DNA of 64,000 nucleotides, taken from NCBI GenBank assembly GCA_965371225.1, contig CBDUXP010000008.1:41427-105426 (forward strand). Reading direction: 5' to 3'. Shown here piece by piece: positions 1 to 64,000 of this stretch. The position numbers and the translations under genes are program-made. The DNA comes from CBDUXP01 sp965371225 [NCBI: uncultured bacterium]. Its GTDB lineage: Bacteria > Abyssobacteria > SURF-5 > CBDUXP01. Below the pieces are notes generated by a model. That model was not told the origin of the DNA. It worked only from the letters and a program-made list of their open reading frames with translations, and searched no databases. Position 1 is the stretch's first letter. Every line of letters starts with the position of its first letter.

Positions 1-263
1 TCGATGCGCGAGTCGCCCGGATTCGTGATCAGCGCGTCCAAGGAGGCGGGGAAGAACCCGTGGTCCAGGTAGAACAGTTGCAAGGTGGACTTGAGCGTGG
101 CGATCTGGGCGCGCGCCGTTTCGTGTTTGGCGCGTTCGAGATTGTTCATGTAGCGCTGGGTCACGATGGTCGCCAACAGGCCGATGATCACGATCACGAC
201 CATGAGTTCCACCAGGGTGAAGCCGGCGGCGCGAGTCAGGCGCGAATGGTGTGTGCGGTCCAT
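1..263 (-). CDS. gspG: Type II secretion major pseudopilin GspG (partial, cut by window edge)
   Basis: This is the first 87 residues of the major pseudopilin, which polymerises into the periplasmic pseudopilus that pushes substrates through the secretin. A short basic leader (MDRTHHSRLTRAAG) is followed by the prepilin peptidase site G^FTLVELMVV, with the expected Glu at mature position 5 and a hydrophobic helix reaching about residue 35. The next stretch, ending FYLDHGFFPASLDAL, matches the GspG globular domain. The start is the ATG at 263, 10 bases after the gspF stop, so it is the last visible gene of the gspC-D-E-F-G operon. The C-terminus lies outside the window. The assignment is firm because both the leader and the gene order agree. 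Confidence 0.93.
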   Translation of the reverse strand, partial: MDRTHHSRLTRAAGFTLVELMVVIVIIGLLATIVTQRYMNNLERAKHETARAQIATLKSTLQLFYLDHGFFPASLDALITNPGDSRI

Positions 264-273
264 GGGAAGGTCC

Positions 274-1494
274 TCATCCGAGTCGGGTGTTGAGTTCAAA
301 AATCGGCAGCAGGATCGCGAGCACGACGAAGCCGACGATCCCGCCCATCACCAGGATCATCGCCGGCTCCACCAGCGAGACGAGCGCGCTCAGGTCGGCC
401 TCCAGCTCTTCGTCCGCCGTGTCCGCCGTCCGCAGCAGCATCTCATCCAGGCGGCCGCTCCGTTCGCCGAGCGCGACCATGTGCAGGACGATCGACGGGA
501 AGATACCCGTGCGGCGCAGCGCCCCGGCCAGGTCGTCGCCCCGCCGCACCCCTTCCTGCGCCTCTTCGATGGCGCGCGCGAAGCGCACGTGGTTCACCAC
601 GTTGCGCACGATGTTCATGCCGTCCAGCAGCGGCAAGCCGCTGTGCAACAGGGTGCCCAAGGTCCGGCAGAAGCGGGAGATGATGAGACTCTGGGTCAGC
701 CGGCGGAGCACGGGCGCCCGCATGCGGAACCCGTCCCACTGGGCCCGGCCGGGCGGCGTGGCCAAGTACGCGCGGAGGAACAGCACGCCGCCGATCAGCC
801 CCAGCCCCAGGGCCCACCACCACATCTGCACGAAACCGCTCGCGGCCAACAGCACGCGGGTCATTAGTGGTAATTCCTGGCCGATCTCCAGGAGCATGCG
901 GGTCACCTGTGGGACGATGTACGCCAGGAGGAAGGTTAAGACCCCGATCCCGACCACGGTCATGAGGGCGGGATAGGTCATGGCGGCCTGGATCCGGCGG
1001 CGGATCTGGCCGCGGCGCTCCAGGTAATCGGCCAACCGGCTGAGCACCGCGTCCAGCGCTCCCGCCGCCTCGCCGGCGCGGACCATGTTCACGTACATGG
1101 GCGGGAACCAGCGCGGCGCCTGACTTAGCGCGTCGCTGTAGCTCGTGCCCTTGCTGACGTTCCCCTTGAGGCCGAGCACGACCGTCGCCAACGGGGCATG
1201 GTCGATCTGTTCCATGACCGCGTCGAGCGCGTCCACCAGCGGCATCCCCGCCTGCAGGAGCACCGCCATTTGGCGCGTGAACACGGCGCGGTCCCGTTCG
1301 CTGACCCGCGCGGGGAGCCACTGCCGTACGGTGGTGGGCCGGGGGCCGCTCTCCCCCGCCGCCTCGGCGACCGTGGTGGGGACCAGCCCCATGTCGCGCA
1401 ATTTTGCGCGCGCGGCGACGGGCGTATCGGCGTCCAGCACGCCCGTGGTGGTGCTGCCCGCGGTGGTGAACGCGCGATAGCTGTAAACCGGCAT
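274..1494 (-). CDS. gspF: Type II secretion inner-membrane platform protein GspF
   Basis: GspF is the polytopic inner-membrane platform that couples the GspE ATPase to pseudopilus assembly. The 406 residues are the normal family length. Two T2SSF cytoplasmic domains are visible (about 70-195 and 275-395), separated and followed by three hydrophobic segments, including YPALMTVVGIGVLTFLLAYI and, at the C-terminus, ILVMGGIVGFVVLAILLPIF. It opens with the typical MPVYSYRAF. It lies 21 bases after gspE and 10 bases before gspG on the same strand, so it is co-transcribed with them. Confidence 0.96.
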   Translation of the reverse strand: MPVYSYRAFTTAGSTTTGVLDADTPVAARAKLRDMGLVPTTVAEAAGESGPRPTTVRQWLPARVSERDRAVFTRQMAVLLQAGMPLVDALDAVMEQIDHAPLATVVLGLKGNVSKGTSYSDALSQAPRWFPPMYVNMVRAGEAAGALDAVLSRLADYLERRGQIRRRIQAAMTYPALMTVVGIGVLTFLLAYIVPQVTRMLLEIGQELPLMTRVLLAASGFVQMWWWALGLGLIGGVLFLRAYLATPPGRAQWDGFRMRAPVLRRLTQSLIISRFCRTLGTLLHSGLPLLDGMNIVRNVVNHVRFARAIEEAQEGVRRGDDLAGALRRTGIFPSIVLHMVALGERSGRLDEMLLRTADTADEELEADLSALVSLVEPAMILVMGGIVGFVVLAILLPIFELNTRLG

Positions 1495-1515
1495 CCCGTG
1501 CGGCTCCGCCCCGGC

Positions 1516-3216
1516 CTAGGCCTCCACGACCACTTCGCGCGTGACGCGCAAGACTTCTTCAATCGTCGTCTGGCCGGCGAGTATCTTGCGGGCGCCGTCG
1601 CCCCGCAGGGTTTGCAGATGCCCGCGGGCGACCGCGAGACGCCGGATTTCCGTCGCCGCCGCGTGGTGCAGCACCGCTTCCTGCAGTTCCGCATCCATCA
1701 GAAGCAGTTCAAAGATGCCCGTGCGCCCCAGGTAGCCGCGATCCGAACACTTCGCACACCCCACCGCGCGATAGGCCATGCCCTCGGGCAGGTCGGCCTG
1801 CCGGATGCCCACCTCCAGCAGCTCCTCGTCGGACGGGCGATACGCTTCGCGACAGTGCGCGCACACGGTCCGCACCAGGCGTTGCGCAATGATCGCCACC
1901 ACGGAGCTGCTCACCAGGAACGGTTCGATGCCCATATTGGTCAAGCGGGTGATGCCGCCGGCCGCGTCGTTGGTGTGCAGGGTACTGAACACCAAGTGGC
2001 CGGTCAGGGACGCCTGGATCGCCATCTCGGCGGTTTCAATATCGCGCACTTCACCCACGAGAATGATGTCCGGGTCCTGGCGCAGCATGGAGCGCAACCC
2101 GTTCGCGAAGGTCAAGTCGATCTGCCGCCGGACCTGGATCTGGCCGATGCCATCCATCTGGTACTCCACCGGATCCTCGATGGTGATGATGTTTTTTTCG
2201 GCGCTGTTCAGCCGGGACAGGGCGGCGTACAGGGTGGTGGTCTTGCCGCTGCCCGTGGGCCCGGTCACGAGCACGATCCCGTGGGACAGGCGGATCACCC
2301 GCTCCAGCACGTTCAGGTCCTCGGCGCTCATGCCCAGCTGCTCCAGCGAGAAGAGGAAATTGGTGCGGTCCAGGATGCGCATGACCACGCGCTCGCCGTA
2401 GGACGTGGGCACGATGCTGACGCGAATGTCGATTTCGACGCCCCGCAGGGTGATCTTGATGCGTCCGTCCTGCGGCAGCCGGCGTTCGGCAATGTCCAGG
2501 TCGGCCATCACCTTGATGCGCGAGACGATGGAGGCGTGCATCTGGCGCGGCGGCCGGTGCATCTCGTACAGCACGCCGTCGATCCGGTAGCGCACCTTCA
2601 GCTCCCGTTCGTACGGTTCAATGTGCACATCGCTGGCGCGCTCGCGGACCGCTTGGGAAATGATCACGTTGACCAGCTTGATGATCGGCGCTTCGTGGGC
2701 CAGGTCCAGCAGGTCGCGCCGCTCTTCCGCCAGCGCCTCCAAGCCGAGTTCCGTCTCGTCGATATCCTGAATGATCTGCGCGGCGCTGTGCTGCTCCGCA
2801 TCGAAGTAGCCCTCGATGACACGCACGATCTCGCCGCGCGGGTAGACCACCGGCTCAACGCGCATGGCGAGCAGCGCGGCCAAATCGTCCAACGCGTGGA
2901 GGTTGAACGGGTCGTAGACGCCCACGATGCAGCAGTCCCCCTCCTCCCGGAGCGGCACCATCAGGTGCTCCCGCAGGAATGCCAGCGGCACTTTGGTCAG
3001 CAGCGCCGGCGTCACCGCGCGGTCGATCTGGGGCGCGTATTCCAGCGCCAGGTACTCGGCCGCCGCCGCGAGATATTCCTCCTCGGGCAGCCACCCTTCC
3101 TCCACGAGCACTCCCCCCAAATGCCCGTTCCGCTGCTGTTGCAGCGCCTCGGCCGCCGCCAAGTGATCCGTCGTCAGCGACGTGTGCGCGAGGAGGTGGG
3201 CACCCAGAGCGGACAT
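1516..3216 (-). CDS. gspE: Type II secretion ATPase GspE
   Basis: This hexameric cytoplasmic ATPase powers pseudopilus assembly. It has 566 residues from the ATG at 3216, five bases after the gspD stop; the open frame runs further upstream, but only across gspD. An N-terminal GspE/MshEN-type domain is followed by the ATPase core: Walker A GPTGSGKTTTLY, an Asp-box region around ITIEDPVEYQ, Walker B ILVGEVRDIET and a His-box (LVFSTLHTNDA). Near the C-terminus the two CxxC pairs (CAHC and CAKC) form the zinc-binding tetracysteine element of T2SS-type ATPases. Confidence 0.97.
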   Translation of the reverse strand: MSALGAHLLAHTSLTTDHLAAAEALQQQRNGHLGGVLVEEGWLPEEEYLAAAAEYLALEYAPQIDRAVTPALLTKVPLAFLREHLMVPLREEGDCCIVGVYDPFNLHALDDLAALLAMRVEPVVYPRGEIVRVIEGYFDAEQHSAAQIIQDIDETELGLEALAEERRDLLDLAHEAPIIKLVNVIISQAVRERASDVHIEPYERELKVRYRIDGVLYEMHRPPRQMHASIVSRIKVMADLDIAERRLPQDGRIKITLRGVEIDIRVSIVPTSYGERVVMRILDRTNFLFSLEQLGMSAEDLNVLERVIRLSHGIVLVTGPTGSGKTTTLYAALSRLNSAEKNIITIEDPVEYQMDGIGQIQVRRQIDLTFANGLRSMLRQDPDIILVGEVRDIETAEMAIQASLTGHLVFSTLHTNDAAGGITRLTNMGIEPFLVSSSVVAIIAQRLVRTVCAHCREAYRPSDEELLEVGIRQADLPEGMAYRAVGCAKCSDRGYLGRTGIFELLLMDAELQEAVLHHAAATEIRRLAVARGHLQTLRGDGARKILAGQTTIEEVLRVTREVVVEA

Positions 3217-3221
3217 GGTCG

Positions 3222-5384
3222 TTACTTGACCGGCGCGTCGATGAGCCCCGGAACGTCGATGCGCCCCGAGACGGCGGCCGCGGCCTCCGTGGTCCGGGGG
3301 GCCGGCAGCAAGGTGTGGGAGTTGCGCGGCTGCGGCCGGAAGGTGCGCGACCGCCGGTACGTGCCCACGCCCTGCATCTGCTCTTGCGCCTGGTCCGGCA
3401 GCTCGCGCGCCTTCTCTCGCGTCACCCATTCGGACGTTTTGAGATCGGGCACGATGGTCGGCGTGATGAAGACCATCAGGTTCGTTTTCGAGGTCGTGCG
3501 GGACCGGTTCTTGAAGAGCCAGCCGAAGAGGGGGATGTCGCCGAGCACCGGCACCTTGTTGACGGTGTCGCGGTCGCTCTCCGTGATCAAGCCGCCGATC
3601 ACCACCGTATGGCGATCGTTGACCAGCACTACGGTCGTCACCTCCCGCTTGACCTCGGTCAAGGTGCGGCTCTGGCCCACCAACACTTCCGGGCCCACCT
3701 CGTTCACTTCCTGGTGCAGCTCGAGCCGCACCGTCCCGTCCGGCGCGATGTGCGGCGTCACCTCCAGGGTGATCCCCACGTCGCGGAATTCGAAAGTTTC
3801 GTTCTGCGCGAGGCCGGAGCCCGCGCCCGTATCCGTGAGCGTGCCCGTGACGAACGGCACATTGTCGGCAATGACGATGCGCGCCTCTTCATTGTCCAGC
3901 ATCAGCAGGTTCGGCGAACTCAGGATGTTGAAGTCGCTGTCCAACTGGTTGGCGTTCGCCTCGATGAACAGTTGCAAGACCCCCATATCGAACGACAGCG
4001 CGCCAATGGTGCCGCCGACGGGGAGGGCGCCGGGGACGGCCGTGCTCACCGCAGCGATGTTCGTGAGATTGATCGGCGCCCCCAGATTCGACAGGTTGCT
4101 CAGCGTGCTGGCACCGACCGTCTGGTTCACGCCCGCGAACCCGCCATCGCTCCGGCCGGAAGCGCCGGTGAGGGACCACCGGATACCCAGGTTCCGCGCG
4201 AAGTCCAGGCTGACTTCCGCGATCAAGACTTCCACAAGCACCTGCGGGCGGCGGACGTCCAGTTGGTCGATGATGCGGCGCATGACCTCGAAGTCTTGCG
4301 GGCTGGCGATGAGCAGCAGCGCGTTCGTCGCCTCGTCCGCCACGACGGACACCTCCGGGTAGAACGTGCGCACGCGCTCGGCGGAGGCGGCGCCGTCTCC
4401 GGCGGGCGGGGCGGCGCTCGCCAGGTTGGTCAAGACGTCCGCCAACTCGGGGGCCAGGGCGTTGGAGAGTTGGTACACGTGAATGTTGTTCTGCTCCACG
4501 GGCGTCTGCGTGTCCAACTCGCGAATGAGGAACATGACCTGTTGGGAATCGATTTCATTGGCGACGATAATGAGCGAATTCGTGCGCGTTTCCGGAATGA
4601 TTTTCACTTCGCTGGGCCGCCCCGCCACCGCGGCTTCCGGCGGCTGCCCCGCGCGGCGCGGCCGGCGCGGTGTCGCCTGCGCCCCGATCGGTTCCAGCGC
4701 TTCCCGCAGGGTCTGGGCGATCTGGTCGGCGCGGGCGTACTTCAGCGCGATGATCGTGATGTTTTCCTGATACCCGGACACGTCGATCTGGTCCACGATC
4801 CGCAGGATCCGGCGAATGTTCGCCGAGGAGTCCGTCATGATGATCGTGTTCGTATTGGGGTGGGCGACCATGTTCGAGTCGCGGCTCACCAGCGATTGGA
4901 GGATGCCCGTCAGCCCCTGCGCCTCCGCGTACCGCAAGGGAATCAACTGCGTGACCAATTGATCCTCTGTGAACCCGGGGCAGTGGTCGCGCCCCACGCA
5001 CACGGGAATGTCCTTCTGGGCCGCGGTCCGGGCCTGCACCACCTTGTACGCGTTGTCCCCGGGCACCAGGGCAAATCCGTGCAATTCCAGAATGGCCTGC
5101 AACACCTCGAACGCCTGCGCCCGCGGCACCCGGCGCGGCGCCACGATCGTGACCGTCCCCTTGACCGCAGGATCGATCAGGAAATTCTGGCCCGTCATCC
5201 GGCTGACGGCGTTGATGACTTCGCGCAGGTCCGCCCCGTCGAAGTTGATGGACACCATGTCGCCCCCATCGTCGAAGGGTTCCTGGCCCGGCGGGGGGAT
5301 CTGGGCGGCGACGGCTGCCGGATACCCCGACAACACCATCATGGCAAGTGCGCCGGCCGTGAGCCCAAGCCAAATGCGGTGCAT
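3222..5384 (-). CDS. gspD: Type II secretion outer-membrane secretin GspD
   Basis: GspD forms the gated outer-membrane channel of the type II system. It is 720 residues long. A signal peptide (MHRIWLGLTAGALAMMVLSG, then an AVAA-type cleavage region) is followed by the N0 domain (VSINFDGADLREVINAVSR), three N1-N3 repeats including LIPLRYAEAQGLTGIL and IIALKYARADQIAQTLREAL, and the secretin beta-barrel domain. The barrel ends in the diagnostic VPVLGDIPLFGWLFK and LMVFITPTIV. A Pro/Ala-rich insertion with TPRRPRRAGQPPEAAVAGRP sits inside the N-domain repeats. The C-terminal tail of about 80 residues after the barrel may hold the pilotin-binding S-domain, but I cannot assign it. It lies 8 bases after gspC. 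Confidence 0.97.
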   Translation of the reverse strand: MHRIWLGLTAGALAMMVLSGYPAAVAAQIPPPGQEPFDDGGDMVSINFDGADLREVINAVSRMTGQNFLIDPAVKGTVTIVAPRRVPRAQAFEVLQAILELHGFALVPGDNAYKVVQARTAAQKDIPVCVGRDHCPGFTEDQLVTQLIPLRYAEAQGLTGILQSLVSRDSNMVAHPNTNTIIMTDSSANIRRILRIVDQIDVSGYQENITIIALKYARADQIAQTLREALEPIGAQATPRRPRRAGQPPEAAVAGRPSEVKIIPETRTNSLIIVANEIDSQQVMFLIRELDTQTPVEQNNIHVYQLSNALAPELADVLTNLASAAPPAGDGAASAERVRTFYPEVSVVADEATNALLLIASPQDFEVMRRIIDQLDVRRPQVLVEVLIAEVSLDFARNLGIRWSLTGASGRSDGGFAGVNQTVGASTLSNLSNLGAPINLTNIAAVSTAVPGALPVGGTIGALSFDMGVLQLFIEANANQLDSDFNILSSPNLLMLDNEEARIVIADNVPFVTGTLTDTGAGSGLAQNETFEFRDVGITLEVTPHIAPDGTVRLELHQEVNEVGPEVLVGQSRTLTEVKREVTTVVLVNDRHTVVIGGLITESDRDTVNKVPVLGDIPLFGWLFKNRSRTTSKTNLMVFITPTIVPDLKTSEWVTREKARELPDQAQEQMQGVGTYRRSRTFRPQPRNSHTLLPAPRTTEAAAAVSGRIDVPGLIDAPVK

Positions 5385-5392
5385 ACGCCTCC

Positions 5393-6346
5393 TTACCGCA
5401 CCTTGAAGATGAGGTGGCGCGGCAGGTTGTTCCGAATGATCTGGACCCGAATGTCGTTCGCGGACATCATGGTGTCCCCCATCGCGATCAGGTCCTGCTG
5501 CGAATTGACGCGCTGCCCGTTCACGGAGATCACCACATCGCCGGCCTGAAACCCCAGCGACGTGAGCAGGTTCCCGCGCCCCAAGTCGCGCAGGACGAGC
5601 CCGGAGTTTTGCCCGCCCACCATCCGGGGCTCGGTGTAGACCGAATCGATCGTCTGCAGCAGGTCGGGCCCCAGTTCGCGCTGGAACGCGTCCCCGTTGA
5701 TCACGCGCAAGTTGTCGTTGATGCGCCGGATGGGGTCCGTGGCGGCGGCCGGCTGGCGCCGCTGTCCCCGCAGGTTGCGCGGCGTCCGCGACGCGAACGA
5801 GCGGGCGACCCGCGTGCCGCTGGAGGCGCCCGGCGGCACCGCCATCGCGCCGGCGAGCATTTTCAACACTTCCTGCCGACCGTTGCGGATCAAGACCACG
5901 AGCTGCTCGTACACCCCGTGGAGCAGGGCCCCCTCCACGATGGTGTCCCCGATTTCGTACAGCTTCTGCGTCCGGGCCGTCTGATTCTCGATGATCGCGT
6001 AACCCGCGCCCGGTCCCAGCGCTACCGTGCCCACGAGCCGGAGCTTCAGCGTCGTCTCCCGCAAATTTTCCAGCACCGGGCCCTGCGGCTTCGGGCGGGG
6101 AGCGGGGGCCGGCCGCTCACTGAGCGCCCCGAACACGGGGGAGGCACGCAACGCCGCAAACCGGGCGCTGGGCAGTTGGACCGGAGTGGTCGGTGGGGGC
6201 GGGGGAGCCGGCGGTGCGGCGGCGGGGCGCCCGTCAGCCAGGACGGTCTGGACGGTGGTGAAGATGCTCGTCAGCGCCATTAGGACGAGCGCGAACGACA
6301 CGACCAGCCATGCCAGTTGAATTACTCGATTTGAGACGCGAATCAT
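5393..6346 (-). CDS. gspC: Type II secretion clamp protein GspC with C-terminal PDZ domain
   Basis: GspC is a bitopic inner-membrane protein that links the inner platform to the secretin. A single N-terminal membrane helix (VIQLAWLVVSFALVLMAL) is followed by a proline-rich periplasmic linker. Next comes the homology region (LRLVGTVALGPGAGYAIIEN) that contacts GspD N0. A C-terminal PDZ domain ends with LGFQAGDVVISVNGQRVNS and LPRHLIFKVR. I chose the ATG at 6346 (317 residues). The in-frame GTG at 6376 overlaps a plausible -10 element and would put extra residues before the membrane helix. It is the first gene of the visible operon. Confidence 0.92.
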   Translation of the reverse strand: MIRVSNRVIQLAWLVVSFALVLMALTSIFTTVQTVLADGRPAAAPPAPPPPPTTPVQLPSARFAALRASPVFGALSERPAPAPRPKPQGPVLENLRETTLKLRLVGTVALGPGAGYAIIENQTARTQKLYEIGDTIVEGALLHGVYEQLVVLIRNGRQEVLKMLAGAMAVPPGASSGTRVARSFASRTPRNLRGQRRQPAAATDPIRRINDNLRVINGDAFQRELGPDLLQTIDSVYTEPRMVGGQNSGLVLRDLGRGNLLTSLGFQAGDVVISVNGQRVNSQQDLIAMGDTMMSANDIRVQIIRNNLPRHLIFKVR

Positions 6347-6374
6347 CCCCAACCAGCGGCGCACCCACGGTGGC

Positions 6375-6404
6375 ACCGTAGCATAAGGCCCGCCCCAAGC
6401 TCAA
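6375..6404 (-). promoter_or_regulatory. Putative sigma70-type promoter of the gsp operon
   Basis: On the minus strand TTGAGC (6399-6404) is followed after 18 bases by TACGGT (6375-6380), about 30 bases upstream of the gspC ATG. Both hexamers are imperfect. Position and spacing are right, but there is no independent support. Confidence 0.4.
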
Positions 6405-6406
6405 GC

Positions 6407-6643
6407 CACGCTTAGAGTTAGGTGACCCGACGCTCCCGCGAGCCTCCTAGTGTCCAATCCGGCACACCAGGCCCCCCGGGACCGCAAAATCGCCCTGCCC
6501 GGCGCCCGAATAGCCGCCCCTGGGAAGCATACCATGCGCTCGCCATGTGACAACTAGACTTCGGCCTCTGCGGTCAGGGGCTCCGCAGGGCGGGGGAGGC
6601 TCCGGGGGGCACCGTCTCCCCGTACGGGCCAGGGCGCCGCGGC
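6407..6643. other. Intergenic region with no recognised gene
   Basis: Between the gspC promoter and the stop of the minus-strand exchanger gene I see no open frame with protein-like composition. It holds short GC-rich inverted repeats such as CTGCGG/CCGCAG near 6576-6596 with no T-tract, so a terminator cannot be claimed. Confidence 0.5.
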
Positions 6644-7585
6644 CTACGGCCCCGTGCCGGACCGGTAGGCGTAGGCAATGTAGAGGACGTACAGGCCCGC
6701 GAGCGCGCCGGCCGGAAGGCGGCCCAGCCGCGGCACGACCAGCAGCAGGAGCAGTGCCACCGAGAAGACCAACACGGCCGGGAAATGCAGGCGCAGCATG
6801 GGTGCGCTGACCGGCAGGGGCGCGAGGACGAGGACCAGCCCGAGCACGAACAGCACATTCAGGACGTTGCTGCCCAGCACGTTGCCGATCGCCAAGTCGG
6901 CCTCCCCCTTGGACGCCGCCATCCCGGAGGTGGCCAGCTCCGGGAGCGACGTGCCGATCGCCACGAGGCTGATGCCGATGAAGGCTTCGCTGAGCCCGAA
7001 CCCTTCGGCGATCGTGCGGGCCCCGCCGATGAGCCAGCGCGCACCCAACACCATGGCGACCAGCCCCGCTGCAATGCGCACCACATCGCGGCCCGGCCGC
7101 AGCTCCGGAACGGGCTCGTCGGCCGCGTCGGCCCGATGGCGCCGCGCGGCGCGGAACTGGAGGTAGAGGAACCCCCCGAACCCGGCCAACAGGAGCACCC
7201 CATCACCCTGGCCGAGGACACCGTCCAGCGCCAGCACGTACAGCATCACCACGCCCCCCAGGGCGAACGGCACCCCGCTGCGCACCGTAGCGCGAGAGAT
7301 GGCCAGCGGCCAGGCCAGCGCGCTGAGCCCCAGCACCAGTCCGATGTTGGCGATGTTGCTGCCGAGGATGTTGCCCAGCGCCATGTCGGTGCTGCCGCGG
7401 AAAGTCATGGTGAGCGTGCTGATCAGTTCCGGGCTGGAGGAGGCCAGGGAGACCACGGTGAGTCCCACGATGGCGGCGCTGATGCGGAGGCCGCGCGCAA
7501 TGGCCGAGGCGCCGCCGACGAACCACTCGGCCCCCCAGTACAGGCCGGCCATGCCCAATGCGATCAGGAAAAGGGCGGCGAGCAT
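6644..7585 (-). CDS. Sodium/calcium exchanger family membrane protein (CaCA, YrbG-like)
   Basis: This 313-residue polytopic membrane protein exchanges Na+ (or H+) for Ca2+. The CaCA family has two inverted alpha-repeats of five helices, and both signatures are visible. The first contains VSLASSSPELISTL followed by ALGNILGSNIANIGLVLGL. The second contains VAIGTSLPELATSGMA followed by AIGNVLGSNVLNVLFVLGL. The acidic residues of the two SSPE/SLPE motifs are the expected ion ligands. A short charged loop (RRHRADAADE) separates the repeats, the usual YrbG-type architecture. It is a stand-alone gene; the neighbours do not suggest a specialised role. Confidence 0.93.
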   Translation of the reverse strand: MLAALFLIALGMAGLYWGAEWFVGGASAIARGLRISAAIVGLTVVSLASSSPELISTLTMTFRGSTDMALGNILGSNIANIGLVLGLSALAWPLAISRATVRSGVPFALGGVVMLYVLALDGVLGQGDGVLLLAGFGGFLYLQFRAARRHRADAADEPVPELRPGRDVVRIAAGLVAMVLGARWLIGGARTIAEGFGLSEAFIGISLVAIGTSLPELATSGMAASKGEADLAIGNVLGSNVLNVLFVLGLVLVLAPLPVSAPMLRLHFPAVLVFSVALLLLLVVPRLGRLPAGALAGLYVLYIAYAYRSGTGP

Positions 7586-7712
7586 GGGGGGAATCTCCGG
7601 TGGCGGGGCCGACCGCGCGAGGGGGAGAGGGAACGCGCACAGTCACCGAACGATACCGGGCCCCGCGGCCGCCCATTCAGCAACCCCGGCGCGTCGCCCC
7701 GGGGCCGCGGCC

Positions 7713-7997
7713 TTACAGGGCTTCGACTTCGTCAATCTCGGGCCGCTCTCCCAGCAGGCCCTTACTCAACTCAAAGAACTCCAGAAAGTGCGGGAATCGC
7801 TGGTGCGCATCCCGCGCTGCCGCGTCCTGCCACACTTCGTAAAAGCGGATGACCGCGGGATCGGCGCCGGACCTGAACGCCTGGTAGGTCACGCTGCCGG
7901 GTTCGTCCTGCGTCGCCGCCACCAGCGCAGACACCCCGTCCTGCAGCGCGGCTTCGGCGCCCGGTTTCGCCTTGATCTTGACGAAGACGTAGATCAC
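7713..7997 (-). CDS. Small ABM-domain (YgiN-like) monooxygenase, copy 1
   Basis: This 94-residue protein of the antibiotic biosynthesis monooxygenase (ABM) dimeric alpha-beta barrel fold opens MIYVFVKIKAKPGAEAAL and carries the family features DEPGSVTYQAF and VIRFYEVWQDAAARDAHQ. The fold usually oxidises quinols or aromatic substrates without a cofactor, or degrades haem; the substrate here cannot be read. It starts with GTG at 7997, 45 bases after the stop of a paralogous gene, and the dienoyl-CoA isomerase-like gene lies upstream of both, so the three are probably co-transcribed. Confidence 0.85.
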   Translation of the reverse strand: MIYVFVKIKAKPGAEAALQDGVSALVAATQDEPGSVTYQAFRSGADPAVIRFYEVWQDAAARDAHQRFPHFLEFFELSKGLLGERPEIDEVEAL

Positions 7998-8042
7998 GCG
8001 CGGGCTCCGCCGGCCCGGTGGCCGCCCCGCGACTGCCGCGGG

Positions 8043-8330
8043 TTAGAGACTCTGCACCACATCGGCTTCCATGGGCTCCGCCATGTCCGGGGTGTGTTGC
8101 TCGCCGAACTGCTGGAAGTGGGGCGCCGCCATGTGCGCCTGCAGCGCCTGCATGTCCCGCCATTCTTCCTTCAGGCGGATCACGGTCGGATCGTTCTGCG
8201 ACGCGAACGCTGCATACCCCAGGCACCCGTCCTCGGCTTGCGTGGCGGCAACCAGCTCCCGCAGGCTCGCCTGCACCGCCTCAGCGCGGTCCGCTTTGAT
8301 CGTGAGTTTGACGAAAATGTGAACGCTCAT
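8043..8330 (-). CDS. Small ABM-domain (YgiN-like) monooxygenase, copy 2
   Basis: This 95-residue ABM-fold protein (MSVHIFVKLTIKADRAEAV, then LGYAAFASQNDPTVIRLKEEW) is clearly paralogous to the next gene downstream. The His in HMAAPHFQQFGE sits where the family has its conserved C-terminal histidines. It has a clear ribosome binding site (AGAGGAG) ahead of the ATG. It lies 42 bases after the dienoyl-CoA isomerase-like gene. A tandem pair may form a heterodimer, since the ABM fold is normally dimeric; that is inference. Confidence 0.85.
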   Translation of the reverse strand: MSVHIFVKLTIKADRAEAVQASLRELVAATQAEDGCLGYAAFASQNDPTVIRLKEEWRDMQALQAHMAAPHFQQFGEQHTPDMAEPMEADVVQSL

Positions 8331-8372
8331 TTGCTCCTCTTTCTGGTGCCGTCGGGCATCCCGCCCGCGGCC

Positions 8373-9200
8373 TTACTGCCCGGTGTAGGCCGGCGGCCGC
8401 TTTTCCATGAACGCCTGCATGGCTTCCACCACGTCGTTGCTCGGGAGAAACGCGCTGTTCCACAACGCCACGTAACGCAAGCCGTCTTCCACGCTCTTGC
8501 CCTCGCAGTAGCGGAGCACCGCCTTCGCCCCCTGCACGGCCAAGGGCGAGTTGGCGGCGATCTCGTTGGCCATGGCCTGCGCCGCCGCGATGACCCCCTC
8601 CCGGTCCGGGTATACCTCGTTGACGAAGTGGATGTCCTTGGCCCGCGCCGCGTCCATGTCCTTGCCCGTGTACACCAGCTCCGCCACGTGGCCGCGGCCG
8701 ATGATGCCCGGCAGCCGCTGTAACGTCCCCACGTCCGCGGTGATGGCGATCTTCGTTTCGCGCACGCTGAACACCGCATCGGCCGCCGCCAGCCGCACGT
8801 CGCACGCCGTCGTGAGGTCGATCGCCCCGCCGATGCACCAGCCGTGCATGGCCGCGATGACCGGCTTGGGACAATCGGCGACCGCCGTGATGGACGCTTG
8901 CATGCGGCCGATGGCGCCCAGCGCTTGGGTGCGCTGCGCCGCCTGGCTCAGGTCGCCGTTCCCGTCGGCGCCGAGCAGCCCTCCAAACTCGTTCAGGTCC
9001 AGGCCGGTGGAGAAGGCCGGGCCTTCGGCGGCGATGACGATGGCGCGCACGGAGTCATCCGCGCGCAGCTCGGCCATGGCCTGGGGCAGTTCCTCCCAGA
9101 ACGCGCGCCCCATGGCGTTGCGCTTCTCCGCCCGGTCCAGCCACAGGGTGGCAATGGCGCCCGCGCGATCAATGCGAAATACGGTGTAGGGGTTCGACAT
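8373..9200 (-). CDS. Enoyl-CoA hydratase/isomerase family, dienoyl-CoA isomerase (ECH1)-like
   Basis: This crotonase-fold protein of 275 residues starts at the ATG at 9200 (ribosome site GGGAGAAGG); the longer open frame upstream is antisense to rsgA. The oxyanion-hole regions are AFSTGLDLNEFG and HGWCIGGAIDLTTACDVRLA. The segment VFSVRETKI...ITADVGTLQRLPGIIG closely follows the delta(3,5)-delta(2,4)-dienoyl-CoA isomerase pattern, retaining the Glu (VRE) and Asp (ADVG) that act as acid-base pair in ECH1. I therefore favour isomerisation of dienoyl-CoA in unsaturated fatty-acid oxidation over simple hydration. It is the first gene of a probable operon with two ABM-domain proteins. Confidence 0.85.
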   Translation of the reverse strand: MSNPYTVFRIDRAGAIATLWLDRAEKRNAMGRAFWEELPQAMAELRADDSVRAIVIAAEGPAFSTGLDLNEFGGLLGADGNGDLSQAAQRTQALGAIGRMQASITAVADCPKPVIAAMHGWCIGGAIDLTTACDVRLAAADAVFSVRETKIAITADVGTLQRLPGIIGRGHVAELVYTGKDMDAARAKDIHFVNEVYPDREGVIAAAQAMANEIAANSPLAVQGAKAVLRYCEGKSVEDGLRYVALWNSAFLPSNDVVEAMQAFMEKRPPAYTGQ

Positions 9201-9266
9201 AGGCCTTCTCCCGCGGGCTCCGGGGCCCGGGCGGCCACAGTGTATCCGATGCCCGCCGGCCCCGCG

Positions 9267-9278
9267 TAGACTGGGGGG
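9267..9278 (+). promoter_or_regulatory. -10 element placing rsgA as a probable leaderless mRNA
   Basis: TAGACT (9267-9272) is followed by six bases and then the rsgA ATG. Transcription would begin at or next to the A of the ATG. No convincing -35 hexamer is visible 17 bases upstream. Confidence 0.5.
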
Positions 9279-10181
9279 ATGCGCGCTGTACCGGCCGCGG
9301 AGTCGCCCTCCGGTCCCCGCGGGATCATTACCGCCCTGCACCGGCGCGGCTGCGTCGTGGAGCATGCCGGGCGCCGAATGGAATGCAAGCGGGTGAAGGG
9401 TGAGGACCTGTGCGTGGGTGACGAGGTGCTGCTCCACCGGGTCGAGGACAGCCGGGCAGGCATCGCCGAGCGGCTGCCGCGCCGCAGTTGGTTTGCCCGC
9501 GGCGTGGACGGGGGCCGCCGCACGAAGCTCGTGGCCGCCAATGTGGACGTACTCGCCATCGTCGTCGCGGCCGCCGAGCCGGCGTTGCAGGCCACCCTCA
9601 TCGACCGCTTCTACGCGCTTGCGCGCGTGGGCCGGATGGACGCCATCATCTGCATGAACAAGATGGACCTGGCCGACGGGGCCGCCGTGGACGCCGCACT
9701 GGCGCCCTACGCGGCGGCGGGAATTGCCGCACTGCGCCTCAGTGCGATCCGCGACGAGGGGATCGAGACCGTGGCCGCCACCATTGCAGGCAAGCGGGCG
9801 CTGTTCTGCGGGCACTCCGGCGTGGGCAAGAGCACGCTCATCAATGCCCTCGTGGGCGACCACGAGCGGTTGCGCACGGGCGAAGTCAGCGCGGCCACGG
9901 GCAAGGGGATCCATACCACCACGTGGATCGACTGGATCGAGTTGGACGATGCCACGGTCGTGATCGACACCCCCGGCGTCAAGCAGGTGAGCCTCGGCAT
10001 GCTCGACCGTAGCGTCATCCAGCAGGGCTTCCCCGAGTTCGCGCCGTTCGCGCGCGACTGCCACTTCGACGACTGCACGCACCGGCAGGAGACCGACTGC
10101 GCCGTGCGAGCCGCGGCGGACGCAGGGGGCGTCCACCCCACCCGTTACGCCACCTACCGCACCATTCTCGCGAATCCTTGA
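9279..10181 (+). CDS. rsgA: Small ribosomal subunit biogenesis GTPase RsgA
   Basis: RsgA is a circularly permuted GTPase that checks late 30S maturation. It is 300 residues long, with an N-terminal OB-fold, then the permuted G motifs: G4 NKMDLADG comes before G1 CGHSGVGKSTLIN and G3 DTPGVKQ. The C-terminal zinc knuckle follows the pattern C-H-F-D-D-C-T-H...C (CHFDDCTHRQETDC). All hallmark residues are present. The gene stands alone between divergent and convergent neighbours and lacks a Shine-Dalgarno; its start codon lies six bases after a -10 hexamer. Confidence 0.96.
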   Translation: MRAVPAAESPSGPRGIITALHRRGCVVEHAGRRMECKRVKGEDLCVGDEVLLHRVEDSRAGIAERLPRRSWFARGVDGGRRTKLVAANVDVLAIVVAAAEPALQATLIDRFYALARVGRMDAIICMNKMDLADGAAVDAALAPYAAAGIAALRLSAIRDEGIETVAATIAGKRALFCGHSGVGKSTLINALVGDHERLRTGEVSAATGKGIHTTTWIDWIELDDATVVIDTPGVKQVSLGMLDRSVIQQGFPEFAPFARDCHFDDCTHRQETDCAVRAAADAGGVHPTRYATYRTILANP

Positions 10182-10241
10182 CCGCCCGCCGCGGGGCGGT
10201 GGGGCCGACCGGCGCGAACGGGCTGAGATTCCCGGCGAGCC

Positions 10242-12974
10242 CTACGGGGCTGGAGCCGCGTCCGCCACCAGGCAGTTGCCCGCCACGAACACGTCCGCGA
10301 ACCCATTGGTATCGTCCAGCACCAGGTTCGTGGCATGCGATTCAAACGCCACGAAGCGCCCGTCCCCGCTCATGGCGGGCTCGGTGGAGGATTCGTCCCC
10401 TTGGAGGTGGCCCGCGCCGTGGCTCAGGCGCACCAATCGGCCGGTGGCGCGATCGCGCACGAAGATGTCGGACTTGCCATTCGTGTCTCCGAACACCAGG
10501 TTCGACGAGGACGATTTGAACGCCACGAAGCGCCCGTCCGCGCTGAGGCTCGGCACGGTGGAAGAGCCGGTGCCTTCAAGGCCGAACTCATTCACGCTGA
10601 CCAGTTCGGTGGTACCCGTCTCCCGGTCGCGCACGTAGATCTGCCCGGGGCCGACCGACCCCGGCGGACCCACCAGGTTTGTTGCGGCCGACGCGAACGC
10701 CAGGAACCGGCCGTCCACACTGAGGCTCGGCTGGCGGGAGTCGCCGTCCCCCTCGCCGCCGTCGAAAGCCACATCCACCACCTCCGGCCCACCCCCGGCC
10801 AGGGCCCGCACGTAAACGTGCCCGCGGATGGGAGTGGTCGGCGGGGTCACGAGATTGGTGGCGAACGACACGAAGGCGGCCACCTGCCCGTCGCCGCTGA
10901 TGGTCGTCCCGAACGTGTCGTTGTTGCCCTCCGTGCCGCCCGCACTGGCACTCAGCAGCATGGTTGCGCCGGTGAGCCGATCGTGCACGAACGCCTTGCC
11001 GGTCCCGGGGTTGGTGGGGGTGGCGATCAGGTTCGTCGCACTAGAGTCGAAGGCCACCAGACGCCCGTCCGCACTCAACCCGCCCACGAAGGAGTTCTCG
11101 TCGCCCCCGGTGCCGTCGGGCTCCTGGCTCACGCGCGTGGTCTGGCCCGTCAGCCGGTCATGCACGAACACGTCGGCCTGACCGTTCGTGTCAACGGCCA
11201 CCAGATTCGTGGCAACCGAGTCGAAGGCCACGAACCGGCCCGTCGCGCTGAGGAAGCCCGCGGCGCCTTCACCCGAGAAGCCGTTCGCTTGGGCGCCGTC
11301 GGAGGCGACGCTCACGCGCGTGGTCTCGGCTGTCTGCCGGTCGTGCACAAAGATGTCCCCCGTATCGTTCGTGTCGTCCGGCACCAGGGTGGTCGCCTCG
11401 GAGCCGAACACCACGAATCGCCCGGTGGCGTTCAGGCTCGGCACGAACGCGAAACCATCACCCTCGGCGCCCGTGGAGTCCACGCTCACGCGCGCCAACA
11501 CTGTGCACGGCGGCAGGGCCACCAGACAGTTGCCCGCCACGAAGACGTCCGAGGCGTCGTTCGTGTCGCCGCTGACGAGGTTCGCCGCAGTCGACTCGAA
11601 CGCCACGAAGCGCGCATCCGCACTGATTGCCGGAAAGAGTGCGGCCCGCCCCAATGGAGACTGCGCATCGGCGGCGTTGAGGTTCACGCGCACCGTCATG
11701 CCCGTCTGGCGGTCGTGCACAAAGATGTCCGTCTCGTCATTGGTGTCCCCATCCACCATGTTCGTGGCGGATGAGTGGAACGCCACGATGCGCCCGTCGG
11801 CGCTGATATCGGAACTACCGGAAGACCGGTCGCCCTGTTGACCCGTGGAGTCCAGACTGACCCGCGTGGTTTCACCGGTCGCTTGGTCGTGCACGAACAC
11901 ATCAGTCGTGGCGTTCGTGTCGTCGGGTACCAGGTTGTGCGCGCCGGATCGGAACGTGATGAAACGCCCGGCCGCGCTGATGGCCGGATTGAACGAGACG
12001 CCGATGGCTTGCGCCCCCCCCGAATCCAGGTTCACCCGCGTCGTCGCGCCCGTCTGCCGGTCATGTACGAACACGTCGGACCCGCCATTCGTGTCGTTCG
12101 CTACCAGGTCCGCAGCCCACGAATGGAACGCCACGATGCGCCCGTCGGCACTGAGAGCCGCATGGCTCGACAACGGCGTGGCATTGCCCGTGGCTTCCGA
12201 ACCGTCGGATTTCACACTCACCCGCGTGGTCTCACCCGTCCACCGGTCGTGTACGAAGATGTCCTCACGCTGGTTCGTGTCGCCGGCAATCAGATTGCTT
12301 CCCATCGATGTGAACGCCACGAAGCGCCCGGCCGCGCTGATATCGGGGACCTGCGATAAACCATCCGATTCCGTCCCGTCGGTCGCCACGCTCACCCGCG
12401 TGGTCTCCCCCGTCTGCCGGTCGTGCACGAAGATATCCGTGGTCCCGTTCGTATCGTTGTCGACGAGGTTGGATGCCTGCGACTGGAACGCCACGTGCCG
12501 CCCGTTCGCGCTGATACTCCCCGTAAACGAAACATCATTGGCCTGACTGCCATCCGACGCGATGCTGACGCGCGTGGTCTCGCCCGTCTCACGGTCGCGC
12601 ACGAACACGTCCCGGACACCGTTTGTGTCGTTCGCCACCAAGCTGCTCGCATCAGACACGAACGCCGCGAACCGGCCGTCCGCGCTCACGCTCCCGCCCA
12701 GGGACAGGTCGTCCCCCTCGGTCCCGTCGGTCGCGACGCTGACGCGCCCCTCCACGGCGGCCACGTTGCACGGCGGGACGTTCGTCTCGGGCGGGTCGAA
12801 GGTGTCCGGGAAGATGCCGCCTCCACCGCCCCCGGTGCCTTTCCCGTTGCAGGCCGTGCCGGCGCCCAGCGCCCCCAACACCAGGAGTGTGGCGGCTAGA
12901 CGGAAACGCCGCCGCGCGTGGCTACGTTGTTCGAACCTTCTAAAAAAGCATCCCCGTCCCGCATGCGTCGACAT
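10242..12974 (-). CDS. Large putative lipoprotein of two tandem seven-blade TolB/WD40-like beta-propellers
   Basis: The 910 residues begin with a basic segment and a hydrophobic stretch ending LGALGAGTAC, a weak lipobox, followed by a glycine run. The protein is therefore probably exported and lipidated. The rest is 14 copies of a repeat of about 45-60 residues with consensus ISADGRFVAFxSxATNLVxxDTN, DVFVHDRxTGETTRVSVxSDG. Repeats 7 and 14 break the pattern in the same way, ending DVFVAGNCLVA, and each seven-repeat half opens with a PPC motif (PPCNV, PPCTV). This suggests two complete seven-blade propellers, each closed by a Cys pair. The DTN-x-x-x-D loops resemble metal-binding loops. No enzymatic residues are recognised; a surface binding or scaffold role is possible. 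The ribosome site GGAGGG precedes the ATG. Confidence 0.8.
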   Translation of the reverse strand: MSTHAGRGCFFRRFEQRSHARRRFRLAATLLVLGALGAGTACNGKGTGGGGGGIFPDTFDPPETNVPPCNVAAVEGRVSVATDGTEGDDLSLGGSVSADGRFAAFVSDASSLVANDTNGVRDVFVRDRETGETTRVSIASDGSQANDVSFTGSISANGRHVAFQSQASNLVDNDTNGTTDIFVHDRQTGETTRVSVATDGTESDGLSQVPDISAAGRFVAFTSMGSNLIAGDTNQREDIFVHDRWTGETTRVSVKSDGSEATGNATPLSSHAALSADGRIVAFHSWAADLVANDTNGGSDVFVHDRQTGATTRVNLDSGGAQAIGVSFNPAISAAGRFITFRSGAHNLVPDDTNATTDVFVHDQATGETTRVSLDSTGQQGDRSSGSSDISADGRIVAFHSSATNMVDGDTNDETDIFVHDRQTGMTVRVNLNAADAQSPLGRAALFPAISADARFVAFESTAANLVSGDTNDASDVFVAGNCLVALPPCTVLARVSVDSTGAEGDGFAFVPSLNATGRFVVFGSEATTLVPDDTNDTGDIFVHDRQTAETTRVSVASDGAQANGFSGEGAAGFLSATGRFVAFDSVATNLVAVDTNGQADVFVHDRLTGQTTRVSQEPDGTGGDENSFVGGLSADGRLVAFDSSATNLIATPTNPGTGKAFVHDRLTGATMLLSASAGGTEGNNDTFGTTISGDGQVAAFVSFATNLVTPPTTPIRGHVYVRALAGGGPEVVDVAFDGGEGDGDSRQPSLSVDGRFLAFASAATNLVGPPGSVGPGQIYVRDRETGTTELVSVNEFGLEGTGSSTVPSLSADGRFVAFKSSSSNLVFGDTNGKSDIFVRDRATGRLVRLSHGAGHLQGDESSTEPAMSGDGRFVAFESHATNLVLDDTNGFADVFVAGNCLVADAAPAP

Positions 12975-13319
12975 CGCCGGTCCCTCCTGGCTGCAACCGG
13001 CTCCCCGACAGTCGGACTCCCCCGCTCGACTGTATGCTCGCAGCGAACCGCCCCGGACTTCTCACTGGGGCGACCTATTAAGATTTTTATATCCTATTAT
13101 CTGTGGTCAAGCAAGCGAAATGTGGCCGGAAAGTCACGAGGTGCCATTACCGCTGTCTTCCCAGGAGCGCGGCCGCCCAGGGATCGCTGCGCCTCAATGG
13201 GCAGCCGCCCCTGTGATATATTTGCGCCCGCGCCGCGACGCGTCATTTCTGTTTGTCTAGGCGAGGGCAGGCGGCGACACGTCGGCTGTGCTCTGGGGAG
13301 CCGGGAGGCGACACGAGCA
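12975..13319. other. Divergent intergenic region between the propeller gene and mdh
   Basis: No gene is recognised here. An AT-rich island at 13079-13118 stands out from the GC-rich surroundings and carries the minus-strand promoter annotated separately. A TATATT hexamer at 13217-13222 is a possible -10 for mdh on the plus strand. Confidence 0.5.
13086..13114 (-). promoter_or_regulatory. Putative promoter of the beta-propeller lipoprotein gene
   Basis: On the minus strand TTGCTT (13109-13114) and TATAAA (13086-13091) are separated by exactly 17 bases in an AT-rich island. This leaves an untranslated leader of about 100 bases before the ATG at 12974. Confidence 0.55.
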
Positions 13320-14243
13320 ATGAAAATCACCATGGTCGGCGGCGGGAACGTCGGCGCGACGACGGTCCAGCGCATCGCGGACCGCGAACTCTGCGACGAA
13401 CTGGTCATGATCGATGTGGTGGAGGACATGCCCCAGGGCAAGATCCTGGACATGTGGGCGAGTGCGCCGCTGCAGCGATTCGACACGGCGGTGGTGGGCT
13501 CGAACAGCTACGACACCATGGCGAATTCGGACATCGTGCTGATCACGGCGGGCATCGCGCGCAAGCCGGGCATGAGCCGCTCGGACCTGCTCGATACGAA
13601 CGCGAAGATCGTGGGCGGCGTCGTCGAGGAAGTGGTCAAGGGCTCGCCGAACGCGATGATCATCACGATCACCAATCCGCTGGACGTGATGACGTACCTG
13701 GCGTGGAAGAAGACGGGCTGGGACCGGCAGCGCGTGTTCGGCATGGCGGGCGTGCTGGACAGCGCGCGCTTGCGCACGTTCGTCGCCGCCGAGCTGAACG
13801 TCAGCGTGCGGGACGTGCAGGGCATGGTCATGGGCGGTCACGGGGATTCCATGGTGCCCCTGGCGCGGTACACCACCGTCAGCGGGATCCCCATCACCGA
13901 ACTGCTGGATGACGCCACCATCGAGCGCCTGTTCACTCGCACGCGCAAGGCGGGCGGCGAGGTGGTCGCGCTGCTGAAGACGGGCAGCGCGTACTACTCC
14001 ACGTCGTCCGCGATCATGGAGATGGTGGAAGCGGTGGTGAAGAATCAAAACCGGATCCTGCCGTGCGCCGCGATCCTCCAGGGCGAGTACGGGGTCAGCG
14101 ACGTGTGCGCCGGCGTACCGTGCCGCGTGAACCGCACCGGCATGGCGGAAATTCTGAACCTGAACTTGACGGACGAGGAGCGGGGCCAACTGCAGGCGAG
14201 CGCGACCGCCGTCCAGGAAGACATCGCCCGCCTCCCGATCTAG
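13320..14243 (+). CDS. mdh: Malate dehydrogenase
   Basis: This NAD-dependent enzyme oxidises malate to oxaloacetate in the TCA cycle. The 307 residues from the ATG at 13320 have a ribosome site GGGAGGCG, and the Rossmann glycine motif starts at residue 6 (VGGGNVGATT); the open frame upstream is not protein-like. Other hallmarks are IARKPGMSRSDLL (active-site loop with Arg), ITNPLDVMTYLAWK, GMAGVLDSAR and the catalytic His in GGHGDSMVPL. Arg in the mobile loop after KPGMS favours malate over lactate, the lactate-dehydrogenase-like MDH type. alr follows after four bases. Confidence 0.95.
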   Translation: MKITMVGGGNVGATTVQRIADRELCDELVMIDVVEDMPQGKILDMWASAPLQRFDTAVVGSNSYDTMANSDIVLITAGIARKPGMSRSDLLDTNAKIVGGVVEEVVKGSPNAMIITITNPLDVMTYLAWKKTGWDRQRVFGMAGVLDSARLRTFVAAELNVSVRDVQGMVMGGHGDSMVPLARYTTVSGIPITELLDDATIERLFTRTRKAGGEVVALLKTGSAYYSTSSAIMEMVEAVVKNQNRILPCAAILQGEYGVSDVCAGVPCRVNRTGMAEILNLNLTDEERGQLQASATAVQEDIARLPI

Positions 14244-14247
14244 GCCC

Positions 14248-15378
14248 GTGCTCGGCTCCGACGCACGGCCCACGCGCACCAGCACCGACCTGCGGGCGCT
14301 GCGGCACAACCTGGCGCAACTGCGCGCGCGTTTGGCTGACCGCACGGCGGTCGCTCTCGTGGTGAAAGCCGACGCGTACGGGCACGGTGCGGTGGAGGTT
14401 GCGCGCACGGCGGTCGAGTGCGACGTGACCCGGTTCGTGGTCGCCACCGTCACCGAGGGCGCGGAGTTGCGTGAGGCGGGGATTACGCAGGACATCATCC
14501 TGCACACACCGTGTACCGAGCCGGAACTGGATCGCGCGCTGCAACTGGAGCTGCACCTGGTGCTGGGATCCGTCGACGCGGCGCGGACGTTGAGCGTGTG
14601 GGCGACCGGGTACGGGCGCATCGCGCGCGTGCACGTGGAGGTGGACACGGGCATGGGCCGCGGCGGCCTGGCCCCGGACTACGCCATCCCCGCCATCGCC
14701 GATATCGCACAGATGGAGAGCCTGGAGTTGGTGGGGGTGATGACCCACTTCCCGAGCGCGGACGTAGCGGACGACGCCTTCACCCACGACCAGATCTCCC
14801 TGTTCAGCACCATCGTGGACGGCGTGCGGGCGAAGGGCGTCGACCCGGGCATCGTGCACGCGGCGAACAGCCTCGCCACGGTGAACTATCCCGCCGCGCA
14901 GTTCGATATGGTGCGCGCCGGGCTGCTCGCGTACGGGATTCGGCCCGGGCCCGGGTTCGGCGCCGACCTGGATCTGCACCCCGTCCTCACGTTCGATTCG
15001 GAAATCGCCCACCTCGCCCGCCACCCCGCGGGCAAGCCGCTGAGCTACGGGCGCACCTACGTGCTACCCGAAGAGACCGTCATCGCCACCGTCCCCGCGG
15101 GGTATGGCGACGGCGTCCCCTGGTCCGCATCGAACCGCGGCGCCGAGGTGCTCGTGCGCAAGCAGCGCGTGCCCGTCGTCGGCCAGATTTGCATGGACCA
15201 GTTGCTTATAGATGTAGGCGACGTGGAAGACGTAAAGGTGGGGGACCGGGTGACGCTCATCGGGGCGCAGGGCCGGCGGCGCGTGACCGTCGAAGACTGG
15301 GCCGCGGCGGCAGGCACGAGCCCGTATGAAATCCCCTGCCGCATCCCCCCCCGCGTGCCCCGCGCGTATCAGCGGTAG
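14248..15378 (+). CDS. alr: Alanine racemase
   Basis: This PLP enzyme makes D-alanine for peptidoglycan. It is 376 residues from a GTG four bases after the mdh stop, so it is probably translationally coupled to mdh. The PLP lysine lies in VVKADAYGHGAVEVA. The N-terminal barrel continues with HVEVDTGMGRGG and MTHFPSADVADD. The C-terminal domain has LSYGRTYV, the GYGDGVPW loop and the substrate-binding region VGQICMDQLLIDVGD. Length and motifs are typical. Confidence 0.95.
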   Translation: MLGSDARPTRTSTDLRALRHNLAQLRARLADRTAVALVVKADAYGHGAVEVARTAVECDVTRFVVATVTEGAELREAGITQDIILHTPCTEPELDRALQLELHLVLGSVDAARTLSVWATGYGRIARVHVEVDTGMGRGGLAPDYAIPAIADIAQMESLELVGVMTHFPSADVADDAFTHDQISLFSTIVDGVRAKGVDPGIVHAANSLATVNYPAAQFDMVRAGLLAYGIRPGPGFGADLDLHPVLTFDSEIAHLARHPAGKPLSYGRTYVLPEETVIATVPAGYGDGVPWSASNRGAEVLVRKQRVPVVGQICMDQLLIDVGDVEDVKVGDRVTLIGAQGRRRVTVEDWAAAAGTSPYEIPCRIPPRVPRAYQR

Positions 15379-15393
15379 GCCGCCGCCCGCGCC

Positions 15394-16125
15394 CTATTCC
15401 ACGGCGAAAATGCGGTCGGGGTCCAGCCGGGCGTGGAGGGACGCGGCGGCGGTCTCGAGGTAGGCGGGGTCCTTGGACTCCACGGTCACGCGCACGTGCC
15501 AATCCTGATTCCCGATGACGGGATAACTGCCGCACGCGATCTCCGGAAACTCCGTGAGCCACACGTTCAGCGTTTCGGCCAAGTCGGACTCCCGCATCTG
15601 GAGATAGAACGTGCGGAGGTGGTACGCGGCATCCCGGAACGTCTCGCGCACGGCTTCGAAATCGCGCCGGAAAATTTCCGGAATGCCGGGAAGGATGAAG
15701 ATGTTCTCCACCTGCATGACCGGGAACCGGATGCTCTCGTGATAGTGCAGCGTGGTGCCGTCCACGATCTCCGCCATCTTGAAGCTGGCCTTCGGCGCTT
15801 CGCCTTCCGGGAAGAAACTCCGGATGATGGCGGCCAGCTCCGGCGCTTGCGTCACCTCGCGGTCGAGCGCGCGGGCGATGGCGGCGATGGTGATGTCGTC
15901 GTGCGTGGGGCCCACCCCACCGGACGTGAACACCCACGTGTAGCGCCGCGAGAGCTCCACCAGGTTGGGCATGATGGCGTCGAACTCATCCGGCACGACG
16001 ATGATGCGTTCGAGGGACGTGCCCAACGCCCGCAGCTCTTTGGCAAGGTACGGCGAGTTGGCATCCTGCACCTTTCCGGAGAGGATCTCGTTCCCGATGA
16101 TGAGAATGCCAGCGGTGGAATCCAT
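15394..16125 (-). CDS. CinA/MoaB-type molybdopterin-binding domain protein
   Basis: The 243 residues start at ATG 16125, directly before the beta-strand AGILIIGNEILSGKVQDAN that opens the MoCF-biosynthesis/CinA domain. The GGVGPTHDD motif (FTSGGVGPTHDDITIAAI) is diagnostic of this family. Only the N-terminal nucleotide-pyrophosphatase-like CinA module is present; the C-terminal amidase domain (PncC) is missing, as in other short homologues. A role in ADP-ribose or nicotinamide nucleotide clean-up, or in molybdopterin handling, is possible. It is convergent with alr. Confidence 0.85.
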   Translation of the reverse strand: MDSTAGILIIGNEILSGKVQDANSPYLAKELRALGTSLERIIVVPDEFDAIMPNLVELSRRYTWVFTSGGVGPTHDDITIAAIARALDREVTQAPELAAIIRSFFPEGEAPKASFKMAEIVDGTTLHYHESIRFPVMQVENIFILPGIPEIFRRDFEAVRETFRDAAYHLRTFYLQMRESDLAETLNVWLTEFPEIACGSYPVIGNQDWHVRVTVESKDPAYLETAAASLHARLDPDRIFAVE

Positions 16126-16253
16126 GAACGCGCGCGCGTGCGCCGAAGCCGCAGGTACTCTAGCGCAGCGATGCACGCGCGGCAACTCCGGTTGACGCCG
16201 CCCACCGCCGCCGGTATCCTACACGTAAGTCCTCTCGTCTCAACGGATTCCAA

Positions 16254-16601
16254 GTGGCCGAAGAACTCTACTTCAGTCCCGACGGCAAATCGCTCCAACG
16301 GGGCAAGCGCGCATCCAAACGCCGGCCCATCGACCGCATGGTGGAGATGTGGCGCGTGGGCGAAGCGGACCAGCCGGTGGATGGGCGCGCTACGGATATT
16401 TCCCTGGACGGCCTCATGATCCATACCGCCGCTGAGTTTGCCGTCGGGGACGAGATCATGGTGGACGTGAAGCGGGACAAGGAGCTGGACGGCCCCACCT
16501 TCTTATACGCGCGCGCGCGCATCGTCCGGATCATCGAAGTGGAGGGCGGCCTGCACGGGCTCGGGATCCGGCTGATCGCCAAGGAACGCAAGCCGGAATA
16601 G
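16254..16601 (+). CDS. PilZ domain protein (probable cyclic-di-GMP receptor)
   Basis: This is a 115-residue single-domain protein starting with GTG at 16254. The two PilZ signatures are present: an Arg-rich RxxxR element (KRRPIDRMVEMW) and a DxSxxG element (TDISLDGLMIH), spaced as in c-di-GMP-binding members. It ends with GLGIRLIAKERKPE. It lies divergent from the CinA-like gene and could tune surface functions, but no target is identified. Confidence 0.88.
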   Translation: MAEELYFSPDGKSLQRGKRASKRRPIDRMVEMWRVGEADQPVDGRATDISLDGLMIHTAAEFAVGDEIMVDVKRDKELDGPTFLYARARIVRIIEVEGGLHGLGIRLIAKERKPE

Positions 16602-16761
16602 GGGCGATGCTCCGGGGCCCGTCCCCCCGCCGCCGGCCGCGGCCCCGGCCGCGCCTTTCCCCGCCCGTCCGCCGGGGACACACTACAGTGGGCGGGACCC
16701 GTTGTCTGCGTGGTGGGGCGCGGCTATGCTGGGCGCCGCCGCACAGCCGGAGGGAGTACGC

Positions 16762-17922
16762 GTGGCCGGTCATCGAACCTTCGTCGAACTCATTAATGAT
16801 GTGATCAAGGCCGACCGCTGTTCGGAATGCGGCGCCTGCGTCATCGTGTGCCCGTACAACGTGCTGGAGTACCACGAGACCAAACCCCGGCGCCGGCCCA
16901 AGGACGGGGTGGCGGACGATTTCTGCGAGGTGCACGACCGTCTCGGCTGCGACGTGTGTGCGCAAGTGTGTCCGCAGCTCGACGATCAGGAGGTGGAGCT
17001 GGCGGACTGGTTCGTCAAGGACGGCGAGGCGTGGCAACTGGGCGAGTACGGGTGGTACAAGGACTTCTTCGTGGCGCGGGCCGTCAACAAGGACGTGCTC
17101 ATGCGCGGGCAGGACGGCGGCGTGGTCACCGCCATGCTGCTCTACGCGCTGGAACGCGACATCATCGACGGCGCCATCGTGACGGTCGCCGATCCCGACA
17201 CGCCCTGCTTGCCGAAGCCGGCAGTGGCCACCACGCCGGAGGAAATTCTCGCCAGCGCCGGCTCGTGGTACACCTACGCGCCGAACCTCCTGGCGTACGA
17301 CGAGGCCCTCGAGCGCGGCCTGGAGCGCATCGCCTACGTGGGCGTGCCCTGCCAAATTACGCCGCTCGCCAAGATGGCGATTCAGGCGCCACCGCGGCCC
17401 GAGTGGGACGCGGCGCGGGACCGGCCGGACAAGTCCTGGCCCCGGCAGAACGAATACCTCACGCGCGCCGCCGAGCGCACCGCCCTGCGCATCGGCCTGT
17501 ACTGCTCCGAGACGTTCTCCTACGAAGGGCTCATGATCCAGAAGATCCAGGGCGACATGGGCATCCCGCTCTCGTTCGTGGACAACTTCAACGTCAAGGG
17601 CAAAGTGTTGATCCGCACGAAGGACGGGGTCGTGCACGACCTTGCGCTCAAGGACGCGCAAGAGTACGCGCGAGTCGAGTGCCACTCCTGCCGCGATTTC
17701 TCCGCGCAGTGGAGCGACATCAGCTTCGGCGGCGTCGGCACCCGCGACTGGACCATCTGCCAACCGCGCACGCAGCGCGGCCTCGACCTCCTCCAGCAGA
17801 TGATCGACGATGGCTACATCGAGCTGGCCGACAAGGCCGAGTTCGAGAAGTGCTTCCGCACGCTGACCTTCCTGACTATCCAGCAGTTGCTGCGCGCCGG
17901 CCCCGCCGGCCACCACGCCTAG
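16762..17922 (+). CDS. FrhB/FdhB-type F420 hydrogenase/dehydrogenase beta-subunit family iron-sulfur flavoprotein
   Basis: I chose the GTG at 16762 (386 residues), seven bases after an AGGAGGG-like ribosome site (near 16749-16755). An N-terminal ferredoxin-type segment carries Cys motifs CSECGACVIVCPYN and CDVCAQVCPQ for [4Fe-4S] clusters. The FrhB N- and C-terminal domains follow, with GQDGGVVTAMLLYAL, YVGVPCQITPL, ALRIGLYCSETFSY and CHSCRDFSAQWSDISFGG. In characterised members this fold binds FAD and moves electrons between F420 and iron-sulfur clusters. Its position convergent with the complete F420 biosynthesis operon supports an F420-linked oxidoreductase. The partner substrate is unknown. 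Confidence 0.88.
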   Translation: MAGHRTFVELINDVIKADRCSECGACVIVCPYNVLEYHETKPRRRPKDGVADDFCEVHDRLGCDVCAQVCPQLDDQEVELADWFVKDGEAWQLGEYGWYKDFFVARAVNKDVLMRGQDGGVVTAMLLYALERDIIDGAIVTVADPDTPCLPKPAVATTPEEILASAGSWYTYAPNLLAYDEALERGLERIAYVGVPCQITPLAKMAIQAPPRPEWDAARDRPDKSWPRQNEYLTRAAERTALRIGLYCSETFSYEGLMIQKIQGDMGIPLSFVDNFNVKGKVLIRTKDGVVHDLALKDAQEYARVECHSCRDFSAQWSDISFGGVGTRDWTICQPRTQRGLDLLQQMIDDGYIELADKAEFEKCFRTLTFLTIQQLLRAGPAGHHA

Positions 17923-17978
17923 CCTGCCGGGCAGCGGGTGCCCCACCGCGCCCCTCACTCGCAGGCCGGAATTCGTAG

Positions 17979-17998
17979 GGGCGCGATTCATCGCGCCC
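17979..17998. terminator. Perfect palindromic hairpin between convergent genes (bidirectional terminator or dispersed repeat)
   Basis: GGGCGCGA (17979-17986), loop TTCA, TCGCGCCC (17991-17998): an 8-bp perfect stem with a 4-base loop. It sits between the convergent FrhB-like gene and cofE. There is no T-tract, so it may be a REP-like dispersed element doing terminator duty. Confidence 0.5.
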
Positions 17999-18032
17999 GT
18001 GCACGCGGGGAGGCGGCAGGCGGGGACGTGCC

Positions 18033-18791
18033 CTAGCGGAACAGGTCTTCGCCGGGCTTGCGGAGGAGCGCTTGCGCGTTCGTGCGGTTGTTCCGGCGGT
18101 ACCGGTATCCGCGCACGATCACCACCGGCACCCCGGCATCCTTGCGCATCAGCAGCCCCGCGGCGGCGGCAAGTTCGTCGGCGACGGCCACCATCGTGTG
18201 CTCCAGCGGGCGACCCATCAGGTCTTTCTTGCCCGCATAGTCCTCGATGGGCCGGAGCCCGCTCACCCCAATCGCAAACTCCACGAGCCCGGCGCGCCAC
18301 GGCCGTCCCCACGTGTCGCTGACGATCACCGACAACGTGCACCCGGCCAGGCGCTCCAGCTCCTCCTGCAAGGCCGCGGCGGCGCGGTCGGAATCCTCGG
18401 GCAGCAGCAGCGCGTGGTCGTCCCGCTCCACGTTGCTCTGGTCCACGCCCGCGTTGGCGCAGATGAACCCGTGGTGCGTTTCGCAGATGAGCACGCCGCG
18501 GTCCATCCGCGCCACCCGCTTCGTTTCCCGCAACACGGTCTCGATGAGCCGCGGATCCTTACCGTACGTACTGGCGTAGCGTTCCGCGAAAGGGGACGGG
18601 CGCACTTTCCGCAAATCGACCCACCGGCCCGCCGCCTTTGACACGATCTTCTGCGCCACCACGAGCACGTCGCCCTTCTGCAGGCGCACGTCTTGCGCGT
18701 CGCACGCGTCCACGATGCGCGGGGCAAGCGCCGCGCCCTTCCGAATGCGCGGCAGCCCCATCACGGGGATGAGCGCGATCGGTTCAGGCAT
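18033..18791 (-). CDS. cofE: Coenzyme F420-0:L-glutamate ligase CofE
   Basis: CofE adds gamma-linked glutamates to F420-0 using GTP. It is 252 residues, matching stand-alone CofE; the nitroreductase-like half of actinobacterial FbiB is absent. Characteristic segments are GDVLVVAQKIVSKAAGR, GVLICETHHGFICANAGVD, VIVSDTWGRPWRAGLVEFAIG and AVADELAAAAGLLM. The start overlaps the end of cofC by eight bases, so the genes are translationally coupled. It is the last gene of the five-gene cof operon. Confidence 0.95.
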   Translation of the reverse strand: MPEPIALIPVMGLPRIRKGAALAPRIVDACDAQDVRLQKGDVLVVAQKIVSKAAGRWVDLRKVRPSPFAERYASTYGKDPRLIETVLRETKRVARMDRGVLICETHHGFICANAGVDQSNVERDDHALLLPEDSDRAAAALQEELERLAGCTLSVIVSDTWGRPWRAGLVEFAIGVSGLRPIEDYAGKKDLMGRPLEHTMVAVADELAAAAGLLMRKDAGVPVVIVRGYRYRRNNRTNAQALLRKPGEDLFR

Positions 18792-19428
18792 GGACGCTCG
18801 ACAACCAGGGCCGCGCGTGCGCCACGCTCCGGCGCGGCGCGTCCGTGGCCGCGAGCCGGGCGAGGTCGTCGGGCGTGTCGATATCGAGCGCGATCGACGG
18901 ACAGGACACGATGACGGGCGCGACGCCCGCCGCGTTGGCCAGGCCCCGGTGGCGGGCCAGCGATCCGGGCCCGAAGGCGATGGGAATCAGGCCGGCGGGC
19001 CGGCGAAACACGGCGTTCGTTCCCGTTCCGTCCTCGGACGGCACGTACGCGATCCCCGCGCCCCCAACGGCGTCGAGCACGCGGGCCACCTCCGCCGCCT
19101 GCGTCAGGGGACAGTCGCCGGTGATCACCAGCGTGGCCGTCGCGCCCTGCCCCACCGCGCGGTCGGTGGCCCAGTTGACCGCCCCATTGAGTCCGCTCCC
19201 GGCCGGTTCGGCCCAGGCGTCCACCGCGTGCGCCGCCGCGAGCGCTTGCACGGCGGTATCGCGACTGACGACGACAATCCGGTCGATGGCGGCGACGGCC
19301 GCGCACGCGTCCAGCAGATCCTCCAGCATGGCGCCCACCAGCGCGCGCCGCTGGGCGGGTGCGAGGACGGGTGCCAGGCGATGCTTCACCGTCGTCAACG
19401 ACTTCACGGGGATCAGGGTAATGAGCAC
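18784..19428 (-). CDS. cofC: 2-phospho-L-lactate (or 3-phosphoglycerate) guanylyltransferase CofC
   Basis: CofC activates a phosphorylated three-carbon acid with GTP for CofD. The 214 residues show the MobA-like nucleotidyltransferase fold: LIPVKSLTTVKHRLAPVL (N-terminal P-loop-like motif with Lys and Arg), VVSRDTAVQALA, NWATDRAVGQG, LVITGDCPLTQAAEV and IAYVPSEDGTGTNAVF. It sits between cofD (18 bases) and cofE (overlap). Whether it uses 2-phospholactate, phosphoenolpyruvate or 3-phosphoglycerate cannot be read from the sequence. Confidence 0.93.
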   Translation of the reverse strand: MLITLIPVKSLTTVKHRLAPVLAPAQRRALVGAMLEDLLDACAAVAAIDRIVVVSRDTAVQALAAAHAVDAWAEPAGSGLNGAVNWATDRAVGQGATATLVITGDCPLTQAAEVARVLDAVGGAGIAYVPSEDGTGTNAVFRRPAGLIPIAFGPGSLARHRGLANAAGVAPVIVSCPSIALDIDTPDDLARLAATDAPRRSVAHARPWLSSVHA

Positions 19429-19446
19429 GGTCCGAGCGCCACGCCG

Positions 19447-21951
19447 CTAGCGGCGCTGTCCCCCGCGGCGCCGCGCCCGTTCCGCCATCGTTTCCGCTTC
19501 GTCGCTCGGGGTCCAGCCCAGCGTCTCGAGGGATGCCGGGACGTTCGACATCTTGCCGGCCGTGCTCTGCGCCGGCTTCGGCGTGTCCGCCGCGGGAGCG
19601 GGGGGGGTCGTCGATGGCGCTGCCGGTGGTGCGGGCGGGTGTGGCGTCGCGGTCTCCTCCGGAATTTTCCGCTGGAGTTTGGCCACGTGGGCTTCGCTCG
19701 CGGCAATCGCCGTGGTGGCCGCGTCCAGTTGGGCCTGCAGCTTCTGCACCTGCGCCTGGAGTCCGGCCACCGCGCTTCGCAGATCCTCCCGCACCCGCGC
19801 GGACTGGTTGCCGCGCGACTCCGCCGCCACCGCCTCGGCCGTCGCCAGTCGCGCGCGGAGGTGCCCGATCACTTGGCGCGCGCGTTCCCGCTGCACTGTT
19901 CGCCGCTCGCGCGACTGCCGGCGCTGCTGGGCGGCCTCGCGGAGGGCGGTTTCCAACTCTTGGATACGCGCGTGCGTGCGGCTCTCGGCCATGTTCCCCG
20001 CGGTGTCTTCCGCATCGGCACGTTGCTCGGCCATGTCCCCCTCCTGCCGCGCCTCATCGCGCGCGGCCATAAGGCGCCACGCCTCCTGCTCCAGCACACG
20101 CACCTGCTCGCGATGCTCCGCTTCGGCCGTGCCCAGGCGGTGCTCCCGGTCGGCAAGCTGCTCGGTCAGGGTGGCGCTACGCACCTGGGCTTCGGCACGC
20201 GTCTCGGCAAGGACCGTGGTTTCGCGTTCCAGCGCCGCGACGCGCTCTTGCCCCTGCAACTCGATTCCGCGGAACGCCTCCTCCCACTGGGCGTTCGCCA
20301 CCTGCGCCCTCTCGCCCGCGGCGCGGGTGGCGCGCAGTTCCTCCGTCAAGGCGGCGAACTGCGCCTGCACCTCCTGGGTGTCCGACGTGCCGCCGGCGCC
20401 ACCGCCATCGCGCAAGGCGTTCCGCTCCGCTTCCAGGGCCGCGATCCGCCCCCGCAGGCGCTCCCCGTGCGCCACGACCGTGTCCAGCGCGCGCTGGGCC
20501 TCCGCATCCCGTACGCGGGCGTCCTCCGCCGCGGAAGCGCGCTGGCGATCCAGGTTCACCTGTTGCTCCGCCCGTTCCGCCTCGGCAGCGGCCAACTGCG
20601 CCTCAAGCGCCGCCGCCTGCGTAACCGCGGCGGCCTCCCGCGCCTCGGCCACGTCTGCGGCGGTCTGCTCGTCACGCGCGGCCCGGCGTTGCTCGTCCAG
20701 TGCGAGCTGGGCGGCGTCGTGCTCGCTCCAGGCGAGGTCCGCATCCGCCGTAGCGCGGGCCAGCTTGTCTCGCGTCTCCTCCACCTCCTCCCGTAATTCT
20801 TCGACGGTACGTTGGAGCGCGTCGAGTTCGGCCCACGCAACGGCGGCATCTTCGGTAGCGAGCAGTTGGGCGTCCAGCTCCGCGATGCGCGTGCGCAAGG
20901 CCTCCACCTCGGCCCCGGTGGGATCAGGCGCCGCCGCGGTGATGGTGTGCGGGTCGGGGCCGGGCGTGAGGGGCTGGAACGGGGGGGGCTGGGGCGGCGG
21001 CACCTGCGTGACGGGGTAGTCCACCGCCGCCAGGACGCTCCGCGCGACGGTGAGCGACGCGGGCAGGTCCGGCATCAGCGTGTCGATGGCCAGCACGGTC
21101 AGGCCGCGCTGTTCCAACGCCGGCGCATCGGCGGCGTCGCGGTCGTGAATGACGAGCAGGTCGATGAGGCCGGCATAGGCGTCGGCCAAGCCCTCGTTAC
21201 TCACGGCGATCCCGAACGCGCGCATGAGTTGCGCGGAGGGGCCGCTGACGGGCGCGCCCCCAAGCAGCGGGCTCACCGCGACGCCGCGCGCCTTGCTGGC
21301 CACGATCGCGTCGAAGATCCCGTTCACGCTGAGGATCGTCCCAATGCTCACCACGGGGCTGCTCGGCGCGATGAGCAGCACGTCGGCCTCGGCGATGGCC
21401 TGCAGCACCCCGGCGGCGGGTTGGGCCGCGCCGATGTTCTGGAAGATGATCGCCTGCACGTCGTCCGGCGCCCCGCGCTCGATGAGGTACTCCTGAAAAT
21501 GCACGAGGGACCCGTCGGCCAATTGCACGTGCGTTTCCACCGTCTGGTCGGTCATGAGCAGGATGCGCTGTTGCACGCCGAGGGCCCGGCGAATGTCGTC
21601 TGCGACCGCGGACGGCGTCTTCCCCTGTGCCAGCAGATTGGTGCGGTGCAGGTGCGTGGCCAGGTCGCGATCGCCCAGGTTGAACCAGCCCGGCCGGCCG
21701 TAGCCGCGCAATTGTTCGAGGCAGACGAACGAATCTTGGGCGAAGCCCCACGCCTTGAGGGGATCCACCAGGCCGGCGAGGGTGTACGTAATAATGTCCA
21801 CGTCCGGGGAAATGCGCAGGCCATGCATGGTCACGTCATCGCCCGTGTTGACGATGACGGTCAACCGCTCGGGCGGGACGCAGCCGGCCACCCCGCGGAC
21901 GAACTTGGCGCCGCCGGTGCCGCCGGCCAGCACGACCACGTTACCGCTCAT
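19447..21951 (-). CDS. cofD: CofD (F420 phospholactyl transferase) fused to a long C-terminal coiled coil
   Basis: The 834-residue protein starts at ATG 21951, four bases into the end of cofG (ATGA overlap). Residues 1-312 are a complete CofD, which transfers the phospholactyl (or equivalent) group to the deazaflavin Fo: VVVLAGGTGGAKFVRGV, IVNTGDDVTMHGL, WFNLGDRDLATHLHRT and LIAPSSPVVSIGTIL. Family members are normally about 310-330 residues. Residues 313-345 are a proline-rich linker (QVPPPQPPPFQPL). Residues 347-762 are an Ala/Glu/Arg/Gln-rich heptad-like coiled coil. Residues 763-834 are a second Pro/Ala tail ending in basic ARRRGGQRR. One uninterrupted frame covers everything. The extension may oligomerise CofD, tether it to the nucleoid or envelope, or scaffold the pathway; none of this is shown by the sequence. 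Confidence 0.92.
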   Translation of the reverse strand: MSGNVVVLAGGTGGAKFVRGVAGCVPPERLTVIVNTGDDVTMHGLRISPDVDIITYTLAGLVDPLKAWGFAQDSFVCLEQLRGYGRPGWFNLGDRDLATHLHRTNLLAQGKTPSAVADDIRRALGVQQRILLMTDQTVETHVQLADGSLVHFQEYLIERGAPDDVQAIIFQNIGAAQPAAGVLQAIAEADVLLIAPSSPVVSIGTILSVNGIFDAIVASKARGVAVSPLLGGAPVSGPSAQLMRAFGIAVSNEGLADAYAGLIDLLVIHDRDAADAPALEQRGLTVLAIDTLMPDLPASLTVARSVLAAVDYPVTQVPPPQPPPFQPLTPGPDPHTITAAAPDPTGAEVEALRTRIAELDAQLLATEDAAVAWAELDALQRTVEELREEVEETRDKLARATADADLAWSEHDAAQLALDEQRRAARDEQTAADVAEAREAAAVTQAAALEAQLAAAEAERAEQQVNLDRQRASAAEDARVRDAEAQRALDTVVAHGERLRGRIAALEAERNALRDGGGAGGTSDTQEVQAQFAALTEELRATRAAGERAQVANAQWEEAFRGIELQGQERVAALERETTVLAETRAEAQVRSATLTEQLADREHRLGTAEAEHREQVRVLEQEAWRLMAARDEARQEGDMAEQRADAEDTAGNMAESRTHARIQELETALREAAQQRRQSRERRTVQRERARQVIGHLRARLATAEAVAAESRGNQSARVREDLRSAVAGLQAQVQKLQAQLDAATTAIAASEAHVAKLQRKIPEETATPHPPAPPAAPSTTPPAPAADTPKPAQSTAGKMSNVPASLETLGWTPSDEAETMAERARRRGGQRR

Positions 21952-23099
21952 CTGCCCGGCCCCCGGGCGAACCCGTCCGTGTCCGCGAGGCGATCCACAA
22001 ATGGCGCCATCTCGGGATGGACGTACTCGCGCCGCCGCCGCACGTAGTCCGGGTACAGCGTCAGCCGCTCGCGCAGCCGGAAGCCGGCGCGTTCGGTCAC
22101 GGCGCGCAACGCGTCCAGCGCCGGCCAGGGCGCCTCCGGATTCACGTAGTCCATGGTGAGGGGGGAGACGCCGCCCCAATCGGTGATGCCGCAGGCCAGG
22201 AACGCGCCATACTCGTCGGGCGTGAGGTTCGGCGGCGCCTGGATCGGCAGCTCGGGGCCGCAGATGAGCCGGGCGGCCGCGAGGACGCGCCGCATCATGG
22301 TCACGTCCGGCTCCGTACACCCTTCCATCCGCGTGCCGGATTTCGCGCGGAAGTTCTGCACGATGATTTCCTGGATCTGGCCGCCGGCCGCCAGGTCGCG
22401 GAGGGCGAACAGGGTGTCGATGATCTCGTCGGGCCGTTCGCCGATGCCGATGAGCAGGCCGCTGGTGAGGGGTACGCGGGTCGCCCGGCCGGCGCGCAAC
22501 ATCTCGAGCCGGCGTTCCGGCCGCTTGTCCGGCGACCGACGGTGCGCCGCGTCGGGGGCCATGAGGCGGTCGCTGACGGTTTCCAGCATGAGCCCCATGG
22601 AACCGGTGACCGGCTTCAGGTCGGCCAATTCCTGCGCGGTCAAGACGCCGCAATTAATATGCGGGAGCAGACCCGTCTCATCGCGCACGAGCTTCGCCAA
22701 CTGGTACAGGTACTCGGGCGTGCTCTCCACCCCGTAACCGGCCAAGGCGGTGCGCACGTCCGCGTACTTCGTCTCCGGCCGGTCGCCGGTCACGAACAAC
22801 GCCTCCGTGCAACCCAGGGCGCGCCCGGCCTCGGCCACCGCCAGCACCGCGTCGGGCGTCATGACCTGGGCGTGCGGCGGCTCCTGTTTGAAGGTGCAGT
22901 AGCTGCAATCGTCGCGGCAATGGGTGATGGCCGGCAGGAAGACGTTGCGCGCCACGGAAATGGTGTCGCCGTGCACCGTGCGCGCTTCGGCCGCCGCAAC
23001 GGCGCAGAGCGTGTCCAGCTCGGAACCCTCCAGCGTCAGCCACGCGCATGCTTCCGCGTGCGCGGGCGCGGACCGTGCGTGTGTGGTGACCGCCGGCAT
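21948..23099 (-). CDS. cofG: 7,8-didemethyl-8-hydroxy-5-deazariboflavin synthase subunit CofG (radical SAM)
   Basis: With CofH, CofG makes the Fo chromophore of F420 from tyrosine and a ribityl-pyrimidine. It has 383 residues. The radical SAM cluster cysteines are C61, C65 and C68 in HCRDDCSYCTF. Further features are GDRPETKYADVR, LPHINCGVLTAQELADL, LTSGLLIGIGERPDEIIDTL and ACGITDWGGVSPLT, all typical of CofG. It is a separate gene, unlike the CofG-CofH fusion FbiC of actinobacteria. It follows cofH after 16 bases and overlaps cofD. Confidence 0.96.
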   Translation of the reverse strand: MPAVTTHARSAPAHAEACAWLTLEGSELDTLCAVAAAEARTVHGDTISVARNVFLPAITHCRDDCSYCTFKQEPPHAQVMTPDAVLAVAEAGRALGCTEALFVTGDRPETKYADVRTALAGYGVESTPEYLYQLAKLVRDETGLLPHINCGVLTAQELADLKPVTGSMGLMLETVSDRLMAPDAAHRRSPDKRPERRLEMLRAGRATRVPLTSGLLIGIGERPDEIIDTLFALRDLAAGGQIQEIIVQNFRAKSGTRMEGCTEPDVTMMRRVLAAARLICGPELPIQAPPNLTPDEYGAFLACGITDWGGVSPLTMDYVNPEAPWPALDALRAVTERAGFRLRERLTLYPDYVRRRREYVHPEMAPFVDRLADTDGFARGPGR

Positions 23100-23115
23100 A
23101 CGACTTCCGGGCGGG

Positions 23116-24264
23116 TCAGGCGACGGCCAACTGGCGCGCGCGGGCGGGGGCGAAATCCGGGCCGGGGCGTTTCGTCCGGTCGGGCAAGACTTCCTGGTAG
23201 GTGGTGGACCGGCGCCAGGGGGTCTTCCCGCCGCTGCGGATGGCGTCGATGAGCTGCTGTTCTTCCTGCTTCTGGCCGTGGGGGCCGCCGCTCATGCGGG
23301 TGATGTTCTCGGCCATGAGCGTGCCGCCGAAGTCATTGGCGCCCCAATCGAGGATCTCGACCGCCCCCTCCACGCCCAGCTTGACCCAGGACGTTTGCAG
23401 ATTGCGCACCACATCACTCAAGTACAGGCGCGCGACGGCGTACAGGCGCTGGACATAGGGCCAAGGCGCGGTGTCGGTCATCTTGAGCCTGCGGCCGAGG
23501 GGGTTGTCGTACGGGATGAACAGCAGGGGGACGAACTCGGTGAAGCCCCACGTGCGCGGCTGTTCGGTGCGGCACATTTCCAGGTGGTAGATCACGTGGT
23601 GGGGCTGTTCCAGGTGGCCGAACATGATGGTGTAGTTGCTGAGCACGCCCCGCTCGTGGGCCGCGTGGTGGATGCGAAACCAGTCCGCGGCGGGAAGCTT
23701 GCCCGGCGCGATCTGTTGGCGGATCTGGGGGTGGAAGTTCTCCGCGGCGGTGCCGGGCATGGTGTCCATCCCGGCCTCCACGACCCGGTCCAGCACCGCC
23801 TCGACCGTCATATCCATGCGCCGGGCCAGCTCCCAAATTTCCTGCGCACTGTAGGCGTGCAGGTGGATGGTCGGCTTCCACGCCTTCAGCCGCCCGAGCA
23901 GTTCGCAGTAATAATCGAGGTCGTGCCGGGGATTGATGCCCCCCTGAATGCAAATCTCGTCCACGTCTTCAAACGTAGCGAGCGTGGCGTCGAGCGTGGC
24001 GAGGTCCGTATCGAAGGCGCCGTCCTGGCTGTGCCCCCGTTTGAAGCCGCAGAACGCACAGTCCGTATAACAGATGTTCGTGAAGTTGTAGTTCCGGTTG
24101 ATCACGTAGGAGACGCGATCACCGTTCAACTGCCGGTTCAGCGCATCGGCCGCCTGGCGAATGGGTTCGTGCCAGTCCGCGCCGGCCGCCAGCAGGGCGA
24201 TGCCCTCGCGCGGCGTCAGATACTCCCCTCCCACCGCCTTATCCAGAAGAGCGCTCAGAGACAT
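23116..24264 (-). CDS. cofH: Fo synthase subunit CofH (radical SAM)
   Basis: CofH transfers the hydroxybenzyl group of tyrosine to 5-amino-6-ribitylaminouracil, the first committed step to F420. The 382 residues carry the radical SAM motif with C65, C69 and C72 (ICYTDCAFCGF). Other signatures are EICIQGGINPRHDLDYY, AENFHPQIRQQIAPGK and FTEFVPLLFIPYDNPLG. It is the first gene of cofH-G-D-C-E. Its ATG has a GGGAG ribosome site. Confidence 0.96.
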   Translation of the reverse strand: MSLSALLDKAVGGEYLTPREGIALLAAGADWHEPIRQAADALNRQLNGDRVSYVINRNYNFTNICYTDCAFCGFKRGHSQDGAFDTDLATLDATLATFEDVDEICIQGGINPRHDLDYYCELLGRLKAWKPTIHLHAYSAQEIWELARRMDMTVEAVLDRVVEAGMDTMPGTAAENFHPQIRQQIAPGKLPAADWFRIHHAAHERGVLSNYTIMFGHLEQPHHVIYHLEMCRTEQPRTWGFTEFVPLLFIPYDNPLGRRLKMTDTAPWPYVQRLYAVARLYLSDVVRNLQTSWVKLGVEGAVEILDWGANDFGGTLMAENITRMSGGPHGQKQEEQQLIDAIRSGGKTPWRRSTTYQEVLPDRTKRPGPDFAPARARQLAVA

Positions 24265-24336
24265 TGGGAACTCCCGCCCGCGCCCGCCGTCCCTCCCCTT
24301 CAGGGGCGCCGGGCCGCTCGTGTTGTAGGCAACCCG

Positions 24337-24365
24337 AGTATACCTGTGCCTCGCACAGTGGGAAA
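24337..24365 (-). promoter_or_regulatory. Putative promoter of the cof operon
   Basis: On the minus strand TATACT (24337-24342) has TTTCCC (24360-24365) 17 bases upstream. It leaves a leader of about 65 bases before the cofH ATG. The -10 is strong; the -35 is poor. Confidence 0.5.
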
Positions 24366-24386
24366 GAGCCGCATCATCACTATGTT

Positions 24387-24421
24387 TATAGGGTCCAATC
24401 GCACTCCCTATTGGTGCTATA
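24387..24421. promoter_or_regulatory. Imperfect inverted repeat upstream of the cof promoter (possible operator)
   Basis: Arms TATAG-GGT-CCAAT (24387-24399) and ATTGG-TG-CTATA (24410-24421) mirror each other except at the short centre of each arm. They lie in an AT-rich patch between the TetR gene and cofH, just upstream of the likely cof promoter. A regulator site is plausible; the protein that binds it is unknown. Confidence 0.4.
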
Positions 24422-24594
24422 TAAGAACTCTCCGCGAAAAGAATCTCCGCACGACGCCATTCCTGGGCGCACGGGAGCGGCGCTACCTGTGGCCCACCCG
24501 GCGTCCGGGGCGACAGGGAAGGTCGTGCGGGGGGTGCGCGCGTGCCGGCCCGGACCGGCCAAAGGCGCGTGCGGGTGCGGAACCGGCCCTCCGG
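24422..24594. other. Rest of the TetR-cofH intergenic region, nothing further recognised
   Basis: Between the inverted repeat and the TetR stop the sequence becomes GC-rich again with no protein-like frame. With 24265-24421 it makes a gap of about 330 bases without a gene. Confidence 0.5.
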
Positions 24595-25221
24595 TTATTC
24601 GATCTCGATGGCGCGGTGGAACATCTGGAGCATCACTTCGAGGAGCGGTTCCAAGTCCGTCTCCGCAAGCCGGGTCTTGCCGTGCGCCTCCAAGAGCAGG
24701 ATCCCGTTGAACGCGCCCCAGAACACGTTCGCCGTCTCCCACGCGTCCAGCATGCGGAACGTGCCGTTTGCTTGGCCCGCCTTGAGCGCATCCGCGACCA
24801 CCTGCAGGCAGCCGACGACTTTCTCTTGTATGCACTCCCGATGCGGCGGAGGAAACGGCGTCTGCCCCTGCACGTGATCGTAGAAATTCAGGACATTAAA
24901 GTAGTCGCGCTGCTCGCGGTAGAACCGCAGATACGCGTGCGCGAGCGCGCGCACGGCCTCGGGACCGGGGGGGGCGCTGGCGGTGGCGTCGCTCAAGGTC
25001 GCATGCAAGCGGTCCAGCCCCTCCTCGACAATGGAGGCGAACAGGGCCGGTTTCCCGTTGAAATGTTTGTAGATCAGCGCCGGGCTGATTTCCACCTTGG
25101 CCGCAATGCTGTCGATGGTGGTGGCGGAATAGCCGCGGGCCAGGAACGACTGGCGCGCCGCGTCGAGAATTTCCTGGCGGCGGTGGGTGTGGGGCGTGGA
25201 TTTGCGGCGGGCGGCGGGCAC
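24595..25221 (-). CDS. TetR/AcrR family transcriptional regulator
   Basis: This 208-residue regulator starts with GTG at 25221. The N-terminal helix-turn-helix is typical: RRQEILDAARQSFLARGYSA, TTIDSIAAKVEISPALIYKHF, NGKPALFASIVEEGL. The ligand-binding domain ends in LEVMLQMFHRAIEIE. It is divergent from the Fur-type gene and upstream of the cof operon on the same strand, so it could control either side. The ligand cannot be guessed. Confidence 0.92.
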   Translation of the reverse strand: MPAARRKSTPHTHRRQEILDAARQSFLARGYSATTIDSIAAKVEISPALIYKHFNGKPALFASIVEEGLDRLHATLSDATASAPPGPEAVRALAHAYLRFYREQRDYFNVLNFYDHVQGQTPFPPPHRECIQEKVVGCLQVVADALKAGQANGTFRMLDAWETANVFWGAFNGILLLEAHGKTRLAETDLEPLLEVMLQMFHRAIEIE

Positions 25222-25269
25222 GGTAGGCGCAACCGGCGCATGCTACCAACGCCGAAGGAGGGCGTCAAC

Positions 25270-25298
25270 TTGATTGGCGCCAACCCCACTGCTATGGT
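25270..25298 (+). promoter_or_regulatory. Promoter of the Fur-family gene with an internal palindrome
   Basis: TTGATT (25270-25275) and TATGGT (25293-25298) are 17 bases apart, and the Fur-gene ATG comes eight bases after the -10, so the leader is nearly absent. The palindrome TTGGCGCCAA (25274-25283) overlaps the -35 and the spacer, a good place for a repressor, perhaps the divergent TetR. Confidence 0.6.
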
Positions 25299-25306
25299 GC
25301 GAGATC

Positions 25307-25801
25307 ATGGCGAAAGCTCGGCACGATCCCCGCGCGGTATTTCGTCAGTTCCTCGCGCACGAGGGGCTTCGGTGGACCCCGGAGCGGGAGGCGATACTCG
25401 AAGCGGTGTTCAGCATTCATCGCCACTTTGACGCCGATCACCTGTATGACCTGTTGCGGCAGCAGAAGCACCGGGTGTCCCGCGCGACGATTTACCGAAC
25501 ACTCGATCTGCTGGTGAAGAGCGGACTCGTCGCGGACATCGACTTCGGGGACGGCCACACCTCGTTCGAACACGTCTATGGGCACGAGCATCACGACCAC
25601 CTCATTTGCACCCGTTGCGGGCGGGCCACCGAGTTCGAGGAGCCGCGTATCGAACGGCTGCAGGAGCAAGTGTGCCGCCGCCTGGGGTTCCGCGCCGAGC
25701 GGCACAGCCTGCGCATTTTCGGCCTGTGCCGGCAGTGCCTGGCCGAAACGTCCCCGGCGCACGCATCGCGGCGGTCGGCCGAGGCGCGGTCGGCGCCGTG
25801 A
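25307..25801 (+). CDS. Fur family metal- or peroxide-responsive regulator
   Basis: The 164 residues start at ATG 25307; an in-frame TTG 33 bases earlier lies inside the promoter. The winged-helix DNA-binding domain (LRWTPEREAILEAVF, VSRATIYRTLDLLVKSGLV) is followed by the Fur metal-binding signature HVYGHEHHDHLICTRCG and two CxxC pairs (CTRC and CRQC), the structural zinc site. Fur, PerR and Zur cannot be separated on this evidence. It is followed by a thiolase gene with its own ribosome site. Confidence 0.92.
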   Translation: MAKARHDPRAVFRQFLAHEGLRWTPEREAILEAVFSIHRHFDADHLYDLLRQQKHRVSRATIYRTLDLLVKSGLVADIDFGDGHTSFEHVYGHEHHDHLICTRCGRATEFEEPRIERLQEQVCRRLGFRAERHSLRIFGLCRQCLAETSPAHASRRSAEARSAP

Positions 25802-25858
25802 TAGACTGAGCCGCCCGACTGCCCGCGGGCTCGCACAGCGGCCGAGGAGGAGAATCCG

Positions 25859-27091
25859 ATGGAGGACGTGTACATCACCGGCGTCGGCATGACGCGGTTC
25901 GGCAAGTACCTGGAAACGTCGATGAAGACCCTCGCGGGGACGGCCCTGGATCGGGCCCTCGAGGATGCCGGGGTGGCGAAGGGCGCCATTCAGGCCGCCT
26001 TCGTGGGGAATGCCATGGCCGGGCTGATCACCGGACAGGAGTGCATCCGCGGCCAGGTCGTGTTGCGGGCGAACGGCATCGGCGACATCCCCGTGGTCAA
26101 CGTGGAGAATGCCTGCGCCTCCTCGTCCACCGCGGCGCATCTGGCGTGGATGGCTGTCGCCAGCGGCATGTACGACTGCGTGCTCGCCCTTGGCGTGGAG
26201 AAGCTCTACGACCAGGACAAGAAGAAATCCTTCCGGGCGCTCGGCAGTGCGGTGGACGTGGAGTTCATGGCCGAGATCATGAAGTCCATGAAGCAGAGTG
26301 AGGCGAGCGTAACGGGGAAGGACGCGGGCGGCGGCGCCGGCGAGAAGCGTTCCATGTTCATGGATTTCTACGCCATGGCCGCGCGCCGGCACATGGAGGC
26401 GTACGGGACGACCAAAGAACAGTTCGCGAAGGTCGCGGCGAAGAACGCGTGTAACGGGGCGCTGAACCCGAACGCCCAGTACCAGCAGACCCGCAGCGTC
26501 GAGGACGTGTTGGCGGCGCCGGTGGTGGCGGAACCGCTGACCCGCCTCATGTGTTCGCCCATCGGGGACGGCGCCGCGGCGGCGATTTTCTGCAGCGAGG
26601 ACATGGCGGCCCGGACCGCAGCCAAGCACAAGGTGAAGGTAGCGGCCTCCGTGCTCCGTTCCGGTAAGGACCGGGATTTCGACGAGGAGGACGTGGTCGT
26701 GCGCGCGTCGCGCCAAGCGTATGAGACCGCGGGCATCGATCCGCAAGACGTGCGCGTCGCCGAAGTGCATGACGCCAGCGCGCCCGCGGAACTGATGTAC
26801 TACGAGGAGCTGGGCTTGTGTGCAAAAGGCGAAGGCGGCCGGTTCATCGATGAGGGCCATCCCTACGTGAACGGATCCTGTCCGGTGAATCCGAGCGGCG
26901 GGCTCACCGCGAAGGGCCACCCCGTCGGGGCCACGGGCATCGCGCAGTTGGCGGAACTCACCTGGCAGTTGCGCGGGGAAGCGGGCCAACGGCAGGCGCA
27001 GAACAAGCCGAACGTGGCGCTGGCGCAGAATGGCGGCGGCAACATCGGCATCGAAGCGGCCGCCATGGCCGTGCACCTGCTGACGATCTAA
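25859..27091 (+). CDS. Thiolase family protein (acetyl-CoA acetyltransferase / SCP2-type thiolase)
   Basis: This 410-residue thiolase-fold protein lies behind a strong GAGGAGGAG ribosome site. The nucleophile region is NVENACASSSTAAHLAW, with the expected active-site Cys. The C-terminal half has VAEVHDASAPAELMYYE and the conserved GGLTAKGHPVGATGIAQ. The HDA-type motif and the lack of a classical second Cys near the C-terminus place it with SCP2-like thiolases/lipid-transfer proteins rather than biosynthetic PhaA. It probably acts in acyl-CoA or side-chain degradation. A rho-independent terminator follows. Confidence 0.9.
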   Translation: MEDVYITGVGMTRFGKYLETSMKTLAGTALDRALEDAGVAKGAIQAAFVGNAMAGLITGQECIRGQVVLRANGIGDIPVVNVENACASSSTAAHLAWMAVASGMYDCVLALGVEKLYDQDKKKSFRALGSAVDVEFMAEIMKSMKQSEASVTGKDAGGGAGEKRSMFMDFYAMAARRHMEAYGTTKEQFAKVAAKNACNGALNPNAQYQQTRSVEDVLAAPVVAEPLTRLMCSPIGDGAAAAIFCSEDMAARTAAKHKVKVAASVLRSGKDRDFDEEDVVVRASRQAYETAGIDPQDVRVAEVHDASAPAELMYYEELGLCAKGEGGRFIDEGHPYVNGSCPVNPSGGLTAKGHPVGATGIAQLAELTWQLRGEAGQRQAQNKPNVALAQNGGGNIGIEAAAMAVHLLTI

Positions 27092-27114
27092 CGCGCATCG
27101 ACAGCGCAACTTCG

Positions 27115-27153
27115 AGCCGCCGGTGCTACCCAGCCCGGCGGCTGCTTTCTTTG
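27115..27153 (+). terminator. Rho-independent terminator after the thiolase gene
   Basis: AGCCGCCGG (27115-27123) and CCGGCGGCT (27135-27143) form a perfect 9-bp stem with an 11-base loop, followed by a T-rich run (GCTTTCTTTG). It lies 24 bases after the thiolase stop. Confidence 0.75.
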
Positions 27154-27431
27154 TGGGATATTCCATGGGCGGAGCGTTCGGTGCTATCAAAACTAATATC
27201 TGTGTTGAATCACGAATAGAATGGAGGCTCCGGCGTGTTTCTGGGACCCGCGCCAGCCGGCCTCGGGCCCCACGGGCAGCGCCGCATGGGGCCATGGGTC
27301 TGCCGGCCGTCGCCCGCGCGTGAAGCCTGCGCGAAGCGTTTCGGCCCCGTGGGCCTGTCGCCTGGTGGGGGGCTTTGCTACCCTTACCCTTTTCGGCGGC
27401 GGCGTTGCCAGACCGCCATGGAGGTTCCCCG
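27154..27431. other. metH upstream region
   Basis: An AT-rich patch at about 27182-27222 probably holds the metH promoter, but no clear hexamer pair is seen. The rest is GC-rich with several short inverted repeats (for example GGCCCCGTGGGCC near 27342-27354). I looked for the B12-box consensus of a cobalamin riboswitch and did not find it. Confidence 0.45.
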
Positions 27432-30400
27432 GTGTCCACTCACCCGCAGGGCACAGATGTTCGCGCCCACCTGGAGCGCCTGTTGGCAGAGCGCATCCTG
27501 GTGGTAGATGGCGCGATGGGCACCTTGCTCCAGCAGCAAGGGCTCACGGAGGCGGACTACCGGGGCGAACGGTTTGCCGACCATCCCCAGGATCTCAAGG
27601 GCAACCATGACCTGCTGGTGCTGACGTGCCCGGACGCGGTCGCGACCGTCCACCATGCGTACCTGGAGGCGGGCAGCGACCTGATCTTTACTGACACGTT
27701 CGCGGCGGGCACGCGGCTAGGGCAGGCGGACTACGGGCTGGCGGACATCGCCTACGATCTCAACGTGGCGGGCGCGCGCATCGCGAAGCAGGCGTGTGCC
27801 GAGTGGACCGCGCGGACGCCGGACCAGCCGCGCTTCGCCGTCGGGGACATTGGGCCGCTGAATAAGACGCTCTCCCTCTCCCCGGACGTGGAGGATCCGG
27901 CGTACCGGGCCGTGACGTTCGATCAGGTGAGGGCGGCGTACGCCGAGCAGGTGACGGGGCTCATCGACGGCGGCATCGACCTCCTCCTCATCGAAACCAT
28001 TTTCGACACGCTGAACGCCAAGGCCGCGATCGTCGCCGTCAAGGAAGTGTTCGAGGCGAAGGGGATCAACCTGCCGCTCATGATCTCCGTCACGATTACG
28101 GACCGCAGCGGGCGCACCCTGTCCGGGCAGACGGTCGACGCGTTCTGGACGTCGGTGCGGCACGCGGACCCGTTCAGCATTGGCGTCAACTGCGCACTCG
28201 GCGCAGCGGAAATGCGGCCCTACGTGGAGGAACTGGCCGGCCTCGCCCACACGTACGTGAGCTGTCACCCGAACGCCGGGCTTCCGAACGCGTTCGGCGG
28301 GTATGACGAGCAACCGGATACCACCGCCGGCTTGCTGGGCGAGTTTGCCGAGCGCGGCTTCGTGAACATCGTCGGCGGTTGCTGCGGCACCACGCCGGAC
28401 CATATCCGCGCGATCGCGAAGGCCGTGGCGGGCGTGCCGCCGCGCGCGCTGCCGCCGCCCCGCACGCGGTACACGCAGTTCAGCGGCCTCGAGTCGCTCA
28501 CTATCCGGCCAGACTCGAATTTCATCATGGTCGGCGAGCGCACGAACGTGGCGGGGTCCGCGCGGTTCGCGAAATTGATCAAGGACGAGGATTACACCAC
28601 GGCAGTCGAGGTCGCAATGGATCAGGTCCGCGGCGGGGCGAACATCCTCGACGTGAACATGGACGAGGCCATGCTCGATTCCGAGCAGGCGATGACCACG
28701 TTCCTCAACCTGATCGGCGCCGAGCCCGAAATCGCCCGGCTGCCGTTCATGATCGACAGCTCGAAGTGGTCGGTGATCGAAGCGGGCCTGAAATGCGTCC
28801 AAGGCATGGCCATCGTCAACTCCATCAGCCTGAAGGGGGGGGAAGCGGATTTCCTCGAACAGGCGCGGACGATCCGCCGCTACGGCGCGGGGGTGGTCGT
28901 CATGGCCTTCGACGAGGTCGGGCAGGCGGACACCATCGAGCGCAAGGTCGAGATCTGCCGGCGGTCCTACGGGCTGTTGACGGAGCAGGTGGGTTTCCCG
29001 CCCGAGGACATCATCTTCGACCCGAACATTCTGCCGATCGCCACCGGCTTGGAAGAACACAACGACTACGCGATCAATTTCATGGAGGCGACGCGCACGA
29101 TCAAGGAGACTTGCCCGGGCGCGAAGATCAGCGGCGGCGTGAGCAATCTCTCCTTCTCCTTCCGGGGCAACAACCTGGTGCGCGAAGCCATTCACACCGC
29201 GTTTCTGTATCACGCCATCCAGGCGGGCATGGACATGGGCATCGTCAACGCGGGGCAGCTCGGCGTGTACGCCGACGTTCCGCCGGACCTGCTGGAGCAC
29301 GTAGAGGACATCCTGTTCAATCGCCGCCCGGACGCCACGGAGCGCATGGTGGAGTTCGCGGCGACGGTCAAGGGCGCCGGCAAGAAGCGCGAGATCGATC
29401 TGGCGTGGCGCGATGCGAGCGTCGAGGAGCGCCTCTCCCACGCGCTGGTGCATGGCATCGTGGATTTCATCGAGGCCGACGCCGAAGAGGCCCGGCAAGC
29501 GTACGACCGGCCCTTGCACGTGATCGAAGGACCGCTCATGGACGGCATGAAGGTCGTCGGGGATTTGTTCGGCGCCGGCAAGATGTTCCTCCCGCAAGTG
29601 GTGAAGAGCGCGCGCGTCATGAAACGGGCGGTCGCCCACCTGCAACCGTTTATGGAGGACGATCGGCAGGCCGCCGGCGGGGCAACCTCACAAGCCAAGA
29701 TCGTCATTGCCACGGTCAAGGGTGACGTGCACGACATCGGCAAGAACATCGTCAGCGTGGTGCTCCGCTGCAATAACTATGAAGTGATCGACCTCGGCGT
29801 GATGGTGCCGTGCGACACGATCCTGCAGACAGCCATCGATGAGGACTGTGATTTCATCGGCGTCAGCGGGCTGATCACCCCGTCGCTCGAGGAAATGGTG
29901 CACGTGGCCCAGGAGATGCAGCGGCGCAAGATTGACCTGCCGCTGCTGATCGGTGGTGCCACCACTAGTCGTCAGCACACAGCCGTGAAAATTGCGCCGG
30001 AGTACGGCGAGACCACTGTACACGTCCTCGACGCGTCGCGCGTGATCGGCGTCGTGTCCCACTTGCTCGACCCGGAACGGCGGGCGGCGTTCGACGCGGA
30101 GAATCAGGCCGCGCAGGAGCAATTGCGCCAGGCGCACGCCAACCGGCGGGCCAAACCCCTGCGTCCCTACGACGCGGCCCTCGCCAACCGCTTCGATCCC
30201 GGCGTGGCCGCCGACGACTTCGCAGTCCCCTCGTTCACCGGACGCCGGGTGCTGGACGCCTGTCCCCTCGAGCAGATTGCGGAATACATCGACTGGACCT
30301 TTTTCTTCACCGCGTGGGAGCTGAAGGGCCGGTTCCCGCAGATTCTGGACCACCCCGCCCACGGTCAGGCGGCACGCGAGCTGTACGAGAACGCCACCGA

Positions 30401-31139
30401 ACTGCTCGGCACGATCATCGACGGGAAACTGCTGACGGCGCGGGGCGTGTACGGGTTCTGGCACGCGAACAGCGACGGCGACGACATCGTGCTCTACGCC
30501 GACGAATCGCGCGTGCAAGAACTGGTGCGCTTCAACATGCTGCGCCAACAGCGCGAGACCGCGAACGGGCCGCCCAACTACTCGCTGGCGGATTTCATCG
30601 CCCCGGTGGCGAGCGGCATCCCCGACTATCTTGGTGCGTTTGCGGTGACCACGGGGATCGGGGTGGACACGCTGGTCCAGCAGTACGAAGCCGCGCACGA
30701 CGACTACAACGCGATCATGGTGAAGGCGCTGGCGGACCGGCTCGCGGAAGCGTTTGCCGAGTATCTGCACCACCAAGCGCGCCGCGAGTGGGGCTATGGA
30801 CGGGACGAGCAACTCACCAACGAAGATCTCATCGCGGAGAAGTATCGCGGGATCCGGCCGGCGTTTGGATACCCGGCCTGTCCGGACCACTCCGAGAAGG
30901 CCAAGCTGTTCGAGTTGCTGGACGCCCCCGCCCTCGGGATCACCCTCACGGAGCACTTCGCCATCCTCCCGGCGTCGAGCGTGAGCGGCCTGTACTTCGC
31001 CCATCCGCAGGCGCGGTACTTTACCGTCGGGCGCGTGGGCCGCGACCAGATGGACGCGTACGCCGCGCGCAAGGACATCCCGGTCAGTGAGGCAGAACGG
31101 TGGAACTCGCCCAACCTCGGCTACGAACCAACCGCTTGA
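27432..31139 (+). CDS. metH: Cobalamin-dependent methionine synthase
   Basis: MetH transfers a methyl group from 5-methyltetrahydrofolate to homocysteine through B12. It is 1235 residues from the GTG at 27432 (GAGG ribosome site). Four domains are present in order. Homocysteine-binding: [17 protein letters not shown] with zinc ligands in [17 protein letters not shown]. Folate-binding: [34 protein letters not shown]12-binding: cap ([20 protein letters not shown]), then the base-off histidine motif [11 protein letters not shown]-terminal AdoMet activation: [19 protein letters not shown]. All are intact. An MMACHC/QueG-like gene follows 32 bases later. Confidence 0.97.
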
Positions 31140-31171
31140 GCTAACGCGCCGCCTCTGCGGCACATCGACCT

Positions 31172-31987
31172 ATGCCAACCCCTGAAGTCGAATCTGCCTA
31201 CGCAGCGTTTCGCGCCGCTCTCACGGCGCAGGGGCTGAACCTCTTTGGCGTACTGGACGGCGCGGCCTACGACGCCTGCTGTGCGCCCGCGTTCCGCCGC
31301 GCCGCGGTCGCGCCCGACGCACGCAGCGCGATCGTCGTCGCCAGCGGCGGCCGCGTCATGTGGGACGCCATCGCCCGCGCCCCCGAAGCGGTTGAGCGGC
31401 ACCGCATCAATCGGTTCACGCAGCGGGTGATCCGATCCGCGGCGCACGCGCACCTCGGTGCGCAGACGCCCACGTGCCTGTGGCCCAACGACATGCGCGA
31501 CGAGGCGTTTCTCCCCGCCGTCGCGCTCGCCATCGCGAGTGGCCTTGGCGTGTCCAGTGCGCTCGCGCTCTTAATCAATCCCACCTACGGACTCTGGATC
31601 GGGCTCCGCGGCGTCATCCTGACGCCGCTGGACCTGCCGGCGACCGCGCCATTGGCTGATGCGGGGTTCGCCCCGTGCCCCGGCTGCCACCGGCCTTGCG
31701 CGCGCGTGTGTCACGGGCAGGTGATCAGCGAGGCGGGCTACGACGGGCACGCCTGCCTCGCCACCCGGGTGGCGACGCGCGCGTGCCGCCGCACGTGCGA
31801 CGCGCGCCTCGCATGCCCGGTAGGGGCCGAGCATCAGTATGCGGCCGCGCAACTGGCGCACCACGCCCGCCACCTGCTCGACCCGCGCACCCTGGGCCGG
31901 TACGCGCTGTTCGCGTTGCGGCGGCGCTTCGCTTCGCGCGCTCACGGCTCCGCGTCCGGCGATGCCGGTGCGCCGCCGCCGGAATAG
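31172..31987 (+). CDS. MMACHC/QueG-like protein with a double Cys cluster, next to metH
   Basis: The 271-residue protein has no named family I can assign firmly. The core (INPTYGLWIGLRGVILTPLD) resembles the flavin/B12-binding nitroreductase-like fold of MMACHC, where IHPRFGGWFAIRGVVLLPG occupies the same place, and of epoxyqueuosine reductase QueG. Cysteines follow at 169, 172, 176 and 180 (CPGCHRPCARVC), then 195, 205, 209 and 215, which could bind [4Fe-4S] clusters as in QueG and reductive dehalogenases. Placement 32 bases after metH suggests B12 processing or reduction. The Ala/Arg-rich C-terminus overlaps the convergent MFS gene by 46 bases. Confidence 0.6.
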   Translation: MPTPEVESAYAAFRAALTAQGLNLFGVLDGAAYDACCAPAFRRAAVAPDARSAIVVASGGRVMWDAIARAPEAVERHRINRFTQRVIRSAAHAHLGAQTPTCLWPNDMRDEAFLPAVALAIASGLGVSSALALLINPTYGLWIGLRGVILTPLDLPATAPLADAGFAPCPGCHRPCARVCHGQVISEAGYDGHACLATRVATRACRRTCDARLACPVGAEHQYAAAQLAHHARHLLDPRTLGRYALFALRRRFASRAHGSASGDAGAPPPE

Positions 31988-33381
31988 GCCACCATGCGCG
32001 CGGTGTCGTAGTCGAGATAGAACCCGCCGGTAACGGGGTCGCGCTTCTCCGGGTAGTTGCGGAACAGCCAGAGACCGACGAGGCAGAAGAGCCCCGCGAT
32101 CGGCCCCAACCAGAACACCCCGTCGCGCACGGGGGTCGGCGCCCCGTCCGCGTTCAGGGCGCGGCCGAAATCGGACATGACGTAGAGCGCGATGGCCCCG
32201 GACACGCCGATGAGCACTTTCGAGAAAAAGCCCTGCGCGCCGAAGTACATGGCCTGCCGTTCCTGGCCGGTGGCGTCGCGGTCCAGGTCGCTCACCGCCG
32301 CGATGAAGGGTTCCGCCAGAATGAGGGAGGCCGCGAGGGGGATGCCCGAGAGTCCGAGGCAGAGGTGCGCCCACACTACGGGCGGGATGGGATTCCACGC
32401 CGCGTCGGTCATGGAAAACATGGGGAGCAGAAACACGTAGGTCCCCATGCTCAGCATCATGGTGCGTTTCTTGCCGATGCGCTTGGCGAGCGCGCCGACG
32501 GGATGCATCGACAGGAACGTGAGGGCGAACGTTCCCGCCAGCAATGCGCCCACGTATCCCTCGTCTTTGCCTAGCACGAGCGCGGTGTAGTAGGGCACCG
32601 CGAGCACGATCATGTTGAAGCCGAAGTCGAAGGTCTGTCGCGCGACCAACCACCAGACAAATGGCCCGTTGCGCAGCGTGGTGAGCAGGCTCCGCACTAA
32701 GGGCGTACTCGACGGCACGCTGTTGCACAGCCGCCGTTCGTTGATGCCCGCGAAGGGCAGGTACAGGCACAGCAAGGACGGGATGCCCATGGCCCAGATC
32801 ATGCCGCGATATCCCAGGCGCTCGACCAGGACCGGCGAGAGGATCATGCCACCGATGAGGGCGAGCAGGGCAAAGTACGCCCGCCAGGTTCCGAGGGTCA
32901 CCCGTTCGCGAAAACTCGTGACGATCTCCGGAAACAGGGCCAAGTACGGCGCGGCGTACGCCGTAAAAAAGAAGAAGTACCCGCCCATCACGAGGGCCAG
33001 GTACCCGGCGTTCATCCGCTCCTGCGCGGCCGTTTCCGGCGGGACGAAGGGCGGGTAGAACGCGAGAACGCCGCAGATCACCAGCGGCAGACCGCTCCAC
33101 AGCATGAAGACCGTGCGCCGGCCAAATCGCGAATGCGAGGAATCCGACCACTTGGCGATGAGCGGGTCCGCCAACGTGTCCACCACGCGCCCAAACATCA
33201 TGATGCCGGCGAACACCGCGGGATGCAACAGTTGCGACCGCGTCTGATCGGCGGGAACGTAGTAGACGATCACCCACATGAGCAGCGCGCGGTCGAGCAT
33301 GGCGTGGCCGATCGTGCCGAAGCTATAGGTGGTCTTCTGCCAGAGCGTCAGGCCCATCGTCGGCTGTGCGGAGACGCTCAT
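31942..33381 (-). CDS. MFS transporter of the GPH (glycoside-pentoside-hexuronide) cation symporter type
   Basis: This 479-residue protein has about 12 hydrophobic segments. Features of the MFS_2/GPH branch are ADPLIAKWSDSSHSRFGRR between helices 2 and 3, GMILSPVLVERLGYRGMIW in the middle and a long loop before YFGAQGFFSKVLIGVSG. It follows the alpha/beta hydrolase gene after three bases and ends the four-gene operon that starts with the M20 peptidase. It may import the substrate of those hydrolases. Confidence 0.9.
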   Translation of the reverse strand: MSVSAQPTMGLTLWQKTTYSFGTIGHAMLDRALLMWVIVYYVPADQTRSQLLHPAVFAGIMMFGRVVDTLADPLIAKWSDSSHSRFGRRTVFMLWSGLPLVICGVLAFYPPFVPPETAAQERMNAGYLALVMGGYFFFFTAYAAPYLALFPEIVTSFRERVTLGTWRAYFALLALIGGMILSPVLVERLGYRGMIWAMGIPSLLCLYLPFAGINERRLCNSVPSSTPLVRSLLTTLRNGPFVWWLVARQTFDFGFNMIVLAVPYYTALVLGKDEGYVGALLAGTFALTFLSMHPVGALAKRIGKKRTMMLSMGTYVFLLPMFSMTDAAWNPIPPVVWAHLCLGLSGIPLAASLILAEPFIAAVSDLDRDATGQERQAMYFGAQGFFSKVLIGVSGAIALYVMSDFGRALNADGAPTPVRDGVFWLGPIAGLFCLVGLWLFRNYPEKRDPVTGGFYLDYDTARMVAYSGGGAPASPDAEP

Positions 33382-33384
33382 CGG

Positions 33385-34203
33385 TTACGCCGGCACCGGA
33401 TCGTGCGCCGCGGTGTGCGCGAGGATGTCCGCCACTACAGTGTCCAGTTGCTCGGTCAGGACACCGTGTCCGGCGTTGGGATAGGTACGGAGCGTCGCCG
33501 CGGGCAAGAGGTCCCGCAGGGTCTCGGAATTCACGGGCGGCACAAGGACGTCGTTCTCGCCGGTCAGCAGGAACGTGGGCACGCGCACGTTACGCAGGCG
33601 GTCGGCCCCGTCCCATTCGGCCGCGGCCAGGAAATGCTTCCCGTGCACCTCCGGCGAACAGCGGTAGCGAATCTCCCGCTGCAATTTCCGTTCGAGCCAC
33701 TCCCGTTCGCGGGCGATGAACTCGGCTTCGAACGAAATGGTCCACGAGAGCCGCACCCCTGCGGCGGGTTCCAAGCGGCCGCTCTCCAGGAGCACGGTGA
33801 TGACGTCCTGAGCGGCCGGCGTGAGATGCGTAAACCCCGCGAACGTGGAGCCCAACGTGAGGCTGAGGAGCCGGTCGGGGGCCTGAATCGCGATCTCCTG
33901 CGCGATGAGGCCGCCCATGGAGGAGCCCAGCAGGTGGACGCGGTCGAGGCCGAGCGCATCGAACAATGCGACCGCATCCCGCGCGAACTGTGCGATGCTG
34001 TAGCCGTCGGCCGGCACCGCGCTGCGGCCCACCCCGCGATTGTCGAACGCGACGCACTGGTGATGCGCGCTCAAGGCTTCCCGCAGTTCCAGGTCCCACA
34101 CGTTCAGGTCCGACCCTAGCCCGTTCACCAGCACCAGCGGCGTCCCCGTCTCCCCCGTCACTTCGTAGTACGTTTTCAGGAATCGCGTCGCGATCGTCGG
34201 CAC
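33385..34203 (-). CDS. Alpha/beta hydrolase (3-oxoadipate enol-lactonase-like)
   Basis: This 272-residue protein starts at the second of two in-frame GTGs (34203), because the AAGGGGA ribosome site is six bases before it; the first GTG (34209) overlaps the previous stop. The oxyanion strand is LVNGLGSDLNVWDLEL, the nucleophile elbow is LLGSSMGGLIAQE (Ser), a possible acid lies in LTGENDVLVPP and the His in PNAGHGVLTEQ. Closest in style to enol-lactonases and C-C bond hydrolases of aromatic degradation; the substrate is unknown. Confidence 0.88.
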   Translation of the reverse strand: MPTIATRFLKTYYEVTGETGTPLVLVNGLGSDLNVWDLELREALSAHHQCVAFDNRGVGRSAVPADGYSIAQFARDAVALFDALGLDRVHLLGSSMGGLIAQEIAIQAPDRLLSLTLGSTFAGFTHLTPAAQDVITVLLESGRLEPAAGVRLSWTISFEAEFIAREREWLERKLQREIRYRCSPEVHGKHFLAAAEWDGADRLRNVRVPTFLLTGENDVLVPPVNSETLRDLLPAATLRTYPNAGHGVLTEQLDTVVADILAHTAAHDPVPA

Positions 34204-34205
34204 GC

Positions 34206-34622
34206 TCACTCCCCTTCCGCAACCGCGCGGTGGACGACTGGCGACCCGTGGTGCAGGGTCATGCGCCAACGGCCCTCGAGGTCCACGAACATGTTCGTGC
34301 TCAGAACGACGGACCGCGCCATGCCCTGCGGACTGCTTTGCAGGATCGTCTCTTCCGATACGACCCACCCGCGCTCTCCGCTGACCCCATGCTCCAGCAC
34401 GGTGATGGCGAATTCGATGTACGAGGTGTTCTCGAAGATGCGCCGCCAACTCTCCTCCACCTCGTCCCCGCGGCAGACCGGCCACCCGGGATGGATGCAG
34501 ATGATGTCCGCCCCGGGCGCCCAGATGTCCCGCATGCCGGCTATGTCGAGCTGTTCGAACGCACCATAGAACGTCGTGTTCGCCGCCAGCAGCCCTTCGG
34601 CGCGTGCCGCCGCGTCGCTCAT
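34206..34622 (-). CDS. SnoaL/NTF2-like protein
   Basis: This 138-residue cone-shaped NTF2-fold protein (FYGAFEQLDIAGMRDIWAPG, HPGWPVCRGDEVEESWRRIF, WRMTLHHGSP) belongs to the SnoaL/DUF4440 group. Members act as isomerases, hydrolases or ligand binders. Its start overlaps the M20 peptidase stop (ATGA) and it is followed within a few bases by the hydrolase gene, so expression is coupled. Confidence 0.85.
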   Translation of the reverse strand: MSDAAARAEGLLAANTTFYGAFEQLDIAGMRDIWAPGADIICIHPGWPVCRGDEVEESWRRIFENTSYIEFAITVLEHGVSGERGWVVSEETILQSSPQGMARSVVLSTNMFVDLEGRWRMTLHHGSPVVHRAVAEGE

Positions 34623-35938
34623 CCGGCGGCGGCGGCCATACGGCGGGTCACCTCGAAGACCGTCTCAGTGCCCATGCGGAGGTTCTCCAGGGAGATGCGC
34701 TCATTGTGCCCGTGCACGGTAGCGAGTTCTTCGTTGGACAAGAGGATGGGGATGAACCCGAACGCTTGGACCCCGTGCGCGCGGAATACGCGGGAGTCCG
34801 TGAACCCGGGACACACGAGGGGCAGCACGATCGCATCCTCATGCTGGTCGTTGATCACGTCCTCCATCACCTGCACGATCGCGTTCTCCACGTCGGACTG
34901 GCTGCCCGGCCGCTGTTGGATAATTTCAATCTCGATGGTGGGATCCGCGATCACGTCTTCCAGGTGCCGCACGAAGTCGTCCGGGCGCTGTCCGGGCAAC
35001 AGGCGGCAGTCCAACTCCGCATGGCACGCGCTGGGGATCACGTTCGTCGCGCTGCCGCCGTGATAGTTGGTGAGCGAGATGGTGTTGCTCATCATGGCGC
35101 GCAAAGCCGGCGACGCCGCGGCCAGGTTCCGGTACATGTCCGGGTCGGTAATCTCCGGCAGGTACCCCGCATGGTGCAGCCGCTTGAAGAACTCCTCCAT
35201 TTCCGGAAGCACCTGCACGTCCCGGTCCCACGCCTTCACCTTCGCGAGCGCCTCCACCAGATGGTCCATGGCGTTATCGCCGTGGGGCACCGACCCGTGG
35301 CCCGGCCGGCCGCGCGCGCGCAGGCGCACCCACACCGGTCCCTTTTCTGACGGCGCGCACGTGAACACCTTTGCCGGCTGGCCCAACACGTCGGACATGC
35401 CGAACGCGCCTTCGTTCAGGACGTACTCCACATCGAGCACTTCGGGGTGGTGTTCCGCCATCCAGTCCATACCGTACGTGCCGCCGACCTCTTCGTCCGC
35501 CACCTGCAGGTAGAGCACGTCGCGGTCCAGCTCGACGCGGTGGCGCTTGAACGTGAGCAGGGTCAGCAGCTCCATCACGCCCATCCCCTTCATATCCAGC
35601 GCGCCGCGGCCCCACAGATTTCCGTCGATCACCTCCCCACCAAACGGCGCCTGGTCCCACTGGTCGCGCTCGACGGGGACCACGTCGCTGTGCCCCAGGA
35701 GCAGGATGGGCCGCTTCTTGCCCGTGCCCCGCAACCGCGCCAGCACGTTGGCGCGCCCGTCCGCCGTGGGGAAGACGCGCACCTCGATGCCTTCCCGCTC
35801 CAGAATGTCCTTCAGGAATTCCGCGGCGGCGGCCTCATTTCCGGGTGGGTTCGTCGTATCGATGCGCAGGTACTCGGCCAGGTACGTGAGCGCCTCATCA
35901 TGCACGTCATCCCATGCCACCGCCGGCGGTGCTGTCAT
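34619..35938 (-). CDS. M20 family zinc metallopeptidase/amidohydrolase
   Basis: This 439-residue protein starts at ATG 35938 (GAGGGGG ribosome site), with TATACT at 35981-35986 as a likely -10. Zinc ligands and catalytic residues of the M20/ArgE/DapE family are visible: LLLGHSDVVPV (His), GRGALDMKGMG (Asp), LQVADEEVGGTYG (Glu-Glu) and a His in the C-terminal GHNERISLENL. The dimerisation domain contains GRPGHGSVPHGDNAMDHLV. It is close to carboxypeptidase-like and acylamino-acid hydrolases. It is first in the operon M20, SnoaL-like, hydrolase, MFS. Confidence 0.9.
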   Translation of the reverse strand: MTAPPAVAWDDVHDEALTYLAEYLRIDTTNPPGNEAAAAEFLKDILEREGIEVRVFPTADGRANVLARLRGTGKKRPILLLGHSDVVPVERDQWDQAPFGGEVIDGNLWGRGALDMKGMGVMELLTLLTFKRHRVELDRDVLYLQVADEEVGGTYGMDWMAEHHPEVLDVEYVLNEGAFGMSDVLGQPAKVFTCAPSEKGPVWVRLRARGRPGHGSVPHGDNAMDHLVEALAKVKAWDRDVQVLPEMEEFFKRLHHAGYLPEITDPDMYRNLAAASPALRAMMSNTISLTNYHGGSATNVIPSACHAELDCRLLPGQRPDDFVRHLEDVIADPTIEIEIIQQRPGSQSDVENAIVQVMEDVINDQHEDAIVLPLVCPGFTDSRVFRAHGVQAFGFIPILLSNEELATVHGHNERISLENLRMGTETVFEVTRRMAAAAG

Positions 35939-36009
35939 TACGTTCCCCCTCTCACGACGCGTGTCCCCCGCACCGGGGCCAGTATACCGCCCGGCGCGGG
36001 GGGCCGGGC

Positions 36010-36843
36010 CTAGGCCACGAGCCCGAAGGCGAGCACGGCGGCGGCGCCGAGGCCCAGGCCGATGAGCTTGCCGGGCAGCGCCGGCTCGCGTAGCAACAGA
36101 AAGCTCAGGACCGCCGTCACCACGAAGCTCAATTGCACCAGCGGCACGAGCACGATGGCCTCGCCCGCGCGCAGGGCGAAGAGGAAGATGGTCATCGCCG
36201 CCGCGATGGTCACGCCGGTGAGGGGCGCGAGGCGCACTCCGGCCTGCCGGAGCCGGTAGCCGCCCGTCCAGTGGCACCACAAATGCGCGCCCACGTGAAC
36301 GGTGCCCGCCTGCAGCATGAGGAACGCGGAGGGCGACACCCCGGCCATGGCGCCGAGTTTGTGGCCGAACGCGAGCACTCCCGAGGTGAGGGCGGCCACG
36401 TAAATCAGCGGGTAGGGGCGGTGGGACTCGTGCGTGGCCCAGGTCATGGTCAGCAGGCCGCCGGCGGCCAAGCCGATGCCCGCGAGCTTGCCCGGCGTCA
36501 ACTGTTCGCCGAGAAACACCACGGCGAGCACGCCCGTGACGATGAAGCCGAGCCGGCGCACGGCGGAAGTGACCGACGCGGGGCCGCGGCCCATGGAGAT
36601 GAGCAGCATGATGCCAGTCGCGAACGCCACCATCCCGCACCCTACGCCGAGCCCGACGGTGGCGGGGGTGAGCTGCCAGCCCACGCCGCCGGCGCTGATC
36701 AGACCCAGTGTGCAGAACACGACCCCGCTCTGCACGCAGAGGTACGTGCCTTCGTGCAGCTCACCGTCGTGCGCCACCTTGTAGAGGAATTCACTGACGC
36801 CGTGCAACAGGCAGGCCAGCAGGGTCAGCAGGTACGGGGTCAC
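36010..36843 (-). CDS. EamA/DMT-family transporter
   Basis: This protein of about 277 residues and ten hydrophobic helices starts at the GTG at 36843 (VTPYLLTLLACLLHGVSEFLYKVA). Two EamA repeats are recognisable, with the end-of-repeat motifs VLAVVFLGEQLTPGKLAGIG and VLSFLLLREPALPGKLIGLG. Substrates of the family are metabolites or drugs. It is divergent from phzF-like and shares the promoter space. Confidence 0.85.
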   Translation of the reverse strand: MTPYLLTLLACLLHGVSEFLYKVAHDGELHEGTYLCVQSGVVFCTLGLISAGGVGWQLTPATVGLGVGCGMVAFATGIMLLISMGRGPASVTSAVRRLGFIVTGVLAVVFLGEQLTPGKLAGIGLAAGGLLTMTWATHESHRPYPLIYVAALTSGVLAFGHKLGAMAGVSPSAFLMLQAGTVHVGAHLWCHWTGGYRLRQAGVRLAPLTGVTIAAAMTIFLFALRAGEAIVLVPLVQLSFVVTAVLSFLLLREPALPGKLIGLGLGAAAVLAFGLVA

Positions 36844-36872
36844 GCAAGGCGCCGGGCCGCGGGGGTACCGCG

Positions 36873-36908
36873 TTGTAGCGGGCGGAACGCGCACGATACA
36901 CTGCGCCG
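36873..36908 (+). promoter_or_regulatory. Promoter of the PhzF-like gene, leaderless
   Basis: TTGTAG (36873-36878), 18 bases, TACACT (36897-36902), then six bases to the ATG at 36909. Transcription should begin at or next to the start codon; no ribosome site is present. Confidence 0.6.
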
Positions 36909-37817
36909 ATGCCGCGTATCAATTACCACATCGTCGACGTCTTCACGGACCGCGCGTTCGGCGGGAACGCGCTGGCGGTCATTCCGGACGCGCGCGAGGT
37001 GCCGGAAGCACTCATGCAGCCCATCGCCCGGGAGTTCAATCTCTCGGAAACTACCTTCGTGCTGCCGCCGGCGGATCCGGCCGATGACTATCACGTGCGC
37101 ATTTTCACGCCCGTGCGCGAACTGCCCATCGCCGGCCATCCGACCATCGGCACGGCCTTTGTACTGGCCGGCGCGCGGGGCGAGCTGGACGGGGACGTGC
37201 TGCTGCGCTTCGAGGAAGGCGTGGGTCCCGTTCCGGTGCACGTGTCCGTGCTGGACGGGCGCCCGGACCTTATTTGGATGGAGCAACCGCTGCCGACGTT
37301 CACCGCCCGGCCGGAAGACCCAGCGGTGTTCGCGGACCTGCTATCGCTGCCCACCGCGGCCGTGGCCGACTCCAGCCTCCCCGTGGAGGTGGGGTCGTGC
37401 GGCGCGCCGTTCCTCTACATCCCCGTGCGCGATCTGGCGGCCATTCGACAAGCCCGCCATCGCGCGGACGTGGCCGCGCGCCTGCCCCCCGACGCGCACG
37501 CGGACGGCGTGTTCCTGTTCACGCGCGAGGTGGAGGACCCGGGCTCGACGGTGCACTGCCGCATGTTCGCGCCGCAGTTCGGCATCCCGGAGGATCCGGC
37601 CACGGGCGTGGCGAGCGGCCCCATGGGCGCCTACCTGGTTCGGCACGGGGTGGTCACGGAAGCGCCCACCGCGCACATGGTCAGCGAGCAGGGCATTGAG
37701 ATGGGGCGGCCCAGCCACGTCGAGATCGAGGTGGATCACGCGGCGGGCGAAGTCACGGGTGTGCGCGTGGGCGGCCGGTGCGTCGCGGTGGGCGCGGGGA
37801 CGCTGACCCTGCCCTGA
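36909..37817 (+). CDS. PhzF family isomerase/epimerase
   Basis: This 302-residue PhzF-fold protein has two related half-domains. Hallmarks are the opening YHIVDVFTDRAFGGNALAVI, FNLSETTFVLPP (general acid Glu), FTPVRELPIAGHPTIGTAF and, in the second half, FAPQFGIPEDPATGVASGPMG. Members isomerise small cyclohexadiene or amino-acid-derived metabolites; outside phenazine clusters the substrate is usually unknown, as here. Confidence 0.92.
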   Translation: MPRINYHIVDVFTDRAFGGNALAVIPDAREVPEALMQPIAREFNLSETTFVLPPADPADDYHVRIFTPVRELPIAGHPTIGTAFVLAGARGELDGDVLLRFEEGVGPVPVHVSVLDGRPDLIWMEQPLPTFTARPEDPAVFADLLSLPTAAVADSSLPVEVGSCGAPFLYIPVRDLAAIRQARHRADVAARLPPDAHADGVFLFTREVEDPGSTVHCRMFAPQFGIPEDPATGVASGPMGAYLVRHGVVTEAPTAHMVSEQGIEMGRPSHVEIEVDHAAGEVTGVRVGGRCVAVGAGTLTLP

Positions 37818-37833
37818 CGGTGCGCGCGCGGGG

Positions 37834-38439
37834 CTACGTCGCGCCCTGGAGGGCGGCGGCGCCGGAACGGGTCAGCAGCCCGTGCAAAAAGAGATCGTAC
37901 ACGTCCGCCGCGGCTTGGTCGGCGGTGAAGCTATGGGCCTGCACGGTGTCGGGCTCGGTGGCGCGGGCGAGGGCGGCGCGCAGGGCAATGGCAGCCACCG
38001 TGGGATTCACCGGTTTGAGATGCCCCTCCGCGATCCCGCGTTCGATGAGGATCTCCAACTCGCCATTGTGGCGCATGCGGCGCACCCGCAAGTCTTCCCA
38101 GATGTCGGGGTAATCGGCCTGCAGGTCGCGCCGCACCTCGGGGCCGAAGCGGCGGTGCGCCTCGATGTTGTAGCGCGCGAGGGCATGCAGCAAATCCACC
38201 ACTTCCGGATGGTCTTCGATGAGGGCATCGCGCTTGGCGTCCCACGTGTCAAATTCGCGCCGGGCCAAGGCGTGGACCAAGTCGCTTTTGCTGGAGTACT
38301 CCTGATACAGCGTTTTCTTGCTAATGCCGATCGCGGCGGCGACCTCTTCCATGGTGACCTTCCGCGGCCCGCGCGCCAACATGAGTTCCGCCGCCGCGTT
38401 CAGGATGCGTTGGCCCGTGCTCACGGGAATCGCGTTCAT
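37834..38439 (-). CDS. TetR family regulator downstream of the MBL hydrolase
   Basis: This 201-residue protein has the N-terminal TetR helix-turn-helix (ILNAAAELMLARGPRKVTME, EVAAAIGISKKTLYQEYSSK). Its ATG overlaps the stop of the MBL hydrolase (ATGA), so it is the third gene of the operon diiron protein, MBL hydrolase, TetR, and it probably regulates that operon. Confidence 0.92.
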   Translation of the reverse strand: MNAIPVSTGQRILNAAAELMLARGPRKVTMEEVAAAIGISKKTLYQEYSSKSDLVHALARREFDTWDAKRDALIEDHPEVVDLLHALARYNIEAHRRFGPEVRRDLQADYPDIWEDLRVRRMRHNGELEILIERGIAEGHLKPVNPTVAAIALRAALARATEPDTVQAHSFTADQAAADVYDLFLHGLLTRSGAAALQGAT

Positions 38440-39437
38440 GCCCTGTCCTCCACCGCGCGCCAGTAGAGCACGCCGTCTTCGCCGGGATGCTGCACGACGC
38501 TGCCCTCGTCTTCCAAGACGTCCAGGTAGCCGAGACCTGCGTTGAACGCGGGCAGGAGCGCCCAGTCCTCGGCATGCTTGTACAGGTGGCGCGTTACCGC
38601 GAACGCCGTCTGCATGCCGCGCCGTACCAACTTGCGCGCCATCTCCCGGCGCAGGTCGAACACCTCAAAATATTCCCGGATGACCCGGTCGGTGTCCCAG
38701 ATGGGCGGCCCGTGGCCCGCACAGGTGCAGTGGACGTCCAGGTCGGCGACGCGGTGCAGCGATCGCACGTAGTGCACGAGCGCCAGGTAGCGTTCGCCGC
38801 CGTGAAATTCGACGATGGGGTTGGGACTGACCTTGTCCAGCACCTGATCGCCCGCGAACAGGAACCCCGCCTGCTCGTCCAGAAAACAGACCTGGCCCGG
38901 GGCATGGCCGGGGGTGCCGACCACCGTCAGGGTCCGGTCGCCGGCGCGGAACGTCTGCCCGTCGTGCAGCGGCCGGGGATGCGCGTACCGCCGGAAGCCG
39001 ATCCCCATGGCGGTCTGGAAACTCCCCACCTCGGGGCCGCGCATGGGCGCCACCACGTCCTCGGGCACCCCGCTGCGTTCGTACAGCGCGAGCATCTCAT
39101 GCGGCCAGCGCATCCACGGGGGGCCGGGCTGGTTGTCGGTCAGCTTCAGGTGGTCCGCTTCGTGCAGGTACAGGGGCACCTCGTGGCGCTCCATGAACGC
39201 CGCCGCGAGGCCCACGTGATCCTCGTGGCCGTGCGTGCAGAGAATCTGCGCGATATCGGTGAGCGCCAGGCCCGCGCCGCGAATCCCCGCCTCCAACCGC
39301 GGGAAGCTGTCGTTCCAGTCGATGCCCATGTCGATGAGCGTGGGCACCTCCCCGGTCACCAACCAGACGTTGGCGGGACCCATATCGAACGGCGTGAACA
39401 GCGGAATCTGAACGATGTCCGCGGGGAGGTGGGGCAT
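38436..39437 (-). CDS. Metallo-beta-lactamase fold hydrolase
   Basis: The 333 residues start at ATG 39437; the frame upstream is not coding. The zinc-binding motif is ILCTHGHEDHVGLAAAF (HxHxDH), with further ligands in VVGTPGHAPGQVCFLDE and GFLFAGDQVLD. The C-terminal part (TCAGHGPPIWDTDRVI and helical tail) follows the glyoxalase II/LACTB2-like layout. It sits five bases after a ferritin-like diiron protein gene and overlaps a TetR gene. A thioester- or lactone-hydrolysing step linked to the diiron enzyme is possible. Confidence 0.9.
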   Translation of the reverse strand: MPHLPADIVQIPLFTPFDMGPANVWLVTGEVPTLIDMGIDWNDSFPRLEAGIRGAGLALTDIAQILCTHGHEDHVGLAAAFMERHEVPLYLHEADHLKLTDNQPGPPWMRWPHEMLALYERSGVPEDVVAPMRGPEVGSFQTAMGIGFRRYAHPRPLHDGQTFRAGDRTLTVVGTPGHAPGQVCFLDEQAGFLFAGDQVLDKVSPNPIVEFHGGERYLALVHYVRSLHRVADLDVHCTCAGHGPPIWDTDRVIREYFEVFDLRREMARKLVRRGMQTAFAVTRHLYKHAEDWALLPAFNAGLGYLDVLEDEGSVVQHPGEDGVLYWRAVEDRA

Positions 39438-39442
39438 GCGCC

Positions 39443-40438
39443 TCAGACGACGGCGGGTTCCGCGTCCAACGGCACGTCGTCCGGGTCGACGCCCAGGCTG
39501 GCGTACAGCTTCTTGGTGCGGTCGGTCAGCAGGCCCAGCTTCCGCAACGCCGGAATGATCGTATCGGCGAACATGAACTTGTTGAAGCGGTTCTCCCGCC
39601 CCGGCCGGCTGGACCACGCGCTCAGTTCTTCCACTGAGACGCCGAACTCTTCATAGATCTTCAGGATGGAGAGCAGGCCCCCCTTGAGGTCGGCGCCCTT
39701 CCGCCGGGCCACCAGGGCCTCGCTCGCCCACGCCGCGAAATCCTCGAGCTCCGCCCGTTCCGCTTCGGTGGTTTCCTTCATGGCATCGGTGAGCGCGATG
39801 AGCCCGAAGCCCACGTGCCGCGACTCATCCCGGCGCACCAACTCCAGGATGTCCTGTAGCAACGGGTCCTCCGTGGTCATCTGCATGGCGCGGAACGCGG
39901 CCAGGGCGAGCCCCTCGACCACGATTTGCATCCCGATGTACTTCTTGCGCCAGTCGGGCGTCTCCAGGATGGCGTTGAGCAACTCCTGCAGGGTCGGGTC
40001 GATGGGATGGATCCGGTCCACTTTCGTGATGTACTTCCGGAAGACCTCCACGTGCCGCGCCTCATCCATGACCTGGGCGCTGGCGCACATCTTCGAATCC
40101 ATGTCCGGCACCGCGTCCACCAGGTGGCCGCACACGAGCAACGCGCCCTGCTCCCCGTGCAGGAATTGGCTCAGCCGCCAGCCCGCCATGCGTCTGCCCA
40201 CCTCATCCTTCTGCTCCTCCGTGAGGCGCTCGAAGAAGGGGGCGTTCGCCACGGGGGACATGCGCATCTGCAGGATTTGCGCCCCCTCCGGCATTTCCTG
40301 ATCCCAATTCAGATCGGTGCTGACGTTCCACTGATCGCGCTTGGCGCGCTCGTACAGATCATCCAGCGACGGCAGGTGGGTGTCATAGTCGAACTCGAAG
40401 AGCGACTGAAGCGGAGTATCAATGGTGACGCTGCTCAT
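39443..40438 (-). CDS. Ferritin-like diiron-carboxylate protein, paralogue A
   Basis: This 331-residue all-helical protein starts at ATG 40438 (GGGGGGAAGG ribosome site) behind a TATAGT -10 at 40512-40517. The six diiron ligands are E96 (HGEQGAL), E126 and H129 (MDEARH), E175 (VVEG) and E205 and H208 (DESRH), the (E, ExxH)x2 pattern of ferritin-like oxidases. It lacks the spacing and radical-tyrosine context of ribonucleotide reductase R2. It may be an oxygenase, N-oxygenase or desaturase acting on a substrate metabolised by the downstream MBL hydrolase. Three paralogues occur in this window. Confidence 0.82.
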   Translation of the reverse strand: MSSVTIDTPLQSLFEFDYDTHLPSLDDLYERAKRDQWNVSTDLNWDQEMPEGAQILQMRMSPVANAPFFERLTEEQKDEVGRRMAGWRLSQFLHGEQGALLVCGHLVDAVPDMDSKMCASAQVMDEARHVEVFRKYITKVDRIHPIDPTLQELLNAILETPDWRKKYIGMQIVVEGLALAAFRAMQMTTEDPLLQDILELVRRDESRHVGFGLIALTDAMKETTEAERAELEDFAAWASEALVARRKGADLKGGLLSILKIYEEFGVSVEELSAWSSRPGRENRFNKFMFADTIIPALRKLGLLTDRTKKLYASLGVDPDDVPLDAEPAVV

Positions 40439-40618
40439 TAAAAACCTTCCCCCCGGCGCGATCGGGCGTCGCGGGAATCGGGAAACCGGATTCGTTCTGT
40501 CAGTTTCCTCCACTATAGAGGGATCGCGAACGGGCTGCAAGGCGGCCGTCCCGGCTGGCGACGGCTGGTGGAGACCTGAACGTGTGTAGGACGAGGGCCT
40601 TACGCCCTGTCCAGGCGG

Positions 40619-41305
40619 CTAATCGAACCCCGCGCCGAACCACAGGATGTAGTAGAGCGCGGCGACCCCGTCCCGCCAGCCGATCTTCTTGCCCTCGTCG
40701 TAGCTCCGGCCGTAGTAGGCCACGGGCACCTCGTAAATCCGGCAGCCGAGCCGGGCCACCTTAGCGGTGAGTTCCGGCTCGATGCCGAAGCGGTTGGCCC
40801 GCAGGGTCAACTGCCGCAGCACGTCCGCCCGAAAGACCTTGTAGCAGACCTCCATATCGGTGAGGTTCATGTTGGTCATCATGTTCGACAGCATGGTGAG
40901 CATGCGGTTGCCCACCGAATGCCAGAAGTACAGCACCCGGTGCGGGCCGCCGCCGATGAACCGCGAGCCGAACACCACGTCCGCGTGCCCGTCCAGGATG
41001 GGGCCGAGCAGGGCGGGATAATCGTCGGGTGTGTACTCCAGATCGGCGTCCTGGATGAGCACCACATCGCCCTGCACCTGGGCGAACCCGGTGCGCAAGG
41101 CGGCGCCCTTCCCCTGGTTGTGCTCGTGGTAGAACACGCGGACGTCGGGAAACGCCAGCGCCGCCAGCACGTCGCGCGTCCCATCGGTCGAACAGTCGTC
41201 CACGATGACGATGTCCTTCTCGTAGGGCGTGGCGCGGACGAGGTCCAGGATCTTGGCGATCGTGGACGCTTCGTTGTAGACCGGGATGACGATGCTGAGG
41301 CGCAT
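40619..41305 (-). CDS. Glycosyltransferase family 2 (dolichyl-phosphate mannosyltransferase-like)
   Basis: The 228 residues start at ATG 41305, directly at the GT-A strand MRLSIVIPVYNEASTIAKIL. Nucleotide-sugar binding is shown by IVIVDDCSTDGTRDVL and a DxD at VLIQDADLEYTPDDYP. Later segments (VVFGSRFIGGGP, NLTDMEVCYKVFRADV, EPELTAKVARLGCRIYEVPV) match polyprenyl-phosphate sugar synthases. It has no C-terminal membrane helices, so it is a soluble DPM1-like enzyme that would load a lipid carrier with a sugar. Confidence 0.9.
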   Translation of the reverse strand: MRLSIVIPVYNEASTIAKILDLVRATPYEKDIVIVDDCSTDGTRDVLAALAFPDVRVFYHEHNQGKGAALRTGFAQVQGDVVLIQDADLEYTPDDYPALLGPILDGHADVVFGSRFIGGGPHRVLYFWHSVGNRMLTMLSNMMTNMNLTDMEVCYKVFRADVLRQLTLRANRFGIEPELTAKVARLGCRIYEVPVAYYGRSYDEGKKIGWRDGVAALYYILWFGAGFD

Positions 41306-41475
41306 GGGGCGGTGAGTCGCGACAGCATAGCCAACGTGCGAGAGCGAAGCCAACCCCTGGCAGTCGCGGAAGCCGCCGCTTGATACACTGGGGCGCCGGC
41401 GCGCGCGGCCGGCGGCACCGTTATGCACCCCGTCGCCATCCGTCCCCGCCTGTACCGGACTGCGGCCCGGCCCCG

Positions 41476-42036
41476 ATGAGCGACGTGTCCGTCCTGGGCC
41501 TCGTCATCAGTGGCCTGCTCGCGCTCGGCACCCTCGCCTGGGTGGGGGTGCGTCTGCCGGTGCGCCTGGTGGTCGCCACCGCCCTGCTGGTGTGCGGCGG
41601 CCTGGTCGTGCCCGCGCTCGCGCGGCACGGGCGTACGCAAGCGGAGGCGCCCGTCATCGCCAACATGGCGCTCATCGCGCGGCAGCAGGAGCGGTTTCGC
41701 ACGGACCGGGTGCTCGACCGGGACGCAGACGGCCGGGGGGAGTACGGGCGCCTACTCGACCTCGAGCGGACGCGGCCCCCGCTGATCCACGAGAATCTGG
41801 GCGCCGGCCAGGAGTACGGCTACCGGTTTTATATCGTGCTGGGGCAGACGATCGATCAGAGCGAACGGACGTACTTCGCCTTTGCCGTGCCGGCGCACTA
41901 CGGCGTCACGGGACGCCGGACGGTGTTCGTCGACGAGACGGGCGTCGTCCGCATCGGGGAGGCGGGCCCGACCCCGACCATCACGCGGGCGGCCGGCCAA
42001 CACCTCTCGCCCGTGGAATCGGGCATCCCCTTCTAG
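41476..42036 (+). CDS. Unrecognised membrane-anchored protein
   Basis: I do not recognise this protein of 186 residues (ATG 41476). Two adjacent hydrophobic stretches (VLGLVISGLLALGTLAWVGV and VVATALLVCGGLVVPALA) are followed by a polar domain with ANMALIARQQERFRTDRVLD, YGYRFYIVLGQ and VFVDETGVVRIGEAG. The layout (N-terminal helix, short helical run, small beta domain ending in an updated-value strand) recalls pseudopilin-like proteins, but there is no prepilin peptidase site. A TACACT hexamer at 41384-41389 may be its -10. It precedes a diiron protein gene on the same strand. Confidence 0.6.
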   Translation: MSDVSVLGLVISGLLALGTLAWVGVRLPVRLVVATALLVCGGLVVPALARHGRTQAEAPVIANMALIARQQERFRTDRVLDRDADGRGEYGRLLDLERTRPPLIHENLGAGQEYGYRFYIVLGQTIDQSERTYFAFAVPAHYGVTGRRTVFVDETGVVRIGEAGPTPTITRAAGQHLSPVESGIPF

Positions 42037-42157
42037 GTCGGCGAGCGGGCCGGTGCGGCGCCCGCACCCCGGATCCGCCCCCCGCAGCGCGGCCGGCGGG
42101 GCGGAGTGGCGGGGAGGCGGCGGAGGCCGGTACAATTCCGCGGACCCCATCACGCAC

Positions 42158-42943
42158 ATGCTGCAAGAGACGTACGCCCCGGGCGGGGACGAGATTTCGC
42201 AGCTCTACGAGCAGGCCAAGGCCGAGCAGTGGAACCCGGACACGGATATCGACTGGCGGCGGGACCACGTCTATGAAGAGTTTCTGGAGCCGGCCATGGG
42301 GCAGTTTTTCAATCGGCTGTTTGTCTCGCAGATGTTCTACGGGGAACAGGCCGCCTTGGACGTGGCGTGTGCGCTGGCGCCCGAAGCGCCCGATCTCCCG
42401 TCGAAGCTGTTCCTTGGTCTGCAGGTGGCGGACGAGGCGCGGCACGTGGAAGTGTTCGGGCACTACTGCGCCGACCTGGGCGGCCTCTGGCCCCTCAGCG
42501 ATCCGCTCCGGGAAATGTTCGCGAGCATCACCGGGGCAGAGACCATCGACGAGCGCGTCGTCGGCATGCACCTGTTCGTGGAGGGGATCGGCCTCGATGC
42601 GTTTCGCACCAAGCTGAAGCAGACGGCCGATCCGATCCTGAAGGACATCCTGCGCTTCGTCGCGCGGGACGAGGCGCGCCACGCACGGTTCGGCCTGCTC
42701 TTCCTGCGCCAGCACCCGCCGGCCGCCGACGCCGCGCGGCGCACCTTCCTGGAGGAGCGGGTAGCCCATTGGTGGCGGCTCTGGGAACAGGCCATGCGCT
42801 ACCGGGATGATGAGCTGTGGCCCAGCGTGCCGAAGCTCGCCCGCCGCCTGTTCAATCGCCAAACGGTGGGCAACCTGGAAGGGGCGCGCGTGGACCTGGA
42901 AGTGCGCCTCCGGGACCTGGGCTTGCAGCTCCGCACCGACTGA
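42158..42943 (+). CDS. Ferritin-like diiron-carboxylate protein, short paralogue B
   Basis: This 261-residue protein starts at ATG 42158; TACAAT at 42131-42136 is a likely -10, and no ribosome site is evident. Diiron ligands are E63 (YGEQAAL), E93 and H96 (ADEARH), E142 (VEGIG) and E172 and H175 (RDEARH). It lacks the extra N-terminal domain of the other copies but keeps the QLYEQAKAEQWNPDTDIDW entry motif shared with them. It belongs to the same family as the proteins at 39443, 43050 and 60121. Confidence 0.8.
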   Translation: MLQETYAPGGDEISQLYEQAKAEQWNPDTDIDWRRDHVYEEFLEPAMGQFFNRLFVSQMFYGEQAALDVACALAPEAPDLPSKLFLGLQVADEARHVEVFGHYCADLGGLWPLSDPLREMFASITGAETIDERVVGMHLFVEGIGLDAFRTKLKQTADPILKDILRFVARDEARHARFGLLFLRQHPPAADAARRTFLEERVAHWWRLWEQAMRYRDDELWPSVPKLARRLFNRQTVGNLEGARVDLEVRLRDLGLQLRTD

Positions 42944-43049
42944 CGATCCCCGAAAAAGCGCTGCCGCCGCGTGGGGGGATGCGCGGCGGCAGGGTGCGAG
43001 CGTGGTGCCGGCAGCGGGGGGACGCCGCCGGACACCGGTGCGGAAAGCG

Positions 43050-44078
43050 TTACGCCATGGTCACGTCTTCGCTGATGGGCTGCACGTCGTCGCCGCGATC
43101 GATGACGCCCAACCCCTCGTACTCGCGGCGAATCTTGTCCGTGAATAGATTCAGGTGATCGAGGGCGGGGATGATGTTGTCCGTGAAGAGGAACTTGTTG
43201 AAATTGATGTCCTCCTCACTGCCCATCCAGATGTCCATGATCTCGGCCGGATCGATGCCGATCTCTTCGTACACCGAGTTGACCGACAAGAAGCCATCCA
43301 CCCACTCGCCCTGCGCGTTCTTCTTCGTCACCATGGCGCTGCAGGCCATGTAGGCGAACTCTTCAAGTTCGCGCCGTTCGGCCTCCGTCAGCTCGGCGAC
43401 GGAGTCCCGGAGCGCCAGGTAGCCGAAGCCCACGTGGCGGGACTCGTCTTTCATGACGTAGGTGAGGACCTCGCGCAGCAGCGGGTCGTTCGTGGTGTTC
43501 TTCATCATCTTGAACGCCGCGAGCGCGAGGCCTTCGATGACCACCTGCATGCCGATGAACTTCTTCTGCCACATATTGGACTGCAGCGTCGCCTGGAGCA
43601 GGTCCGTGAGCGTCTGGTCGATCGGGTAGATGCGATCCACCATCTGGATGTACTTGCGGAACGCCTCCACGTGGCGCGCTTCGTCCATGACCTGCACGGA
43701 CGCACACATCTTGGAATCCATATCCGGCACTTCATTCACCAGGCTGGCCGCCACCAGCAGGGCCCCTTGCTCCCCATGCAGGAATTGGCTCAGGCGCCAC
43801 GAGGCCGTCTTGTAGCTCAATTCCTCCTTCTGCGTATCGCTCAGGCGATCCCACAGGGAGGTGCCGTAGATGGGCGTCAGGCGAATGTCCAAGATGTCCT
43901 TGGTCTTGTCGATCTCGCGATCCCAATTCAAGTCCGCGCTGACGTTCCACTGGTCGCGCTTCGCCTTCTCGTACAGAGACGCCAGGCTCGGGGTCTGGCA
44001 GTCGTAATCCCACTCGAACAGCGCGTCCACCTGGGTGGGGACCAAGGTTTTCGTTTCGCCCACAGTCGCAGTCACCAT
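43050..44078 (-). CDS. Ferritin-like diiron-carboxylate protein, paralogue C
   Basis: This 342-residue protein (ATG 44078, GGAGG ribosome site) is closely related to paralogue A throughout: LYEKAKRDQWNVSADLNWDR, SWRLSQFLHGEQGALLVAA and DMDSKMCASVQVMDEARHVE. Ligands are E103, E133, H136, E182, E212 and H215. It lies 67 bases after a TetR gene on the same strand, so a regulator-enzyme pair is likely. No redox partner gene is visible nearby. Confidence 0.82.
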   Translation of the reverse strand: MVTATVGETKTLVPTQVDALFEWDYDCQTPSLASLYEKAKRDQWNVSADLNWDREIDKTKDILDIRLTPIYGTSLWDRLSDTQKEELSYKTASWRLSQFLHGEQGALLVAASLVNEVPDMDSKMCASVQVMDEARHVEAFRKYIQMVDRIYPIDQTLTDLLQATLQSNMWQKKFIGMQVVIEGLALAAFKMMKNTTNDPLLREVLTYVMKDESRHVGFGYLALRDSVAELTEAERRELEEFAYMACSAMVTKKNAQGEWVDGFLSVNSVYEEIGIDPAEIMDIWMGSEEDINFNKFLFTDNIIPALDHLNLFTDKIRREYEGLGVIDRGDDVQPISEDVTMA

Positions 44079-44145
44079 ACCGTGTGTCCTCCAGCCTTCC
44101 TCATCGCCGGGCGAGCCCGGGTCCAGCCTCCTCAGTCGGCCCGGC

Positions 44146-44787
44146 TTAAGATGCCGGGCCCCGCGCAGTCTGTTCTAACGCATGCCATTCAAACGTCGCG
44201 ATTTCATCCACCACGTGTTCCAGGTCGACGTCCGGGTGGTCCATCCACCACGACACCACTTGCGACGCCATGCCCACGATCGCCGCGGCCAACAAACCCG
44301 TATCGCAGGGGCGCACATCGCCCGCGCGGATCGCCTCGCGTAATTCCGCCTGGTAATCCGCCGCGAATACCTCGTACGCCTGTTGGATAAACGCGTGAAA
44401 CCCATGGCCCTCACCGAAGAACACCCGCAGGCGCGGCCGATTCCCCTGCGCGTATTCCAGCACCGTCCGCCAGCCGGTCCGCATCCGCTCGCGGGTAGGC
44501 ATGTGCTCATCCCGGGCCGCCTCCAGCGCCTCCGCCAACCCCGCGATCGTGTCGGCGATTAACGCCTCGAAGATCTCATCCTTGGTGCGGAAATAGTTGT
44601 AGAACGTGCCGGTGCCCACGTCCGCCCGCGCGGCAATCTCGTGCACCTTCGCGTCGTGGAAACCCCGGGCCGCCATGACTTCCGCCGCGGCGTTCAAGAG
44701 CTGCGCCCGCGTGTGGGCCTTGCGCCGCTCCGTGCGCGACGGCGGCTCAACGGTCAACGTCGAGGTGGAGAGTGATTCAGCGTTCAT
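44146..44787 (-). CDS. TetR family regulator upstream of diiron paralogue C
   Basis: This 213-residue protein has the TetR helix-turn-helix AQLLNAAAEVMAARGFHDAK, VHEIAARADVGTGTFYNYF, followed by RTKDEIFEALIADTIAGL. A perfect palindrome lies three bases before its ATG, overlapping the expected transcription start, which suggests autoregulation. The diiron protein gene follows on the same strand. Confidence 0.93.
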   Translation of the reverse strand: MNAESLSTSTLTVEPPSRTERRKAHTRAQLLNAAAEVMAARGFHDAKVHEIAARADVGTGTFYNYFRTKDEIFEALIADTIAGLAEALEAARDEHMPTRERMRTGWRTVLEYAQGNRPRLRVFFGEGHGFHAFIQQAYEVFAADYQAELREAIRAGDVRPCDTGLLAAAIVGMASQVVSWWMDHPDVDLEHVVDEIATFEWHALEQTARGPAS

Positions 44788-44790
44788 ACA

Positions 44791-44817
44791 TGAACCGCGG
44801 TTCAGATGCCAAGTTTA
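44791..44817 (-). promoter_or_regulatory. TetR promoter with a perfect palindromic operator
   Basis: TGAACCGCGGTTCA (44791-44804) is a perfect 14-base palindrome directly in front of the TetR ATG. TAAACT on the minus strand (44812-44817) is the likely -10, so the operator covers the transcription start. Confidence 0.6.
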
Positions 44818-44927
44818 CCAGCCCCTCGCTTAGGGGTCAAGCCCGCCTCATGTGCCGGGGACCCAAGTGGTAACTTCTTACCAAGACAGGGGTTATGTGA
44901 GCTGGAAACTGCTGGCGAGGGGCTGGC

Positions 44928-47213
44928 CTATTCGAGCAGCCGGCTGGTAATGCGATTGCGGAATTCGTTCATGGGCTTGGCCTGGAGGTCGTCGAACACC
45001 CCCAGGTCGTACTGATTGGCCGAGATCTGCTTCCCCTCGCGGCCCAGGTCCACGTGCAGGGTGAGGTCCGGCCGGTCGGGCAGCACGAAGTCGAACGCCA
45101 GCGGCTGCTCCACGGAGTCCGGCGGAATCTCGTCCAGCGTGAACGCCATGCTGAAGGCCCGCCCCTCGTCCCCGTGCATGTAGAGTTCCAACCGGCAGTC
45201 GGTCAGCCGTTCCGGCGTGTCATTGATGATCCACACCGCGAGGGGCACCGTGTCTCCCGGCCAGTACCGGCGCCGGGGGTAACACACGCTCGCGAGGACG
45301 GGCGCATAGCACCGGCGCACGGTTTCGTACGCGAGCTTGGGCCGCCGGAAGAAATCTACCACGCTCCACGAGATGGCCGGCCACGGCTCGTTGAACTGCC
45401 AGAACATTACGCCGCTGCACTTGGGTTTGCGCCGGCGGGCGTGTTCGATGGCGATTTGCAAGCCCTGCGCCTGCGCCCGCTGGCTCGCGGCGATGAGCCC
45501 GCGCAGGTCCGCGTACGCGCCCATGGGTTTGGCGTAGCGCTCGAGCTTGTCCAGTTGCGCCCCGTGCAGCGCCCAGAGTTTGCCGGGCGGCCACAGCGCC
45601 GCTTCCGGAAGAAACTGCCGGAGGCTCTCTTCATGCGGCGGCGCCTGGAGGCCGAACTCGGACACGAACTGGCTCGTGTCGTGCTCGTAGGTATACGGGT
45701 TCGCGAAGTTGTGCCACACGAACCAATTGTGGGTATCGCCCGCGCGCGGAGACGCCTCGAAGAACGGCCGCTGCGGATCGAGCGTGTTCACCACCCGGCG
45801 GATGACCTCCACCACCGGCTCATTCCGGCGCGGACTGAACTCGTTGCCCCCACAGTACAGCACCACCGCGGGTGCGTTGTGGATGGCCTTCACGATCGCC
45901 GCCACCTCCTGCTGCACCACCGCGAGGTACGCCTCGTGCCGCTGAAAGCGATCCAGGAACGCGCACGCCAGCGGAAACTCCTGCCACACCATGATGCCCA
46001 GTTCGGCGCACCGCTGGTAGAAGGTTTCTTTTTCCCGCAGCCCCCCGCCCCACACCCGTAACGTGTTGATGTTGGCCTCGCGCGCCAGCGTCAGCAGCTC
46101 ATCGTAGTCCCGGTCTTCCACGCGGCCCGGCAGGCTGTCCGCGGGCACCCAGTTCGCCCCGCGCACAAACAGCCGCTGCCCATTCAGCGTGAAGGTCCAG
46201 TCCGGTTCCAGCGTCGGCGCGTCCGCGTTCCGGGACAGCCGAAAATCGCGGAACCCGAACCGCTCGCTCAACTCATCCACCAGCACCGCGCCGTCCCACA
46301 CGCGCACCGTCACCCGATACATCGCTTGCGGCCCGCGGTCCCACGTGTACCAGAGCTGCGGCTGGCTCACGGTCACCGTGCGCTCCACCACATCCCGCGC
46401 GGCCCGGAAGTACGCGGGAAACCGGAAGGTCTGCTCCGGCGCGTCGCACGTGTCTCCGGCGACGGAGATTTCCACCGTGTACTCCCCCGCCGCCGCCGAA
46501 TTCACCGCCATGCGCACGGCGAGCTGCGCCTCCCGCCCGTCGTCCCGGACCTCCGCCGTCAACGCCAGCCGTTCCAGGAACACCGGCCCGGACACGTGCA
46601 GGAACACGTCGTCCCAGATCCCCATGGTGCGCAGGTCCGGCGCAAAGTCCCACCCGTAGGACATCTGGCATTTCAAGGTCGCGAACCGGTCCGGATACGC
46701 CCGCGACCCTTGCAGGCGCGACGCCAGCGGCCGCCAACACGCGTCGAGCCACGACAGCCGGGGGCTCGGCAGATACTTGGACCCCGCGATCCGCACGCGG
46801 AGCATATTGCTGTCCGCCAGGTGGTTGGTCACCTCGTACAGCAGCCGCGTGAACATCCCCTCATTCGCGCCGAGCCGCGACTGATTCCAGAACACGACGC
46901 TGCGATAGTCGACCCCCCGGAAATCCACGAACACCCGCTGGCCCCGCTCCCGCTCGACGGTCAGCCGCTTCTCGTACCACCAGAAGCAGTCGTTCACCCA
47001 GTCGTGCCGCTGGCATTCATCGCCGAAGAACAGATCGGGCAAGGCGCCCGCGCGCATCAGGTCGCCCCGCACGTTGCCCGGCACCCGCGCGTCCACCCAC
47101 CGCTGCACCTGCTGCACGTCGAAGACGCTGGCGGCGCGTTCCTGGTCGTGGCCCTTCAGATAGCCCAGGCGCCAATCGCCGCCGCCCAGGTTGCGCGAGT
47201 TCGGTCGATCCAT
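44928..47213 (-). CDS. Glycoside hydrolase family 2, beta-mannosidase-like
   Basis: This 761-residue protein has an N-terminal sugar-binding sandwich (DWVNDCFWWYEKRLTV), immunoglobulin-like domain and TIM barrel. The barrel carries the beta-mannosidase-type segment LRVWGGGLREKETFYQRCAE, then LGIMVWQEFPLACAFLD. The acid/base Glu is in VVLYCGGNEFSPRRN and the nucleophile Glu in SQFVSEFGLQAPP. No signal peptide is visible, so it would act in the cytoplasm on imported manno-oligosaccharides or glycoside drugs. No sugar transporter is adjacent. Confidence 0.9.
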   Translation of the reverse strand: MDRPNSRNLGGGDWRLGYLKGHDQERAASVFDVQQVQRWVDARVPGNVRGDLMRAGALPDLFFGDECQRHDWVNDCFWWYEKRLTVERERGQRVFVDFRGVDYRSVVFWNQSRLGANEGMFTRLLYEVTNHLADSNMLRVRIAGSKYLPSPRLSWLDACWRPLASRLQGSRAYPDRFATLKCQMSYGWDFAPDLRTMGIWDDVFLHVSGPVFLERLALTAEVRDDGREAQLAVRMAVNSAAAGEYTVEISVAGDTCDAPEQTFRFPAYFRAARDVVERTVTVSQPQLWYTWDRGPQAMYRVTVRVWDGAVLVDELSERFGFRDFRLSRNADAPTLEPDWTFTLNGQRLFVRGANWVPADSLPGRVEDRDYDELLTLAREANINTLRVWGGGLREKETFYQRCAELGIMVWQEFPLACAFLDRFQRHEAYLAVVQQEVAAIVKAIHNAPAVVLYCGGNEFSPRRNEPVVEVIRRVVNTLDPQRPFFEASPRAGDTHNWFVWHNFANPYTYEHDTSQFVSEFGLQAPPHEESLRQFLPEAALWPPGKLWALHGAQLDKLERYAKPMGAYADLRGLIAASQRAQAQGLQIAIEHARRRKPKCSGVMFWQFNEPWPAISWSVVDFFRRPKLAYETVRRCYAPVLASVCYPRRRYWPGDTVPLAVWIINDTPERLTDCRLELYMHGDEGRAFSMAFTLDEIPPDSVEQPLAFDFVLPDRPDLTLHVDLGREGKQISANQYDLGVFDDLQAKPMNEFRNRITSRLLE

Positions 47214-47416
47214 GCGGGAGTTACGCGGCCCTCATGTGCGGGATGCCGCCGCCCGACGGCGGAGCGGGGGAGGCACCGCGGACGCAGGCGAAAGGGTGAA
47301 AGGCTCGTCCCGTGTAATGGCCTGCATCGTCAGGAATCCCCGCCATCATAGCACGCGCGGCGGCATTGGCGGAGCGTGAGTCGCGGCGCACCCGTTACCG
47401 GCGCGCGCCTCGGGGG

Positions 47417-48778
47417 TCAGACCGTCAGGTGATCGGACGCGGGCTGGGCGGACAGCGCGGCGTCCAGCAGGTGCTCGTGCCCGCCCGGGGCGAGGCGGGA
47501 CGACAGGACTTCGTACCCGCCGCCGGTGTAGGCGTCGCGCGTGGGGATGTAGCCGATGTAATCGTGGCAGTAGCCGAGCACGAACGCGGGCTGGACGGCC
47601 GCGGCCTCACGCACGGACAGACTGAACTCCGTGAAGGGCTCCCCGGGCACCCCGACGAAATGGTGCCCGTTGATGTCCACCAGGCGCAGCGTACACGTGA
47701 CGATCCCCGCGTCCACATCGGCCCGCGGAAAGTGTGCGTTGCCCTCGTGCAGAGCCAGCGCCTGTCCGAGCCCCTCCTGCGCGATGCGCAGCTCGTCCTG
47801 CAGCCGCTGCGTGTGCGTTGAATCGCTCGCCGCGTGGTTCGCCAGGTTGCGTTCCACCTGCGCCACGTGGGCCTGGCCGCGCGCCACGTCCGCCGCGCTG
47901 TCTTTCATCCGCAATGACACGGGGACGGCATGCGGGGTCACCGTCACGTCGGCGGTGTACACGGCGCCCTCGAGCGCCGCCCGGACCGCGTCGGCCACTT
48001 CGCGGCCCGCCGCCTCGGCCAGGGCGAAACTGCCCCGCCGGCGCGGATCGATGTTGCCGCAGGCACCTTGCGCGACGAGCGCCACCTCCGGCCCGTCCCC
48101 CCCCTCGAGCAGCGCCGCACACAGCCCGAGCCAATCGCCGCTATATAAGAGGTTGTCCTCCGTCAGGACCACCCCGTGGCACGCGTGGTTCACCAGCAGG
48201 CTGAGGGGCCGCCCTTCCAGGTCCGCGATGGCCATGACCCCCACGGTATGGTCGGCCACCCCCGCATCGTAGGGAATCAGCCGGATGCCCCCGTCCGCCG
48301 TCGGGCAGCGCCGGTTCGCGCCGATGTCCGCGGTGCCCTGCGCGAAGGCCACCTGGGCGGGTTGTCGCCGCTCCCAGGCGTCGACGATCGTGGCGGCGAC
48401 CCGCTCCGGCAGCGCGTGTTCCCACGCGCGGTCCCGGCCCCCGTGCGCGCGGCCCTCGGGGGAGGCGGGGGATTTCCAGATGTTGAAGATCGGCGCGCTG
48501 TGCGAGTGCGTGGCGGCGACCCACACGTGCGCGGCGGGGATGTCCGTCGCCGCGGCCACGCGCTCGGCGATGGGGAGGCACAACTCTTCGGCGAAGCACA
48601 GCAGGTCGCACACGGCCAGAGCCCAGTGCGTGTCGCCATCACTCATCACCAGCGCACGCACGTGCAGCGGATCGTGGACGCCGGTGCTGACGCCTTCGCG
48701 CCGGCCATAGCCGATCATGCTCAGTCCCGTCCGGGGGGTAATCTCCGCGCGCGCCGCGCCGGCCTGCAGGTGGCCCAT
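47417..48778 (-). CDS. Neutral/alkaline ceramidase-like hydrolase
   Basis: The 453 residues start at ATG 48778 (MGHLQAGAARAEITPRTGLS), six bases after a TACAAT hexamer, which supports this start over the longer frame. The AEITP opening, the His-rich VAATHSHSAPIF, GDWLGLCAALLEGGD and GACGNIDPRRR, and the late VGVPGEPFTEFSLSVR match the ceramidase N-terminal-domain family, which also contains other amide and ester hydrolases. There is no signal peptide, unlike secreted ceramidases. It is divergent from a Spinster-like transporter. Confidence 0.82.
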   Translation of the reverse strand: MGHLQAGAARAEITPRTGLSMIGYGRREGVSTGVHDPLHVRALVMSDGDTHWALAVCDLLCFAEELCLPIAERVAAATDIPAAHVWVAATHSHSAPIFNIWKSPASPEGRAHGGRDRAWEHALPERVAATIVDAWERRQPAQVAFAQGTADIGANRRCPTADGGIRLIPYDAGVADHTVGVMAIADLEGRPLSLLVNHACHGVVLTEDNLLYSGDWLGLCAALLEGGDGPEVALVAQGACGNIDPRRRGSFALAEAAGREVADAVRAALEGAVYTADVTVTPHAVPVSLRMKDSAADVARGQAHVAQVERNLANHAASDSTHTQRLQDELRIAQEGLGQALALHEGNAHFPRADVDAGIVTCTLRLVDINGHHFVGVPGEPFTEFSLSVREAAAVQPAFVLGYCHDYIGYIPTRDAYTGGGYEVLSSRLAPGGHEHLLDAALSAQPASDHLTV

Positions 48779-48784
48779 GCGGGG

Positions 48785-48790
48785 ATTGTA
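48785..48790 (-). promoter_or_regulatory. -10 element of the ceramidase-like gene, leaderless
   Basis: TACAAT on the minus strand is followed by six bases (CCCCGC) and the ATG at 48778. This is the same spacing as at rsgA, the PhzF-like gene and the 78-residue gene at 51432. Confidence 0.55.
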
Positions 48791-48857
48791 CTCGATGGCC
48801 CGCGGGGGCCGCCGACCGCGACCCGCTATACTGCGCCGGCCCGAGGAGCCCCACCGC

Positions 48858-50180
48858 ATGGACGCGCCAAATACGGTCAGCCGCCGCTACGCCCTGTACG
48901 CGCTGACGGTCCTGTTCGCGGTCAATCTGCTGAACTACTTCGACCGCAACATCCTCGCGGCGCTGCTCCCGCTGATCAAAGCCGAGTTCGGCGTCAGCGA
49001 CAAATGGATCGGCGCACTGGGCTCGTCGTTCATCTGGGTCTACATGTTCGCCGCGATCCCGTTCGGATACCTGGCGGACCGGTGGATTCGCAACCACATC
49101 GTGGCGTCCGGCGTGGCGCTCTGGTCGCTCGCGACGGCCGCGTCGGGCCTCGTACCGAACTTCCTCACGCTGTTCGCCTGCCGCGCGTTCGTCGGCGTCG
49201 GGGAGGCGGCGTATTCCAGCGCGTCGCCCACCATGATCGCGGACTATTTCAAGCCCATGAGCCGCAACAAGGCGTTGAGTTTCTTCTACATCGCCATTCC
49301 CGTGGGCTCGGGCCTGGGCTTCGTGCTGGGGGGGATACTCGGCGACACGGTGGGCTGGCGCAACGCGTTTTACTTCGCCGCGGCGCCCGGCCTGTTGTTC
49401 ACCGTGGTTGTGTGGCTGCTGCGCGAGCCGCGGCGCGGGACTCACGACGTGTCGCGGGACCTGGAGAAACTGCCGCTCCGCGAAGCCATCCGCCGCATCG
49501 TGCGCATCCGCAGTTACATGTGGACCACGCTGGGGCAGATCATGTCCACCTTCGCGCTGGGCGGCGTCGCCGTCTGGCTGCCCACCTACTTCGTGCGCGC
49601 GCACAACATGTCGCTCACGGAAGCGGGCACGTTCTCCGGCGGCGCGCTGGTGCTGGGCTCCCTCGTGGGCACCATCACCGGCGGCCTGCTAGCGGACTTC
49701 TGGGGCCGGTACTCGCGCAACGGGCTCATCAACACCATGTCCGTCGGGTTCTTCATCGCCGCGCTGCTGCTCCCCGCCTTCTTCTTCATTCACGAGCCCG
49801 CCGTGCTGTTCCCCGTGCTCGTGGTGATCAACTTCTTCTTGTTCTGGCATACGGGACCCATCAACACCATTATCGCCAACGTCGCGACGCCGAACCTGCG
49901 CGCCATGGCCGTCTCGTTTCAAATCCTTATGATCCACATTTTCGGCGACGCGTTCTCCCCGTTCCTCATGGGCTGGGTCAGCGACACGCTGCAGGCGCGC
50001 GGCTACGACCCGGCCGAGGCGCTGCGCTGGGCGCTCATGGTCATGCTGCCCGTGCCCATCCTCCTCGCGGCGGTCTTCACGCAGGTCGCCGCCCGCTGGG
50101 CACCCGACGACATGGCCAAGGTCATCGGCCCCCACGCCCTGGACCGCGCGCGCCCACCCTCTGCGGGCGACGCGGAGTAG
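48858..50180 (+). CDS. MFS transporter, Spinster-like
   Basis: This 440-residue, 12-helix protein starts at ATG 48858 behind a GAGGAG ribosome site and a TATACT -10. Motifs shared with the Spinster (SPNS) family are FAVNLLNYFDRNI, RAFVGVGEAAYSSASPTMIA and the characteristic FYIAIPVGSGLGF before WRNAF. Spinster proteins carry lysolipids or sphingosine phosphates in animals; bacterial members are mostly uncharacterised. Divergent pairing with a ceramidase-like hydrolase suggests a shared lipid or amide substrate. Confidence 0.88.
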   Translation: MDAPNTVSRRYALYALTVLFAVNLLNYFDRNILAALLPLIKAEFGVSDKWIGALGSSFIWVYMFAAIPFGYLADRWIRNHIVASGVALWSLATAASGLVPNFLTLFACRAFVGVGEAAYSSASPTMIADYFKPMSRNKALSFFYIAIPVGSGLGFVLGGILGDTVGWRNAFYFAAAPGLLFTVVVWLLREPRRGTHDVSRDLEKLPLREAIRRIVRIRSYMWTTLGQIMSTFALGGVAVWLPTYFVRAHNMSLTEAGTFSGGALVLGSLVGTITGGLLADFWGRYSRNGLINTMSVGFFIAALLLPAFFFIHEPAVLFPVLVVINFFLFWHTGPINTIIANVATPNLRAMAVSFQILMIHIFGDAFSPFLMGWVSDTLQARGYDPAEALRWALMVMLPVPILLAAVFTQVAARWAPDDMAKVIGPHALDRARPPSAGDAE

Positions 50181-50196
50181 CGGTGCCCGCGACGAC

Positions 50197-51316
50197 TTAG
50201 GAATCGCTGCCGGTGGTCTGCCCCAGCTTTCGGCGCAGTTCGGCTTCGATGAACTGGTCCAGGTCGCCGTCGAGCACCGCGTCCACATTGCCCACCTCGA
50301 CGCTGGTGCGGTGGTCCTTCGCCATGCGGTACGGCGCGAGCACGTAGGACCGAATCTGGCTGCCGAAGCCGATCTCCTGCTGCTCGCCGCGCTCGGCGGC
50401 CAGCGCCGCGGCCTGCTTCTCTTCCTCCTGCATCACGAGCTTGGCCATGAGCATGCGCGTGGCCACGTCCTTGTTCTGGTGCTGGCTGCGCTCGCTCTGG
50501 CAGGCCGCCACCAGCCCGGTTGGCAGGTGCGTAATGCGCACGGCGGAGCTGGTCTTGTTCACGTGCTGCCCGCCGGCGCCGGACGCGCGGTACGTGTCGA
50601 TGCGCAGTTCCTTGTCGTCCAGTTCGATGTTGATCGTGCTATCCAGTTCCGGGATCACGTCCACGGACGCGAACGACGTGTGCCGCCGCTTGGCCGCATC
50701 GAACGGCGAGATGCGCACCAGCCGGTGTACGCCGCGCTCGCACTGCAAGTAGCCGTACGCAAAGTCGCCGCTCACCGCGAACGTGCAGCTCTTGGTCCCC
50801 GCCTCCTCGCCCGGCAACTCCTCCACCACCTCGATGGCGAACCCGCGGCGCTCCGCCCAGCGCAGGAACATGCGCACGAGCATGGCCGCCCAATCGCACG
50901 ACTCGGTCCCGCCCGCGCCGGCGTGGATGGTGACGATCGCGTTCGCCTGGTCGTGGGGTCCGCTCAGCAGCGCGCGCAGCGCCCAGCTCTCCACGTCCTG
51001 CGCGAGCTGCTCCACCTGCCCGTGCACCTCGGCGAGGGTGGCGGCGTCATCCTCCTCCGCCGCCAGCTCCAGCAGCACCGCCGCGTCCTCGTGCCGCTCG
51101 CGGAGGGCGCGCACGGGGCCGATGCGCCCCTTCAGCGTACTGATCTGCTGGAGGAGGACCTGGGCAGCCTCCGCGTCGCTCCACAGGTCGGGATCGGCGC
51201 TTTGCGTTTCCAGCTCCGCCAGCCGCGCTTCCAGGCCCGGCAGGTCAAAGCCGGGCGCTGAGGTCAGTAATCTGGTCCCCCAACGCCGTCAGCTTCGTCT
51301 CACACTGGTCGCACAT
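50197..51316 (-). CDS. prfB: Peptide chain release factor 2 with programmed +1 frameshift
   Basis: RF2 terminates translation at UGA and UAA. Translation starts at ATG 51316 (AAGAGG ribosome site): MCDQCETKLTALGDQITDLS, then ARL and an in-frame TGA as codon 24. A +1 shift at CTT-TGA-C (51250-51244) continues as D-L-P-G-L-E-A-R-L and runs to 50197, giving 372 residues. Downstream the protein is complete, with the UGA-reading SPF-type tripeptide in VRISPFDAAKRR and the GAGGQHVNKTSSAVR catalytic loop. The gene is therefore intact and autoregulated, not broken. It is convergent with the Spinster-like MFS. Confidence 0.95.
51244..51250 (-). other. prfB programmed +1 frameshift site
   Basis: The slip sequence CTTTGAC is read CTT then TGA in frame 0 and continues as GAC after the shift. 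The first TGA is codon 24. The purine-rich anti-Shine-Dalgarno booster found upstream of the slip codon in E. coli (AGGGGG) is not evident; the preceding bases are CAGCGCCCGG. Confidence 0.9.
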
Positions 51317-51396
51317 TGCCTCTTACTCTCCCGGCGCCGCAGCGCCCACCGCGCACGCTCACGCTCACGCCACCATTGTACAACGTCGCGCTGTGG

Positions 51397-51431
51397 TTCG
51401 GCGGGACGCGCCGCTCAGGTACACTGCGGTC
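51397..51431 (+). promoter_or_regulatory. Promoter of the 78-residue gene, leaderless; divergent from prfB
   Basis: TTCGGC (51397-51402), 17 bases, TACACT (51420-51425), then six bases to ATG 51432. On the opposite strand TACAAT at 51375-51380 is a likely -10 for prfB. Confidence 0.5.
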
Positions 51432-51668
51432 ATGAGTGACACCACGACGTACTACCGCCGCGAGACATACGGTCGCGAGCGGTGGTACTTTGCCGATGCC
51501 GAGGTGGCCGAGTTGTGGCGTGCTGTGACCGGCCGGGCGACCTTCGCCGATGGCAAGGCGCGCGTACACAGCGATGGTGAGGCGGAGTTGCTGCGCCTCG
51601 GGGCGCTTGTAGAGCGGTTGACGGGCAAAGAGGTGGTCTGGATCGAGGTGCCCGCTCCCCGACGCTGA
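51432..51668 (+). CDS. Small protein of unknown function
   Basis: This 78-residue protein starts at ATG 51432, six bases after TACACT. I recognise no family. It is rich in charged and aromatic residues (YYRRETYGRERWYFADAEVA, ELWRAVTGRATFADG), with a helix-friendly middle (GEAELLRLGALVERLTGKEV) and no membrane segment. The promoter spacing and good codon use suggest it is real. It lies between prfB (divergent) and cdsA (convergent). Confidence 0.55.
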   Translation: MSDTTTYYRRETYGRERWYFADAEVAELWRAVTGRATFADGKARVHSDGEAELLRLGALVERLTGKEVVWIEVPAPRR

Positions 51669-51779
51669 GAAGACCGCTCCTGCGGGTGGTCTGGCCGGCG
51701 TGCCCGGAAGGGCACGGAGATACCCGCAGTTCCCTGATCCAGAGTCAGGTGACTGGCTCTAGTTCATCGTGTAGCGCCC

Positions 51780-52655
51780 TCAGTGCACGTACTTGGCGTA
51801 GTAGTAGAGGACGGGGACGGCGTAGAGGAGGGAGTCGAAGCGGTCAAGGAAGCCGCCGTGGCCGGGCAGGAAGACGCCGCTGTCCTTCACGCCGATGTCG
51901 CGTTTGATGAAGCTGACCACCAGGTCGCCGATCTGCCCGGCGACGCCGACCATGCCGGCGACGTAGATGTACTCCCAGGTGCTGTACAGGGGAAACACGC
52001 CGATGTTGATGCTGGGGCGCGACAGCAGGTCTTGAATCTCGCGGCACAGCAGGCCGGCGAGGATGCTGAATGCGAAGCCGCCGACCGCGCCCTCGAGCGT
52101 CTTGTTCGGGCTGATGCCGGGCATAAGTTTGTGCCGACCGACGGCGCGGCCGACGAAGTACGCGCCGCTGTCCCCGAGCATTAGGGTGGCGAGCAGGAAC
52201 ACGAGATACCCCGTGCCGCGGAAGTGCAGGGGGAATCCGGGCGCGGCGTCGAGCTGGAGTAGCAGGACCACGTGGGCGAGGAACCAGCCGATGTACGTGA
52301 TGCCCAGGACGCTGACGGCGTAGTTCAGCGTGCCGTTCGGCCGGTTGCGCGTCATGAGTATGGTGCCGATGACGAGCACGCCGGCGGTGAGCACGTAGTA
52401 CACGTACCGCTCTTCGCCCGTATGCGCGACGAGGCACATGATCGCGGTGATGAGCAGGCCGATCCACTTTAGGGGCCGGGTGCCGCGCATTTCGGCAAGT
52501 TGATAGAACTCGCGCACGCCGATCAGCGCGAAGAGGAGTACCACCCCCTCGAAGATGCGGGGATAGAAGAACATGAGGTAGAAGGCAAGGGGGATGACCA
52601 CGATGGCGGAAGCAAGGCGCTTGGCGAGTGCGCCGGCCCGTCCGCCGGCAGCCAT
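51780..52655 (-). CDS. cdsA: Phosphatidate cytidylyltransferase
   Basis: CdsA makes CDP-diacylglycerol from phosphatidate and CTP in the inner membrane. It has 291 residues and several hydrophobic helices. The signature GDSGAYFVGRAVGRHKLMPG, then ISPNKTLEGAVGG, and the C-terminal SFIKRDIGVKDSGVFLPGHG, GGFLDRFDSLL are all present. It is the last gene of the rpsB-tsf-pyrH-frr-uppS-cdsA operon, five bases after uppS. Confidence 0.95.
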   Translation of the reverse strand: MAAGGRAGALAKRLASAIVVIPLAFYLMFFYPRIFEGVVLLFALIGVREFYQLAEMRGTRPLKWIGLLITAIMCLVAHTGEERYVYYVLTAGVLVIGTILMTRNRPNGTLNYAVSVLGITYIGWFLAHVVLLLQLDAAPGFPLHFRGTGYLVFLLATLMLGDSGAYFVGRAVGRHKLMPGISPNKTLEGAVGGFAFSILAGLLCREIQDLLSRPSINIGVFPLYSTWEYIYVAGMVGVAGQIGDLVVSFIKRDIGVKDSGVFLPGHGGFLDRFDSLLYAVPVLYYYAKYVH

Positions 52656-52660
52656 ACGGG

Positions 52661-53404
52661 CTAGACGCCCCCGAACCGTCGCTGGCGCCGCTGAAAATCG
52701 AGCAGCGCGGCGTACAGGTCGGCCTCGCGGAAGTCGGGCCAGGGGGCGTCCGTGATGTACAGCTCCGCGTAGGAGAGCTGCCAGAGGAGGAAGTTCGAGA
52801 CGCGGTGCTCGCCGCCGCTGCGGATGACCAGGTCGGGATCGGGCAACCCGTCGGTGTGGAGGTAGGAGGCGAAGCGCGCTTCGGTCAGGTCCTCGGGCCG
52901 GGCGCCTTGGGCCTGCACCTGGGCGGCAAACTCTTGGGCGGCCTCGACGATTTCGGCGCGGCTCCCGTAGCTGAGCGCGAGATTGAGCACCATATCCGTA
53001 TTGTCGCGCGTCTCGTCCCGCGTGCGCTCCAGTTCGCGCTGGACGTACTTCGGCAGGTGTTCCGGATGGCCGATGGTGCGCAGGCGGATGCCGTGCTCCT
53101 TGAGGTTCGCCAACTCGTCGCGCAGATAGCCACTGAGCAGGCGCATGAGCATGGTGACCTCGCCGCGGGGCCGCTTCCAGTTCTCGCTCGAGAAGGCGTA
53201 AAGCGTCAGCACGGAAATGCCAATCTCGCGGCTCGCTTCGACGACGGCGCGCACGCTCTTGATCCCCTCCCGGTGCCCGGCCACGCGGGGCAGCCCCCGC
53301 TTGCGCGCCCAGCGGCCGTTCCCGTCCATGATGATGGCGACGTGAGCCGGGAGCCGGTCCGGGTCCAAGTGGGGTTTCAGGGATGTTTTGCGGCGCGCCG
53401 CCAT
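52661..53404 (-). CDS. uppS: Isoprenyl transferase (undecaprenyl diphosphate synthase)
   Basis: This cis-prenyltransferase makes the C55 lipid carrier for peptidoglycan and glycans. The 247 residues show AIIMDGNGRWARKRGLPRV (catalytic Asp), LTLYAFSSENWKRP and the C-terminal RSGGEHRVSNFLLWQLSYAE. It lies 24 bases after frr. Confidence 0.96.
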   Translation of the reverse strand: MAARRKTSLKPHLDPDRLPAHVAIIMDGNGRWARKRGLPRVAGHREGIKSVRAVVEASREIGISVLTLYAFSSENWKRPRGEVTMLMRLLSGYLRDELANLKEHGIRLRTIGHPEHLPKYVQRELERTRDETRDNTDMVLNLALSYGSRAEIVEAAQEFAAQVQAQGARPEDLTEARFASYLHTDGLPDPDLVIRSGGEHRVSNFLLWQLSYAELYITDAPWPDFREADLYAALLDFQRRQRRFGGV

Positions 53405-53428
53405 GGCACTTCGTTGCTCCGGCCGACC

Positions 53429-53983
53429 TTAGACCTCGGTGATCTCGGCTTCCTTCTTGGCGAGCAGCTCGTCAATCTTCCCGATGTAATCGTCCGTAAG
53501 TTTCTGAATCTCTTGCTGTTGGTGGCGCGCGTCGTCCTCGGGTAGGTCGCCGTCTTTGCCGGCTTTCTTGAGCGCCTCATTGGCGTGACGGCGCGCGTTG
53601 CGCACGGAGACGCGGCTCTCCTCGGCCAACCCGCGCACCAGCTTCACCAATTCCTTCCGGCGCTCGCCCGTCAACTCGGGCAGCGTGAGCCGAATGAGTT
53701 TGCCGTCGTTCGAGGGCGTGAGGCCCAGGTCGGACTGCTGGAGGGCTTTTTCGATGTCCTGCAGCGAATTCTGATCGAACGGGGAGATGACCAGGAGCCG
53801 GGCTTCAGGCACGCTAATGCCGGCGATCTGATTGAGCGGCGTCGGCGTACCGTAGTACTCCACCTGAACATGATCCAGAAGCGCGGCGGAGGCGCGGCCG
53901 GTGCGCACCCGTTGAAACTCCCGTTGCGTATGCTCGAACGCGTGGTCCATCTGCTCCCGGGCGGAGTCGTGACTGGCGCTCAT
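53429..53983 (-). CDS. frr: Ribosome recycling factor
   Basis: Frr splits post-termination ribosomes with EF-G. The 184-residue length is standard. The two-domain protein shows [60 protein letters not shown] and [13 protein letters not shown]. Its start overlaps the pyrH stop (ATGA). Confidence 0.97.
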
Positions 53984-54753
53984 GCCTGCCGCCCCTCGCG
54001 CTGCTCCGCCATCTCTTCGACTACGTCCCCGATCATCGTCCCGATCGGTTCGCCGCGCGCCGCACGCAACACGTTGCCTTCCTTATGGAGGTCGAAGACC
54101 AGGACCGGCATGTGGTTCTCCATACAAAGGGTAATGGCCGTGGAGTCCATGACAGTGAGGCCCCGGTTCAGCACGTCCATGTAGGAGAGCTGGGTGAACC
54201 GGGCCGCGCCGCGGTCCACGTTCGGATCTCCATCGTACACCCCGTCCACCTGAGTCGCCTTGAAAATCACGTCCGCGCGCATTTCGATCGCCCGCAGGGC
54301 CGCCGTCGTATCCGTCGTGAAGTGGGGGCTCCCGTGGCCGCCGGCAAAGAGCACCACCCGGCCTTTCTCCAAGTGGCGCAGGGCGCGGCGCCGGATGAAC
54401 GGCTCGACCACTTGGTGCATTTCGATGGCCGACTGCACGCGGGTGGGGATCCCGGCGCGCTCGAGCCCCTCCTGTAATGCCAACGCGTTCATAATCGTGG
54501 CGAGCATGCCCATGTAATCGGCGGTGGCGCGGTCCATCCCGGCTTCCGCGGCGCGGAGCCCCCGAAAGATGTTTCCGCCGCCGATCACGATAGCCAGTTC
54601 GATCCCCGCGTCCACGACCTTTTGAATTTCCTGAACGATGGTGGTCACGACGGCAGGCTCGATGCCGTACCCGGCGGTGCCTTGCAGGGCCTCGCCGCTA
54701 ATCTTCAGCAGGACGCGCCGATAGGCGGGGGCGCCGTCCTCGCCATCCGCCAT
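53980..54753 (-). CDS. pyrH: UMP kinase
   Basis: PyrH phosphorylates UMP to UDP. It has 257 residues from ATG 54753, four bases after tsf; the open frame further upstream lies within tsf. It shows [63 protein letters not shown] and [12 protein letters not shown], typical of the amino-acid kinase fold UMP kinases. Confidence 0.96.
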
Positions 54754-54757
54754 CAGG

Positions 54758-55654
54758 TCACCCCTCGCTCTCGCCCGCAGCGTCGAGGCTTTCGCCGAGC
54801 TGGAAGCGGACGAACCCTGCGATGCCCAGGGCGGGCGCACCGGCCGCCTTCCCCGCCTCGCTCAGGTATTGCGCCACCGTCTGCTTGCCACTGCTCTTCA
54901 CAAAGATCTGATCCGCCAGACAGACGTCTTTGAGCCGGGAAGCCAGTTTGCCCTCGGCGATGCGTTCCTGCACCTTCTCCGGCTTGCCGGTTTCCTTCGC
55001 CTGGGTCACGGCAATCTCGCGCTCTTGTTGCAACCACGCGGGATCCACCTCGTCGCGCGTGGCGAAGAGGGGCTGCATGGAGGCAATCTGCATCGCTACG
55101 TCGCGCAGAAGCGTGTGCAGCGCCGCCGGATCAGCGCCGTCGACGCCCTGGAGTTCCACCGCCACGGCGATCCGGTCGCCGGGGTGCACGTACGAACCCA
55201 GCGCGGCGCCGGGCGCGGCCTCCAGGCGCGCGAATCGCCGCGCCTGAATCTTCTCGCCCATGACCACCATCAGCTCGGTCACGTTTTCACCGACGGTTTT
55301 GCCCGCGGGCGCCATCACGGAGTCCCCAAACGCGCTCCCGGGGTTCTCGCTGAGGACGTGATCGATGAGCGTGTCGACGAATGCGCCGAAGTCTTCGTTC
55401 TTGGCCACGAAATCCGTCTCGCAGTTCAGTTCGACCAGCGCACCGACGGTGCCGTCTTCCACGATCCGCGCGGCGACGCGCCCTTCCACGGCCACCCGAT
55501 CCGCCCGTTTGGCGGCCTGGGCGATGCCCTTCTCCCGCAACACCTTGACCGCCACATCCACGTCGCCGTCGGAATCCTGCAGCGCCTTCTTGCAATCCAT
55601 CATGCCTGCACCGGTCTTTTCGCGCAGGCTCTTCACTTGGGCAGCCGTAATCAT
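54758..55654 (-). CDS. tsf: Elongation factor Ts
   Basis: EF-Ts exchanges GDP on EF-Tu. It is 298 residues: the UBA-like N-terminus ([20 protein letters not shown]), [15 protein letters not shown], the [17 protein letters not shown] core (contact region TDFVAKN) and [14 protein letters not shown]. It lies between rpsB and pyrH in the usual order. Confidence 0.97.
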
Positions 55655-55771
55655 GGTCCCAGATACACCTTTCCGTCACCGAGCACGCCGTCCACGCCAT
55701 CGGGCGCCGTCGCCGCGCACGCGGCGGCGCGGCAGGTCCGCGGCCGGGGTACCATACGTGGTCTTCCGCCG

Positions 55772-56722
55772 TTACTCGCCAGCGGTCGTCTCCGCGGCCG
55801 GCGCTGCCGCCGGCGGTGGGCCGGGCGCGGGGACGGGAGGCGGTTCCGCCGCAGCGACCGGCGCGGGTACCGGGCCGGCGGTGGGCACCGTCGTAACCGT
55901 CGGCGCGGGGACGACGGCGGCGGCCGGCGCTGCTCCCCCGGCGGCGGGCACAGGCTCGGCGGCTGGGGGCGTCCCGGGGAGGACGGTCCCGACGGCCGCG
56001 GCCGCTGCCGGTTCGGGCACTTCGGCGCCTTCGCTCCGCTGCGCCTTCCCGTCCAGCACCGCATCCGCGATCAAACCGCTGAACAGCCGGATGGATCGAA
56101 TCGCGTCATCGTTCGCCGGAATCGGATGCGTGATCATTTCCGGATCGCAGTTCGTGTCGACGATGGCGATCGAGGTGATCCCCAGCCGGCGCGCCTCCGC
56201 GATCGCAATGGATTCCTTGCGCGTGTCGACGACGAACACCGCCGCCGGCAACTTGTCCATCTCCTTGAAACCGCCCAGCGTGCGCATCAGTTTGTCGCGC
56301 TCCTTCGTCATCCGGGAGATTTCCTTCTTCGTCCGCTCGGCCAGCTCCTGCTCGTCGCTCAGCTGGGCATCCAGCCCGTTCAGGCGCTTGATGCTGGACC
56401 GAATGGTCTGGAAATTCGTCAGCGTGCCGCCGAGCCAGCGGTGCGTGCAGTAGAACATCCCGCACCGTTCGGCTTCGGCGCGCACCACATCAGACGCCTG
56501 CTTCTTCGTGCCGACGAAGAAGATGCTCTCGCCTTTGACGACGAGGTCGCGCACGTGCTCGTACGCCGCGAGGGCCAGCGCCTGCGTCTGCGCGAGATCG
56601 ATGATGTAGACGCCATTGCGCGCCCCGAAGATGTACGGGGCCATTTTGGGATTCCACCGGTGCGTCTGGTGGCCGAAGTGGGCGCCAGCCTCGAGCAGCG
56701 CCCGCATCGTTATCGTCGCCAT
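55772..56722 (-). CDS. rpsB: 30S ribosomal protein S2 with a long Pro/Ala-rich tail
   Basis: The core of S2 is complete: [73 protein letters not shown] and [20 protein letters not shown]. Normal S2 is about 240-260 residues. This one has 316, because after [19 protein letters not shown] a tail of about 90 residues of Pro, Ala, Val and Gly follows (for example [20 protein letters not shown]). The tail is in the same frame and has no known domain. A GGAGG ribosome site precedes the ATG, and a TATAAT promoter lies about 130 bases upstream. Confidence 0.95.
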
Positions 56723-56850
56723 GTCTGTGCCTCCAATAGCCAGGGTTCATGCCCCGGCACCCGAGTCCGCCAGCCGGCCGTGGCGGCGGCCAGCACCCGA
56801 ACGGACCCGCCCCCTAGCAGGGGATGCTGGGCCGGGAAGGATTAGTCGGA

Positions 56851-56880
56851 GATTATACGCAGCGATGACGCCCTGCGGCA
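56851..56880 (-). promoter_or_regulatory. Promoter of the rpsB-tsf-pyrH-frr-uppS-cdsA operon
   Basis: TTGCCG, an 18-base spacer and a consensus TATAAT (56851-56856) on the minus strand. The leader to rpsB is about 125 bases and contains CCCC-TAGCA-GGGG near 56813-56825, a small hairpin of unknown role. Confidence 0.65.
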
Positions 56881-56932
56881 ACTGAGCGGGGTCACGCCGG
56901 CCGCCCGCCGCAGACCCGGGACCCGGCGCGGT

Positions 56933-57676
56933 TCAGGCCGGGGCCTGGCCCAGGTAAAAGACGTAGCTGTACGCGTCTCCGTGGGCGCGGTAGAGATCGA
57001 TTTCCCGTTGCAGCGCGTCCAGGATCGTCCCGGCCGCATCGTCCCCGGCCGTGGCCCCCCGGAGGTCTGCGATCCGGGCGTCCATGGGACCGTAATAGGA
57101 ATCCCAACACCCGTCGGCCCCGACGATGATGGGCTCCAGCACGCGATACCCCTGCCCGTCGAGGGTCTGGACATTCGCGTCCACGCTGGCCATCTGTGGA
57201 TAGTTCTGCGCCCAGAATTCGCGGGCGGCAGCCGCGGGCGTCTCGGTCAGCCAAGTCAGTTCGGACACGACCAGGTAACCACCGGCCCGCAGGTGACGGC
57301 GCCACACGGCGGCTGCGGCGCCGAAGCCCAGGATGTACGCGGCGCCCTCCGACCACACGGCATCGAAACCGTCTTCGGGGAGGTCCAGGTTGCGCATGTC
57401 CCCCGTGCGCGCGTCGATGGCGCCGCGAAGGGGTGTCGCCGCCGCCGCCGCCCGGAGCGCGTCCACCGATGCCGGGTCGCGATCGATCGCCAGCACCGAG
57501 AAGGGATACTCCCCCGCCAGCACGCGCGTGGCGGCGCCGGTACCGCACCCCAGTTCGAGAATGCGCGCCTGCTCCGCGGTGTGCAGCCCCGTCGCCTCGA
57601 CGGCGCGGCGCGTGTACTGGGGCGCCCCGAGGCCTTGACGCGGCAGAGTGCCGAAGAGGGACTGGAGAACGTTCAC
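56933..57676 (-). CDS. SAM-dependent class I methyltransferase
   Basis: This 247-residue protein starts with GTG at 57676, nine bases after a TATGAT hexamer (57686-57691). The SAM-binding motif I is ILELGCGTGAATRVLAGEY, followed by VLAIDRDPASVDALR (acidic residue of motif II), ARTGDMRNLDLPEDGFDAVW and the post-motif GYLVVSELTWL. The C-terminal part (YYGPMDARIADLRGAT) resembles the UbiE/small-molecule methyltransferase group. The substrate is unknown. Confidence 0.88.
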   Translation of the reverse strand: MNVLQSLFGTLPRQGLGAPQYTRRAVEATGLHTAEQARILELGCGTGAATRVLAGEYPFSVLAIDRDPASVDALRAAAAATPLRGAIDARTGDMRNLDLPEDGFDAVWSEGAAYILGFGAAAAVWRRHLRAGGYLVVSELTWLTETPAAAAREFWAQNYPQMASVDANVQTLDGQGYRVLEPIIVGADGCWDSYYGPMDARIADLRGATAGDDAAGTILDALQREIDLYRAHGDAYSYVFYLGQAPA

Positions 57677-57733
57677 GGCGCCGGCATCATACCGGCCTGC
57701 GGTGAAACTTCGCAGCGCCGGTGCGGGGTTCGC

Positions 57734-58573
57734 CTACGCGGCGGTTGGCCGGGAGGGCGGCTGCGTGGCCGACGCGCCCTGCATCGCCCGCAACAGCACC
57801 GCCGCGTCCGCGGCTTGATCCGCCCACAGGGATGGCAGGTTGAGGCGTTCGATCTCGTGGAGGGCGGGCGCGCCGGCGGTCAGCAGGGGCCGCACCGCCG
57901 CATGCCGGCCGCGTGCCAGCAGCATCAACTGGAACAGCACGATGTGATCGTCGCCCCAGCGCACGTTGTACGACCACGGGCCGCCCGGCTCGCCGCGCGC
58001 CAGCCGCGCCAGCGAGTCCGCTTCGAACTGCCGCGCGAGCTGGTCGATGGCCGCGGCCACCTCCCGGGGCTCCTCCTTGCGCGACGCCCACCGCCCGTCT
58101 GGACCGGGCGAGGCGAGCCACGCGGTGTGGCCCGCGGCGCCGGGCATCGCGTAGTACATGACGGCCCCCGTGTGATCCGGGCCAAACGCGTACAGGTCGG
58201 GCGCGATCCGCAGCGCGCGCACTTCCGGCCACACCCGAGCCGGTGTGGGCCACGCGCCGTCTGCGATGGCCGCCACCACCACCGCACTCCGGTCGACGGT
58301 GAAGATGCTGTAGCCCTGCCACGTGCCCGTGGCCTGCATCAGGAATTCGCCCGTGGCCGCGATGGGCGGCGCGAAGCGGGCCACACTGCGACTCAGCGTC
58401 GGCTGCAGCAACGCGAGCACCACCAGCACAAGGACCAGGGCCGCCAGACGCCACCGCCGCCGGGACGTACGGCTGCCGGCCAGTTCCGACAGCACGAGCG
58501 CATCCTCCACGCCTCGCGGGGTCGGCGACTGCGCGACGCCGCCGTCGCGGGCGAGCCACTCCCCCAACTTCAC
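57734..58573 (-). CDS. Membrane-anchored protein of unknown function, partner of the caspase-like gene
   Basis: I do not recognise this 279-residue protein. A cytoplasmic N-terminus (MKLGEWLARDGGVAQSPTPR) is followed by a single membrane helix (RLAALVLVLVVLALLQPTL) at about 42-62 and a periplasmic domain with QGYSIFTVDRSAVVVAAIAD, AFGPDHTGAVMYYAMPG and an alpha-helical C-terminal half (AAAIDQLARQFEADSLARLA). It overlaps the preceding gene by four bases, so the two are produced together. A sensor or anchoring role is possible but not shown. Confidence 0.7.
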   Translation of the reverse strand: MKLGEWLARDGGVAQSPTPRGVEDALVLSELAGSRTSRRRWRLAALVLVLVVLALLQPTLSRSVARFAPPIAATGEFLMQATGTWQGYSIFTVDRSAVVVAAIADGAWPTPARVWPEVRALRIAPDLYAFGPDHTGAVMYYAMPGAAGHTAWLASPGPDGRWASRKEEPREVAAAIDQLARQFEADSLARLARGEPGGPWSYNVRWGDDHIVLFQLMLLARGRHAAVRPLLTAGAPALHEIERLNLPSLWADQAADAAVLLRAMQGASATQPPSRPTAA

Positions 58574-59280
58574 GCGGCGGCCTCCGGGCGCGCGGGATCA
58601 TCGAACACGATTTCCAACGGATACGTGCGCGGGGTCCACCCGTCGAAGCCCCACGCGTACTTCGCCGGCCCGCGGAACAACACGATATGCTCCGTCGCGA
58701 CGCCGAAGGTGGCGGCCACCGCCCGGCGAAACGCCACCGACTCCGCCGCCGGCGCGCCATTCACGATGGGACTGGTGTCGCAGGATTCGAACACGATCGT
58801 CCCGCTCGACATGACCGCCTCAGCCACATCCGCGGCCATCCAGTCGAGCAGCGTATGGCTCGCGAGCAGCCAGTACTCCTCGGCGCGGGCATCCTGGCTG
58901 CGGTCGAGCATGACCCCTCCCGGCTTGCCGTGTCCCGCGATGGTCACGCGCTCCAGCGGCCGGCCCACCGCTTCGGCCGTCGCATGAATGCGTTGCGCGA
59001 TCGCCATGGGCTCGCGCTCTTCCACGTACACCGTCGCGTGCGCGGCGCCGATGCTGTACCGCGCGCCGAACCACAGGACAGTGTTGCTGAAGTTCTCGCC
59101 GGGCACGTACGTGTTGACGTACAGACTCGGCCCCGTCGCCGGCGCCACCACGGCCATCGGGGGGGAGAACAGGTTCTGCGCCAACAGGAGGGCGAGGGCC
59201 GCTAAGCCACCGAACGCCAACAGACGCCCGTGCCCGCGCCGCGATTGGGTCGGTGTAAAGGCAGACATCGTGGGCTCCAT
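58570..59280 (-). CDS. Caspase-like-fold candidate, exported or membrane-anchored
   Basis: This 236-residue protein has an N-terminal hydrophobic helix (LLAFGGLAALALLLAQNLF, residues 20-38). It then shows PLERVTIAGHGKPGGVML (H117) and, 50 residues later, TIVFESCDTSPIVNG (C167), followed by FRRAVAATFGVATEHIVLFRG. A strand ending in HG, then a strand ending in C, is the catalytic layout of clan CD (caspase, gingipain, DUF4347-like) proteins. I cannot prove activity. The ATG lies five bases after TACTCT (59286-59291), suggesting a leaderless mRNA. It overlaps the membrane protein downstream. Confidence 0.65.
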   Translation of the reverse strand: MEPTMSAFTPTQSRRGHGRLLAFGGLAALALLLAQNLFSPPMAVVAPATGPSLYVNTYVPGENFSNTVLWFGARYSIGAAHATVYVEEREPMAIAQRIHATAEAVGRPLERVTIAGHGKPGGVMLDRSQDARAEEYWLLASHTLLDWMAADVAEAVMSSGTIVFESCDTSPIVNGAPAAESVAFRRAVAATFGVATEHIVLFRGPAKYAWGFDGWTPRTYPLEIVFDDPARPEAAA

Positions 59281-59385
59281 CCATAAGAGTAGCGCGTTCG
59301 CCGGTCTGTGCCTACAGTTGGGGTGCCGCCGCGCTCAGGCGACGTTGCAACGGGCCCGCCCAGGCCCCGGGGAGGCGACCCAGTC

Positions 59386-60087
59386 ATGGGGCGATTTCAC
59401 GCAGACCGGTTTCCGGGGGAGAGTGACGAGTACCGCGAGGCGCGCGACCGCTTGCTGGAGGCGGAGATGGGGCTGCGCGCGCAGATTGAAGATGTCGCGG
59501 CCTTGCGCCGGAAGCTGCCCTCCGGGGGGCCGCTGAAGGAGGAGTACCTCTTTGACGAAGGGGCGGCCGACCTGGCGGACGAGACGACAATTACCCAGAC
59601 GCGCTTCTCCGACCTGTTCACAGGCGACCGCACCAGTCTGGTGCTCTACAGCTTCATGTTCTTGCCCGGGGATGCCACGGCGTGCCCCATGTGTACGTCG
59701 TTCCTCGACAGCCTCAACGGCAGCGCCCCCCACATCCGGCAACGGGTCGATCTCGCCGTCGTCGCGAAGGCGCCCATCGCGCAGGTCCGGCAGTGGGCGC
59801 GCGGCCGGGGCTGGACGAACTTGCGGCTGCTGTCCTCCGGCGGGAACAGTTTCAACAACGATTACCTGGCCGAACGCGCGGACGGATCGCAACTGCCGGT
59901 GCTGCACGTGTTCCGGAAGACCGCCGACGGTCTCGTCCACTTCTACAGCACGGAGATGATCTACGCGCCCGCGCCGGAGGGGATGAACCCGCGGCACGTG
60001 GACTCGGCGTGGCCGCTGTGGAACGTGTTCGACCTGACGCCCGAGGGCCGGGGCACGGGCTGGTATCCGAGCGTGTCCTACGACTGA
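59386..60087 (+). CDS. DUF899 family thioredoxin-like protein
   Basis: The 233 residues start at ATG 59386 behind a GGGGAGG ribosome site. It has a helical N-terminus (YREARDRLLEAEMGLRAQIE), then the thioredoxin-like core LVLYSFMFLPGDATACPMCT with CPMC, LAVVAKAPIAQVRQWARGRG and the C-terminal HVDSAWPLWNVFDLTPEGR typical of DUF899. Function of the family is unknown; a redox role is suspected from the CxxC. Confidence 0.88.
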   Translation: MGRFHADRFPGESDEYREARDRLLEAEMGLRAQIEDVAALRRKLPSGGPLKEEYLFDEGAADLADETTITQTRFSDLFTGDRTSLVLYSFMFLPGDATACPMCTSFLDSLNGSAPHIRQRVDLAVVAKAPIAQVRQWARGRGWTNLRLLSSGGNSFNNDYLAERADGSQLPVLHVFRKTADGLVHFYSTEMIYAPAPEGMNPRHVDSAWPLWNVFDLTPEGRGTGWYPSVSYD

Positions 60088-60120
60088 CGACGTCGGCGCG
60101 CGCCCCGGCGGGCGCGGCGG

Positions 60121-61260
60121 TCACCGATCGCGCGCGGCGAGTTTCTCGCGGTACTGTTCGGGGGTCAGGAACCAGTGGCGCTTTTCTGCGTTGATCGCTC
60201 GCAGTTCCGCCAAGCCTTCATCCACCACCGCCTGGCCGGCCAGCACGTCCTTCTCCGTGTCCAGCTCATCCATGTTGAGGAAGATGTTGTACTGGTCGCG
60301 GGTCCGGTCCGTGATCACGCCGCGCTTGCGCAGGGTCTTGATCACGATGCGCCAGAGGTTCGTCGATTCCTTGCGCAGTTCCGTGCGCCGGTCGTCGCTG
60401 AACGATTCCAGGATCGCCGAGCGCACCCAGTCCGCGTCCAGGCCGTACTTCGGGTAGAGGTGCGCGCGCTGGCCGGGGTCGAAGAGGTTGGTGATGATCG
60501 CGTTGAACGTGACGAACGCCCAGTCCTCCGCCGCGTCGCGCGTCTCCTCGTCCATCAGGGGGATCTGGGCCGTGGCCCACTGCTTGCCGAAGGCGTGATG
60601 GAATGCCTCGTCGGTCATGGTGAGCTTGGCCAGGCGCCGGAGCAGCGGGTCGTTCGCATCCTTATGGAACCCGACGAACGCGCCCATGGCCATGCCCTCG
60701 AGGATGAGCTGCATCCCGATGATCTTCTCGTACACTTTGTCCGACGCGATCACCTGGGTCAGCACGCTGCTGATGAGCGGCGACGCGGCGTCCACCTGCC
60801 CGTCGAAGCGTACCGCCATGTAGCGCGAGAACGCGTGCACGTGCCGCGCCTCCTCGCGCGCCTGGTTCGTCATGTACTCCTGCGCGCCCGGGTCCACGAA
60901 CAGGTCCACTAGGCTCGTGCTGAGCGCCAGCGCCCCCTGCTCCCCGTGCAGCAGGCTGCTCACCAGCCAGCGGCTCACGTCCTGCGCCAGCCCCAGCGCC
61001 TGCCCCTCGTCCAGCTTGTCGCGCACCGCGCTGTTCATCTCGCCCAGCCCGTCCTCGCGGAACACGGCGTGCTCCGTGTGGTCGAACGGCATCTCGTAAT
61101 CGATGTAGTCCGGGTCCTCCGGGTTCCAGAAGTGCTCCGCCGTGCTCGCGATGCTGAGCTCGAACTCCGAGCTGCGCTGCGCGTAGCGGCTCGGCACGAT
61201 CATCGCCTCGAAATCGTGCCGGTCCGCACAGGTCCGGTACGGTTGGTATTGCTCACCCAT
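60121..61260 (-). CDS. Ferritin-like diiron-carboxylate protein, paralogue D
   Basis: This 379-residue member of the same family as the three copies near 39-44 kb is the most divergent. Ligands are E107 (HGEQGAL), E137 and H140 (EEARH), E188 (LEGMAMGAF) and E218 and H221 (DEAFHH). It has an extra N-terminal segment of about 50 residues (FDHTEHAVFREDGLGEMNS) and a longer C-terminus. It lies convergent with DUF899 and next to a flavoprotein fragment. Confidence 0.8.
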   Translation of the reverse strand: MGEQYQPYRTCADRHDFEAMIVPSRYAQRSSEFELSIASTAEHFWNPEDPDYIDYEMPFDHTEHAVFREDGLGEMNSAVRDKLDEGQALGLAQDVSRWLVSSLLHGEQGALALSTSLVDLFVDPGAQEYMTNQAREEARHVHAFSRYMAVRFDGQVDAASPLISSVLTQVIASDKVYEKIIGMQLILEGMAMGAFVGFHKDANDPLLRRLAKLTMTDEAFHHAFGKQWATAQIPLMDEETRDAAEDWAFVTFNAIITNLFDPGQRAHLYPKYGLDADWVRSAILESFSDDRRTELRKESTNLWRIVIKTLRKRGVITDRTRDQYNIFLNMDELDTEKDVLAGQAVVDEGLAELRAINAEKRHWFLTPEQYREKLAARDR

Positions 61261-61376
61261 GGTCTCTATCCTCGCCGGGCAGAATCGGAGTCATGACTCC
61301 ACTATATCGACCCAGCCGCCTGGGCTCAAAGCGGGCGCCCCGTCAAGTGCAGGGCAGATGGGGCCTCAGGAGACCG

Positions 61377-61532
61377 CTAGTCCGCAAGCCGCCGGGGCCC
61401 CCTGTGCGTCGCGTGGTACCCCGCCTGCGCTTGCCGCTCCAGCAACAGCACCCGCTTGCGGCGCGACACCGCATACGCCACTGACGCCCCCGCAATCCCC
61501 CTACCGATGATGATGGCGTCGTACCCGCTCAT
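61377..61532 (-). pseudogene. Truncated N-terminus of a DAO-family FAD oxidoreductase
   Basis: A 51-codon frame begins M-S-G-Y-D-A-I-I-I-G-R-G-I-A-G-A-S, the GxGxxG dinucleotide-binding motif, continues VLLLERQAQAGYHATHRG and stops at TAG (61377-61379). Intact members run about 370-400 residues and have PGYHATGRSA at this point. The gene therefore breaks exactly where the second half of the FAD site should follow. The sequence after it toward 61261 has no more flavoprotein similarity. Confidence 0.75.
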
Positions 61533-61572
61533 CTCAGCGGATCATGCCAGCCGAAGGTCGGTGTCGCACAAA

Positions 61573-63321
61573 TCACTGAGTAGAGGAATCGATTTGACCA
61601 CCTGATTCGTCATGAATAAATAACGTCTCTATCTGTTCGAGGATATTGACGAAGTCGTCTCGAAAGTATTTCTCTCCCGCTATCTTTATTTGTTGAAAGT
61701 GCATGTGCAGAAAGTGGTCCAGAGGTTGATTGAGAAAATCTGGGCGCCCAATCCATTCCTTCAATATCTTGATAAAGCTTCCCCAATTCGCCCCATGCGC
61801 TAACACTAGCAAATCATCTAGAACTACAGCTCTGAGGCGAATCCTACGGTCCGTTAAGTTGTATTCACTTTTCAACGCCTCTATCTCAGCATCCAACCAG
61901 GTAGCAGTATCTGGTGTCATTGGAACGAAATCTGGCAACACTACAAGGCCCAAGTACCTTGCCCGAGAAGCAGTTGTTCTAACCGGTGGCCGCATACTGT
62001 GACCACCCTCTAGAAGATCCCTAATGAGCAGAAGAATCTGCCCAAAGCCTTTCGGTGGTTTCCTACCTATAAGAACTCGCTGTAAGAACTCGGTATTGGC
62101 TGTTACCGTGGATGCATTTCGCAGCGATAAGAATAGTCTCGTCGACTTTCCCTCGATTACAACAACTTCTTTTCGACGATCTTCCAGCACACAGTCAGAC
62201 CGTTCGTCTTCGTTCTCATAGACAGCGCCTAATGTGTAGTGTGGAAAACACTCGTTAAATTGGCCACGCAGATACTGCTCATAAGTCTTCCCGAATTCCG
62301 CCCGGACGTCCTCTGTGCCCACGGTCGACCCCGTCCGTTCAGCATGCTGTAGCGCTAACCAGAGCGGAAGCTCTGATAAACGACGCAATAAGAAATCACG
62401 ATCTATGCATAGGGCTCTGTTGGGAGTTATCTCGAGAAGTGGAAACTCGAAGAATGTCATGTACGTATAAGGGTCATATCGCTCGGGGTCAGGGAGCAAG
62501 GAAAACCGTTCAGACAGCACTTCTGGCGTTGTACAGATGCGAGAAAAGAGAGAAGTTGCATCATCCTGAGGAACATCCATTCTCTCGAAAAATGTCTCGA
62601 CTGTCATGTCTACTCGCTGAAGAGGAATCAGCTCAGTCCGACTCCACCGGTAGTAGAAGGTGAAGACACTTGCAGCTCTAAGATAGTAGTCCTCAAGTTC
62701 GAAGCCAAGTACTTGTTCCCAATATTCCCCTGCGTCCATGGAACTCGTGTTTTCCATGCCATGAAGAAATCCAGTCGTAAGCCGCCGCCAAATTGCGAAA
62801 TGAACGTACGGGTCCACTATTTGTTGAAGGGCCATCTGTTGTCGTAAATCGCGAAGACGGCTTGCGTCAGTATCCTCTTGCGAATCACCCACAGATGTTT
62901 CTGTGCTATCCGTAGAAGGACCTTCCGGTTCCCAGATCAGAGGAGAGCATTTTATCGCCATTAAAAGGACACGCTGGCTAACAGGAAAAGTCACATCGAA
63001 CTCTTGTCCGTTAGAGAGCAAACTAGCCGAGAGCTTCTGTAGATACAGGAGAGCGTTCCGAGATACTAAGACATAACCTTGGGCGATCAGTCCTTGGGCT
63101 CTAGTAAGGAGTCGCGCACTAAGGAGCGGAGTGGCAACTAGGTCTTGGGATGCGGCTGACAGGGGTCCACTGATTGCGAGGTTCATATTCAGCCAACTGG
63201 CACAGCAGAACACGCGCAGGGGTCCAATTTCTTGAATCTCGGCCAGGATCTCCTCGACGGACGCCCTTGGTAGGCCAAGGTCAGTCGGGTCACACCAGAT
63301 GCCAAACAATCGGCTTCCCAT
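61573..63321 (-). CDS. AT-rich orphan gene with a PD-(D/E)XK nuclease signature
   Basis: I recognise no family for this 582-residue protein. Base composition and codon use (many AGA, TTA, ATA-type codons) differ sharply from the GC-rich neighbours on both sides, a sign of recent transfer. The C-terminal half contains FGKTYEQYLRGQF (E348), then RSDCVLEDRRKEVVVIEGKS with D376, E390 and K392, the E-D-ExK pattern of PD-(D/E)XK nucleases such as restriction and defence effectors. The N-terminal half is helical with no known domain. It sits alone between a broken flavoprotein gene and a dioxygenase gene. A single-gene defence or DNA-processing role is plausible, not shown. Confidence 0.7.
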   Translation of the reverse strand: MGSRLFGIWCDPTDLGLPRASVEEILAEIQEIGPLRVFCCASWLNMNLAISGPLSAASQDLVATPLLSARLLTRAQGLIAQGYVLVSRNALLYLQKLSASLLSNGQEFDVTFPVSQRVLLMAIKCSPLIWEPEGPSTDSTETSVGDSQEDTDASRLRDLRQQMALQQIVDPYVHFAIWRRLTTGFLHGMENTSSMDAGEYWEQVLGFELEDYYLRAASVFTFYYRWSRTELIPLQRVDMTVETFFERMDVPQDDATSLFSRICTTPEVLSERFSLLPDPERYDPYTYMTFFEFPLLEITPNRALCIDRDFLLRRLSELPLWLALQHAERTGSTVGTEDVRAEFGKTYEQYLRGQFNECFPHYTLGAVYENEDERSDCVLEDRRKEVVVIEGKSTRLFLSLRNASTVTANTEFLQRVLIGRKPPKGFGQILLLIRDLLEGGHSMRPPVRTTASRARYLGLVVLPDFVPMTPDTATWLDAEIEALKSEYNLTDRRIRLRAVVLDDLLVLAHGANWGSFIKILKEWIGRPDFLNQPLDHFLHMHFQQIKIAGEKYFRDDFVNILEQIETLFIHDESGGQIDSSTQ

Positions 63322-63356
63322 TCCCCTAATCTAGCTACCTTTCACCACGTATGGAA

Positions 63357-63383
63357 CTTGAGATCACAAATTGTGACATCAAG
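63357..63383. promoter_or_regulatory. Long palindromic operator between the nuclease-like gene and the TauD-like gene
   Basis: The 27-base element has outer arms CTTGA (63357-63361) and TCAAG (63379-63383) and a core TCACAA-A-TTGTGA (63364-63376). Only the two base pairs between arms and core mismatch. It lies 36 bases upstream of the nuclease-like ATG and upstream of the TauD-like gene, so it could control either. Confidence 0.6.
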
Positions 63384-63445
63384 TGGGGGTATGATTCCGC
63401 ATCGCGGGGTGATGGCATAGCATAGGGGCGTCGGGGGGTGTGGTG

Positions 63446-64000
63446 ATGCAGACGGAAGTGCAGGCGGGGGCGATTGGGGTGCGGCCGGGCGCGGGGGCGC
63501 TGGGGGCGGAGGTGTCGGGCGTGGACCTGGCGGCGCCCCTGTCGGACGCGGCGTTCCGCGAGATCCACGGCGCGCTGATGCGGCATCAGGTGCTGTTCTT
63601 CCGCGCGCAGGCGATCACCCCGCTCCAGTTGCGCGACCTGGCGGCGCAGTTCGGACCGCTGGACACGCACCCGGCGTATCCGACCATCCCCGGCCTGCCG
63701 GAGGTGATGATCCTGGAGAGCACGCCGGAGCAGCCGACGAAGATCGACCAGTGGCATTCGGACATGACGTTCCGCCCCCGCCCGCCGCTGGGCACGGTGC
63801 TGCACGCGCAGGTGGTGCCCGCGGGCCGCGGCGACACGGAGTGGGCGAGCATGACCGCGGCGTACGACGCGCTCTTGCCGCGCATGCAGCGCATGCTCGA
63901 CGGCCTGGAGGCGGAGCACTCGTTCGCGCACGGGTTCCAGGAGAGCCTGGCGGAGCCGGGCGGGCGCGAGCGGCTGGCGGACGCGGTGGCGGCGAACCCA
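63446..64000 (+). CDS. TauD/TfdA-type Fe(II)/2-oxoglutarate dioxygenase (partial, cut by window edge)
   Basis: The first 185 residues start at ATG 63446 and the frame is still open at the edge. IGVRPGAGALGAEVSGVDLA and HQVLFFRAQAITPLQLRDLA are typical openings of the TauD family, and the first two metal ligands are in DQWHSDMTF (HxD). Members hydroxylate taurine, alpha-ketoglutarate-dependent herbicides or sulfonates; the substrate is not readable. TAGCAT at 63418-63423 may be the -10. The distal His lies outside the window. Confidence 0.9.
   Translation, partial: MQTEVQAGAIGVRPGAGALGAEVSGVDLAAPLSDAAFREIHGALMRHQVLFFRAQAITPLQLRDLAAQFGPLDTHPAYPTIPGLPEVMILESTPEQPTKIDQWHSDMTFRPRPPLGTVLHAQVVPAGRGDTEWASMTAAYDALLPRMQRMLDGLEAEHSFAHGFQESLAEPGGRERLADAVAANP

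What the first reader, a model, noticed from the sequence alone, without database searches (positions are those of the whole stretch)
19447..21951. CofD fused to a 500-residue proline-rich and coiled-coil tail
The F420 enzyme CofD is normally about 310-330 residues. Here one frame adds a Pro-rich linker, more than 400 residues of heptad-like Ala/Glu/Arg/Gln coiled coil and a basic C-terminus, inside an otherwise standard cofH-G-D-C-E operon. I know of no described CofD with such a domain. It may scaffold F420 synthesis, oligomerise CofD, or tether it to a structure.
Basis: partly seen in the sequence, partly recalled or inferred. Interest (0 to 1): 0.75.

Follow-up and report, generated by a model that had tools for sequence, protein, structure and literature searches.

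The report
F420 enzyme with coiled-coil stalk
An apparently complete F420-cofactor enzyme (CofD) carries a roughly 500-residue, mostly coiled-coil-like tail not seen on any other CofD examined, which may hold the enzyme in larger assemblies or at a fixed place, but no second example could be found to show that the tail is conserved.

Summary
Window 21951 to 19447 (-) is one open frame of 834 codons. Residues 1-306 are a complete CofD: NCBIfam TIGR01819 at 289.9 bits (cut-off 257.45), fold TM 0.94-0.95 to M. mazei CofD, both metal-binding aspartates kept. Then come a Pro-rich linker, about 415 residues of predicted helix with weak heptad-type spacing, a second Pro-rich linker and a short Arg-rich end. 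Codon usage supports this frame through the junction and most of the tail, against a frameshift artefact; the last segment is the weakest. The tail lies between cofD and cofC, adjacent in 58 of 59 distinct loci where cofC was found (Chloroflexota and plasmids mainly; cofC was not found beside cofD in 83 others). Of 142 distinct CofD loci, 141 have a stop in view, and none extends more than 37 residues past the domain. The host's own lineage could not be reached: no genome is held, best CofD identity seen is 52%, no metagenome scan was allowed. Recurrence is therefore untested. Best reading: a working CofD with a stalk that oligomerises or tethers it, possibly near CofC, to which CofD is functionally coupled. 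That role is inference. A neutral fusion is not excluded. New variant of a known kind.

The parts
21034..21951 (-). CofD catalytic domain (residues 1-306), 2-phospho-L-lactate / PEP transferase
   Evidence: TIGR01819 1-299/301, 289.9 bits; PF01933; Foldseek 3c3d/3c3e TMt 0.94-0.95
20917..21033 (-). Pro-rich linker (residues 307-345)
   Evidence: 13 Pro in residues 307-344; pLDDT under 50 at 327-344; in-frame GC3 of 1.0 over residues 301-340
20407..20916 (-). first helical coil segment (residues 346-515, break at 366-368)
   Evidence: AF2 helices 346-365 and 369-515; hydrophobic spacing 7 z 2.39 over 345-507
20389..20406 (-). break between coil segments (residues 516-521), in a Gly-rich stretch
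   Evidence: AF2 break; 24% Gly over 505-525
19666..20388 (-). second helical coil segment (residues 522-762, breaks at 645-651 and 715-717)
   Evidence: AF2 helices 522-644, 652-714, 718-762, pLDDT under 50 at 642-651; hydrophobic spacing 7 z 2.71 over 521-762
19504..19665 (-). Pro/Ala/Thr-rich linker, probably disordered (residues 763-816)
   Evidence: pLDDT under 50 at 764-820; 14 Pro in residues 763-834; weakest codon usage of the ORF
19447..19503 (-). short Arg-rich C-terminal end (residues 817-834) with stop codon
   Evidence: AF2 helix 817-830 at low confidence; not amphipathic
18784..19428 (-). cofC, 18 nt after the cofD stop; normal length (214 aa)
   Evidence: TIGR03552 145.9 bits, cut-off 105
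18033..18791 (-). cofE (252 aa), overlaps cofC by 8 nt
   Evidence: TIGR01916 262.4 bits, cut-off 180.65
21948..23099 (-). cofG, overlaps the cofD start by 4 nt
   Evidence: TIGR03550 389.9 bits, cut-off 213.35
23116..24264 (-). cofH
   Evidence: TIGR03551 351.4 bits (below its 374.1 cut-off); TIGR00423 300.6, above its 260.25 cut-off
16702..17922 (+). FrhB/FpoF-like F420 oxidoreductase with ferredoxin domain, converging on the operon
   Evidence: PF04432, PF04422, Fer4

Best explanation
It is one protein: an ordinary CofD head with a C-terminal coiled-coil-like stalk on flexible linkers. Shown: one open frame, a complete CofD domain with its metal ligands, a tail predicted helical with weak heptad-type spacing, and the tail's place between cofD and cofC. 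Inferred: the head makes F420-0 (or dehydro-F420-0) as usual. CofD heads are dimers in known structures, and the stalk, up to about 60 nm if one continuous helix (415 residues at a recalled 0.15 nm each), joins chains through the coil. That either builds larger CofD assemblies or tethers CofD to a partner or structure. The partner I think most likely is its own pathway, CofC above all, because CofC is inactive without CofD and is thought to hand over a labile intermediate.
For: Complete CofD equivalog match; fold match; metal ligands D45 and D57 of FbiA (passage) fall on D38 and D50 by the printed alignment, counted by hand (Asp confirmed), both invariant in 22 aligned sequences. The annotated frame has the best mean codon score of six in the CofD, first-linker, coil and last segments. 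Coil spacing; long predicted helices, 10-residue block pLDDT mostly 59-88, with low-confidence linkers at both ends. cofC lies right after cofD in 58 of 59 distinct loci where it was found and in 8 of 8 plasmid records fetched, out of 39. CofC-CofD dependence and channelling: passages of PMC8498797 and PMC8764529. CofD/FbiA dimers: passages of PMC7253369.
Against: No second CofD with such a tail was found (open frames of the listed rows). CofC and CofE have normal lengths and no matching extension, so no docking partner is visible. cofC was not detected beside cofD in 83 of 142 distinct loci, 80 of them outside the Chloroflexota and plasmid sets, so the junction is not universal. The coil's hydrophobic core is weak: 18% large hydrophobics, non-significant Fourier power peaking off 3.5. 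Codon usage in the coil is only slightly ahead of one antisense frame (0.29 vs 0.00; that frame is ahead over residues 661-700), and the annotated frame loses to two others over 761-800. The end of the tail is not amphipathic, so nothing shows a membrane anchor. AF2 readily gives helices for Ala/Glu/Arg-rich sequence (recalled); the tail had no aligned relatives, pTM was 0.47, no shuffled control was folded and no oligomer was modelled.
Confidence: 0.5

Rival explanations
1. Accidental fusion: a coiled-coil gene with its own unrelated job was joined to cofD by loss of the cofD stop (or the tail arose by read-through), and CofD gains nothing from it.
For: Only one example. Weak heptad core. No partner extension in CofC or CofE.
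Against: Linker and most of the coil keep coding-like codon usage in the CofD frame; Pro-rich, low-confidence linkers on both sides of the coil look like a built multidomain protein; tight spacing to cofC is kept.
Confidence: 0.25
2. Specific metabolon scaffold: the stalk binds CofC and/or CofE so the labile guanylyl intermediate passes directly between enzymes.
For: Tail sits at the cofD/cofC junction; CofC activity depends on CofD and channelling is proposed (passages).
Against: CofC and CofD of other species are described as coupled in assays (passages), and none of the CofDs examined here has a tail; no interaction was tested here.
Confidence: 0.15
3. Assembly or sequencing artefact: a lost stop or an indel joins cofD to a separate downstream coil gene.
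For: Single sequence; reads not available. In-frame GTG at codons 310, 317 and 349 and TTG at 352 could start a separate gene. If an indel shifted the frame, frame 2 has a stop at codon 342 that could have been the cofD end.
Against: Residues 301-340 read through the junction with in-frame GC3 of 1.0 and codon score 0.12 against -1.38 and -1.51 in the other two sense frames. This speaks against an indel, not against a substituted stop codon.
Confidence: 0.08
4. The tail is a spurious reading of GC-rich DNA, not translated protein.
For: Tail codon scores are lower than CofD's (0.29 in the coil vs 0.60), the last segment (763-834) scores -0.26, and over 761-800 two other frames score better.
Against: 1 of 2000 shuffles stays open; the frame has the best mean score of six over each segment; non-random hydrophobic spacing.
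Confidence: 0.02

Closest known systems
CofD (TIGR01819), e.g. Methanosarcina mazei 3c3d/3c3e and M. smegmatis FbiA 6uvx
   Same: Whole catalytic domain, fold, metal-binding aspartates
   Different: The solved chains are 311 and 327 residues long; this one runs on for about 525 residues with linker, coil and linker
FbiB (CofE fused to a nitroreductase domain) and FbiC (CofG-CofH fusion)
   Same: Gene fusions inside the F420 pathway (passages of PMC8498797)
   Different: Those join two enzyme domains; here an enzyme is joined to a helical tail with no recognised domain, and cofG, cofH and cofE are separate genes
Long prokaryotic coiled-coil arms such as SMC
   Same: Long helical segments (weak match to TIGR02168, E 0.063)
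   Different: No SMC head or hinge found; score far below the SMC cut-off (11 vs 567 bits); not a member

Membership tests
CofD / 2-phospho-L-lactate transferase | Match to the curated equivalog over its full length | tested here: met
   TIGR01819 289.9 bits, cut-off 257.45, profile 1-299/301
CofD / 2-phospho-L-lactate transferase | CofD fold | tested here: met
   AF2 domain vs 3c3e TMt 0.95, rmsd 1.5
CofD / 2-phospho-L-lactate transferase | Metal-binding aspartates (FbiA D45, D57) | tested here: met
   D38, D50
CofD / 2-phospho-L-lactate transferase | Transferase activity and its C3 substrate (2PL, PEP or 3PG) | not testable with these tools
   needs enzyme assay
CofD / 2-phospho-L-lactate transferase | Usual single-domain length near 310-340 residues (typical, not defining) | tested here: not met
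   834 aa against at most 37 residues past the domain in 141 distinct loci with a stop in view
Coiled coil | Heptad (3-4) hydrophobic pattern and long helix | tested here: inconclusive
   Spacing and a/d score significant, Fourier power not; helix from AF2 without tail relatives
SMC proteins | ATPase head and hinge | tested here: not met
   Only a sub-threshold coil match; no head or hinge family reported
F420-pathway fusion enzymes (FbiB, FbiC) | Second catalytic domain | tested here: not met
   No Pfam family reaches its cut-off in the tail

The most novel reading that the evidence does not exclude
In an unsampled diderm lineage CofD has become the structural core of the F420 pathway: its stalk assembles CofD heads with CofC (and perhaps CofE) into an ordered metabolon, so a soluble enzyme of cofactor synthesis doubles as a scaffold protein.
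Probability: 0.12. Interest if true: 0.7.

Novelty: new variant of a known kind. Interest (0 to 1): 0.42.

Why it matters
CofC and CofD are thought to pass a labile intermediate between them (passages); the passages I saw do not say what holds the two together. A CofD with a built-in stalk beside cofC would be a natural test case: remove the stalk and see whether coupling, oligomeric state or location changes. If it recurs, it would also be the first structural rather than catalytic fusion in F420 synthesis that I know of (recalled, plus the searches).

Tried and rejected
Out-of-frame reading: rejected by mean codon usage in six frames and shuffles, with the exceptions at 661-700 and 761-800 told above. 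Single alpha-helix (ER/K) domain: no i+4 acid-to-base excess. Internal repeats in the tail: none by self-BLAST; the one tandem repeat found is a 12-nt unit of 1.9 copies in cofC. Known domain in the tail: the best Pfam match is NPV_P10, a viral coiled-coil protein (nature recalled), E 0.0004 but 21.3 bits against a 29.8 cut-off and no stretch passing on its own; PDB sequence search best E 0.087, to mitochondrial ribosomal protein L32. I take neither as kinship. Membrane-binding end helix: hydrophobic moment at most 0.26. IMG/VR: 17 stretches matched a pattern, none encodes a relative of the CofD domain.

A first count (query 1-320) gave apparent extensions of 136, 111, 92, 72 and 49 residues (L064, L002, L006, L125, L049). 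L002 holds a stop inside the matched stretch, so that alignment ran past the true stop; for the others this is inferred. With the query cut to 1-306 the largest is 37, and 37 after removing duplicates, with no stop inside any of the 142 matches. Extensions are extrapolated where a match ends before residue 306. Rows dropped: 25 of 167 loci with the same matched core as another; L055, cut by a contig end, has no stop in view, which leaves 141; L138 matched only to residue 266. Open-frame columns are stop-to-stop upper limits; the largest listed are 684, 724 and 727, but searches did not list all matches, and their genome samples overlap. The phylum of G002 is not named: its record title says Melainabacteria, while its CofD groups with Actinomycetota in the tree; I treat that set as Actinomycetota by inference. 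Tree: the window sits on a long branch, joined at 81% to a Miltoncostaea plasmid CofD, flagged by the program as two long branches meeting; I draw no taxonomic conclusion.

Not done: the second structure job, VIA-align, RNA models, a larger Actinomycetota sample, PHROGs on the tail.

Full report
What is there. On the minus strand, window 21951 to 19447 is a single open frame of 834 codons. It overlaps the end of cofG by 4 nt and ends 18 nt before cofC, which overlaps cofE; cofH lies upstream. Residues 1-306 match the curated CofD equivalog TIGR01819 over positions 1-299 of 301 with 289.9 bits (cut-off 257.45). The tail matches no Pfam family above its cut-off (whole protein; residues 345-834).

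Is the catalytic domain intact? The nearest solved relatives are M. mazei CofD (E 7.8e-59) and M. smegmatis FbiA (E 1.8e-52). FbiA binds its metal through aspartates 45 and 57 (passages of PMC7253369); by the printed alignment these fall on D38 and D50 here, both invariant in the 22-sequence alignment. The AlphaFold2 domain superposes on 3c3e with target TM 0.95 and rmsd 1.5. Activity is inferred.

Is the tail real protein? Third-position GC in the annotated frame is 0.90 in CofD, 0.95 in the first linker, 0.84 in the coil and 0.83 in the last segment. The annotated frame has the best mean codon score of six in every segment (0.60, 0.00, 0.29, -0.26), but the lead over one antisense frame is small in parts of the coil: that frame is ahead over residues 661-700, and two other frames are ahead over 761-800. 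Just past the CofD domain (residues 301-340) the CofD frame scores 0.12 against -1.38 and -1.51 in the other sense frames, which argues against an indel at the junction. One of 2000 dinucleotide shuffles of the tail stays open. These tests do not exclude a lost stop codon.

What is the tail? A Pro-rich linker (13 Pro in 38 residues), 418 residues without Pro rich in Ala, Glu, Arg and Gln, then a Pro/Ala/Thr-rich linker. Hydrophobic residues favour spacing 7 (25 against 13.6 expected, z 3.65), lean to 3 and 4, and avoid 1, 2, 5 and 6. A best-register a/d score beats shuffles (4 and 0 of 500 as high for the two halves; 142 of 500 for the CofD domain as control), but Fourier power at 3.5 does not (111 and 54 of 500 as high): a weak, broken coiled coil is the fairest description. 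AlphaFold2, with no related sequences for the tail, gives helices 346-365, 369-515, 522-644, 652-714 and 718-762, mostly at block pLDDT 59-88, with pLDDT under 50 at 327-344, 642-651, 764-820 and 829-834, and pTM 0.47 overall. The Arg-rich end is neither amphipathic nor strongly basic overall.

Do other CofDs have it? The genome-contig scan with the CofD domain gave 49 loci, at most 47% identical. CofD was found in 57 of 100 genomes of the phylum of G002 (unnamed, Actinomycetota by inference) and in 192 of 301 of the phylum of G001 (Chloroflexota by its record title). A second, overlapping search of 400 genomes of that phylum gave 215 with a match at E 1e-60 or better, best listed identity 52%. 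Of 167 loci with CofD, 142 are distinct; of the 141 with a stop in view the largest extension past residue 306 is 37 and the median 7. The plasmid collection had 39 records with CofD; in the 8 of 39 that I fetched, the annotated cofD is 307-338 aa and cofC follows directly.

Is the junction special? CofC could be found in 59 of the 142 distinct loci and lies directly after cofD in 58 of them: 47 of 50 loci of the G001 phylum, 8 of 8 plasmid loci and 4 of 36 loci outside that phylum had a detectable CofC, but 0 of the 48 other loci did. So the tail fills a junction that is normally tight in Chloroflexota and in the plasmids seen, while in the Actinomycetota-type loci cofC was not found beside cofD at all.

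What could not be asked. No genome is held for the window and metagenomes could not be scanned. The window carries type II secretion genes gspC-F, so the host is probably a diderm, while the whole genomes I could reach are Actinomycetota-type or Chloroflexota. Recurrence in its own lineage is therefore untested, and the missing second example is weak evidence.

How it might work. CofC and FbiD show no activity without CofD or FbiA, and the product is labile; a catalytic complex or channelling is proposed (passages of PMC8498797, and PMC8764529). CofD and FbiA crystallise as dimers and FbiA is a dimer in solution (passages of PMC7253369). A stalk on CofD that multimerises heads or tethers them near partners would fit, and I take it as most likely (0.5), but neither CofC nor CofE has an extension that could dock, and none of the other CofDs examined has a tail. 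A functionless fusion (0.25) cannot be excluded from one sequence.

Novelty. Papers holding CofD or FbiA with F420 and coiled-coil: none. '2-phospho-L-lactate transferase' with 'coiled': one paper, seen only in the listing. A search for CofD fusions gave six papers, of which I saw passages of two (for the review 12 of 20 places); the passages seen name only the FbiC and FbiB fusions. A wider search listed 20 of 230 papers, of which I saw passages of one more (PMC7253369). The library is partial. I file it as a new variant of CofD: the head is a clear family member, the tail is not known to me on any CofD.

Noticed in passing
window 50197-51250 (-): prfB (release factor 2): CTTTGAC at about 51250-51244 looks like the well-known programmed +1 frameshift site (motif recalled), with the called frame (50197-51114) starting downstream.
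   Followed up: partly
window 274-6136 (-): Type II secretion genes gspC, gspD, gspE and gspF in a row, so the host probably has an outer membrane.
   Followed up: partly
window 39443-40438 (-), 42158-42943 (+), 43050-44078 (-): Three AurF-like or R2-like-ligand-binding-oxidase-like diiron proteins close together.
   Followed up: no
window 16702-17922 (+): FrhB/FpoF-like F420 oxidoreductase with a ferredoxin domain beside the cof operon, a likely F420 user.
   Followed up: no
window 7713-7997 and 8043-8330 (-): Two neighbouring small antibiotic-biosynthesis-monooxygenase-domain genes.
   Followed up: no
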